From a virus, in the IMG/VR virus record IMGVR_UViG_3300044681_000293, positions 1 through 26,545 of that record: a stretch of 26,545 nucleotides of DNA; one strand, given 5' to 3'. Position numbers and translations under genes: made by a program. The notes beneath the pieces were generated by a model. It was not told where the DNA came from, searched no databases, and was given only the letters and a program-made list of their open reading frames with translations. This document shows, one piece after another, positions 1-26,545 of the stretch (positions within the stretch are counted from its first letter, which is position 1; each line of letters opens with the position of its first letter).

Positions 1-6
1 ATATAA

Positions 7-78
7 TGGGCGAAGAGGGATTCGAACCCCCGACTGCCTCGGTGTAAACGAGGAACTCTACCACTGAGTTATTCGCCC
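7..78 (-). tRNA. tRNA-Val(UAC)
   Basis: The minus strand folds into a complete cloverleaf: acceptor GGGCGAA paired with TTCGCCC, D-arm CTCAGTGGTAGAG, anticodon stem CCTCG/CGAGG with loop TTTACAC (anticodon TAC), T-loop TTCGAAT and discriminator A. CCA is not encoded. It follows the 54-residue ORF at 86-250 directly and probably shares its transcript. A second tRNA-Val with the same anticodon but a different body lies at 16784-16855. Confidence 0.95.
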
Positions 79-85
79 TAGAAAG

Positions 86-250
86 TCAATTTTGACTTAA
101 AAGGTATTCTACCGTATTTGCTACATCATTCATAGCATCACGAAGATTTTCTCTTTGACCAGATTCTTGTTTACGGATTGGTCTTGAACTATCAGTAAGA
201 GTCCAACGCCACTGATTCATTTCCTTACAATACCACAAATTAATTTTCAT
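86..250 (-). CDS. Small conserved-type phage protein, 54 aa
   Basis: The ORF begins MKINLWYCKEMNQWRWTL and ends EYLLSQN. The N-terminal third is rich in Trp and Tyr, and the rest is polar and probably helical. There is no signal peptide or membrane segment. The start overlaps the end of the upstream 51-aa ORF by 11 bases, which suggests translational coupling, and tRNA-Val starts 8 bases beyond its stop. It resembles the many short hypothetical proteins of cyanomyoviruses. I cannot assign a function. Confidence 0.65.
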   Translation of the reverse strand: MKINLWYCKEMNQWRWTLTDSSRPIRKQESGQRENLRDAMNDVANTVEYLLSQN

Positions 251-395
251 TCTTTGAAAGTTCTAGTTTAATCCAATTAATTAGAGCATTGATTTCCATT
301 TTTTTCTCTTCAGTAAAATCAAATTGTTTATTGAAGAGATAAAAATCAAGTGCCTCAACAGCAAGTTTTCTATCTTTTTGAGAAATAAGAGACAT
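240..395 (-). CDS. Small hypothetical protein, 51 aa
   Basis: The ORF begins MSLISQKDRKLAVEALDF and is charged and predicted helical. A ribosome binding site (AGGAAG) lies about 4 bases before the ATG, and a sigma70-type promoter (417-445) lies just upstream, so this is the first gene of a short unit with the 54-aa ORF and tRNA-Val. It resembles nothing I can name. The good SD, the promoter and the overlap with the next ORF are the evidence that it is real. Confidence 0.65.
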   Translation of the reverse strand: MSLISQKDRKLAVEALDFYLFNKQFDFTEEKKMEINALINWIKLELSKNEN

Positions 396-416
396 AGACT
401 TCCTAATTCGTTACTT

Positions 417-445
417 ATAATACATCAAAAAGGGGGTTTTGTCAA
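417..445 (-). promoter_or_regulatory. Sigma70-type promoter overlapping a terminator
   Basis: On the minus strand there is a -35 TTGACA (440-445), a 17-base spacer and a -10 TATTAT (417-422), followed by the SD and ATG of the 51-aa ORF. The -35 box sits in the loop side of the terminator hairpin that ends the porin unit, so one stretch serves both functions. Confidence 0.75.
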
Positions 446-450
446 CCCCC
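427..450 (-). terminator. Rho-independent terminator after the porin gene
   Basis: The minus strand reads GGGGGTT, a short loop, then AACCCCC, followed by TTTTT (427-431). It lies about 27 bases beyond the porin stop codon. A run of nine C residues on the plus strand (446-454) forms the base of the stem. Confidence 0.8.
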
Positions 451-476
451 CCCCAATTCACACTATATAGTGATTA

Positions 477-1946
477 TCAGAACTTGAAGGTCGTTTGGAT
501 GACTCCTCCCCAATTAGAAGAGTTACCAGCAAGACGTTGGTTGTCACTACCATAAATGATAGCAGGAGTGATGCTGATGTTATCAGACACTTGATACTTG
601 TAGAAGATTTCAAGAAGAGTGGACTTCTCAAGATTTTCACCAGTAGGTGCTTGACCGATAGCAACGCCAGCAGAGTTACCATCAACAAACACATCATCCC
701 AAGTCAGACCAGCAAACCAGGATTGACTGTTGGTAGCAGCACTTTGAGTACCACTTACAGTGTTCCAACCGTAACCACCAGAGATGGAGGGAACCCAACC
801 AGATTGAGTGGGTTGCCAGTATGCGTTGATAGCATAACCGTTAGAGGTTTGACCTGGAACCAGAGTACCTGATGCACCGTTCAGACCGTTGTAGGTACGA
901 ACACGGGTACCTTCTGTGCCATAACGATAACCGAAAGCAACACCATAGTTGTCACCACGATAACCGATCTGTGCCAGAGTGTTGAGAGCGCCAGACTTAT
1001 CAAACTCACCAGTGGAACTATCGCTACCGTTTTGGGCAACGTAGTTTACACCAGCAACAAGACCTTTCTTACCATACTGGATACCGAAACCAGAACCAGT
1101 TGCCTTGTTATACACACCAGGAGCACCTGCTACTTGGAAGAAGTCAAGAATGTTTGACTTGTAAGCAGAAGGAATCCATGCCATTTCAGTGTTACGAACC
1201 AGAGCACCAGCAGTAAGAGTGGTGCTACCGTTGAACACAGGGAACTGATAGTACAGACGGTCGATAACTACGTTGTTACCGTTTTCACCAGAGGTGTTGT
1301 CTGCCTTATCCAGTTTGAACAGAGAAGAACTGGAACCAAAAGGATCGCTACTGAAGTTAGCAGAACGCAAACGAGTACGAAGCAGATCCTTACCAGTGAA
1401 TGAAGTATCCAGGTTCAGACGCAAATCGTAATTGAATGCCGTGTGAGTGATGTCACCACCTTTGGTTTTGTAATCATCGACACCACCAAGAACGAAGGAT
1501 GCTTCACCACGCAGTTTGGTAGTGGTGGAGAATTGAGTTGCTTCCAGTTCAGAAACTTGTGCATCCAGACCATCAATACGACCTTTCAGTACAGCAAGCT
1601 CAGCACCAAACTCTTTGAGAAGTCCTTTCAGTTCATCAGTAACTTCGGTTACACGATCCAGGCAGGCATTCAGAAGTGCTGCTGCCTCCCAGCGGGTCAT
1701 CGCACGACCGCCACGGAAAGTGCCGTTAGGATAACCAGCAACGCAACCATAACGCTCTACGAGGTTGCTGAGTGCAGAGTATGCCCAATCAGTTGGTTGG
1801 ACATCAGAGAATTGAGTAACGCTTGTAACCTGCTCTGCAGAGGCATATTGGTTGACTGCTGCCATATTAAGGTCTGCGGCATTCGCAGCAACAGGAGCAA
1901 CCATTCCCAGAGCAACAGGTGCAAGCATCAGTTGTTTGAGTTTCAT
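477..1946 (-). CDS. Cyanobacterial-type SLH-domain outer-membrane porin
   Basis: This 489-aa protein has the whole layout of a cyanobacterial SomA/SomB or iron-uptake porin. It has a signal peptide (1-23, cleavage after ANA), one SLH domain (about 45-98: FSDVQPTDWAYSAL, then RYGCVAGYPNGTFRG and MTRWEAAALLNACLDR), a short coiled coil (about 100-136), and a long beta-barrel ending in F-K-F, the aromatic C-terminus used for barrel insertion. In the host, such porins are anchored to peptidoglycan through SLH and let solutes cross the outer membrane. The gene is visibly richer in G+C than its AT-rich neighbours, which suggests capture from the host. It has its own promoter (2015-2043) and terminator. 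There is no good SD, which is common for cyanobacterial genes. A role in nutrient uptake or surface remodelling during infection is inference. Confidence 0.93.
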   Translation of the reverse strand: MKLKQLMLAPVALGMVAPVAANAADLNMAAVNQYASAEQVTSVTQFSDVQPTDWAYSALSNLVERYGCVAGYPNGTFRGGRAMTRWEAAALLNACLDRVTEVTDELKGLLKEFGAELAVLKGRIDGLDAQVSELEATQFSTTTKLRGEASFVLGGVDDYKTKGGDITHTAFNYDLRLNLDTSFTGKDLLRTRLRSANFSSDPFGSSSSLFKLDKADNTSGENGNNVVIDRLYYQFPVFNGSTTLTAGALVRNTEMAWIPSAYKSNILDFFQVAGAPGVYNKATGSGFGIQYGKKGLVAGVNYVAQNGSDSSTGEFDKSGALNTLAQIGYRGDNYGVAFGYRYGTEGTRVRTYNGLNGASGTLVPGQTSNGYAINAYWQPTQSGWVPSISGGYGWNTVSGTQSAATNSQSWFAGLTWDDVFVDGNSAGVAIGQAPTGENLEKSTLLEIFYKYQVSDNISITPAIIYGSDNQRLAGNSSNWGGVIQTTFKF

Positions 1947-1995
1947 AAAAGTGTTTTAGTACTAAACGACGTTTAAGTGTTAAGAAATACAACAG

Positions 1996-2037
1996 TATTC
2001 TTAAGTACTTATTTAGTATAAAAGATACTTAAGAATA
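1996..2037. repeat. Perfect 12-bp inverted repeat around the porin promoter -10
   Basis: TATTCTTAAGTA (1996-2007) and TACTTAAGAATA (2026-2037) are exact reverse complements separated by 18 bases. One arm fills most of the -35/-10 spacer and the other lies downstream of the -10 box, near the expected transcription start. It could be an operator for a dimeric regulator, or a hairpin that separates this unit from the operon ending at 2040. Confidence 0.85.
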
Positions 2038-2043
2038 TGTCAA
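2015..2043 (-). promoter_or_regulatory. Strong sigma70-type promoter of the porin gene
   Basis: There is a -35 TTGACA (2038-2043), a 17-base spacer and a -10 TATACT (2015-2020), which leaves an untranslated leader of about 60 bases before the porin ATG at 1946. The TGA stop codon of the upstream glycosyltransferase gene (2040-2042) lies inside the -35 hexamer. Confidence 0.85.
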
Positions 2044-2837
2044 GAGTTTTTCTGCGTAGATGAATTTTCAGTTACTCTTCCAAGATATGGATCATAATTC
2101 ATATAATCTTTAATATCAATACTTGCACCATTTTGCTCCCAAAATTCTTTTAATGCATTATAGTTGCTGCGGTGAAAAGCATCAATATGATCTGGATGTA
2201 TAGAAGACCCCAGTTCAATTCCATATAAGAGAAGAGGAATTGAATAAGTATTACCGGAATTATAAATCAAATCATCGGCAACTGGACGTGGTTTAACTCC
2301 ATTATCAAGTTTATATTTTTCTCCTCGAACATGAAATTTTAAAAGTTTTTCTGCATGATGCCGATTAATCAAATAACAAGCGGTGGAAAAATCATTCACA
2401 AACCTCTTATGAAGTTTTACATGAATATCACCAGTACATATAATAGCAAGTTGGATTACATCCCAGTCATAAGGAATATGTGCATAAAAATCCTGCCAAG
2501 TAAAATTCCAATACTTAATTAGATTTAAATTGCAGTCATCTTCCATAAAAATTGCACAAGAACTATCAGAAGTTTCATACCAGTGCTTAATTGCCTTTAA
2601 GTGTGAAGTAATACATCCAATTTCTCCCGATGTCATCATTTCAGGATAACGACCAACAATGATATCACTTAGATCGTCATCTCTACCATCATATGCAGAT
2701 ATACGTGTATAATTTTCAATTTCCCAATACTTAAATTGCTCCTCCATATATTGCTTTCTTTCTGGTTGACCATCTAGATTTAAATAATATACTGGAGGAA
2801 TATTTTTAAGTTTATATTTTGATTTATTTTTATCCAT
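2040..2837 (-). CDS. GT25-family (LPS-type) glycosyltransferase
   Basis: This 265-aa protein carries the hallmarks of family GT25 (LgtB/LpsA and procollagen galactosyltransferase type): NLDGQPERK near the N-terminus (20-28), GEIGCITSHLKAI (71-83) and the acidic metal-site motif MEDD (98-101). Such enzymes transfer a sugar, often galactose or glucose, from a nucleotide sugar to LPS or a protein. There is no membrane segment, so it should act in the cytoplasm. It is the last gene of the 13-gene glycan operon, and its ATG shares one base with the stop of the GT15-like gene (TAATG). The donor and acceptor are unknown. Confidence 0.85.
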   Translation of the reverse strand: MDKNKSKYKLKNIPPVYYLNLDGQPERKQYMEEQFKYWEIENYTRISAYDGRDDDLSDIIVGRYPEMMTSGEIGCITSHLKAIKHWYETSDSSCAIFMEDDCNLNLIKYWNFTWQDFYAHIPYDWDVIQLAIICTGDIHVKLHKRFVNDFSTACYLINRHHAEKLLKFHVRGEKYKLDNGVKPRPVADDLIYNSGNTYSIPLLLYGIELGSSIHPDHIDAFHRSNYNALKEFWEQNGASIDIKDYMNYDPYLGRVTENSSTQKNS

Positions 2838-3625
2838 TAGACTGTATAAACTGCACCGTGCTGATATGTAAAACCTTTAACTGGAATAACATGTTCTGGT
2901 TCCATGAGAAGATTTACTCCAAGATATTTGATTGGAGCATCACCCCACCTCTTGGTATAAAACCCACCAGTTTGATCCAACTCATTATAGAATCTCATAT
3001 ACTCACTTGTCAAGAACCATGACACTTTACCTAACTCAAAGTTGGTATAGAACATCATTCCTTCTTCAATAAAGTTTTCTGGAATGAGTTCATTCACTGT
3101 TTGCCACAATCCTTCAATCACTTTTGGATTATCTTTTTGAATTGCAGGTTCTATATATCCATAATAACATCCAACCTCTTCTGCCCACTTAAAAATATCA
3201 TAGTTAAGTGGAGTATGAATAAAGGAATCAGCATCTAATCTTAAGTAATAATTATACTCTTTTATAACACTATTATTATAAAGTTCCCCAGAGAAAAATC
3301 TACACATATGACGGTATCCCATAGAGAATCCTGGATGTCCCCAGGCTACTGGACCATTTCCGTGAGTAGGATGAGGAAAGAATTCTGGGATTTGATCTAA
3401 GATTTCTTGAGGATAATCAGGAACTTCAAACTCGATAGTTTCATATCTAAGGTTCAAGTTTGTCTGAACCTTAGACTTATATTCTTCAAATGAATCTTCA
3501 CAAAATACTAATACATCAGTACCAGATGTATATGGTATGATATTTTCTTCCACTAATCTCAAAGACTTATTGAAATCTTCAATATCTTGATCTGAAGATC
3601 TTACAAGATAAAGGATACAATTCAT
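2837..3625 (-). CDS. GT15-like (Kre2/Mnt1) alpha-1,2-mannosyltransferase homologue
   Basis: This 262-aa protein matches the catalytic core of the fungal Kre2/Mnt1 mannosyltransferases (GT15) in motif content and order: YRHMCRFFSG (104-113), YYLRLDADSF (126-135, the DxD-like site), YTNFELG (193-199), then TGGFYTKRWGDAP (219-231) and an H-rich tail. The fungal enzymes transfer mannose from GDP-mannose in the Golgi; here the protein lacks a membrane anchor and is shorter. I chose the ATG at 3625, which overlaps the upstream stop as ATGA. A GTG start 12 bases earlier is possible. With GDP-mannose 3,5-epimerase in the same operon, a GDP-mannose or GDP-L-galactose donor is plausible but inferred. 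Confidence 0.78.
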   Translation of the reverse strand: MNCILYLVRSSDQDIEDFNKSLRLVEENIIPYTSGTDVLVFCEDSFEEYKSKVQTNLNLRYETIEFEVPDYPQEILDQIPEFFPHPTHGNGPVAWGHPGFSMGYRHMCRFFSGELYNNSVIKEYNYYLRLDADSFIHTPLNYDIFKWAEEVGCYYGYIEPAIQKDNPKVIEGLWQTVNELIPENFIEEGMMFYTNFELGKVSWFLTSEYMRFYNELDQTGGFYTKRWGDAPIKYLGVNLLMEPEHVIPVKGFTYQHGAVYTV

Positions 3626-5010
3626 ATCATCTGCCACTCTTTATAGGGAATCATATTATTGGTATGTGTTTGAGTAAATGATTTTGGATATATCACCTTA
3701 TCATTTGGTTGATTTGGATCTAAAAATGCAGACCAGAAACTAAAGGTGGATACATGCAAGATATGATATTCACATTCTACCATCTTTCTAAGTGATTGAA
3801 AAGCATCTCCAACAAAGATCTCAAAAGTTTGACTAAAGTTTTGGCGGAACCAACTGAGTTTGTTTTTTGCCATTCGATTATCATCGGAGAAGATGTAAAC
3901 AACTGCATTCTGAGGAACCATCATCAAAGCCTTTTCATAAAATTCATCATCAACATATCCATTTACATGATCATCGGCAGGTCTTGTACAAAATCTAAGA
4001 TGAAGTGATACTGTATTTGGTTTTGTTTGAGTTCCTAGTGATAGTTTTTCTCTTACATGATCAAGATGATCCACATTACCAAATCTAAACATATCATTTA
4101 CAACAAACTTAGTATCAAAGTTTGCTTGTAAATTGCCCATCCAATTTAAGTTTGGAAAACAAGAAGCAATATCCCTATGAGATCCATCGTGCCCTCCTAA
4201 CAATCTATCGGCATTATATGAAGATGGATATTTACCACCACCATTCCACAAGTCCCAAGTTCCAAATTTAGGTTCTGGTAGATTAAACTTCTTACAGAAA
4301 GAAATTACTTCTGCCATTTGGAAAAGATTATTTCCTAACCCACCATGAAGTGATGTGGTAATTGTTTCTTCCTTAAAGTCAACAGGAATAGCAACTGATT
4401 TTGGGGAACTATTAACACTTACATCGATACCCAGAAATCCCATCAAACATAATTGATATTCTGTGTTAGAAAACAACTCCACAGAATCTGCAATAATAAA
4501 ATTATTAGGATATCTTTCTTGAATCTCATTTGCAATCTGATAGTACTCATCCCAGTATCTTTCAGTTGCTTCAAATTCATCTTTAGAATCACTTAGGTTT
4601 GGAAACTGATCTACTGCATAACGATTGTGACCAAATCCTATAGATCTATCTTTTACATAACAAGGATTACGATATCCCCATGAAGTTGCGAGAGATTTAA
4701 TTGAATGTTCTCTCCTACCTCTCAGACACAAGAATTTCATATCTGGATGAAGTTCAAGAAACTCTGGAACATACTTCAGATATAAATGTGTAATGTTTGT
4801 AATAGTGTCTTGTAAGGAGACTCTACGAACTCTTTCCTCTTTAGATAAGGATTCTGAATCCCAAATCAAACCATTATCGTTCCAAGTTTCAAAACTATTC
4901 TGATACTTAGGGCCTCCACCTTTATATTTGATTGGCATATGGTTCTTGAGAATGTAATGTATCCTCAAGAATCCACATGCACCAGAACCAATAATATGAA
5001 ACTTACTCAT
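3622..5010 (-). CDS. Fusion: sulfotransferase-like domain + GT11-like fucosyltransferase domain
   Basis: This 462-aa protein has two parts. Residues 1-205 look like a sulfotransferase: a P-loop-like start (FHIIGSGACGFLR, 4-16) and a segment like the 3'-phosphate-binding region (FLCLRGRREHSIKSLATSW, 93-111). Residues 215-462 look like an alpha-1,2-fucosyltransferase of family GT11: HGGLGNNLFQMAE (222-234), SLHLRF (335-340), VYIFSDDN and STFSFWSAFL. The usual HxRRGD motif is replaced by HLRFCTRP, so donor use may differ. A clear SD (GAGAGGT) precedes the ATG, and it overlaps the upstream gene by 8 bases. The GT11 half is convincing; the sulfotransferase half is less certain. One chain could glycosylate and sulfate the same glycan. 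Confidence 0.7.
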   Translation of the reverse strand: MSKFHIIGSGACGFLRIHYILKNHMPIKYKGGGPKYQNSFETWNDNGLIWDSESLSKEERVRRVSLQDTITNITHLYLKYVPEFLELHPDMKFLCLRGRREHSIKSLATSWGYRNPCYVKDRSIGFGHNRYAVDQFPNLSDSKDEFEATERYWDEYYQIANEIQERYPNNFIIADSVELFSNTEYQLCLMGFLGIDVSVNSSPKSVAIPVDFKEETITTSLHGGLGNNLFQMAEVISFCKKFNLPEPKFGTWDLWNGGGKYPSSYNADRLLGGHDGSHRDIASCFPNLNWMGNLQANFDTKFVVNDMFRFGNVDHLDHVREKLSLGTQTKPNTVSLHLRFCTRPADDHVNGYVDDEFYEKALMMVPQNAVVYIFSDDNRMAKNKLSWFRQNFSQTFEIFVGDAFQSLRKMVECEYHILHVSTFSFWSAFLDPNQPNDKVIYPKSFTQTHTNNMIPYKEWQMI

Positions 5011-5818
5011 AAGATAGACCTCTCAGTTCATATTCCCAACGAACATCAGTATTCATTCTTGGTTTTCCATCTGCTTCTATAATCTGTCCAACAAATATTC
5101 CATACTCCATAGGTTCATGCTCTGGGAATGGACGACTATCTTGATTAGTTGGATAGATTTCTCTTAGTTGATTATATACTTCCCTTTCAAGATAGTTAAT
5201 CAATCCAACACCATAAGCATTTTGCCAGTGAACATGATCTCCGTTCTGATATGTTGGTTGTCCTACAACTTCAGAGTTCTTCCAGTGATCATGACATAGA
5301 TGATCAAACTTAATTAGAGGCCAAATGAAATTGTGTAAGACTGTTTGATCATCTTCCCTACGACTTGCAGAAGGATTGTCAAGATCTATTCTACCATATC
5401 TTTCATGAAACAACTTATTGTTTACTCCAAACATTCCAGCCATCATAGAGTATCCATGATTGTGACAGTCCCTCATCAGATGAACTGATTTATCAGACTG
5501 CATCCACTCATCAACTGCTCTACGTTCTCTCCAACTTAATCTACTATCACAGTCTCTACTAATCCAAAAATCTACACAGTCATCTACAAATGGTCTAAAC
5601 CTCCAGTTCAAACCATCATAAGAATTATTTCTTCTACAGATAAAGACCTCAGCATCATGTTCCTTAAGTTGCCAAACATATTCTTCAGGAACATCTTCGG
5701 CAACATAAAATCTTGCAATCCAATCAGGATAGATTTGTTTTGCAAGACGTGCGTTTTCTACTGCCCCAACACAATAAAGAGGATTATCTCCAAAAAGACT
5801 AAACGTTATCAGACGCAT
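5003..5818 (-). CDS. GT-A-like glycosyltransferase, DxD-containing, 271 aa
   Basis: The protein starts MRLITFSLFGDNPLYCVGA. It has a Rossmann-like first half, then WRFRPFVDDCVDFWISRDCDSRLSWRE, whose RDCDS looks like the metal-binding DxD of GT-A enzymes, followed by the acceptor-like segment RDCHNHGYSMMAGMFG. I put the start at the ATG at 5818, where the protein gains homology-like sequence and a TGGAAC element precedes it. The open frame continues to 5896 but there overlaps the methyltransferase gene heavily. The substrate is unknown. Its place between a methyltransferase and the sulfotransferase-GT11 fusion supports a role in glycan assembly. Confidence 0.68.
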   Translation of the reverse strand: MRLITFSLFGDNPLYCVGAVENARLAKQIYPDWIARFYVAEDVPEEYVWQLKEHDAEVFICRRNNSYDGLNWRFRPFVDDCVDFWISRDCDSRLSWRERRAVDEWMQSDKSVHLMRDCHNHGYSMMAGMFGVNNKLFHERYGRIDLDNPSASRREDDQTVLHNFIWPLIKFDHLCHDHWKNSEVVGQPTYQNGDHVHWQNAYGVGLINYLEREVYNQLREIYPTNQDSRPFPEHEPMEYGIFVGQIIEADGKPRMNTDVRWEYELRGLSYE

Positions 5819-6395
5819 ACCATGTTCCAAAATAACAATCAGCACTATGGAATCCTGATTCTGTTCCACCCTTAAAGATTTTACCAAAGTCACCAAGAAC
5901 TTCAGTAAAAGTTTCTTTAGTAATCAAATGAGGATGAGCAGTATCTACTGTACTGTTAATACTTTCAAAAACACGAATGACTTTAGAAGTTTTCTTTGCG
6001 ATTTCTAATTGTTGTTTGGGATCAATCACATGTTGAATAACATTAAAGAACCATGTTTCATCAACCTGCTCATCAATTTCCAAATCCTCATAAGGTCCCG
6101 CAATAATTTCTACTCCAATTTTTTCATAATCATTTCTAATCTCAGCAGGCCAACGATCGATCAGAGGTTCTACAAGAATACCTCTCTTAAAATTTCCTTT
6201 AGTGTTAAGAAGAGATCCTCTTGGACCACCACCAACTTCTACAATAACCTTATCCTTAAAGTCTTGCGTATAGTCAACCTCAAGATATTTTGCAATAATC
6301 ATGGATGCATGACTATATGCTTCTAGTCTAAGATCTTGATGATGCGTAAATTCAGTATCTTGTGCAAGATTCCAACGATCCAAATCAATTTTCAT
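5799..6395 (-). CDS. Class I SAM-dependent methyltransferase
   Basis: This 198-aa protein has motif I VIVEVGGGPRGS (50-61) for S-adenosylmethionine, an acidic end of beta-2 (LVEPL), and FFNVIQHVIDP as the post-II/motif IV region. It is short for the family but complete. In an operon of sugar-transfer genes the likely role is O-methylation of a sugar or nucleotide sugar; the acceptor is not visible in the sequence. Its ATG shares one base with the upstream stop (TAATG), and its end overlaps the next gene by 20 bases. Confidence 0.8.
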   Translation of the reverse strand: MKIDLDRWNLAQDTEFTHHQDLRLEAYSHASMIIAKYLEVDYTQDFKDKVIVEVGGGPRGSLLNTKGNFKRGILVEPLIDRWPAEIRNDYEKIGVEIIAGPYEDLEIDEQVDETWFFNVIQHVIDPKQQLEIAKKTSKVIRVFESINSTVDTAHPHLITKETFTEVLGDFGKIFKGGTESGFHSADCYFGTWYASDNV

Positions 6396-7210
6396 TAAAC
6401 TAATTCCCTGTTTTCAACAATCCTTCGTGTATTTATCAGATCTTTATGACGGTCATAAAAGATCTTTGTATTTTTATGATGTGCTTTGAGTAACCAAGGA
6501 GCAGGAGATCCAGTTTCTACTCTGGTTCCTCCCCACGAATCTTCACTTTCATAATCAATCCAGTATGCACCAACAACTTTACCAAGTTCTTTATATGCAC
6601 GATAACAAAGATCATGATCATCCATATCCTGAGGAGCAAATGCCCCATCAAGATAGTTCAGTTTCTTGAGATCTTCATGATCAATCATCAAAGGCCCACG
6701 ATTAACAGAACAACGAACGGCAAACACATCTCGTGGAAGTCCTTGATTTCTATCAGCATGATCAACATGATCTACAATATCACACCAACAGGTATCAAGA
6801 TCTTCTTCCATCCCTAGATGCTTACTATTAGTATTGAACACCCAGTTATGTGCAGTTCTTGAAGTTACAGCAAAGACATCATCAAATGCTTTAAAAGGTT
6901 TTTCCATCCTAATGTTCCAACCTTTCTCTTTGATAATCATATCATCCTGAACGATAATAATCTTATCACCCTTTGCTATTTTCATCCCAAGATTATTGGC
7001 AGTCGTTTCAAAGACATCTGGAGCATAAATGAACTTTCTATCAACTGGAGTTCCACTAAGAGTATCCCAGATAACTTTTTCTGAGTTATCCGTGCATCCA
7101 TCAATCACAACAATAAGTTCATAAGGTTCTGTTGTGTTAAGAACGATACCCTCGATTACCTTATCAATCAACCACTCCTTATTGTGAACGGTAAGAACTA
7201 TACTATGCAT
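6395..7210 (-). CDS. GT2-family glycosyltransferase
   Basis: This 271-aa protein has the standard GT2 layout: SIVLTVHNKEWL (3-14), VVIDGCTDNS (34-43, nucleotide binding) and IIIVQDDM (84-91, the DxD position). The second half (APQDMDDHDLCYRAYKELG) has the ED/HD-type acceptor and catalytic region expected near the end of the domain. It has no membrane helices, so it is a soluble cytoplasmic transferase, not a polymerase-exporter. It overlaps its upstream neighbour by 8 bases. The sugar is unknown. Confidence 0.87.
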   Translation of the reverse strand: MHSIVLTVHNKEWLIDKVIEGIVLNTTEPYELIVVIDGCTDNSEKVIWDTLSGTPVDRKFIYAPDVFETTANNLGMKIAKGDKIIIVQDDMIIKEKGWNIRMEKPFKAFDDVFAVTSRTAHNWVFNTNSKHLGMEEDLDTCWCDIVDHVDHADRNQGLPRDVFAVRCSVNRGPLMIDHEDLKKLNYLDGAFAPQDMDDHDLCYRAYKELGKVVGAYWIDYESEDSWGGTRVETGSPAPWLLKAHHKNTKIFYDRHKDLINTRRIVENRELV

Positions 7211-7934
7211 TTTTGATCCTCATCAAGAATGAATCAATTTCCCTACCAAAACCCCTTCCACCTCGTTCATACCAGTAATCATAATCACACTCTACATAGT
7301 TTCTATATTCTGGTCCTCCAACAGTAAGTCCCTCACGAATTGCAAGATTAGTCAGAACGCTTTGATCGTTTCTATGGGCAACAAATCCAGGCAACTCTTC
7401 ACCAAGAACACTGGGTTCATTATTAATAATCTGATAGTCGGTGCAGCAGTTCAACCATTCAGAAACTACATCTATTGATTCTTGACATACTTTCCAAACC
7501 ATAAATCCAACTTCCAATTGATTGGAGTTGTAATAATCTTCCTCATCACAGTTCATCTTAATGAAGCAATCTCGTTTTGTGTAGTGGCCATTAAGATTGT
7601 TTCCAATAAGAAGTAAACAATCATCATCAGAAACTGTTGACTCCACATAGGATTTTAATCCTGGAGAGAACATATCTCCACAGTCTGAGTAGATAATAAA
7701 GTCACCATCATTTGCAGATTTCATCACATCAAGAATGAAATAAGGTTTCCAAATCCACCATCCAGCACCTGTAGATTCGTCAAGGATCTGTTTATTATCT
7801 TGATAGAAATCTGTCTTTTCTAAGTTCTCTCTGTTGAATGGATGGTGAATATATCCCTCACTATGTGTTTGATGAAGAAACTTTTGTTGGTCTGCAAACT
7901 TTTCGTCTGCATAGGTTACAAGATGCCAATTCAT
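7203..7934 (-). CDS. Glycosyltransferase-like protein (GAGWWIWKPY / YSDCGD type), 243 aa
   Basis: The protein contains GAGWWIWKPYFIL (56-68), FIIYSDCGD (79-87, a metal-site-like DxxxD) and AHRNDQSVLTNLA near the end. This combination is typical of a poorly studied bacterial and viral GT-A-type group found in capsule and LPS loci. There is no signal peptide or membrane segment. The ATG overlaps the upstream stop as ATGA. It probably transfers a sugar, but donor and acceptor are unknown, and I would not give it a CAZy family from reading alone. Confidence 0.65.
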   Translation of the reverse strand: MNWHLVTYADEKFADQQKFLHQTHSEGYIHHPFNRENLEKTDFYQDNKQILDESTGAGWWIWKPYFILDVMKSANDGDFIIYSDCGDMFSPGLKSYVESTVSDDDCLLLIGNNLNGHYTKRDCFIKMNCDEEDYYNSNQLEVGFMVWKVCQESIDVVSEWLNCCTDYQIINNEPSVLGEELPGFVAHRNDQSVLTNLAIREGLTVGGPEYRNYVECDYDYWYERGGRGFGREIDSFLMRIKNA

Positions 7935-8812
7935 TTAATTCTCTCCTTCACATAATCTTGATTATTATAGTATTCAATTAACTGTTCCTTTGTGAGACTC
8001 TTCAAGTATTCCCACAACTGATTGTTGTTTTGCATATGTGGATTATGATACCAGGAGTTTTGGGTTCTTTGGTGTTCCAGATGGTATGCATGATTATCAA
8101 CTCTACCAATATTATAACCAAGAACTTTCCATCTGTGATGCCTTTCTACATCTTCTGGTGCATAAGCAATAAATCCTTCGTTCTCAAGATAACCATCAAT
8201 ATACACTTGACGATTAAAGAACTGAACCATTCCATATTCAGCCCAACCTAATCCTTGATTGCTAGGATAATAAAAGAATCGATCATCAAAACAAGTGCAG
8301 TTGTATCCAGATCCAATAAATCTAGAAACAAAATCATCATTCTCAAAGTTATCCATATCCTCTTGAGTTTCAATAGTAAATCCAAGATTTACTTTTCTCT
8401 CACCATGATTACCAAAACGATATGGATATACTACATCACATTCTCCTTGCAGCATTTGAACTGCTTGAGTATAAGAATCTAATGGAAGAATAATATCAGT
8501 GTCATAATTAACTACGATTTCGGTAGATGCTTCCATCACCATATCATTAAGAACTTTGGTTCGATGAAACGAATCATCAGTTCTAGTTTCATCTTCAAAG
8601 ATGTGACGAAGATTACTCGTATCAACTAATCGTTTGATAATAGGTAGTGCATACTCTTCAAACCTATGTTCAGAGTCCACTTCCTTAATGATTACATTTG
8701 TATCAAAGTGATGAAGAAGATATGAAGTTGTAAGGATTACATTACGAAGCCTATCTCCAGTATCAATCCTTAAAGGAATAATAAAGGTAGTATTCTTTAA
8801 GTCAGTTTTCAT
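7931..8812 (-). CDS. GT-A glycosyltransferase with galactosyltransferase-like C-terminal region
   Basis: This 293-aa protein starts like GT2 enzymes (TFIIPLRIDTGDRLRNV), has the DxD as NYDTD (102-106), and then LGWAEYGMVQFFNRQVYIDGYLENEGFIAYAPEDVERHHR compressed around 188-227. The pattern W-x-E, Gly-Phe and P/E-D-x-E-R is that of the N-terminal galactosyltransferase/chondroitin polymerase C-region (Glyco_transf_7C), which binds the acceptor. Galactose or GalNAc transfer is the family expectation, not something shown here. It overlaps both neighbours by 4-11 bases. Confidence 0.78.
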   Translation of the reverse strand: MKTDLKNTTFIIPLRIDTGDRLRNVILTTSYLLHHFDTNVIIKEVDSEHRFEEYALPIIKRLVDTSNLRHIFEDETRTDDSFHRTKVLNDMVMEASTEIVVNYDTDIILPLDSYTQAVQMLQGECDVVYPYRFGNHGERKVNLGFTIETQEDMDNFENDDFVSRFIGSGYNCTCFDDRFFYYPSNQGLGWAEYGMVQFFNRQVYIDGYLENEGFIAYAPEDVERHHRWKVLGYNIGRVDNHAYHLEHQRTQNSWYHNPHMQNNNQLWEYLKSLTKEQLIEYYNNQDYVKERIK

Positions 8813-9611
8813 TAATCATTCTCCATTCTTCAGGGAACAAATCTTTAGTAGATTTATCTATATTGTTGGGACCAAACCATTTATCTGGATAGATAACTGT
8901 TTTATTTTTATTTTGAGATAACCAAGCACCCCACCAAGAGAATGTAGAGTTGGCAATAATGTAGTCAGAACACAAAGTCATTAAACACATATCAACATAA
9001 GGATGTCCAGTTTCTACAACTAAGAACCTATCGTTTTCAAACAATTTTTGTTCCTTACACCACTTAGGATCATCAGAGAATATAACTACCTGTCTATCAG
9101 AATCAAATTCATTCAGAGCATTCTCATAATAACTAAGAGAAAGATTATAGTGATTACCAGAATTAATCAAGAAATCACCTCTACGAATATGTAAAGCAAT
9201 CGGATTATCTAATAAAGGTTTTGCTTCCTCACAGGCATCATAATACTCTTTCTTAAAGGTGAAATCTTTTCGGATATCATTTTCTATGTGCTTGAAGTAC
9301 TTCTCACTCTGAAAGTAACCAACCAGGGAAACCCCATCAGGACAATTATTAAAGAGATCCTCATCGAAAGAAAAATCAACTTCATTCCGAGAAGCATCAT
9401 CCATAAGAAATCCAACACTATCTGGTTGAATATCAAAAGCATCAAACAATTCAATCTTGAGAGTGTTTCCTAAAGAGTCCTTGACAGCATTATCATGTTG
9501 AGGAATAGTGAACTGATATCCTCTATTCCTAGCAACTCCTTTTACTGCAGCATATTGAAACATCTGGTTTCCCAGTTGTCCCATTCTACCAAGATAGTTT
9601 AATCCAATCAT
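8802..9611 (-). CDS. GT11 alpha-1,2-fucosyltransferase-like enzyme (copy 1)
   Basis: This 269-aa protein is a full-length GT11 enzyme: GQLGNQMFQYAA (11-22), the donor-binding HIRRGD (141-146), VVIFSDDPKWCK and ANSTFSWWGAWL, ending with PDKWFGP. GT11 enzymes usually transfer L-fucose from GDP-L-fucose to galactose. No GDP-fucose synthase is in the window, but a GDP-mannose 3,5-epimerase-like gene is, and GDP-L-galactose differs from GDP-L-fucose only by a 6-hydroxyl, so L-galactose transfer is possible. It overlaps the next GT11 gene by 26 bases; the two are diverged tandem copies. Confidence 0.9.
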   Translation of the reverse strand: MIGLNYLGRMGQLGNQMFQYAAVKGVARNRGYQFTIPQHDNAVKDSLGNTLKIELFDAFDIQPDSVGFLMDDASRNEVDFSFDEDLFNNCPDGVSLVGYFQSEKYFKHIENDIRKDFTFKKEYYDACEEAKPLLDNPIALHIRRGDFLINSGNHYNLSLSYYENALNEFDSDRQVVIFSDDPKWCKEQKLFENDRFLVVETGHPYVDMCLMTLCSDYIIANSTFSWWGAWLSQNKNKTVIYPDKWFGPNNIDKSTKDLFPEEWRMINEN

Positions 9612-10428
9612 CGGGAAGTAAGTCTTTTGTGTCGTTATCTTTTAATAGTTGAGGACCAAACCAAGGATCTGGTGCGACCACAGGATTTGTACGAGGATTT
9701 TGTAACCATGCACCCCACCAACTCAAAGTGCTCGGTGAAATAATAGCACCATTACACAAACTCATCAAGCACAAGTCAGTATATGGAATGAAAGAATTAC
9801 GGTAAACACCATCACCCTCCATACACTTATGAGAATATTGCTCAACACTCTCGTTAATCAAGAATCTCTCTCCAGAGAAAAACTCTTGCTCCTTACACCA
9901 AGCAACATCATCACTACAAATAAGGACCATAGCATCGTCATCAAAGTACTCAAGTGCCTTTGAGTAGTAATCAAATGTTGGAACTGGATGAAGATGTTCT
10001 CTACCTACATTATCGCCACGACGAACATGGAGAAAGATAACCTTTTCAAACTGATCAATAAACTCTCTACAAGGTTTTTGAATCTGATCAATAAACTCAA
10101 AGTCCTCACGGATTTCATATTCAATATGCTTGAAATATTTCTCACTCTGAAGATAACCATCTAAGTTCATGTTGTCCTGAAAGGTATTAAACAGGTCTTC
10201 ATCAAAATGAAAATGGGACTCATCCCGAGTAGGATAAGGCACCTGACCAACATTCTTTAGATGTTTGAGTTTGAATGGATGATGTATTCCATAGTTTGCA
10301 GTTCTTGCATTATCTTCAGGAATACACCATTCATATCCATGTTTTGCTGCTATTCCACGGAGAGCAGCATATTGGAAGAGTTGATTTCCAAATCTTCCAT
10401 TTACTCCCAGTCGATTATATCCAATCAT
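9586..10428 (-). CDS. GT11 alpha-1,2-fucosyltransferase-like enzyme (copy 2)
   Basis: This 280-aa protein has GRFGNQLFQYAALRG (11-25), HVRRGD (134-139), MVLICSDDVAWCKEQ and SPSTLSWWGAWL. Together with copy 1 it forms a tandem pair that shares YFKHIE and WFGP segments but differs at most positions, so the duplication is old and the copies may use different acceptors. The ATG overlaps the stop of the dehydrogenase gene by 4 bases. Donor GDP-L-fucose or GDP-L-galactose is inferred from the family and the operon. Confidence 0.9.
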   Translation of the reverse strand: MIGYNRLGVNGRFGNQLFQYAALRGIAAKHGYEWCIPEDNARTANYGIHHPFKLKHLKNVGQVPYPTRDESHFHFDEDLFNTFQDNMNLDGYLQSEKYFKHIEYEIREDFEFIDQIQKPCREFIDQFEKVIFLHVRRGDNVGREHLHPVPTFDYYSKALEYFDDDAMVLICSDDVAWCKEQEFFSGERFLINESVEQYSHKCMEGDGVYRNSFIPYTDLCLMSLCNGAIISPSTLSWWGAWLQNPRTNPVVAPDPWFGPQLLKDNDTKDLLPDDWIKLSW

Positions 10429-11579
10429 AGATTTACCACGAAGTATGGTTCAGTAATGTTCTCTTGCTTATCCACAAACTTAACTCTATCACCATAAGAA
10501 GTTGTCATGTAATCATAAATTTGATCAGTAACTTTCTTGTCATTATGAATATAGACAGTATATCCCCGATCAAGAAGATCTAAGCACAAACGATATTGCT
10601 GACTTTCTGTGAGAATATCAGTTCCTTTTTTATAAGTAATGGAATCAAAGTAAAAAGGTTTGTTGTTTAAATTCATCATCTCAAAATAATCGCATACAAA
10701 TGTTGCATGTTGATTATTAATTTCGTCAGTTACTGTACCAAGATTATATTGCAATCCAACCTTTTTAGTAAATGCAGCAAAAGATCTGTTGTCTCTAGGA
10801 AGGCATGGTCCACCATACCCAAATCCATAACCAAGATATTTTCTACCAATACGACTATCAGTTCCAACTGCGTTCAAGACAGAACTAACCTCATCTCCAC
10901 AACCAGCATGATGAAGAACATCTCCAAGCATGTTTGCATAGCTAATCTTAGTTGTTAAGAAACAGTTAATAGCAATCTTAGTGATCTCTGCTGCTGTTGT
11001 TGACATAGAACAAACGATCGCACGAGTTGTTTGAATCTTTTCATACAGTCTACGAATGTCAGAAATAATCTGATCATTATCGGAGAATGGATATGCTCCA
11101 AGAAGAACCATGTCAGCAGTACGAAGATCATTAATAATTGATCCTTGAGCAATAAACTCTGGGTTATAGAAAACTTTTATATTACTTGGAAGTTGCTTCC
11201 TGAAGTTATCACAATCCCCAGGATTGGTAGTGCAGCCTACGACAAAGTATTTCGTCTTAGTTACATCTTGGAAATCGTGTACAACTTGCCATACAGCAGA
11301 GACATCATAAGAACCATCTTCGAGAGAAGGTGTTGCGACAAGAGTGTAAATCAAATCACACTCTTCGATCACTTCCTTGTTGTTGGTTGTTGCTCTAAAG
11401 TTCTTAGCAACCTTAAGAAGGTTTTCTACCTCTGGTTCATGAGTCTTGATCTTTCTTTCGTTCAAATCATTCACATAATCCTCTCGGATATCTGAAACAA
11501 GAACGTCATACCCAGCTGCTTCACACAACAGGGCAAAACAAATACCAAGTCTGCCAGCACCAATTACGCCAATTTTCAT
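10425..11579 (-). CDS. Nucleotide-sugar 6-dehydrogenase (UDP-glucose/GDP-mannose dehydrogenase family)
   Basis: This 384-aa protein has the NAD-binding GVIGAGRLG (4-12), YNPEFIAQG (138-146), the ITKIAIN helix with the conserved Lys and Asn (199-205), and the catalytic cysteine in GYGGPCLPRDNRSF (Cys259). These enzymes oxidise C6 of a nucleotide sugar to the uronic acid with two NAD+. The usual STVPPGT is CTTNPGD and the C-terminal domain is short, so I cannot say whether UDP-glucose, UDP-HexNAc or GDP-mannose is the substrate. It overlaps NadE by 4 bases, and that neighbour makes its cofactor. Confidence 0.88.
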   Translation of the reverse strand: MKIGVIGAGRLGICFALLCEAAGYDVLVSDIREDYVNDLNERKIKTHEPEVENLLKVAKNFRATTNNKEVIEECDLIYTLVATPSLEDGSYDVSAVWQVVHDFQDVTKTKYFVVGCTTNPGDCDNFRKQLPSNIKVFYNPEFIAQGSIINDLRTADMVLLGAYPFSDNDQIISDIRRLYEKIQTTRAIVCSMSTTAAEITKIAINCFLTTKISYANMLGDVLHHAGCGDEVSSVLNAVGTDSRIGRKYLGYGFGYGGPCLPRDNRSFAAFTKKVGLQYNLGTVTDEINNQHATFVCDYFEMMNLNNKPFYFDSITYKKGTDILTESQQYRLCLDLLDRGYTVYIHNDKKVTDQIYDYMTTSYGDRVKFVDKQENITEPYFVVNL

Positions 11580-12385
11580 AGTTTGAATGTAGGAATAGGA
11601 TTCATTTTATGTTGATTTTGTTGATTGAACTTTGCGTATTGCTTAATCGCAACCTTTTGTTCTTCGGTAATAGGAATACCTTTCCACTGTGTAAGAGTTT
11701 GTGCATACTCAATTCCACCTTTCATAATTTCGGAATCCATTACCCACTCAAGCATATCATACGACGTTCCGATTTGATCTTCATCAGTTCTTCCGTCATC
11801 CCAAAGACCATCAGTAGGAGAGGCATCAATAATGAGTTGATCTACACCAAAATGCCTACCAAGTTCCCATACTTCAGTCTTATAGAGATCTGCGATTGGA
11901 GCAATATCAACTCCACCATCACCATATTTAGTATAAAATCCTACACCATAATCTTCAACTTTGTTACCAGTACCAACAACAATACCACCAACAGAAGTAG
12001 CAACCTGATAAAGAGTCATCATACGAAGTCTGGAACGACTATTAGCAAGTGAGTGAGTGTTAGTACCAAACTCATTCATCGTAAATTTGAATGTTTCAAA
12101 TACTCTTGTCAGATCAAACTTGTCAACGATTACATTACTAAAGTTTGATTGAAGCCACTCAAGGTGAGCATCAGAAAGATTTTCCTGTTCTTCTTTCTGG
12201 TGGATTGGCATACCTATAGCATACACAGGAAGACCTGTCTTTGCGGCAAGTGTAGATGATACTGCAGAATCAATACCACCCGATACACCAATCACAAATG
12301 ATTTAATGCTGTACTTACGTGCGTAATCTTTTAACCAAAATACGATACGATCTTCAAGTTCTGAATAATCTTTAATGCGGTTCAT
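11576..12385 (-). CDS. nadE: NAD+ synthetase, ammonia-type
   Basis: This 269-aa protein has the ATP-pyrophosphatase PP-loop SGGIDS (35-40), VVGTGNKVEDYG, KYGDGGVDIAPIADLYKTEV, then PTDGLWDDGRTDEDQIG. These are the signature elements of NadE, which amidates nicotinate adenine dinucleotide to NAD+. It lacks the amidase domain of glutamine-dependent forms, so it should use ammonia. I chose the ATG at 12385; a TTG nine bases upstream overlaps the previous stop codon (TTGA) and could be the coupled start. Inside a glycan operon it may sustain NAD+ for the dehydrogenase and epimerase, or for host metabolism in infection. Confidence 0.9.
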   Translation of the reverse strand: MNRIKDYSELEDRIVFWLKDYARKYSIKSFVIGVSGGIDSAVSSTLAAKTGLPVYAIGMPIHQKEEQENLSDAHLEWLQSNFSNVIVDKFDLTRVFETFKFTMNEFGTNTHSLANSRSRLRMMTLYQVATSVGGIVVGTGNKVEDYGVGFYTKYGDGGVDIAPIADLYKTEVWELGRHFGVDQLIIDASPTDGLWDDGRTDEDQIGTSYDMLEWVMDSEIMKGGIEYAQTLTQWKGIPITEEQKVAIKQYAKFNQQNQHKMNPIPTFKL

Positions 12386-12390
12386 GATAA

Positions 12391-13443
12391 TCAAATAATT
12401 GCGTTTACTTGTTCTTTAATCCATGCATAAGTTTTAGAGATTCCCTCTTCAAGAGTCATGGAGTAATCCCATCCTAACTCTTTTCGGATAATATCGTTGT
12501 TACTATTGCGACCACGAACACCAAGAGGAGCATCAAGTTTGTGCTGTCTCTTTACAGGAACTCCAGCAACTTTAGAAACAGTATCAACCAGTTGATTGAT
12601 GGTCACCATTTCTTCTGAACCGATATTGACAGGTCCGATGAAGTTGCTGTCCATCATACGACGAGTTGCTTCAATACACTCATCAATGTAAAGGAATGAA
12701 CGAGTCTGCTTACCATCACCCCAAACATCAATTGTGCCACCTTCTTCAGGAAGATATGCTACTTTGCGGCAGATTGCTGCGGGTGCCTTTTCCCTTCCAC
12801 CTTCCCATGTTCCTTCAGGTCCAAAGATATTATGATACCTAGCAACCCGAACAGGGATCCCATAATTACGATGATAAGCGAAAAACAACCGCTCTGAGAA
12901 CAATTTCTCCCAACCATATTCAGAATCTGGATTAGCTGGATATGCTGAGTCTTCACGGCAATCAGGATTATCTGGATCTAGTTGATTATACTCTGGATAC
13001 ATACAAGCAGATCCAGAATAGAATATTTTAGTTTTATTTACTTCCTTAAAATCGTTCAGTTGCCTTTGTGCTTCAAGAACATTCAGATTAATAGTTGCGG
13101 AGTTATGCATAATATCAGCATCATTCTCGCCAGTGAAGACGAAACCAGCACCCCCCATATCAGCAGCAAACTGATAAATTTCATCAAAAGTATCAATATA
13201 CTGAGATGCTACAAAATGATAAAAGTTGCCAAGATATCCTTTAAATTGAAGAACTCTTTCGACGAAGTTCATATCTCTTAGGTCTCCCTGAATGAACTCA
13301 TGTGCTTCAGTTTCAGAGAACTCTGGACGCTTAAGATCAACTCCACGCACCCAATATCCTTCTGAACGAAGTCTTTTTACCATATGACTTCCAATAAACC
13401 CGCCAGCACCAAGTACAAGTGCTGTTTTTTTATAATCACTCAT
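12391..13443 (-). CDS. GDP-mannose 3,5-epimerase-like enzyme (extended SDR)
   Basis: This 350-aa protein closely follows plant GDP-mannose 3,5-epimerase: GAGGFIG (12-18), AADMGGAGF (93-101), SGSACMYPE with the catalytic Cys (Cys147), YGWEK (Tyr176, Lys180), FGPEGTWEGGREKAPAAICRK, WGDGKQTRSFLYIDEC and VRGRNS. The family uses tightly bound NAD+ to turn GDP-D-mannose into GDP-L-galactose and GDP-L-gulose. Between residues about 66 and 88 there is an extra stretch (around FKGYLGNFYHF) that I do not expect from the plant enzyme. It is the first gene of the glycan operon, with a promoter and an upstream terminator at 13469-13503. Confidence 0.88.
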   Translation of the reverse strand: MSDYKKTALVLGAGGFIGSHMVKRLRSEGYWVRGVDLKRPEFSETEAHEFIQGDLRDMNFVERVLQFKGYLGNFYHFVASQYIDTFDEIYQFAADMGGAGFVFTGENDADIMHNSATINLNVLEAQRQLNDFKEVNKTKIFYSGSACMYPEYNQLDPDNPDCREDSAYPANPDSEYGWEKLFSERLFFAYHRNYGIPVRVARYHNIFGPEGTWEGGREKAPAAICRKVAYLPEEGGTIDVWGDGKQTRSFLYIDECIEATRRMMDSNFIGPVNIGSEEMVTINQLVDTVSKVAGVPVKRQHKLDAPLGVRGRNSNNDIIRKELGWDYSMTLEEGISKTYAWIKEQVNAII

Positions 13444-13468
13444 AAATTACATTAAACTCTTATTATAT

Positions 13469-13497
13469 ATTATACAAAAAAAGATGAGTTTATGCAA
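13469..13497 (-). promoter_or_regulatory. Putative sigma70-type promoter of the glycan operon
   Basis: A -10 TATAAT (13469-13474) lies 17 bases from TTGCAT (13492-13497), a weak -35 that keeps only TTG. A second TATAAT overlaps at 13462-13467. It lies about 26 bases upstream of the ATG of the epimerase gene, the first of 13 co-directional genes without a visible internal terminator. Confidence 0.6.
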
Positions 13498-13503
13498 CCC
13501 ATC
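13476..13503 (-). terminator. Rho-independent terminator before the glycan operon
   Basis: The minus strand has GATGGGTT, loop, AACTCATC (one G-T pair), followed by seven T. It ends the unit of small proteins upstream and overlaps both the stop of the 19-aa ORF and the operon promoter. Confidence 0.72.
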
Positions 13504-13549
13504 TCCATAACTCAGTCTCTCCATTTTTTTTATCTTTACCAATTGGCAT
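13490..13549 (-). CDS. Possible 19-aa peptide
   Basis: The short frame reads MPIGKDKKNGETELWRWVA and stops just inside the terminator stem. It sits between the 78-aa membrane protein and the terminator, with no competing frame. I see no convincing SD. It is recorded because small peptides of this kind fill similar gaps in the window; it may not be translated. Confidence 0.35.
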   Translation of the reverse strand: MPIGKDKKNGETELWRWVA

Positions 13550-13585
13550 ATTTAATACGGGTCATTGACTCCACCAGTATAAGTT

Positions 13586-13822
13586 TTAAGTCATTCCAGG
13601 ACTAGTATAAAGTTGAATTAATTTTGATATTTCGGAGACACCAAAAAAAGCACATAAAAATAAAACATCCCAAAGTTTTAATTTAATTGCAAAAGGTATT
13701 GTAAATAATCCCCCAATACATTTAAGCACTAAACCAAATTTAAATTCTCCCCATAACATAACTTGATATCCTATTATGAGGAGAGTATTTCCAATCCACC
13801 GAAGTAAATCAGATTTTGACAT
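13586..13822 (-). CDS. Small membrane protein, 78 aa
   Basis: There are two to three hydrophobic stretches: LLRWIGNTLLIIGYQVMLW (about 6-24), FGLVLKCIGGLFTIPFAI (29-46) and LWDVLFLCAFFGV (50-62), with Lys between them. It is an inner-membrane protein by composition. An AAAGG element lies about 11 bases before the ATG. It follows the 71-aa ORF by 36 bases and probably shares its transcript. No known family; a holin cannot be claimed from sequence alone. Confidence 0.7.
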   Translation of the reverse strand: MSKSDLLRWIGNTLLIIGYQVMLWGEFKFGLVLKCIGGLFTIPFAIKLKLWDVLFLCAFFGVSEISKLIQLYTSPGMT

Positions 13823-13858
13823 ATATTATTGCCTTTAAAGTCTTTATTGACTATTTAC

Positions 13859-14074
13859 TCAGGCAACTTCTACCGATTCAAGATCTTGATAAAGATATTC
13901 CATAAGCATTTCATAATCGTCCAGAGGATCACCAGAAAATACTACACCTTCATTTTCATAATAACGACGAACCTTTTTATAAAGTTTCGGATTCTTTACA
14001 TCAAGATAAAATTCGCCATTTGCTGCACCACGAAGGGTTTGAACGTCTTTCTTGAATTTTGATGTGAGAGTCAT
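13859..14074 (-). CDS. Small conserved-type phage protein, 71 aa
   Basis: The protein starts MTLTSKFKKDVQTLRGAANG, has a Tyr/Lys-rich middle (FYLDVKNPKLYKKVRRYYE) and an acidic C-terminus (DDYEMLMEYLYQDLESVEVA). I chose the ATG at 14074 because a consensus promoter lies just upstream (14097-14125); the frame stays open to 14125, but the extra 17 residues would lie inside the promoter. It is typical of cyanomyovirus short hypothetical proteins, and the function is unknown. Confidence 0.75.
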   Translation of the reverse strand: MTLTSKFKKDVQTLRGAANGEFYLDVKNPKLYKKVRRYYENEGVVFSGDPLDDYEMLMEYLYQDLESVEVA

Positions 14075-14096
14075 TGTTTTGTGTATTGACCTTAGT

Positions 14097-14125
14097 ATTA
14101 TAAGGGATTGTGGTGTAGAAGTCAA
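14097..14125 (-). promoter_or_regulatory. Sigma70-type promoter (TTGACT-N17-TATAAT)
   Basis: The -35 is TTGACT (14120-14125) and the -10 is TATAAT (14097-14102), with exactly 17 bases between. It drives the 71-aa ORF and the membrane protein after it. Confidence 0.82.
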
Positions 14126-14147
14126 GGCAGACAGTCTTGAGAGTGTC

Positions 14148-14375
14148 TCAAGATCCTTCTTCGTGATTCGTGTGAATTTTAACTATCTCTTCATAATTTA
14201 TATTCACGTCTTCACATATACTAACAACTTCTTTATATGGGACTATAACAGCATTTCCATGCTCACTTGTAATGATGAATGATTCTCCATTTTCAACTCT
14301 AGAAATTAATTCATCGAAATCTGATTGAAATTCTTCTACAGTAAATGATTGAAGTTCGCTAAGTTCTTGATTCAT
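14148..14375 (-). CDS. Phd/YefM-type antitoxin-like protein, orphan
   Basis: This 75-aa protein has the Phd/YefM N-terminal fold signature: QSFTVEEFQSDFDELISRVENGE then SFIITSEHGNAVIVPYKE (compare the usual start with a helix, G-E-x-h-x-h-T and a strand with V-h-h). Such proteins bind DNA as dimers and neutralise Doc or YoeB/RelE toxins through the C-terminus, here the acidic tail DVNINYEEIVKIHTN. No toxin gene lies next to it: upstream is tRNA-Pro and downstream a promoter. It could counter a host toxin or act as a repressor. It follows tRNA-Pro by 22 bases on the same strand and likely shares the 14488-14516 promoter. Confidence 0.72.
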   Translation of the reverse strand: MNQELSELQSFTVEEFQSDFDELISRVENGESFIITSEHGNAVIVPYKEVVSICEDVNINYEEIVKIHTNHEEGS

Positions 14376-14397
14376 TTTTTCATAAAGTAATTTATAA

Positions 14398-14473
14398 TCC
14401 GGATATTCAGATTTGAACTGAAATTATTCCTGCTCCCAAAGCAGGTGCCATGACCAAGTTAGGCGATATCCGG
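14398..14473 (-). tRNA. tRNA-Pro(UGG), copy 1
   Basis: The minus strand has acceptor CCGGATA/TATCCGG, D-stem GCC/GGC, anticodon arm CCTGC-TTTGGGA-GCAGG (anticodon TGG), T-arm TTCAG-TTCAAAT-CTGAA and discriminator A. It lies alone, outside the main array, behind its own consensus promoter. Its body differs from the second tRNA-Pro(UGG) at 19354-19427. Confidence 0.88.
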
Positions 14474-14487
14474 AGAACATAGAATTA

Positions 14488-14516
14488 ATTATAATACTTC
14501 TTAAACGGATTGTCAA
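14488..14516 (-). promoter_or_regulatory. Perfect-consensus sigma70 promoter (TTGACA-N17-TATAAT)
   Basis: The -35 TTGACA lies at 14511-14516 and the -10 TATAAT at 14488-14493, with 17 bases between. The TGA stop codon of the 154-aa gene (14513-14515) lies inside the -35 box. It drives tRNA-Pro and the antitoxin-like gene. Confidence 0.9.
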
Positions 14517-14977
14517 GTGTTTATCTGTATATACACTTCCCCTCCTTTAGTAGCTGCTAGTGGATATTGGTTAGTATAGTCATAAAGAACACTCCATTTA
14601 TTTTCATCCAAAAGATAAGTTCCATTTATATTATTCCAAGTTAAATCAAATTTACCAAACAATTCCCCACTAGTGCCCGTCAAAGGTTTAGGAGTACATC
14701 CCCATATATCAAAACTAAATCCTTGAGTGGGATATTGCCCATTTTGCAAATTATTTACTGCATCACTAGATCTCCAAGTAGCATAATGTGGAGAATAAAC
14801 ATCAAAGGATTGTAAATTATCTACCATTGTAAATATGTTCTGACCATTATATCTACCAATAACTGAAGAATACGGTTGATTATTTGCAGTATTACCTGCA
14901 TCTATGCCACTCAAAGAAAAATCCCAAGGTTGTCCTTGCCCGGATGGAGGTGTTACTGAAAAAAATACTGTTGCCAT
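14513..14977 (-). CDS. Hypothetical protein, 154 aa, beta-rich
   Basis: The protein is rich in Asn, Gly, Thr, Tyr and Trp with few charged residues (for example PPSGQGQPWDFSLSGID and WNNINGTYLLDENKW), which suggests a beta-sandwich or extracellular or virion protein. There is no signal peptide. I do not recognise it. It is co-directional with the 39-aa membrane peptide upstream (gap 6 bases). A virion decoration or adhesion role would fit the composition but is a guess. Confidence 0.72.
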   Translation of the reverse strand: MATVFFSVTPPSGQGQPWDFSLSGIDAGNTANNQPYSSVIGRYNGQNIFTMVDNLQSFDVYSPHYATWRSSDAVNNLQNGQYPTQGFSFDIWGCTPKPLTGTSGELFGKFDLTWNNINGTYLLDENKWSVLYDYTNQYPLAATKGGEVYIQINT

Positions 14978-14983
14978 ATTAAT

Positions 14984-15103
14984 TTATTTTTTATTACTAT
15001 GTATAAAGGAAATACCAATTATAGGAACAATAATCAGACCAAATCCACAAAGTCCTAACCATATTGGACTATTTGCAAGTGTTTCTACAATTCGAAAAAT
15101 CAT
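14984..15103 (-). CDS. Single-pass membrane peptide, 39 aa
   Basis: The frame begins MIFRIVETLANSPIWLGL and continues through a hydrophobic helix (about 14-34, LCGFGLIIVPIIGISFI) to a basic end HSNKK. The ATG overlaps the stop of the 65-aa ORF as ATGA, a strong sign of translational coupling. The function is unknown. It could be an accessory membrane peptide of the phage. Confidence 0.65.
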   Translation of the reverse strand: MIFRIVETLANSPIWLGLCGFGLIIVPIIGISFIHSNKK

Positions 15104-15297
15104 TTTCCTCTCCAATTTTTATATTCAAAGTAAAAATACTGATCCACCTCATTTAAACCTGTTAAGGGAGCATTTACACCCCATTCAGACCATTCTAAGC
15201 AAAATTGCTTGATATCATGATTATGTATTACTGAATTTCCATACATTCTCGCAAAAGATGACATAGCAAACTGATACTTTTTATTGTGGGTAGGCAT
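15100..15297 (-). CDS. Small hypothetical protein, 65 aa
   Basis: The protein begins MPTHNKKYQFAMSSFARMYG and ends FYFEYKNWRGK; it is rich in aromatic residues and has no membrane segment. It overlaps the membrane peptide by 4 bases and so forms a coupled pair with it. A weak TATAAACT element lies about 15 bases upstream, near the late-promoter consensus but not matching it. I do not recognise the family. Confidence 0.65.
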   Translation of the reverse strand: MPTHNKKYQFAMSSFARMYGNSVIHNHDIKQFCLEWSEWGVNAPLTGLNEVDQYFYFEYKNWRGK

Positions 15298-15350
15298 TGT
15301 GGAGTCCCCAGTTTATAAAGATTGCTATAAAAGTAAAAATACAGATTGCC

Positions 15351-15467
15351 TTAAAAAATGTACTGATCATCTTCGTCTTCATAAGTAGATGGTTCTTCGA
15401 ACAATTCTTCCATTTTTTGTTGCAAAACTCTTTCTTGCAATTTTAGTAAATCTTCTTCTGTAATCAT
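15351..15467 (-). CDS. Acidic peptide, 38 aa
   Basis: The frame begins MITEEDLLKLQERVLQQKM and has a highly acidic C-terminus (EELFEEPSTYEDEDDQ), probably one amphipathic helix and a disordered tail. It lies 5 bases after the stop of the 67-aa membrane protein on the same strand. The function is unknown. Confidence 0.55.
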   Translation of the reverse strand: MITEEDLLKLQERVLQQKMEELFEEPSTYEDEDDQYIF

Positions 15468-15472
15468 CCCAA

Positions 15473-15676
15473 TCAGTTTAGAGTAATTTTAAGAAATGGT
15501 AGTAAAGGAGGAACAACCCCAATTAACCTTAAAAGTCCCTCAGCAAATAAAGCAAGAACCACCCAACCAACGCACATACTAATGATAGAAGCATTACGGT
15601 TGTGTCGTCGTATTGCTGCATCAATCATCTCCTTAACTTCAGAACGACTAACAAATTCATCATAAGGTTCCATCAT
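15473..15676 (-). CDS. Small membrane protein, 67 aa
   Basis: The N-terminal part is charged (MMEPYDEFVSRSEVKEMIDAAIRRHNRN), followed by one or two hydrophobic stretches (ASIISMCVGWVVLALFAEGLL, then IGVVPPLLPFL). The start is ATGATG, and the first ATG overlaps the upstream stop (ATGA). Topology would be an N-terminal cytoplasmic helix on a membrane anchor. It is a type seen often in T4-like cyanophages, with no known function. Confidence 0.7.
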   Translation of the reverse strand: MMEPYDEFVSRSEVKEMIDAAIRRHNRNASIISMCVGWVVLALFAEGLLRLIGVVPPLLPFLKITLN

Positions 15677-15822
15677 TTTTCATCGCCAAGGAATTTAGCA
15701 AGAGGGTCTCTTCTGGTTTTGACTATTTCAACTGCTCTTTTATAGAACATATTATCAGTATTTCCAGAAGATTCGAAAGTTTCTTTAATCTTCACCCAAT
15801 TATTATAGGTGTGTTGATCCAT
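15673..15822 (-). CDS. Small hypothetical protein, 49 aa
   Basis: The frame begins MDQHTYNNWVKIKETFE and ends KTRRDPLAKFLGDEK. The residues after the middle are basic and probably helical. The stop overlaps the start of the 67-aa membrane protein. It is the first gene after the 15847-15874 promoter candidate. No family recognised. Confidence 0.62.
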   Translation of the reverse strand: MDQHTYNNWVKIKETFESSGNTDNMFYKRAVEIVKTRRDPLAKFLGDEK

Positions 15823-15846
15823 TCATTTAAAGCATGATACTACTAT

Positions 15847-15874
15847 ATACTAATCACAAACATTTCAAAGTCAA
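15847..15874 (-). promoter_or_regulatory. Possible sigma70-type promoter
   Basis: TTGACT (15869-15874) is followed after 16 bases by TAGTAT (15847-15852), upstream of the 49-aa ORF. It is a weaker match than the other promoters in the window. The 134-base gap 15823-15956 holds nothing else that I can support. Confidence 0.45.
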
Positions 15875-15956
15875 TAAAATGTCAGCATTTTGTAACAGTA
15901 ATATACAGAAAATGGAATAAAATATTAAATTAGTATTCTATGTAACTGTTTTAAAA

Positions 15957-16043
15957 CGGAAGCGACTGGATTCGAACCAGTGGAGGTATTACCCTCATTT
16001 GTTTTCAAGACAAACGCAATAAACCGGACTCTGCCACGCTTCC
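15957..16043 (-). tRNA. tRNA-Ser(UGA)
   Basis: The 87-base gene has acceptor GGAAGCG/CGCTTCC, anticodon arm TTTGT-CTTGAAA-ACAAA (anticodon TGA), a long variable arm (around GAGGGTAATACCTC) and discriminator G, all class II serine features. Confidence 0.95.
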
Positions 16044-16055
16044 AATATAAAGTCC

Positions 16056-16307
16056 TCAACGGACTTCAAAATCTAATTTACGAACTTTTCTTTTTCTTCT
16101 CTCTTCTTGCCAAGCAATATCTTGAGAAGTAAGCACACTTTTATTTTGATTTTCTTTTAATGAGTTTAGCATAACAATACGAGACAAGTCAAGTGCTGAA
16201 ATTTTATCTCCACGAATTGTTGCCATATTCGGACATCCACAAGTTATAGTTTTTGTGGGATGTCCAATTAATTCTTTATTACAATCTTTGCATCTTATTG
16301 AAATCAT
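16056..16307 (-). CDS. Small zinc-ribbon-like protein, 83 aa
   Basis: The N-terminus has CKDCNKEL (6-13) and ITCGCPN (21-27): two Cys pairs spaced as in a small zinc knuckle. The remainder is a charged helix ending RRKRKVRKLDFEVR. It could bind nucleic acid or protein. It follows the Dps-like gene by 15 bases, so both should come from the late promoter at 16773-16780, and tRNA-Ser follows it by 12 bases. The zinc site is inferred from Cys spacing only. Confidence 0.68.
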   Translation of the reverse strand: MISIRCKDCNKELIGHPTKTITCGCPNMATIRGDKISALDLSRIVMLNSLKENQNKSVLTSQDIAWQEERRKRKVRKLDFEVR

Positions 16308-16322
16308 CGTTTTACATCCTCA

Positions 16323-16757
16323 TCATTGAGTAAATGATCTTAACATCCAAATAAATTTACCGTGTCTTTCGTTTAAATCATCAACAAGATTTGTGGTTCC
16401 TCTTGAGTTTTGTTTTTCTGCTTCTTCAGCAACTTGATTTAAAAGTTCTACAACCTTTTGATGTCCTTCTAACAAATCACGAACCATTCCCATACTATCT
16501 AGCCCACTATTTGCTTCTGAGATATGAGAAACTTCAGTGATTCTAGAAAGAGTAGGAACTGGTTTTATATTTAAGTATCTCATATGTTCGGTGATTCTAT
16601 CAATCTCATCAAACATTGCTTCATACTGCTTCCCGAATAGTTTATGGAATTGATAGAAATCATCACCCACAACATTCCAATGATATACCCATGTCTTTTG
16701 GAATAAAACAAAAAGACTTGCTTGAGTATCAGAAAGTAATTTATATAGTGTTTCCAT
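16323..16757 (-). CDS. Dps/ferritin-like protein
   Basis: This 144-aa protein has the Dps four-helix bundle pattern. The ferroxidase-type residues keep exact Dps spacing: His26 (YHWNV), His38 (FHKLF), Asp53 and Glu57 (EIDRITEH). The acidic residue normally four after the second His is Gly42 here, which may weaken iron binding. Dps dodecamers store iron, detoxify peroxide and can bind DNA. There is no long basic N-terminal tail. A T4-type late promoter lies 16 bases before the ATG. Protection of phage or host DNA from iron and peroxide damage late in infection is inference. Confidence 0.83.
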   Translation of the reverse strand: METLYKLLSDTQASLFVLFQKTWVYHWNVVGDDFYQFHKLFGKQYEAMFDEIDRITEHMRYLNIKPVPTLSRITEVSHISEANSGLDSMGMVRDLLEGHQKVVELLNQVAEEAEKQNSRGTTNLVDDLNERHGKFIWMLRSFTQ

Positions 16758-16772
16758 CTTACTCTTTTTGAG

Positions 16773-16780
16773 TATTTATA
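16773..16780 (-). promoter_or_regulatory. T4-type late promoter (TATAAATA)
   Basis: There is an exact TATAAATA on the minus strand, 16 bases before the Dps-like ATG and next to the 3' end of tRNA-Val. T4-like phages use this element with a phage sigma (gp55) for late genes. Confidence 0.7.
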
Positions 16781-16783
16781 TAG

Positions 16784-16855
16784 TGGGCAATATCGGATTC
16801 GAACCAATGACTTACTGCTTGTAAGGCAGCCACTCTACCGCTGAGTTAATCGCCC
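16784..16855 (-). tRNA. tRNA-Val(UAC), copy 2
   Basis: The acceptor is GGGCGAT/ATTGCCC (one G-U), the anticodon arm GCTGC-CTTACAA-GCAGT (anticodon TAC), the T-loop TTCGAAT and the discriminator A. It differs in the stems from the copy at 7-78, so it is not a recent duplicate. Confidence 0.92.
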
Positions 16856-17007
16856 GAAAGGTGATGAGTGCCCATCACCAGCGGAAGACACTCTCCGCAA
16901 CGAGCGGGGGTGATCAAATCCCCGACCTAAGAAAACTTAGGATTTAGTGAGTCGGATATGATGATCCCGACTCTTATGATAGAATCGGACATTTCCAATC
17001 CTATCAA
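16856..17007 (-). other. Non-coding spacer with hairpins
   Basis: I find no gene or intact tRNA here. It holds two clear hairpins: CCTAAG-TTTT-CTTAGG (16926-16941) and GAGTCGG...CCGACTC (16949-16973). These may be tRNA-precursor structures or debris of lost tRNAs. Confidence 0.5.
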
Positions 17008-17079
17008 CTCCGAGTGTCAGAATCGAACTGACCTATGACAAGTTAACAGCTTGCTCCCACACCTTGTGGGTTACTCGGA
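17008..17079 (-). tRNA. tRNA-Asn(GUU)
   Basis: The acceptor is TCCGAGT/ACTCGGA, the D-stem unusually strong (CCCAC/GTGGG), the anticodon arm GCAAG-CTGTTAA-CTTGT (anticodon GTT) and the discriminator G. The D-loop is only AAGGT, shorter than usual. Confidence 0.88.
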
Positions 17080-17088
17080 ATACTAACA

Positions 17089-17106
17089 GGGGTGTTTTGC
17101 CACCCC
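17089..17106 (-). terminator. Hairpin between the 65-aa ORF and tRNA-Asn
   Basis: GGGGTG-GCAAAA-CACCCC lies on the minus strand just after the ORF stop. The T-run that follows is poor (TGTTAG), so it may be a processing or stabilising hairpin and not a full terminator. Confidence 0.45.
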
Positions 17107-17112
17107 ACTACA

Positions 17113-17310
17113 TCATTTAGAACTCACAAAATCATTAATCGTTTCTGCGTGCTCAAGAACATCAGAAAGAGTTGGATATTTTGAATCAAATCCTTCTGGC
17201 AATTTACCACCATTGCGGCATTCTGCTTTTGCAAACTCTACATGATAATTGTCCGAAAGCATCGCATAAGCTTGCTTAAAGACTTCAAATCTAAGTTGAT
17301 AAGGTGTCAT
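17113..17310 (-). CDS. Small conserved-type protein, 65 aa
   Basis: The protein starts MTPYQLRFEVFKQAYAMLSD and ends HAETINDFVSSK, probably helical, soluble and without Cys pairs. I chose the ATG at 17310 because AGGAGA lies just upstream; the longer open frame runs into tRNA-Gly. It lies inside the tRNA array between tRNA-Gly and tRNA-Asn and is probably transcribed from the promoter upstream of tRNA-Gly. The function is unknown. Confidence 0.75.
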   Translation of the reverse strand: MTPYQLRFEVFKQAYAMLSDNYHVEFAKAECRNGGKLPEGFDSKYPTLSDVLEHAETINDFVSSK

Positions 17311-17364
17311 AAGTATTCTCCTATGAAATGTGTTTGTGTGTATAAAGAACCTTGTAAGGTTCAG

Positions 17365-17436
17365 AGCGGAATACCGGATTCGAACCGGTGACATCCAACT
17401 TGGAAGGATGGCGTTCTACCACTGAACTAATTCCGC
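17365..17436 (-). tRNA. tRNA-Gly(UCC)
   Basis: The acceptor is GCGGAAT/ATTCCGC, the anticodon loop CTTCCAA (anticodon TCC), the T-arm ACCGG-TTCGAAT-CCGGT and the discriminator T. The anticodon stem CCATC/GTTGG carries one T-T mismatch (positions 30-40). Confidence 0.88.
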
Positions 17437-17444
17437 ATAAGACA

Positions 17445-17473
17445 ATCATAAACTATTTTAGTTTGATTGTCAA
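17445..17473 (-). promoter_or_regulatory. Sigma70-type promoter upstream of tRNA-Gly
   Basis: TTGACA (17468-17473), 17 bases, TATGAT (17445-17450). The -10 ends 9 bases before the 5' end of tRNA-Gly, so transcription would start almost at the tRNA. Confidence 0.8.
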
Positions 17474-17474
17474 G

Positions 17475-17556
17475 TGTCGTTGAAAGGACTTGAACCTTCA
17501 TGGATTGCTCCACTGGAACCTAAACCCAGCGCGTATACCAATTCCGCCACAACGAC
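17475..17556 (-). tRNA. tRNA-Leu(UAG)
   Basis: Acceptor GTCGTTG/CAACGAC, anticodon arm CTGGG-TTTAGGT-TCCAG (anticodon TAG), long variable arm, T-arm GAAGG-TTCAAGT-CCTTT and discriminator A: a class II leucine tRNA. Confidence 0.93.
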
Positions 17557-17562
17557 AAATGG

Positions 17563-17634
17563 AGGCGGGGGGTGGAGTTGAACCACCTACCTGAAGCTTA
17601 TGAGACTTCTGTGCAACCGTTACACTTCCCCACG
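17563..17634 (-). tRNA. tRNA with CAU anticodon (Met or lysidine-Ile), copy 1
   Basis: The D-stem is GTGT/GCAC, the anticodon arm GAAGT-CTCATAA-GCTTC (anticodon CAT), and the T-arm GGTGG-TTCAACT-CCACC. The acceptor is CGTGGGG/CCCCGCC with an unpaired C1-C72, but the three G-C pairs of the initiator anticodon stem are missing. Discriminator T. Amino acid identity is unresolved. Confidence 0.75.
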
Positions 17635-17698
17635 ATGATGGATTAAGTGTGATACACCTCATAAGGATGTAACAGGGACTTAACCTCTATCAATGTAT

Positions 17699-17727
17699 AT
17701 AGTAACAAAATCCGAAGAATTTGTCAA
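17699..17727 (-). promoter_or_regulatory. Sigma70-type promoter upstream of the first CAU tRNA
   Basis: TTGACA (17722-17727), 17 bases, TACTAT (17699-17704), in the gap between tRNA-Trp and the CAU tRNA at 17563-17634. Confidence 0.7.
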
Positions 17728-17729
17728 GC

Positions 17730-17799
17730 ATCGGGATAGGGACTTGAACCCTAACTAAAAGTTTTGGAGACTCTCGTGCTACCAATTACACCATCCCGA
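17730..17799 (-). tRNA. tRNA-Trp(CCA)
   Basis: Acceptor TCGGGAT/ATCCCGA, anticodon arm AGAGT-CTCCAAA-ACTTT (anticodon CCA), T-arm TAGGG-TTCAAGT-CCCTA. The discriminator is T instead of the usual bacterial G. Confidence 0.88.
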
Positions 17800-17834
17800 T
17801 AAAGTTGGTTATAACCAATACCTACCTTTTCTAA

Positions 17835-17918
17835 TGGGCATGGGGGGAGTCGAACCCCCACGGGATTACTCCCAACGAATTTTAAGTTCGGTACGGCTAC
17901 CAATTACGTCACACGCCC
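17835..17918 (-). tRNA. tRNA-Leu(UAA)
   Basis: Acceptor GGGCGTG/CATGCCC, anticodon loop CTTAAAA (anticodon TAA), variable arm GGGA-GTAA-TCCC, T-arm GGGGG-TTCGACT-CCCCC and discriminator A. Class II. Confidence 0.93.
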
Positions 17919-17931
17919 ACAATATAAGACA

Positions 17932-17960
17932 ATTATAGCAGAGTTTGCTTGAATTGTCAA
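17932..17960 (-). promoter_or_regulatory. Perfect-consensus sigma70 promoter upstream of tRNA-Leu(UAA)
   Basis: TTGACA (17955-17960), 17 bases, TATAAT (17932-17937), 14 bases before the tRNA 5' end. Confidence 0.9.
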
Positions 17961-17961
17961 A

Positions 17962-18034
17962 TGCTCCTTGCGTGGATCGAACACGCCTCAGGCGAATTAT
18001 GAGTTCGCTGCATTCACCAGATTGCTAAAGGAGC
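17962..18034 (-). tRNA. tRNA with CAU anticodon (Met or lysidine-Ile), copy 2
   Basis: Acceptor GCTCCTT/AAGGAGC, anticodon arm GCGAA-CTCATAA-TTCGC (anticodon CAT), T-arm GCGTG-TTCGATC-CACGC and discriminator A. The loop CUCAUAA and stem resemble bacterial tRNA-Ile2 read with lysidine, but elongator Met is not excluded. Confidence 0.85.
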
Positions 18035-18038
18035 AAGA

Positions 18039-18110
18039 TAGGACTGCAGAGAATTGAACTCTGTTCACACCGTTATAAGCAGTGGGCCTTAACCAATAGG
18101 CGACAGTCCC
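18039..18110 (-). tRNA. tRNA-Ile(UAU)
   Basis: Acceptor GGGACTG/CAGTCCT (G1-U72), D-stem GCC/GGC, anticodon arm CACTG-CTTATAA-CGGTG (anticodon TAT), T-arm CAGAG-TTCAATT-CTCTG and discriminator A. An unmodified-type UAU reader of AUA is uncommon in bacteria. Confidence 0.87.
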
Positions 18111-18128
18111 TTAACCCTTGACTCAATA

Positions 18129-18157
18129 ATCATAAGGCATCTAACCAAGAAAGTCAA
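18129..18157 (-). promoter_or_regulatory. Sigma70-type promoter upstream of tRNA-Ile(UAU)
   Basis: TTGACT (18152-18157), 17 bases, TATGAT (18129-18134). A small hairpin (GCCAGT...ACTGGC, 18167-18184) lies upstream, next to tRNA-Arg. Confidence 0.78.
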
Positions 18158-18186
18158 ATGCCTTGTGCCAGTCCTTAAACTGGCAA

Positions 18187-18260
18187 CGTCCTTTGAGAGA
18201 TTCGAACTCCCGACACATAGGTTCGTAGCCTACTGCTCTGTTCCACTGAGCTAAAAGGAC
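18187..18260 (-). tRNA. tRNA-Arg(ACG)
   Basis: Acceptor GTCCTTT/AAAGGAC, anticodon arm GTAGG-CTACGAA-CCTAT (anticodon ACG, normally deaminated to ICG), T-arm CGGGA-GTTCGAA region and discriminator G. Confidence 0.92.
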
Positions 18261-18457
18261 AAGAAAAGGGATTACTCCCCAGTTCGCTCAAAGTGCTATT
18301 GCTCAAACGGCAACAGCAGTTCTGCGGAAAGATACGATGTTGTTGAGATTTATTCTCGAAACCCTCTGCCCAGTCGAATACCAGTTCATCCCCGATAATG
18401 GAGATGTGGGGAGTCGAACCCCAGTGTTGGACAGATTGTTGCCCCCAGTAGGGGCAA
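18261..18457 (-). pseudogene. tRNA debris, with a T-arm and 3' acceptor half at 18399-18423
   Basis: The minus strand keeps an intact T-arm TGGGG-TTCGACT-CCCCA and a 3' acceptor CATCTCCA (18399-18423). The upstream half does not fold: a CTGTCCA loop (Asp-like GTC) lies in the right place but its stem does not pair, and the 5' acceptor matches only partly. The rest of the gap to tRNA-Arg holds no gene; it looks like decayed tRNA sequence. Confidence 0.6.
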
Positions 18458-18529
18458 TTCCAGAACTAGGATTCGAACCTAGACGTACACCTTCAAAGGG
18501 TGCTGACCTGCCAGTTAGTCGATTCTGGA
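18458..18529 (-). tRNA. tRNA-Gln(UUG)
   Basis: Acceptor TCCAGAA/TTCTGGA, anticodon arm GCACC-CTTTGAA-GGTGT (anticodon TTG), T-arm CTAGG-TTCGAAT-CCTAG and discriminator A. Confidence 0.92.
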
Positions 18530-18535
18530 TTATGT

Positions 18536-18559
18536 AATCCCGTGGAATTCGACGGGATT
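18536..18559. repeat. Perfect 8-bp stem hairpin between tRNA-Gln and tRNA-Cys
   Basis: AATCCCGT and ACGGGATT flank an 8-base GGAATTCG loop. Similar hairpins fill the gaps at 18647-18667 and 18991-19037, probably as spacers in the tRNA precursor. Confidence 0.7.
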
Positions 18560-18562
18560 AAG

Positions 18563-18638
18563 AGTCTAGGGTGGGATTCGAACCCACGGTGATAAGAGTT
18601 TTGCAGACTCTCGCATTCGACCACTCTGCCACCTAGAC
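18563..18638 (-). tRNA. tRNA-Cys(GCA)
   Basis: Acceptor GTCTAGG/CCTAGAC, anticodon arm AGAGT-CTGCAAA-ACTCT (anticodon GCA), T-arm GTGGG-TTCGAAT-CCCAC and the cysteine-type discriminator T. Confidence 0.92.
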
Positions 18639-18672
18639 ATTTTGAACTATCTGGAAATTCCGGATAGTTGAG

Positions 18673-18744
18673 AGCCCTCAGTCGGATTTGAACCAACGAC
18701 CTACTCATTACTAGTGAGTTGCTCTACCACTGAGCTATAAGGGC
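18673..18744 (-). tRNA. tRNA-Thr(AGU)
   Basis: The body closely resembles bacterial tRNA-Thr(UGU), including AGAGCAACT and GAGTAGGTC around the anticodon. The anticodon arm is ACTCA-CTAGTAA-TGAGT, so the anticodon reads AGT: the wobble base is A where T is expected. Acceptor GCCCTTA/TGAGGGC, discriminator T. Confidence 0.85.
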
Positions 18745-18746
18745 GG

Positions 18747-18818
18747 GGTGTCGTATGAGAATTGAAGTCATCTCCTTTGTTCCACAAACAGATGCCTTAA
18801 CCACTAGGCTAACGACAC
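18747..18818 (-). tRNA. tRNA-His(GUG), with unusual features
   Basis: Acceptor GTGTCGT/ACGACAC, D-arm GCC...GGC, anticodon loop TTGTGGA (anticodon GTG) and the histidine-type discriminator C. The T-stem ATGAC/CTCAT has a C53-C61 mismatch in place of the almost universal G-C, there is a C-A mismatch in the anticodon stem, and the encoded base before position 1 is T, not G-1. It may be decaying. Confidence 0.72.
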
Positions 18819-18819
18819 A

Positions 18820-18891
18820 AGGCAGTGGGTAGAATTGAACTACCGACATAGAGGGTATGAATCTCTTGTTCTACCACTGAACTACACTGCC
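18820..18891 (-). tRNA. tRNA-Met(CAU), elongator-like, copy 3 of CAU
   Basis: Acceptor GGCAGTG/CACTGCC, D-arm GTTCAGTGGTAGAAC, anticodon loop TTCATAC (anticodon CAT) as in Gram-positive elongator tRNA-Met, T-arm GGTAG-TTCAATT-CTACC. It is separated from tRNA-His by one base. Confidence 0.85.
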
Positions 18892-18895
18892 GAGG

Positions 18896-18985
18896 CGGAA
18901 GTGGTTGGATTCGAACCAACGGATGCCCTTAAAGAACATCGGCGGATTAGCAATCCACTGCATTAAACCTCTCTGCCACACTTCC
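18896..18985 (-). tRNA. tRNA-Ser(GCU)
   Basis: 90 bases: acceptor GGAAGTG/CACTTCC, anticodon arm GTGGA-TTGCTAA-TCCGC (anticodon GCT), long variable arm (GATGTTCTTTAAGGGCATC), discriminator G. Confidence 0.94.
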
Positions 18986-18990
18986 TTAAT

Positions 18991-19037
18991 GTTGCCTTGA
19001 ATTATCCTAAGTGCGATTTAGGTTGCTTCAAGGCAAC
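18991..19037. repeat. 11-bp stem-loop between tRNA-Ser and tRNA-Ile(GAU)
   Basis: GTTGCCTTGAA (18991-19001) pairs perfectly with TTCAAGGCAAC (19027-19037), and an inner CCTAA/TTAGG stem extends the structure. It fills the whole gap between the two tRNAs. Confidence 0.75.
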
Positions 19038-19039
19038 AA

Positions 19040-19113
19040 TTGGAATGGTCGGACTCGAACCGACGACCACACGATTATCAGTCGTGGACTCTAACCAACT
19101 GAGCTACATTCCA
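19040..19113 (-). tRNA. tRNA-Ile(GAU)
   Basis: Acceptor TGGAATG/CATTCCA, anticodon arm CACGA-CTGATAA-TCGTG (anticodon GAT), T-arm TCGG-TTCGAGT-CCGA and discriminator A. Confidence 0.93.
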
Positions 19114-19118
19114 TTAAT

Positions 19119-19274
19119 GGGTTGCTGTCTCTTCCCTTTTCCTTTCCCCAATTCGCATCCACAAGAGAAGTGGCAGGGGTAATTCCGAGTTTGTCACCAA
19201 GATCCATAGAGTATGAAGGTTAGCTAGACCTTCCCCTACTTCACTAAAATGTTACTCATCTCGGGCAGCAACCC
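19119..19274 (-). ncRNA. Candidate structured RNA closed by a 9-bp stem, strand uncertain
   Basis: GGGTTGCTG (19119-19127) and CAGCAACCC (19266-19274) pair perfectly and close a 156-base element between tRNA-Ile and tRNA-Phe. Inside is the hairpin GAAGGT...ACCTTC (19215-19233) and a possible CCCC/GGGG pairing. I see no ORF and no tRNA motif, and it does not match an RNA family I can name. It is far longer than the other inter-tRNA gaps. Confidence 0.45.
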
Positions 19275-19277
19275 AAG

Positions 19278-19350
19278 CCGAGGAAGGTGGAATTGAACCA
19301 CCGACACCATGATCTTCAATCATGTGCTCTACCATCTGAGCTATTCCCCG
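19278..19350 (-). tRNA. tRNA-Phe(GAA)
   Basis: Acceptor CGGGGAA/TTCCTCG (one G-U), D-arm GCTCAGATGGTAGAGC, anticodon arm CATGA-TTGAAGA-TCATG (anticodon GAA), T-arm GGTGG-TTCAATT-CCACC. The discriminator is G instead of A. Confidence 0.9.
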
Positions 19351-19353
19351 TGG

Positions 19354-19427
19354 TCGGAATGACAGGATTCGAACCTGCGACTTCTGGTTCCCAAAACCAG
19401 AGCTCTACCAAACTGAGCTACATTCCG
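19354..19427 (-). tRNA. tRNA-Pro(UGG), copy 2
   Basis: Acceptor CGGAATG/CATTCCG, anticodon arm CTGGT-TTTGGGA-ACCAG (anticodon TGG), T-arm GCAGG-TTCGAAT-CCTGT and discriminator A. It has the same anticodon as 14398-14473 but a different body. Confidence 0.93.
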
Positions 19428-19430
19428 TGG

Positions 19431-19502
19431 TATTCCTGAAGGGATTTGAACCCTCGTTTCCGCCTTGAAAGGGCAGCGTCCTAACCATTAGACGACAGGA
19501 AC
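19431..19502 (-). tRNA. tRNA-Glu(UUC)
   Basis: Acceptor GTTCCTG/CAGGAAT (G1-U72), anticodon arm CTGCC-CTTTCAA-GGCGG (anticodon TTC), T-arm GAGGG-TTCAAAT-CCCTT and discriminator A. Confidence 0.92.
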
Positions 19503-19551
19503 TTAATTACTACAACCGCCAAGGAGGGGCACTCCATCGGCAGCGTAGCAA

Positions 19552-19625
19552 CGACCCATACGGGATTCGAACCCGTGATCTCCACCGTGACAGGGTGGCG
19601 TGATAAGCCTCTACACTAATGGGTC
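19552..19625 (-). tRNA. tRNA-Asp(GUC)
   Basis: Acceptor GACCCAT/ATGGGTC, anticodon arm CCACC-CTGTCAC-GGTGG (anticodon GTC), T-arm ACGGG-TTCGAAT-CCCGT and the aspartate-type discriminator G. Confidence 0.94.
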
Positions 19626-19629
19626 AAGG

Positions 19630-19711
19630 TGGGAGGAGCAGGATTCGAACCTGCGAAGGCAGAGCCGTCTGATTTACAGTCAGATTCCTTTAACCACTCG
19701 GAAATCCTCCC
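19630..19711 (-). tRNA. tRNA-Tyr(GUA)
   Basis: Acceptor GGGAGGA/TCCTCCC, anticodon arm TCTGA-CTGTAAA-TCAGA (anticodon GTA), long variable arm, T-arm GCAGG-TTCGAAT-CCTGC and discriminator A. Confidence 0.94.
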
Positions 19712-19714
19712 ATA

Positions 19715-19786
19715 TGGGACATCTCGGATTCGAACCGAGGACTAACCGGTTAAAAGCCGGATACTCTACCGCTGAGTTAATGTCCC
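19715..19786 (-). tRNA. tRNA-Lys(UUU)
   Basis: Acceptor GGGACAT/ATGTCCC, anticodon loop CTTTTAA (anticodon TTT) on a TCCGG/CCGGT stem with a terminal T-T, T-arm CTCGG-TTCGAAT-CCGAG and discriminator A. It is the first tRNA of the main array in transcription order. Confidence 0.93.
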
Positions 19787-19876
19787 AATAATGTGGTAAT
19801 TATTCAGTTGTCAAGGTGCTGGTGGTCTCTCAACCACTCCTTAAGAATACCACAGAACCCGTTGGGAATCAAGTGG

Positions 19877-19999
19877 TTTGTGCCAGTTCCAGAAGTGGTC
19901 CCAGGCACTTGGGGTCTCGTTCCCCCACCGACTCAAGTAATATACCAGGGTTTGGACCCCAATGGCAAATGATACGACCAGTTGAACAAGTGGCACAAA
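19877..19999. ncRNA. Candidate highly structured RNA element upstream of the tRNA array
   Basis: TTTGTGCCA (19877-19885) pairs perfectly with TGGCACAAA (19991-19999). After a symmetric 7x7 internal loop, AAGTGGTC (19893-19900) pairs with GACCAGTT (19976-19983) with one mismatch. Inside are two more hairpins: ACTTG...CAAGT (19907-19938) and GGGT...ACCC (19948-19959). There is no ORF with an SD. It lies between tRNA-Lys and a hairpin at 20004-20036 that could terminate transcription from either strand. The gap 19787-19876 shows nothing else clear. Confidence 0.55.
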
Positions 20000-20003
20000 G
20001 CAT

Positions 20004-20036
20004 AAAAAAAGGGAGGAAACTTTTGGTTTCTCTCCC
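20004..20036 (-). terminator. Rho-independent terminator, possibly bidirectional
   Basis: The minus strand reads GGGAG-A-GAAAC, loop CAAAA, GTTTC-CTCCC, then seven T. On the plus strand the same hairpin is followed by CTGTCTTTTTG, so it might also end a plus-strand transcript from the 19877-19999 element. Confidence 0.82.
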
Positions 20037-20063
20037 CTGTCTTTTTGCTTTATGGATTACATC

Positions 20064-20165
20064 TTACATATGTCTTTCCATATCCGCAAACAGGGGAGTA
20101 CCCTCAATATGCCAATAACGGCAATCAAGAATACTAATCTGTTTAATGGGTAATGGAAAAGACAT
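20064..20165 (-). CDS. Probable 33-aa peptide with its own late promoter
   Basis: The frame begins MSFPLPIKQISILDCRYWH and ends ADMERHM. A TTAGGTCG element lies about 6 bases before the ATG, an exact TATAAATA lies 22 bases upstream, and a strong terminator follows 28 bases after the stop. A gene-sized unit of promoter, SD, ORF and terminator supports real expression. It has one Cys and no membrane helix; the function is unknown. Confidence 0.6.
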   Translation of the reverse strand: MSFPLPIKQISILDCRYWHIEGTPLFADMERHM

Positions 20166-20186
20166 TGTTTTCGACCTAAGTGTTTT

Positions 20187-20194
20187 TATTTATA
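20187..20194 (-). promoter_or_regulatory. T4-type late promoter (TATAAATA)
   Basis: An exact match on the minus strand, 22 bases upstream of the 33-aa ORF start. Confidence 0.7.
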
Positions 20195-20212
20195 AGAGTT
20201 TTATTATAAATT

Positions 20213-20401
20213 TTAACCCTTTGCTTCTTTACGGGAATTTTTTTCCTCTGTAATTTCTGCCCTACGGGATTTAACTAATTTAGCAATTTCCTGAAGTGCT
20301 TTACGAGCACGAGTACCTGCTGAGTTATTTCCTGAAGTGAATTTTTCATCTTCCACTTTCCACTGCTCAACAGCATTTAGTAATTCTTGTGATACAGACA
20401 T
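20213..20401 (-). CDS. Small basic, histone H1/Hc1-like protein, 62 aa
   Basis: The protein starts MSVSQELLNAVEQWKVEDEK, then GNNSAGTRARKALQEIAKLVKSRR, ending EITEEKNSRKEAKG. The helical AGTRARKALQEI-K-L pattern is like the bacterial Hc1/H1-like family also seen in picocyanobacteria and their phages. It is basic in its second half and could bind DNA. SD AAAGG and a late promoter (20433-20440) precede it, so it is probably made late, which would suit DNA packaging or condensation. The family match is moderate. Confidence 0.65.
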   Translation of the reverse strand: MSVSQELLNAVEQWKVEDEKFTSGNNSAGTRARKALQEIAKLVKSRRAEITEEKNSRKEAKG

Positions 20402-20432
20402 AATAACCTTTAAGTAAATATTAAGGATGTGT

Positions 20433-20440
20433 TATTTATA
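20433..20440 (-). promoter_or_regulatory. T4-type late promoter (TATAAATA)
   Basis: An exact match, 31 bases upstream of the H1-like ATG. Confidence 0.7.
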
Positions 20441-20446
20441 TATTTT

Positions 20447-20851
20447 TTAAATGCAATCTTCTTTCCAAGGAGCACAAAGTCTCATTTCTCCACCCAAAGA
20501 CTTACATTCTTTACTATAACACTTAGAAGTATCTATATCTTTCTCTATCAACCTGGGCAAAGGTACTCTAGGTGGTTCTGAGTCTCTTGTCAAGCGTTCA
20601 TATTCTCTGATTGCTTTATCTACATCTCTTTCGACTCTCCTCTCCACCACACCAGGGTCTTGGAGCAGGACATCGTTGATTATGGTTTGAGGGAACAGAG
20701 ACCTCTGTACTTCGTCTAAAAGGTCCCAGAGACGCTCTGAGGGCACTCCTGAGCATTGGGAGAGGGTTGCTACGATACCACTGAGTATGACGCTTATAAG
20801 GATTATCTGCTTCTTATCAGGTTTCTTTTTACCGAAGTTAAAATTGAACAT
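20447..20851 (-). CDS. Membrane-anchored or lipoprotein-like hypothetical protein, 134 aa
   Basis: A basic N-terminus (KKKPDKK) precedes a hydrophobic helix (IILISVILSGIVATL, about 15-29) that ends LSQCSG, which could be a lipobox. After it come a charged helical region rich in Arg (VVERRVERDVDKAIREYERL), a Pro-rich link (PPRVPLPRLIE) and a Cys-rich tail (CYSKECKSLGG, CAPWKEDC). It should be tethered to a membrane with the rest in the periplasm. Its neighbour is the exported RlpA-like protein. A lysis role (spanin-like) is possible but not shown. There is no SD; a terminator abuts the ATG. Confidence 0.68.
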   Translation of the reverse strand: MFNFNFGKKKPDKKQIILISVILSGIVATLSQCSGVPSERLWDLLDEVQRSLFPQTIINDVLLQDPGVVERRVERDVDKAIREYERLTRDSEPPRVPLPRLIEKDIDTSKCYSKECKSLGGEMRLCAPWKEDCI

Positions 20852-20881
20852 AAAAAAAGAGGAGTAGCAACCGCCCTCCTC
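20852..20881 (-). terminator. Rho-independent terminator after the RlpA-like gene
   Basis: GAGGAG, loop, CTCCTC, then seven T that run into the ATG of the next gene (20851). It lies 26 bases after the RlpA-like stop. Confidence 0.78.
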
Positions 20882-20906
20882 TATTTATTATTTAGTTTTC
20901 AGTCAA

Positions 20907-21269
20907 TCATATCCGCGAGTAGCAGATTCTAGCAACACCTTGACTTGGTGAAGCAATAGTAGAGAATGCACCATAAGAAAGGTCAAGGTCTCTACCCGCG
21001 ATATAAGGACCGCGATCATTTACACGCACAATTACCGACTTACCTGTTCGTTGATTAGTAACTCTTAATCTTGTTCCGAATGGAAGCCAACGATGTGCAA
21101 CTGAATTTCCATAAGCATTGAATCTTTCACCATTGGCAGTTGTCTGCCCGTGATATCCGTCACCGATCCCATAATGTGATGCGAGGGAACATCCGCTCGC
21201 TGCTTTTGCTTGAAGAGGTGCCAATCCTACAGTAGCAATAGCAAAAATTGAAAGTGTTTTAAAAAGCAT
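20907..21269 (-). CDS. Exported RlpA-like double-psi beta-barrel protein
   Basis: This 120-aa protein has a signal peptide (1-23, AKA cleavage) and a complete RlpA/DPBB domain: SHYGIGDGYHGQTTANGERFN compressed over 31-51, AHRWLPFGTRLRVTN (58-72) with His59, and VRVNDRGPY (81-89) with Asp85, the two residues used by lytic-transglycosylase RlpA. RlpA cleaves peptidoglycan strands lacking stem peptides. There is no SPOR domain, so it is a minimal enzyme. It has a consensus promoter and a leader of about 120 bases (21270-21390) with hairpins and no ORF. A role in lysis or in opening the wall is likely but not proven. Confidence 0.85.
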   Translation of the reverse strand: MLFKTLSIFAIATVGLAPLQAKAASGCSLASHYGIGDGYHGQTTANGERFNAYGNSVAHRWLPFGTRLRVTNQRTGKSVIVRVNDRGPYIAGRDLDLSYGAFSTIASPSQGVARICYSRI

Positions 21270-21373
21270 TAAAATTAATTGAACTCTACATCCGTATAGG
21301 TAAAGGAGAAGTTCCCCTTCTCAGGGGCAGTACCCACGGCTCTAAATCAAAATCAAAGTCTCATAACAAAGAA

Positions 21374-21390
21374 CCCTACTCATAATAGGG
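21374..21390 (-). other. Hairpin at the 5' end of the RlpA-like transcript
   Basis: CCCTA-TTATGAG-TAGGG starts about 8 bases after the -10 box of the promoter at 21398-21426, so it would form the first nucleotides of the mRNA. This could stabilise the transcript. The T-run after it is too poor for a clear terminator. The rest of the leader to 21270 has one weak hairpin near 21317-21340. Confidence 0.5.
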
Positions 21391-21397
21391 ATTTTAC

Positions 21398-21426
21398 ATA
21401 ATAAGTTAATATTTAGGATCTGTCAA
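21398..21426 (-). promoter_or_regulatory. Sigma70-type promoter (TTGACA-N17-TATTAT) of the RlpA-like gene
   Basis: TTGACA (21421-21426), 17 bases, TATTAT (21398-21403). The TGA stop of the upstream ORF (21423-21425) lies inside the -35. Confidence 0.85.
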
Positions 21427-21599
21427 GATTCTGGTTCTAAAGAAACAATCTCAAGTTCATCTCCTTCAGGTTCAATCCACTCATAAAACTCTGCAAGAAT
21501 AGCACGAGCATCCTCTTTATCGATATTCATATCTGCTGCACGATCAAGAGACCAAGTTCTTACATGTGCCACAATATCTTCAGTCGTTGTTGCATTCAT
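21423..21599 (-). CDS. Acidic small protein, 58 aa
   Basis: The protein starts MNATTTEDIVAHVRTWSLD and ends EGDELEIVSLEPES; it is very acidic and helical (DARAILAEFYEWIEPE). The frame is open to 21815, but that part is antisense-like filler inside the GIY-YIG gene. Starts at 21599 or 21632 (MSCPDTS) are both possible; I prefer 21599, which overlaps the endonuclease end by 20 bases. The function is unknown; an acidic protein of this size could mimic DNA, but nothing proves it. Confidence 0.6.
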   Translation of the reverse strand: MNATTTEDIVAHVRTWSLDRAADMNIDKEDARAILAEFYEWIEPEGDELEIVSLEPES

Positions 21600-22026
21600 A
21601 ATAATCTTTTCGGAAGTATCGGGACAAGACATTTGAATTGTAGAATGCTGGTTCTCCGTTGTCAAGTCCTTCCGTGAGGACATTATTGACAAAGAGTTGT
21701 CGTGTCTCTTCGTAGTTTGTTTTGCCTTTTGTTTTATGTAATGATAAGATAGTTCTACTAAAATTTTCTCTGCCCAATTTATCAATGTCTTCTTTAAGTT
21801 CCGGACAAGACCCATAGTATTCTTTCCAATTAGATTCTGATTTTACTTTACGTTTTTTTCCTTTTGGTGTTCTAAATTGCCAGAGGTACTTTCTTCCTAT
21901 GTATTTTCTACCGTTTAGTTTATTTTCTATTAGATAAACAAAACCAAAATAGTCTCCTATATCAGCACTAGTAAAAGGATTTCCATTATAACTCCATGGA
22001 TTTTCATAGTCAATATCTGTACTCAT
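21580..22026 (-). CDS. GIY-YIG-type endonuclease, Seg-like
   Basis: This 148-aa protein carries the GIY-YIG core in a variant form: GFVYLIENKLNGRKYIGRKYLW (28-49; VYLIEN is the GIY strand and RKYIGRK the YIG strand with its conserved Arg), then FSRTILS and EETRQLFVNN with the Glu expected near the end of the domain. It resembles the Seg homing nucleases of T4-like phages, although it lacks a separate DNA-binding domain. I use the ATG at 22026, one codon inside a TTG that also opens the frame. It overlaps the 53-aa ORF by 17 bases. It lies close to the nrd genes, a common site for such elements. Confidence 0.78.
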   Translation of the reverse strand: MSTDIDYENPWSYNGNPFTSADIGDYFGFVYLIENKLNGRKYIGRKYLWQFRTPKGKKRKVKSESNWKEYYGSCPELKEDIDKLGRENFSRTILSLHKTKGKTNYEETRQLFVNNVLTEGLDNGEPAFYNSNVLSRYFRKDYYECNND

Positions 22027-22171
22027 CAATTATATCAAGGACTTCGTTAAGATATTTATGTGCCAGTCCTTTCATATCCATTTCCGGGCGAATATGATCC
22101 TTATAAAGTTTATCTTTTAGTTTTAATACCCGAATTTTAAGTTCTTCTTTGGATATTTGATTTTTAGGCAT
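22010..22171 (-). CDS. Small charged protein, 53 aa
   Basis: The frame begins MPKNQISKEELKIRVLKL and continues KDKLYKDHIRPEMDMKGLAHKY, ending DIIDEYRY. It is highly charged and probably two helices. It starts at the base after a perfect terminator hairpin and overlaps the endonuclease start, so it may be the first gene of a new unit. Short proteins of this look are frequent in cyanomyoviruses. No function assigned. Confidence 0.65.
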   Translation of the reverse strand: MPKNQISKEELKIRVLKLKDKLYKDHIRPEMDMKGLAHKYLNEVLDIIDEYRY

Positions 22172-22199
22172 AAAAATAGGGGAGATTGCTCTCCCCTAT
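22172..22199 (-). terminator. Rho-independent terminator after the nrd unit
   Basis: ATAGGGGAGA-GCAA-TCTCCCCTAT is a perfect 10-bp stem on the minus strand (22176-22199), followed by TTTTTA. It closes the primase-nrdA-nrdB-49 aa unit. Confidence 0.85.
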
Positions 22200-22209
22200 C
22201 TATAATATT

Positions 22210-22359
22210 TTAAGCAGTTATATCAATCCACTCTTTACAATAGTCATAATCTCCAAACAAATAATCATCACATTCTGCTGCTTCCTTATATGCGTTCAGG
22301 ATTTCCTGCTCGCACCATTCATCATAATTGGAATCCTGCGAAAGTATTTTTGGTAACAT
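22210..22359 (-). CDS. Possible small acidic protein, 49 aa
   Basis: The frame begins MLPKILSQDSNYDEWCEQE, is acidic (AECDDYLFGDYDYCKEW) and ends DITA. It overlaps the last 38 bases of nrdB in another frame and fills the space before the terminator. It has three Cys. Overlap with a highly constrained gene end lowers confidence, but the downstream 110 bases have no other use. Confidence 0.5.
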   Translation of the reverse strand: MLPKILSQDSNYDEWCEQEILNAYKEAAECDDYLFGDYDYCKEWIDITA

Positions 22360-23503
22360 CTTGTTTAATCCCACCAACAATATAAGATTCGTTTTCCGTT
22401 TCTTGATTTGCTGTTTGAAGACCTTTAGAAGAAATCCAATGAGAAGTCCAAGGAAGTGGATTATTATTTGCTGCAATATCATATTGTGGTTTAAGACCAA
22501 TTGCCTTAATCCTACGATTTGCAATCCACTCAACATACTGTTGTAACAGTTTATCATTAAGACCAATCATGCTTCCATCTTTGAACAGATAATCTGCCCA
22601 ACGTTTTTCTTCATCTACAGCACGATCAAACATAGCATATGTCCATTCCTCTTCTTCTTTCATAATCTGCTTCATTTCTGGATCATCACCATCACGCCAT
22701 TTGTTCAGAATATTTTGAGTAATAGCTAGGTGTTGGTTTTCGTCTCTTGCGATGAGACTAATGATTTTAGCGGATCCTTCCATAAGCTTAAGTTCGCCAA
22801 AGGCGAAACTACAAGCAAAACTAACGTAGAAGCGAATACCTTCAAGAATATTAACGTTTGCGATTGCTCTGTACAATTTTCGTTTAACATCATTGATTGT
22901 TTCCTTTGCGTATGATACTCCTTCAAGATTATGCATCCAAGCATTAGACGCACCATATTGCTGTGATGATTGAATAAAGTCATCATATGATTCTGTAACG
23001 CTTTTAGCACGCTCCAGAATACGCTCATCGGTCACAATTTTATCAAACACCTCACTCGGGTCAGAATAAACATTTTTAATGATGTAGGTGTATGAACGTG
23101 AGTGAATCATTTCCATGAATCCCCACACTTCCATACATGCTTCCAACTCAGGAAGTGAGCAGTATGGAATAAATGCCATACCGGGACCACGACCCTGAAT
23201 AGAATCAAGCATAATCTGATACTTCAAGTTAGAAGTATAGATGTGCTTTTGTTCGGGGCGAAGTGTTTGATAATCTCCACGATCCTTCTGGAGAGACACC
23301 TCTTCGGGTCTCCAGAAGTATCCTAATTGCTGAGTAGTCAGTTTTTCAAAGATTGGATATTTGTATGAGTCATATCTTTGAACTCCCAGAGGCTTTCCAA
23401 AAAACATTGGTTGTTTTTTAGTATTAACTTGTTCCGTATTAAAAACAGTCATTCCTTTAATTTGTGTTTGGTTGTCTTCCGTGGAAGAAATCTTAAACTG
23501 CAT
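22322..23503 (-). CDS. nrdB: Class Ia ribonucleotide reductase small subunit (R2)
   Basis: This 393-aa R2 protein has the di-iron and radical site intact: Asp77 in KDRGDY, Glu131 and His134 in MEMIHSRSY, the radical tyrosine Tyr138, then the second helix pair with LEGIRFYVSFACSFAF and ARDENQHLA. The C-terminus NTFAGFQL is the peptide that docks into R1. With NrdA it makes deoxynucleotides for phage DNA. I chose the ATG at 23503, preceded by AAGGAGA; a GTG five codons upstream is inside that SD. It lies 33 bases after nrdA. Confidence 0.96.
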   Translation of the reverse strand: MQFKISSTEDNQTQIKGMTVFNTEQVNTKKQPMFFGKPLGVQRYDSYKYPIFEKLTTQQLGYFWRPEEVSLQKDRGDYQTLRPEQKHIYTSNLKYQIMLDSIQGRGPGMAFIPYCSLPELEACMEVWGFMEMIHSRSYTYIIKNVYSDPSEVFDKIVTDERILERAKSVTESYDDFIQSSQQYGASNAWMHNLEGVSYAKETINDVKRKLYRAIANVNILEGIRFYVSFACSFAFGELKLMEGSAKIISLIARDENQHLAITQNILNKWRDGDDPEMKQIMKEEEEWTYAMFDRAVDEEKRWADYLFKDGSMIGLNDKLLQQYVEWIANRRIKAIGLKPQYDIAANNNPLPWTSHWISSKGLQTANQETENESYIVGGIKQDVTKNTFAGFQL

Positions 23504-23536
23504 ACTCGTCTCCTTCACATAGATTATTTACCATAG

Positions 23537-25834
23537 TCAAATTTTACAACTTTCGCAATCTTCCTCTTCAGCGCCAGAAAGTTCTTGAAGAAGTGATTTG
23601 AGATTTGGTTTCTCCTCAACTACTTCATCGGTCTTAATATCATAAGTATTTTGATAATATAGTGTTTTCCAACCAGCACGGAAACAAGTAAGAAGGTCTT
23701 GTGCTAAGACACTTACAGGAACCTCATTATTTGGGTAGTTCTCTGGATTATAACTGGTATTACCAGAAATTGCTTGGTCAAAGAACTTTTGCATCACAGC
23801 AACAATATTAATATAACCAGTGTTGTTAGGCATATCCCAAAGAAGCGTATAGTTGTTCTTGAGAGTATGATACTGTGGAACAATTTGTTTGAGTGGTCCT
23901 TTTTTGGATTTTTTAATGGACAAGTAATCTCTAGGTGGTTCAATTCCATTTGTTGCGTTTGACACAACGGAACTACTCTCCGATGGCATCTGTGCGGACA
24001 ATGTTGAGTGCCTGAGACCATATTCCAAGATAGATGCTCTAAGAGTTTCCCAATCATGCTGGTATGGAATAGAAGAAATTTCGTCTACGTCTTTTTTATA
24101 AGTATCAATTGGAAGAATACCATCAGAATACTCAGTACGACCAAAGTATTCGCAATGGCCCTTTTCTTTAGCAAGATTATTTGATGCCTTTAGAAGATAA
24201 TATTGAAATGATTCGGCAAGTCCGTGAACAGCGTCCCATGCTTTTTGGTCCCCATAATTGAATCCAAGCTTTGCCAAATAGTGAGCAAGACCAATAAACC
24301 CTATACCAAGTGAACGACGTGCCTTGGTGGCGATTTCTGCCGCCGCTACGGGGTATTTCTGATAGTCAATCAACTCATCCAAACCACGAACTGAAAGGTC
24401 ACAAAGTTCTTCAAGTTCTTCATCAGACTTTACTTTACCAACATTGATTGCAGAAAGAATACAGAGAGCAATCTCACCACTTGTATCATCAATGTGCTGA
24501 ATAGGGTAAGTTGGAAGAGTAATTTCTTGGCAGAGATTGCTCATCTCAACTTTATCTTTGAATGAAGAATGAGAATTGCAGTGGTCAATATTCATAATAT
24601 AGATACGACCCGTTTCAGCCCTTTCCTTAAGGAGACTGAGAATGAGTTCCTGTGCCTTAATAGTCTTTTTTGGAACGGACGGATCCTTTTCATATGAAAC
24701 ATAGAGATTGTCAAAACTAGGGAGTCCGAAAGAATCATAAAGTCCAGGTACGTCATGGGGACTGAAGAGAGTAATCTCTTCATCTTTGATAAACCTTTCA
24801 TAAAACAACTTAGAAATTTGAATAGAATAGTCAAGTTTACGAACTCGATTATCTTCAGTTCCTTTGTTGTTTTTGAGAACTAGAATGTCTTCTATTTCTT
24901 GGTGCCAGATTGGGAAGTGGACCGTCGCGGATCCACCTCGTATGCCATTCTGCGTGCAACATCTGACAGTTGCTTCAAACTTCTTGAGAAATGGTACAAC
25001 ACCCGTGTGTTGAACTTCTCCACCTCTGATTTTGCTGTTGATGCCACGGATTCGACCAGCGTTGATGCCGATTCCCGCCCTCTGTGCAACGTATCTGCCA
25101 ATAGCCATATCAGAACTAAAGATACTATCGAGGGTGTCATCAACGTCAACAAGCACACAGCTAGCAAATTGTCTAAGCGGAGTTCGCACTCCCGCCATGA
25201 TTGGGGTTGGGATGTTGATTTTGTGCTTTGAGATTGCGTCATAATATCTCTTTACATAGGAAAGACGTGTTTCTTTTGGATACTCTGCAAAAATAGTCAG
25301 AGCAATCATCATGTACATAAATTGTGGGGTTTCATATACACCGCCACTACTTCTATCCTGCACGAGGTACTTATCAACGACCTGACGTAGACCTGCATAA
25401 GTAAAGTTCATATCCCGGTCATGAACAATATACGAATCTGCTTTTGCAATTTCTTCTTTAGAGTATTTTGTATAGATGTCTCCATCATAAACTTCTGCAT
25501 TTACGCAATTGTAAATATGTTGCTCAAGATTGGGAAGTTCCTTTATTTTTCCGTAAAGTTGTTTACGAACAGAGAATAAAAGAAGTCTTGCCGCAACATA
25601 CTGATAGTTTGGATGGTCCAAATCAATCAAGTCTGAAGCAGACCGAATCAAAATTTCTTGAATTTCTTCAGTAGAAATACCATTATAAAATTGAATTCCC
25701 GATTTCATTTCAACTTGACTTGCCGAGACACCTGCAAGACCTTTACATGCCTCTTCAACCATTAAATGCATTTTATCGAGATCAAGTGATTCAACTCTCC
25801 CATCACGCTTTTGTACTTTTGTTCCGTTACTCAT
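23537..25834 (-). CDS. nrdA: Class Ia ribonucleotide reductase large subunit (R1)
   Basis: This 765-aa protein is complete. It has an N-terminal ATP-cone (about 5-95, KVQKRDGRVE), the active-site cysteines Cys226 (QFASCVLVD) and Cys458 (GEIALCIL), the catalytic loop NLCQEI (Asn433, Cys435, Glu437), the radical-transfer pair Tyr726-Tyr727 (TLYYQNTYD) and the C-terminal redox pair CESC (Cys760, Cys763). The ATP-cone means dATP feedback may be kept, unlike many viral enzymes. The ATG overlaps the stop of the primase gene as ATGA. It is essential to the supply of dNTPs in infection. Confidence 0.97.
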   Translation of the reverse strand: MSNGTKVQKRDGRVESLDLDKMHLMVEEACKGLAGVSASQVEMKSGIQFYNGISTEEIQEILIRSASDLIDLDHPNYQYVAARLLLFSVRKQLYGKIKELPNLEQHIYNCVNAEVYDGDIYTKYSKEEIAKADSYIVHDRDMNFTYAGLRQVVDKYLVQDRSSGGVYETPQFMYMMIALTIFAEYPKETRLSYVKRYYDAISKHKINIPTPIMAGVRTPLRQFASCVLVDVDDTLDSIFSSDMAIGRYVAQRAGIGINAGRIRGINSKIRGGEVQHTGVVPFLKKFEATVRCCTQNGIRGGSATVHFPIWHQEIEDILVLKNNKGTEDNRVRKLDYSIQISKLFYERFIKDEEITLFSPHDVPGLYDSFGLPSFDNLYVSYEKDPSVPKKTIKAQELILSLLKERAETGRIYIMNIDHCNSHSSFKDKVEMSNLCQEITLPTYPIQHIDDTSGEIALCILSAINVGKVKSDEELEELCDLSVRGLDELIDYQKYPVAAAEIATKARRSLGIGFIGLAHYLAKLGFNYGDQKAWDAVHGLAESFQYYLLKASNNLAKEKGHCEYFGRTEYSDGILPIDTYKKDVDEISSIPYQHDWETLRASILEYGLRHSTLSAQMPSESSSVVSNATNGIEPPRDYLSIKKSKKGPLKQIVPQYHTLKNNYTLLWDMPNNTGYINIVAVMQKFFDQAISGNTSYNPENYPNNEVPVSVLAQDLLTCFRAGWKTLYYQNTYDIKTDEVVEEKPNLKSLLQELSGAEEEDCESCKI

Positions 25835-26545
25835 ATTTTTTTCCAGGTAGTAAATTTAAGTTTTGCTTCTAATCCAGAGTAAGTATTTGATTCTATCACA
25901 GATTGCACATCAAGTCCAGATAAAACCATATCGTTAATATCTTTTTCCTTTATTGCTGTTGGCCAGATGACGACTTTTTCTCCCCTATCAATGACACGGG
26001 AGATTCTTGAATGGATTTCTGCATTACGTGGTTCGTTATCGTAAATCCAAACACAATCGCCAATACCCCACTTACCAACATCACCATCAGCTCCACAAAG
26101 AGCAATTGAGTTGCGAATGAAAGTCGAGTCGAAAGGACCTTCTGTGATGTAGACAGTTTTACTTTTTTCAATCTCATCGAGACCGTAGATTTTTGGTGCG
26201 TCATCATTAAGCATTATAGTAATATATTTAATCTTGCTTGGACCAAGTGCTCTACCTTGAAATCCGACAAGATTATTTTGATAGAACAAAGGAATAACAA
26301 TCCTAGGTTCATCTTTACTAGTATCATCGAAGACCTTTTTTAAAGAATTTGTCCACGATTTAAATTTGTCTGCGTAATAAAATTTATAAGAGTTTAATTT
26401 CCTTCTTTCTAGATAATTTTTAGAAATTTCATTTTCTGATGCTTTTGGTAAATCTAGTTTAGGTTTAAATTTTGGAGTCTCAAATTCAAATTTAGGTTCT
26501 TCTACCGAAAAGTTTTTTCCAGTGTGCCCTCCTTTAAATTTTTCA
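25831..26545 (-). CDS. DNA primase, T4 gp61-like, partial (5' end outside the window)
   Basis: The open frame runs without stop to the window edge, so the N-terminus (zinc-binding domain) is missing here. The visible 237 residues include a basic Lys/Phe-rich linker and a TOPRIM domain: VYITEGPFDSTF (catalytic Glu), VWIYDNEPRNAEI (metal-binding Asp) and IKEKDINDMVLSG (Asp pair). These match the DnaG/gp61 primase that lays RNA primers for lagging-strand synthesis with the gp41 helicase. A TTG inside the frame at 26289 should not be taken as a start. It overlaps nrdA by 4 bases. Confidence 0.85.
   Translation of the reverse strand, partial: EKFKGGHTGKNFSVEEPKFEFETPKFKPKLDLPKASENEISKNYLERRKLNSYKFYYADKFKSWTNSLKKVFDDTSKDEPRIVIPLFYQNNLVGFQGRALGPSKIKYITIMLNDDAPKIYGLDEIEKSKTVYITEGPFDSTFIRNSIALCGADGDVGKWGIGDCVWIYDNEPRNAEIHSRISRVIDRGEKVVIWPTAIKEKDINDMVLSGLDVQSVIESNTYSGLEAKLKFTTWKKI

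Follow-up and report, generated by a model that had tools for sequence, protein, structure and literature searches.

Known glycan cassettes of T4-like cyanophages

Large glycan gene clusters have been known in cyanophages since 2010. In the sections on lipopolysaccharide (LPS) genes, Sullivan et al. (2010; PMC3037559) describe large clusters in S-SSM7 and P-SSM2, locate cyanophage LPS clusters near tRNA genes, and leave open whether such clusters have a function or merely fill the genome. The part of the S-SCSM1 publication that deals with cell-wall genes reports 13 of them, including a GDP-mannose 3,5-epimerase, fucosyltransferases and other glycosyltransferases. As summarized in part of PMC4503421, PeSLs are composite promoter-terminator elements of T4-like phages (Arbiol 2010; Comeau 2014). 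The wcaG RNA motif (RF01761) is presented, in the relevant portion of PMC2864571, as a candidate riboswitch found in marine and cyanophage DNA that typically lies upstream of exopolysaccharide genes.

The window analyzed here, a stretch of 26,545 nucleotides from an uncultivated virus (IMG/VR record IMGVR_UViG_3300044681_000293), is placed by sequence in a T4-like cyanophage genome; its 20 best phage matches are all Synechococcus phages, and nrdA and nrdB are neighbours. The predicted thirteen-gene glycan block in one direction was found as such: in the ORF listing of this cyanomyovirus-like contig, thirteen minus-strand ORFs occupy 2040-13443 almost gap-free. With a tRNA array beginning at 14397, the block shares with the glycan clusters of T4-like cyanophages both its location near tRNAs and its combination of nucleotide-sugar enzymes and glycosyltransferases, and its kind is already known from them.

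S-SSM7 carries a comparable stretch (SSSM7_253-265, GU071098), also of 13 same-strand genes, which runs from a GDP-mannose epimerase homologue via NadE and a dehydrogenase to GT11 genes and a final GT25 gene. It has homologues of the window's epimerase, NadE, dehydrogenase, GT11 (three copies), 7931-8812 and GT25 proteins, and its annotation lists another epimerase, a methyltransferase and a "putative transferase". At E 1e-5 the S-SSM7 stretch compared has no homologue of the GT2, 7203-7934, 5799-6395, 5003-5818, fusion or GT15 proteins. The published S-SCSM1 cell-wall genes are, in the part describing them, scattered over ORF64-198, unlike the contiguous block in the window, and this phage is missing from the rows listed for NadE of the phage clade (15 rows). 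In P-TIM68, S-SCSM2R and Sf-FS3, NadE adjoins a nucleotide-sugar dehydrogenase among glycosyltransferases, as in the window, whereas in Bellamy it lies one gene away from a dehydrogenase of another lineage; the transferase sets of all four differ from the window's. Given the 13-gene relative in S-SSM7, the 13 genes of S-SCSM1 and the clusters of S-SSM7 and P-SSM2, the original prediction overstated the case in calling the block larger and more varied than usual. New here are the tracking of NadE with the dehydrogenase, the GT15 gene, the sulfotransferase-fucosyltransferase fusion, and a -35 box in the loop of a covarying terminator hairpin.

Gene content of the block

Nearly every gene overlaps the next, as predicted, with 11 of 12 junctions overlapping by 1-26 nt (corrected starts). 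The twelfth, between epimerase and NadE, is a 4-nt overlap with a TTG start or a 5-nt gap with an ATG start (probably 12385), and the latter is favoured because the seven relatives listed begin with MNRI. ORFs 5003-5896 and 2837-3637 probably start at ATG 5818 and ATG 3625, respectively. Beside the block and in the same direction lies a gene for an outer-membrane porin (477-1946, minus strand; OprB, PF04966, E 8e-14; SLH, PF00395, E 1e-9) with a promoter-like site at 2043-2015. The porin was found in 20 of 82 loci, S-SRM01 among the 20; many of the 82 are cut short.

Domain checks agree with the expected epimerase, NAD synthase family and dehydrogenase genes. The first gene (12391-13443; PF01370, E 6.6e-38) encodes an epimerase that fits GDP-mannose 3,5-epimerase (GME) by its nearest characterized relative and its kept motifs: the best solved relative is GDP-mannose 3,5-epimerase 2c59 (E 4.5e-81; next protein type 1.6e-22), and the SAC, YGxEK and GGREKAP motif regions of 2c59, which we take to be a plant enzyme with these as its catalytic motifs, are conserved in its alignment with the phage epimerase. 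Identity to the best 30 phage records is 65-82%. It is followed by an NH3-dependent NAD synthetase family protein (NadE-like; 11576-12394; PF02540, E 9.9e-47), above the TIGR00552 cut-off and with SGGxDS kept. The nucleotide-sugar 6-dehydrogenase (10425-11579; UDP-glucose/GDP-mannose dehydrogenase family; PF03721, E 1.7e-28; PF00984, E 2.8e-22) passes the cut-off only of the broad subfamily TIGR03026 among the families shown. Its PDB scores are 122.6 bits for 3gg2 (best), 114.9 for UDP-glucose dehydrogenase 3vtf and 85.2 for GDP-mannose dehydrogenase 1mfz, which brings it closer to UDP-glucose dehydrogenases than to GDP-mannose dehydrogenase. UDP-glucose appears more likely than GDP-mannose as substrate, and an N-acetyl sugar is a further candidate.

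Nine transferase genes had been predicted, and domain matches bear this out for several. Two adjacent genes encode GT11 fucosyltransferase-family proteins (9586-10428, PF01531 E 1.4e-18, phrog_2644 E 1.1e-101; 8802-9611, PF01531 E 4.5e-28, phrog_2644 E 1.4e-112), while GT2 (6395-7210; PF00535, E 6.7e-11) and GT25 (2040-2837, the last gene; PF01755, E 3e-11; phrog_2835, E 9e-127) are each represented once. The protein encoded at 2837-3625 belongs by sequence to the GT15 (Kre2/Mnt1/Ktr) mannosyltransferase family (PF01793, E 1.1e-32, 114.1 bits versus a cut-off of 25). Its PDB matches (1s4n, E 9e-22; Ktr4 7boo, E 4e-20) align across the RWGDAP motif, and TKRWGDAP is invariant among 13 aligned sequences. 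No counterpart of this gene was found in 50,697 phage records. GT15 is best known from fungi.

The other predicted transferases are less clear. The protein at 7931-8812 matches phrog_15655 (E 3.9e-97), which carries no known function, and phrog_1721, galactosyl transferase (E 1.1e-5), with Pfam GT7C below cut-off (E 0.029); these matches weakly suggest a galactosyltransferase-like protein. At 7203-7934 lies a conserved protein (dN/dS 0.061) without informative match in Pfam, PHROGs, NCBIfam or PDB (the PDB profile match, E 2.2e-4, spans ~65 residues and is uninformative), and it may thus be counted as the ninth transferase by context only. For 5003-5818, the predicted structure (pLDDT 73.4) supports a GT-A fold, with a Foldseek match to glycogenin 3t7n (E 5.8e-7) and a VIA match to WrtF fucosyltransferase (Z 12.5), a score that mannosylglycerate synthase and others share.

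In the fusion protein (3622-5010), the C-terminal GT11/fucosyltransferase part stands by Pfam (PF01531, E 9.3e-9), and a low-confidence model (pLDDT 53.8) supports the N-terminal half as a candidate sulfotransferase fold: Foldseek matches sulfotransferase 6b53 (E 1.7e-4), and VIA matches residues 1-222 to TPST2 (Z 10.4) and residues 319-444 to POFUT1 (Z 8.9). The sequence profile found no PDB relative. The predicted methyltransferase (5799-6395) has no Pfam match of its own, but its family (A5) matches Methyltransf_23 in 5 of 17 members (best E 8.9e-5, with E up to 1), making it a probable class I SAM methyltransferase; the best PDB profile match is 3cc8 (E 0.014).

Transmembrane helices were predicted in none of the 13 proteins, and Pfam identified no initiation, flippase, export or polymerase family among them. 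On these grounds the 13 genes were rejected as a self-sufficient Wzx/Wzy- or ABC-type O-antigen or capsule locus; the record covers part of the genome. The dehydrogenase helix value of 1.72 falls on its N-terminal Rossmann strand-helix. Since initiation, flippase and polymerase genes are missing from the 13, and GDP-mannose and the dehydrogenase substrate must be supplied from outside the block, it was wrong to describe it as a complete donor-making and assembly set.

A composite terminator/promoter ahead of the block

In PeSLs, a sigma-70-like early promoter is joined to a terminator stem-loop ahead of an exchangeable module. At the sequence level, a PeSL-like element upstream of the epimerase (13469-13506, minus strand) also joins a promoter with a terminator hairpin before a module: the hairpin spans 13506-13480, with the -35 box TTGCAT (13497-13492) in its loop, and a 17-nt spacer containing a T-run leads to the -10 box TATAAT (13474-13469). 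Out of 129 distinct epimerase upstreams, 58 carry this composite promoter (the window's among them), against 9 of 4000 random stretches, and it is conserved with compensatory stem changes, as hairpin arms pair with their own partners in 57/61 cases and with swapped partners in 174/1157. The -35 box inside the loop and, in some relatives, a position after a wcaG RNA may set it apart from PeSLs. Of 8 related loci searched, 7 have the wcaG RNA directly in front of the epimerase, whereas in the window no covariance-model match exceeds the gathering score and the motif is degenerate or absent; in 62 of 132 epimerase upstreams, both a wcaG-like string and the composite promoter are missing. A second composite element lies beyond the porin gene (417-454, minus strand; TTGACA-17-TATTAT, 27-nt hairpin, -10 starting at 422). 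Its position is compatible with module shuffling by PeSL recombination.

The composite element fits the idea of one promoter region driving the block, but a general promoter scan gave 52 sites versus a shuffle mean of 52.5, without excess. One-promoter control is plausible from the sequence, and internal promoters may exist within the 13-gene block.

Proposed role and alternatives

The analysis itself yielded the gene content, its kept order, the selection, the link between NadE and dehydrogenase, and the promoter architecture; substrates, acceptor and purpose of the cassette we infer. The block is likely a functional module for glycan decoration in the cytoplasm, belonging to a T4-like cyanophage and read leftward from the composite terminator/promoter. 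The epimerase would convert host GDP-mannose to GDP-L-galactose/L-gulose, and the dehydrogenase would oxidize a host nucleotide sugar to a uronic acid with NAD+, which the NadE-like partner may supply. Soluble GT11, GT2, GT15, GT25 and further transferases would then assemble a short branched oligosaccharide, capped by the methyltransferase and the sulfotransferase half of the fusion. The L-galactose, uronic acid, methyl and sulfate chemistry expected in the original prediction is probable, from families and folds only. Without lipid-carrier initiation, flippase and polymerase genes, the acceptors must be made elsewhere, most likely being LPS/O-antigen intermediates of the infected cell. Decoration of the host envelope is the most likely role, and the neighbouring phage porin would fit a remodelling of that envelope, such as the masking of receptors against superinfection. 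Counting against it, virion proteins would suit soluble enzymes equally well.

Chloroviruses glycosylate their own capsid protein in the cytoplasm. By analogy, the glycan might be placed on the phage's own virion proteins there rather than on the host surface, as suggested by 13 enzymes that all look soluble, the lack of export or polymerization families among them, and the frequent retention of GT25 in such cassettes (46 of 82 loci). We consider this rather unlikely: no virion gene was recognized in or adjoining the block in the window, the neighbour is an outer-membrane porin, and of 394 loci 3 had collagen-like repeats, a possible GT25 acceptor, with a single contig accounting for two of the three. 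Far less probable still is a block without function, made up of decaying host DNA or of "stuffer" that fills the genome, even though gene composition and order vary between phages and published doubt exists, in the cited part of PMC3037559. The gene-order search suggested with the prediction turned up at least 11 further contigs that keep all 13 genes in unchanged order and on the same strand (each gene >100 bits; L003, L006, L007, L009, L010, L020, L026, L027, L029, L032, L049). Pseudogenization in relatives, named beforehand as a refuting outcome, was not seen among these apart from a split methyltransferase in L032; the L026 epimerase is half-length. Purifying selection is strong on all 13 genes, with median dN/dS per gene of 0.066-0.177 for all usable pairs and 0.035-0.089 for close pairs (dS 0.1-0.8). 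Kept order and dN/dS far below 1 thus contradict both decay and a stuffer role.

The main rival within the preferred decoration module concerns the NadE-like enzyme, which may be an altered amidotransferase that adenylates and amidates the carboxylate of a nucleotide-linked uronic acid supplied by the neighbouring dehydrogenase, giving a uronamide donor and not NAD+. Carboxylate amidation is NadE chemistry, and NadE of the phage clade was never seen without a nucleotide-sugar dehydrogenase: the latter accompanies it in 80/80 loci kept of 254 IMG/VR loci (70 distinct NadE; 53 adjacent, 22 with one gene between, 3 with two, 2 ~7 kb upstream) and in 11/11 phage records, versus 0/25 other NadE rows listed. 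Among 47 epimerase loci with full flanks, 4 had both genes, 40 neither, 3 the dehydrogenase only and none NadE only. The partner dehydrogenases form two deep lineages, whereas phage NadE is a single clade (support 98/96, beside Bacteroidota NadE, in a tree with 31 of 103 phage sequences), which suggests that the partnership outlasted an exchange of one partner. The clade-specific residues S118 (beside R119, presumably NaAD-binding), Q127, G134 and V137 recur in HTVC008M and LR756502. On the other side, nine positions that we take to be ATP/NaAD ligand residues are invariant in 103/103 phage sequences, and the closest cellular relatives are Bacteroidota NadE (48-56% identity, one match per matching genome), the sole full-length family member in two of the genomes examined (G002, G003), with a dehydrogenase within 1.5 kb in 0/30. 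No precedent for amidation was found in the literature searched. The chances that the enzyme still makes NAD+ for the dehydrogenase are roughly even, and amidation is a possible but less than even reading. The genomic context of phage NadE points towards sugar metabolism.

Implications

More speculatively, and doubtful as a whole, the phage NadE clade would represent a novel kind of nucleotide-sugar enzyme that arose from an NAD synthetase of Bacteroidota type and amidates the carboxylate made by its partner dehydrogenase to give uronamide donors. The pair would have spread through cyanophages, one SAR11 phage and one huge phage, outliving dehydrogenase exchange, and the promoter-in-terminator, preceded in some relatives by a wcaG RNA, would switch the cassette on. 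The NadE-dehydrogenase pair offers a simple assayable prediction on a gene commonly annotated as NAD metabolism. The presence of a GT15 enzyme in a phage may point to exchange of genes with eukaryotes or to a source not yet sampled. The promoter-in-terminator element offers a clue to the control and exchange of glycan cassettes. For this block, selection on every gene favours function.

Gene content of the cassette and its neighborhood

The window spans the entire IMG/VR record (26,545 bases), which is presumably a fragment of a genome. Among phages, those of Synechococcus match it best; one of them, S-SRM01, aligns with 23% of the query at 77% identity, in nrdA/nrdB, the porin gene and the genes in between. 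The fetched S-SRM01 stretch contained no counterpart of the cassette other than a weak match (36 bits) to the gene at 7203-7934.

The original prediction of a thirteen-gene block with nearly every gene overlapping the next is borne out: thirteen minus-strand open reading frames run from 13443 to 2040, with 11 of the 12 junctions overlapping and the remaining one within 5 nt. As transcribed, they encode a protein of the GDP-mannose 3,5-epimerase type (12391-13443), a NadE-like protein (11576-12394), a nucleotide-sugar dehydrogenase (10425-11579), two GT11 proteins, a weakly assigned galactosyltransferase-like protein, an unassigned protein (7203-7934), a GT2 protein, a methyltransferase-like protein, a GT-A-fold protein (5003-5818), a sulfotransferase-GT11 fusion (3622-5010), a GT15 protein (2837-3625) and a GT25 protein (2040-2837). 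The assignment of the GT-A-fold protein rests on an AlphaFold model of moderate confidence (pLDDT 73.4), and a PDB profile search with this protein gave no match. For the fusion, the model is of low confidence (pLDDT 53.8) and the PDB profile search returned chance-level matches only. The protein encoded at 7203-7934 received no name from any library searched; a PDB profile search matched about 65 residues to a phosphodiesterase (E 2.2e-4).

The surroundings contain 25 tRNA genes on the minus strand (7-78 and 14397-19787). Of these, 24 occupy the interval that separates the cassette from the nrd genes, and Pro(tgg), Val(tac) and Met(cat) each occur more than once. A ferritin-like gene (16323-16757) lies within the tRNA region, and an S-SRM01 gene of the same length is annotated as DNA starvation protection protein. 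A Phd/YefM-like antitoxin gene (14148-14375) has no recognized toxin neighbor and precedes the cassette in 45 of 82 loci. Two small unnamed genes, at 13586-13822 (PHROG 2318) and 13859-14125 (PHROG 552), front the cassette in 42/82 and 54/82 loci, respectively. The phage-encoded outer-membrane porin (477-1946, OprB and SLH domains) is present in 20 of 82 loci, among them S-SRM01.

NadE accompanies the dehydrogenase

The scan with the NadE-like protein identified 254 viral relatives. Among the best 80 loci of these 254, with 70 distinct NadE sequences, a dehydrogenase-family gene was present in all 80: adjacent in 53, with one gene between in 22, with two genes between in 3, and about 7 kb upstream in 2 (L004 and L005), which count against tight pairing. 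Phage records with a NadE of at least 50% identity made up 15 rows, or 11 distinct records after merging of RefSeq doubles, some of them near-copies of one another; all 11 have the dehydrogenase, directly adjacent in 10 and with one gene between in Bellamy. The 25 other NadE rows among the matches listed were all absent from the 36 dehydrogenase phage records.

In the reverse test, NadE was found in 51 of 57 newly fetched dehydrogenase loci, but 26 of the 57 (counted from the tables) share their contig with a locus of the NadE set and are therefore no independent test. On dehydrogenase contigs outside that set, NadE was found in 25 of 31. Five of the six loci missing NadE have the dehydrogenase at or almost at the contig end; the sixth, L230, genuinely lacks NadE. 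Four phage dehydrogenases without NadE nearby (L230, L238, L263 and L291) count against the linkage.

The epimerase served as a control, using the best 80 of at least 600 relatives and leaving out 29 of 76 newly fetched loci with flanks shorter than 4 kb. Among the 47 loci with at least 4 kb on each side, 40 had neither gene, 4 had both, 3 had the dehydrogenase only and none had NadE only. Taken together with the dehydrogenase co-occurrence, this indicates that NadE tracks the dehydrogenase and not the epimerase.

In a tree of 31 of the 103 phage NadE sequences (72 were thinned by hand), the phage proteins, those of SAR11 phage HTVC008M and of the 642-kb phage LR756502 among them, form a single group (98/96 support) beside Bacteroidota NadE. 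Among 395 genomes searched with a strict limit, 52 had a match, each only one, and none of 30 loci had a dehydrogenase within 1.5 kb; these Bacteroidota relatives look like housekeeping genes. The partner dehydrogenases belong to two deep lineages, and each side also has phage dehydrogenases that come without NadE. The dehydrogenase tree needs two changes, with one change sufficing in 0% of bootstrap trees, in a tree where long branches meet, L238 and L263 join only at 90/70, and L291 was left out as too short. Within cyanophages, Bellamy and its relatives have one dehydrogenase type and P-TIM68 has the other, while the NadEs of both fall into one group (93/98). This is most simply read as an exchange of the dehydrogenase in which its pairing with NadE was retained, and it argues for a functional link between the two.

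Two observations concern NadE annotation and distribution. In a Saprospiraceae genome bin (UBA7328), one contig (L083) carries a NadE-dehydrogenase cassette of the phage type; this contig is probably viral and was binned together with the bacterium. Genes of about 144 amino acids near the nrd genes are annotated as "NAD synthetase" in S-SSM7 (L311, 4026-4463), S-SRM01 (L001, 14040-14471) and P-TIM68 (L144, 3653-4087), far below the 242-position NAD_synthase model in length.

NAD+ supply or uronamide formation

Two explanations for the link were weighed. The phage enzyme may have kept NAD synthetase activity and serve the NAD+-dependent dehydrogenase, a reading that we favor while giving it no better than an even chance. 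A possible but rather doubtful alternative is that the NadE-like enzyme amidates the nucleotide-linked uronic acid to a uronamide. ATP-dependent amidation of a carboxylate is the chemistry of NadE, so that this activity would account for the dehydrogenase linkage, and the clade-specific residues S118 and Q127, near R119 (presumably NaAD-binding), are a weak hint of change. However, none of the nine residues that we take to bind ATP or NaAD varies in any of the 103 phage sequences, and the closest cellular relatives look like true NadE; for these two reasons retained NAD synthetase activity is favored. No precedent for uronate amidation of the NadE type was found in the literature searched. NAD+ repair as a counter-defense was also considered and set aside, though it is a possible role; the gene tracks dehydrogenases.

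A GT15 protein in phages

The protein encoded at 2837-3625 matches PF01793 at 114 bits (cut-off 25), and its three solved relatives are mannosyltransferases of the Kre2/Ktr type. The GT15 family is mainly fungal. It was present in 25 IMG/VR loci, in none of 50,697 phage records (tblastn, E 1e-5) and not in PHROGs. Bacterial sampling covered 595 genomes from two phyla, with GT15 in 0/296 genomes from the phylum of a Flavobacteriaceae bin and in 0/299 from that of the Blastochloris locus. Three further genomes (one also among the 299) and 14 named control genomes, one cyanobacterium among them, were also negative, while the positive control recovered 3/3 virus records. A literature search for phage GT15 yielded fungal work only.

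Control region

Upstream of the epimerase gene lies a terminator-type hairpin (13506-13480) with TTGCAT in its loop; the T-run fills the 17-nt spacer and is followed by TATAAT at 13474-13469. We take this composite to resemble the PeSL elements of T4-like phages. Counting the window, 58 of 129 distinct epimerase upstreams have it, against 9 of 4000 stretches of 150 nt drawn at random from the same loci. The stem covaries. In 61 of 130 upstreams, chosen without the hairpin as a criterion and having 17 different 6-nt arms, the own 3' arm gives at least six uninterrupted pairs in 57/61 cases, and an arm swapped in from a locus with a differing 5' arm in 174/1157, counts that come from kindred sequences and are not independent events. 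According to a study of cyanophage S-PM2 (PMC4503421), PeSLs are much sparser in that phage than in other T4-like phages.

A second composite (454-417) lies beyond the porin gene, which places cassette and porin between a pair of such elements. A third and weaker match inside the epimerase gene (-10 at 12876, 8-bp stem) is probably due to chance. A general promoter consensus scan, whose limit the composite's TTGCAT box does not reach, found no excess of sites over shuffles and was dropped as evidence.

Of 8 related loci searched, 7 have the wcaG RNA (riboswitch candidate RF01761) immediately ahead of the composite or of the site corresponding to it. By string matching in 132 epimerase upstreams, both elements were present in 37, the composite only in 26, wcaG only in 7 and neither in 62, the last counting against the reading given here. 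In L003 (2782-2886) and six other loci, the RNA directly precedes a terminator doubling as promoter; so arranged, the elements could work as an attenuator. The window's own wcaG stretch is shortened and scores under threshold; no known riboswitch was detected in the whole window at gathering scores or in 13300-14200 at lax scores.

Putative acceptor, conservation and selection

All thirteen enzymes appear soluble and no initiation, flipping or polymerizing families were found among them, which indicates that the product is assembled on a molecule present in the cytoplasm beforehand. Candidate acceptors are lipid-linked or LPS-core intermediates of the host and proteins of the phage; the host envelope is preferred as target because the outer-membrane porin adjoins the cassette. 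Substrates, linkages and number of sugars are those suggested by family membership. Collagen-like virion proteins were rejected as GT25 acceptors, since a (GXY)9 repeat is absent from the window and present in 3 of 394 loci.

Glycan cassettes of this kind are already known from S-SSM7, P-SSM2, S-SCSM1, P-TIM68, S-SCSM2R and others. New here are the transferase set, with GT15, the predicted sulfotransferase fusion and two families that Pfam does not name, as well as the documented linkage of NadE with the dehydrogenase and the control region.

All thirteen genes occur in the same order and strand in at least 11 other contigs, counted among the loci fetched up to the epimerase scan (L372-L393 are outside this analysis). 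L034 keeps 12 of the genes; L015 and L019, with 11 and 12, stop at contig ends. Pseudogenization in relatives, named originally as grounds for refutation, was confined to a single split gene, the methyltransferase of L032. Median dN/dS per gene was 0.066-0.177 for the window and 14 loci (pairs with coverage below 80% or dS outside 0.05-2 left out), and 0.035-0.089 for pairs with dS of 0.1-0.8 and at least 80 synonymous sites, where saturation weighs less. These ratios contradict stuffer or pseudogene DNA as the identity of the block. Whether cyanophage LPS clusters are functional or "stuffer DNA" was left open by Sullivan et al. (2010; PMC3037559); for this block only, dN/dS, conserved order and the presence of just one split gene together answer that question in favor of function.

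Follow-up and report, generated by a model that had tools for sequence, protein, structure and literature searches.

A late-promoter Dps of a cyanophage lineage with an invariant glycine at its ferroxidase centre and a covarying leader hairpin

What would a cyanophage gain from a Dps (mini-ferritin) under a late promoter, and could such a protein oxidize iron when a glycine occupies a position at which the canonical ferroxidase centre has an acid? Photosynthesis genes are a well-known cargo of cyanophages, and these questions are raised by a different kind of gene in a 26.5-kb virus record (IMGVR_UViG_3300044681_000293; 26,545 nt, the whole of which is hereinafter the window). The record represents a T4-like cyanophage near the Synechococcus phage S-SRM01 (Kyanoviridae, Serangoonvirus), and its gene content includes nrdAB, 25 tRNA genes, glycosyltransferases and a porin. 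The span originally assigned to dps, which extends to 16780, comprises the ORF, its leader and a TATAAATA octamer (Table 1).

Table 1. Positions of the dps locus, its leader elements and selected genes in the window
Feature	Position	Strand	Remark
83-aa cysteine-containing ORF, phrog_8074	16056..16307	(-)	downstream of dps; Zn-ribbon-like by eye
dps ORF, 144 aa	16323..16757	(-)	H26, H38, D53, E57 kept; Gly42, His58, His132 invariant in clade
3′ arm of leader hairpin, GAGTA	16760..16764	(-)	2 nt before ATG
A-rich loop	16765..16769	(-)	predicted late transcription start about here, inferred from T4 late promoters (PMC2988020)
5′ arm of leader hairpin, TACTC	16770..16774	(-)	overlaps last two promoter bases
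Late promoter octamer TATAAATA	16773-16780	(-)	15 nt before ATG
tRNA-Val(tac)	16783..16855	(-)	directly upstream of dps
NrdB (class Ia ribonucleotide reductase)	22322-23518		

The proposal of a phage Dps, made in an earlier note on this DNA, is borne out by the agreement of Pfam, PHROGs and the predicted fold. The protein matches the Pfam Ferritin model PF00210 (E 2.2e-21; 76.7 bits, cut-off 24.5) and phrog_3636 of PHROGs (E 1.5e-35), its matches to the cyanobacterial and E. coli Dps equivalog models lie below those models' own cut-offs, and the first-ranked matches of a phmmer search against the PDB are Dps proteins. An AlphaFold2 model built with 24 sequences (pLDDT 91.4) predicts helices at residues 2-28, 34-61, 70-76, 88-115 and 119-143, i.e., the Dps pattern of four long helices with a short BC-loop helix. 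In Foldseek and VIA-align comparisons Dps chains come out on top over the whole length, with an rmsd of 1.0-1.2 A for most of the best matches and Z-scores of 23.2 for MrgA and 23.1 each for NpDps4 and TeDps, with 144/144 residues aligned. By both family and fold, the phage protein is a true Dps; a non-Dps ferritin-like family, which the earlier note had named as the profile-search result that would undo its reading, is ruled out on the same two counts. A defence-system protein was also considered and set aside, the PADLOC matches being at chance level only. The solved cellular Dps proteins, namely B. subtilis MrgA (2chp), T. elongatus Dps (2c41) and P. aeruginosa PaDps PA0962 (8ff9), resemble the phage protein in fold (Z about 23) and in the four ligands discussed below, at about 25-28% identity; PaDps likewise has no basic tail but, unlike the phage protein, has an acidic residue at the Gly42 position.

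Two scans of viral contigs, taken together with S-SRM01 and the window, furnished 161 usable loci coding for 93 distinct proteins; about 290-310 IMG/VR stretches encode relatives of this Dps. S-SRM01 is the sole named phage with a close relative, as against 225 records with window-like DNA. Across the 161 loci and 93 distinct proteins H26, H38, G42, D53, E57, H58 and H132 are unvaried. In the 81 loci checked for this purpose, Gly42 is encoded by all of GGA, GGT, GGG and GGC, and the median dN/dS against the window copy is 0.107; hence, the glycine is being kept as an amino acid, and the gene is under purifying selection. As to the gene-neighborhood, tRNA-Val(tac) is found upstream of dps in 55/76 loci tested, some tRNA stands 24-33 nt from the dps ATG in 65/76, and a tRNA just upstream is absent in the other 11; the phrog_8074 ORF follows dps in 78/80 loci, mostly 15 nt past the stop. 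The S-SRM01 counterpart, a “DNA starvation/stationary phase protection protein” (QPX48251.1) with 66% identity over 144 aa to the window Dps, shares with it Gly42, the late promoter, the hairpin and the downstream small ORF; it is known by annotation only, and Dps or ferritin is not found in the main text of the S-SRM01 paper (PMC8557907).

Dps proteins as such are already known from phages, having been described in Lactobacillus phages (PMC6669764) and gut phages (PMC8008677); phiEco32-like phages also carry known Dps. The same four ligands are present in the Dps of phiEco32-like phages, Aeromonas LAh, Salmonella 7-11, Lactobacillus Bromius, Bacillus phage G, Bacteroides BS162P1 and gut Gratiaviridae, all of which differ from the window clade in having Asp or Glu at the Gly42 position and a different genome setting, with identities of about 25-31%. 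The best cellular identities are about 39% (Simkania MAG) and 36% (a plasmid of Synechococcus PCC 7502, whose Dps has Gln at the Gly42 position). A recent capture from a cyanobacterial host is not supported, as the stem leading to the clade is long, in a weak tree with long branches and poor cyanobacterial sampling. A literature search for Dps in cyanophages returned no description of a Gly42/His58 clade or of a dps leader hairpin; both appear to be undescribed in the literature searched, whereas phage Dps is not new.

Numbered from Met1, H26, H38, G42, D53 and E57 of the window protein correspond to H31, H43, D47, D58 and E62 of L. innocua Dps with identical gaps of 12-4-11-4, so that the earlier note was correct in both the residue spacing and the numbering of Gly42. 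The inter-subunit ligands His, His, Asp and Glu (H26, H38, D53 and E57) are at Dps spacing and invariant in the 93 proteins, and Trp W27 and W137 are both invariant in the clade. At the fifth, B-site position the Asp/Glu of the canonical Dps ferroxidase centre is absent, with Gly42 in its place in 93/93 proteins. An acid at this position is not defining for Dps overall because cellular Dps with Met, Gln or Asn there exist. In canonical Dps the fifth-position acid acts via a water at site B (PMC6675082); in iron-soaked PaDps the two irons are bound by H37, H49, D64 and E68 only (PMC10002758), and NpDps4, in which Asn67 at the matching position takes no part, still oxidizes iron (PMC6675082). 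Thus, the claim that one acidic ligand is replaced by Gly42 holds as to the glycine and overstates the loss, given that the replaced residue is no direct iron ligand in PaDps and is an unused Asn in NpDps4. As only the four retained residues bind iron in iron-soaked PaDps, the sequence suggests that the phage protein has probably remained an active ferroxidase whose second iron site is altered.

This retention is an extrapolation, as glycine at the fifth position was found in none of the cellular or other-phage Dps checked: the 80 closest cellular Dps have Glu (64), Met (11), Gln (3) or Asp (2) there, and at the His58 position all 80 have Arg. The His-type cyanobacterial Dps NpDps4 and TeDpsA have lost the same B-site acid as the phage protein, Asn67 taking its place in NpDps4 (PMC6675082). 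However, their centre (His for Asp78; His164 of a third subunit; PMC6675082) is not matched in the phage Dps, which keeps Asp53 where NpDps4 has His78 and, by extending the alignment offset, has Met138 at the position of His164. We also considered substitutes for the lost acid within the phage protein itself. His132 as a substitute iron ligand is weakened by the presence of His in 31/80 cellular Dps, often in company with Glu at the Gly42 position, and by its failure to align with NpDps4 His164; a neighbouring acid as the substitute is rejected, residues 43 and 46 varying freely. The fixed Gly42/His58 pair offers a natural test of the role of the second iron site in Dps.

The late promoter posited upstream of dps is upheld by its conservation. 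A single TATAAATA is not significant by itself, with 3 occurrences in the window against 2.05 expected; however, a late-type octamer stands at the same place, 11-24 nt before the ATG, in 161/161 loci, which shows that the dps promoter is real. In 61 distinct leaders the octamer is TATAAATA in 34 and CATAAATA in 20, and the published cyanophage late promoter consensus is NATAAATA (PMC2984593). In T4, roughly one helical turn separates the late TATA box from the transcription start downstream of it (PMC2988020), and the same spacing would place the dps late start in the A-rich loop of a small hairpin.

This hairpin is the second conserved element of the leader. A perfect stem of 5-8 bp beginning from the octamer end is present in 47/61 distinct leaders, against a mean of 2.9 and a maximum of 7 in 200 shuffling trials, and its partner arm mostly ends 1-3 nt before the ATG; a 5-bp stem is absent in the remaining 14. 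The arms change together, as in TACTC/GAGTA, ATACTT/AAGTAT, ATACC/GGTAT, ATACTTC/GAAGTAT and TACTA/TAGTA. In a covariation alignment of 20 hand-picked, representative leader types, with an identical ORF start appended as an anchor outside the pairs, 89.2% of stem cells are paired versus at most 61.4% with the partner slid, there are 8 double changes, and the covariation score is reached by 0/500 shuffles. The stem is a short one of low stability (for the most part about -3 to -6 kcal/mol; whole-leader z-scores of only -0.9 to -2.0), and these modest stem energies leave the size of its effect uncertain. The window leader has a weak Shine-Dalgarno-like element, consisting of GAG only. The hairpin is not a feature of all late leaders: in S-SRM01 a stem of at least 6 bp occurs in only 6/66 late-promoter leaders, the dps leader included, where 2.1 are expected. 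Three other late-promoter leaders, at S-SRM01 162214, 177672 and 182659 (L173 12214, 27672 and 32659), have stems of 8-10 bp at or next to the octamer; located near replication and nrd genes, they are candidates for the same leader switch.

There is a precedent in T4, where an inhibitory helix covers the start region of e, soc, 49 and I-TevI (PMC3014915, PMC2988022); in e and I-TevI a late promoter lies in the 5′ part of the helix, such that long early RNAs remain untranslated and late RNAs are translated (PMC3014915, PMC2988022). The dps leader parallels e and I-TevI in that its late promoter shares bases with the 5′ arm of a hairpin at the start region; it differs from all four T4 cases in its shorter and weaker stem, in belonging to a cyanophage iron/redox gene and in being known here from sequence. 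By analogy, the hairpin probably prevents synthesis of Dps until infection has reached its late stage. A late RNA polymerase starting in the loop would produce an RNA lacking the 5′ arm, which could be translated. A pattern scan of the window detected no terminator between tRNA-Val and dps; therefore, read-through RNA from the upstream tRNA genes should carry the whole hairpin, and its translation would be hindered. The covarying hairpin suggests that a T4-style block on the early translation of late genes also operates in cyanophages.

Taken together, we favor, with some confidence, the proposal that this is a late-made Dps of a cyanophage lineage, locked to its stage by the leader hairpin, that removes Fe2+ and peroxide. 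Its subunits would assemble into a 12-mer oxidizing Fe2+, most likely with H2O2, and storing Fe3+; removal of Fe2+ and peroxide could then lower Fenton chemistry in a cell still photosynthesizing late in infection. Gly42 would deprive the second, weaker iron site of a carboxylate that acts through water, and might thereby change the kinetics or the choice of oxidant without abolishing activity. S-SRM01 also encodes a peroxiredoxin, a ferredoxin and high-light proteins, which fit a redox role and prove nothing. Conservation of a late mini-ferritin across hundreds of contigs from a single lineage would mean that cyanophages take over the control of iron and peroxide as well. More tentatively, and with the odds somewhat against it, one might see here a separate viral Dps subfamily with an oxidant-tuned Gly42/His58 centre, held back by the hairpin until late and dedicated to late iron and peroxide control.

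Other functions are conceivable for such a cage. Gly42 and His58 might have rendered it ferroxidase-weak or dead, binding iron or another metal without fast oxidation as a sink or structural shell, as their fixation in 93/93 clade proteins and absence from 80/80 close cellular Dps could imply; we hold this to be improbable, given the invariance of all four direct ligands along with W27 and W137, and the occurrence of cellular Dps with a non-acidic residue at the same position, including the iron-oxidizing NpDps4 with its Asn (PMC6675082). It is still harder to credit that the Dps is an iron store for phage iron enzymes such as the class Ia NrdB rather than a protectant: NrdA and NrdB are indeed both encoded in the window, but the late timing follows the main need for nucleotides. 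Only slightly better placed is a role for late Dps at the phage DNA itself, whether by binding or compacting it or by protecting the genome from within the virion. Late expression would suit virion assembly, and Dps domains are predicted in uncultured-phage proteins named prohead protease. Against this, the protein starts directly at helix A and has no Lys/Arg-rich tail of the E. coli type at either end, its computed pI is 5.46 with 21 acidic versus 15 basic residues, some relatives have a Glu-rich C-terminal tail, and the S-SRM01 dps has no recognized structural genes adjoining it. The DNA protection or compaction that the earlier note had entertained thus finds no footing in these features, and DNA binding through a basic tail is not expected, although some Dps lacking such tails, e.g., PaDps, still act on DNA in vitro (PMC10002758).

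With regard to the leader, the inverted repeat might instead act in the processing of tRNA 3′ ends, in stabilizing the mRNA 5′ end or in promoter binding, and not as a translation switch. That most loci have a tRNA no more than about 30 nt away from it is compatible with this; on the other hand, it persists next to other tRNAs and at some loci where none was detected (L017, L029 and L053), and its arms change in sequence while still pairing, a pattern not predicted for a DNA site bound by protein. We therefore regard this alternative as a minority possibility, and return to the translational switch as the preferred role of the hairpin.

Several further observations pertain to this lineage. A Thr/Glu-rich acidic C-terminal Dps tail of 27-31 residues is seen in 8 of the first 81 loci (L017, L020-L022, L047, L049, L052 and L053). 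The uncultured-phage “prohead protease” entries A0A6J7XDU5, A0A6J7WPK9 and A0A6J7WIS1 of BFVD contain a Dps-like fold, which may connect other phage Dps to the virion. In the window, the 151-nt non-coding stretch from tRNA-Asn to tRNA-Val (16856-17006, minus strand), with no match in Rfam, folds as a row of hairpins (z -5.2), and its modules of ~30-45 nt recur upstream of dps in 31/146 relatives at about 85-97% identity in varied combinations. Inside the tRNA array, 18374-18425 (minus strand) matches the permuted tmRNA family RF04321 at 40.3 bits (E 5e-5), below the gathering score of 47, and is possibly a phage tmRNA remnant or a relative, and 17563-17634 (minus strand) has an Rfam tRNA match of 46.4 bits that is not listed by ARAGORN. 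The phage porin (477-1946, minus strand), which the earlier note had coupled to Dps as another link to iron, is an SLH-OprB porin with SLH and OprB domains, resembling host outer membrane porins, and is no evidence about iron; in S-SRM01 a porin lies just upstream of dps. Finally, the window codes for a Phd-like antitoxin of phrog_375 (14148-14375, minus strand).
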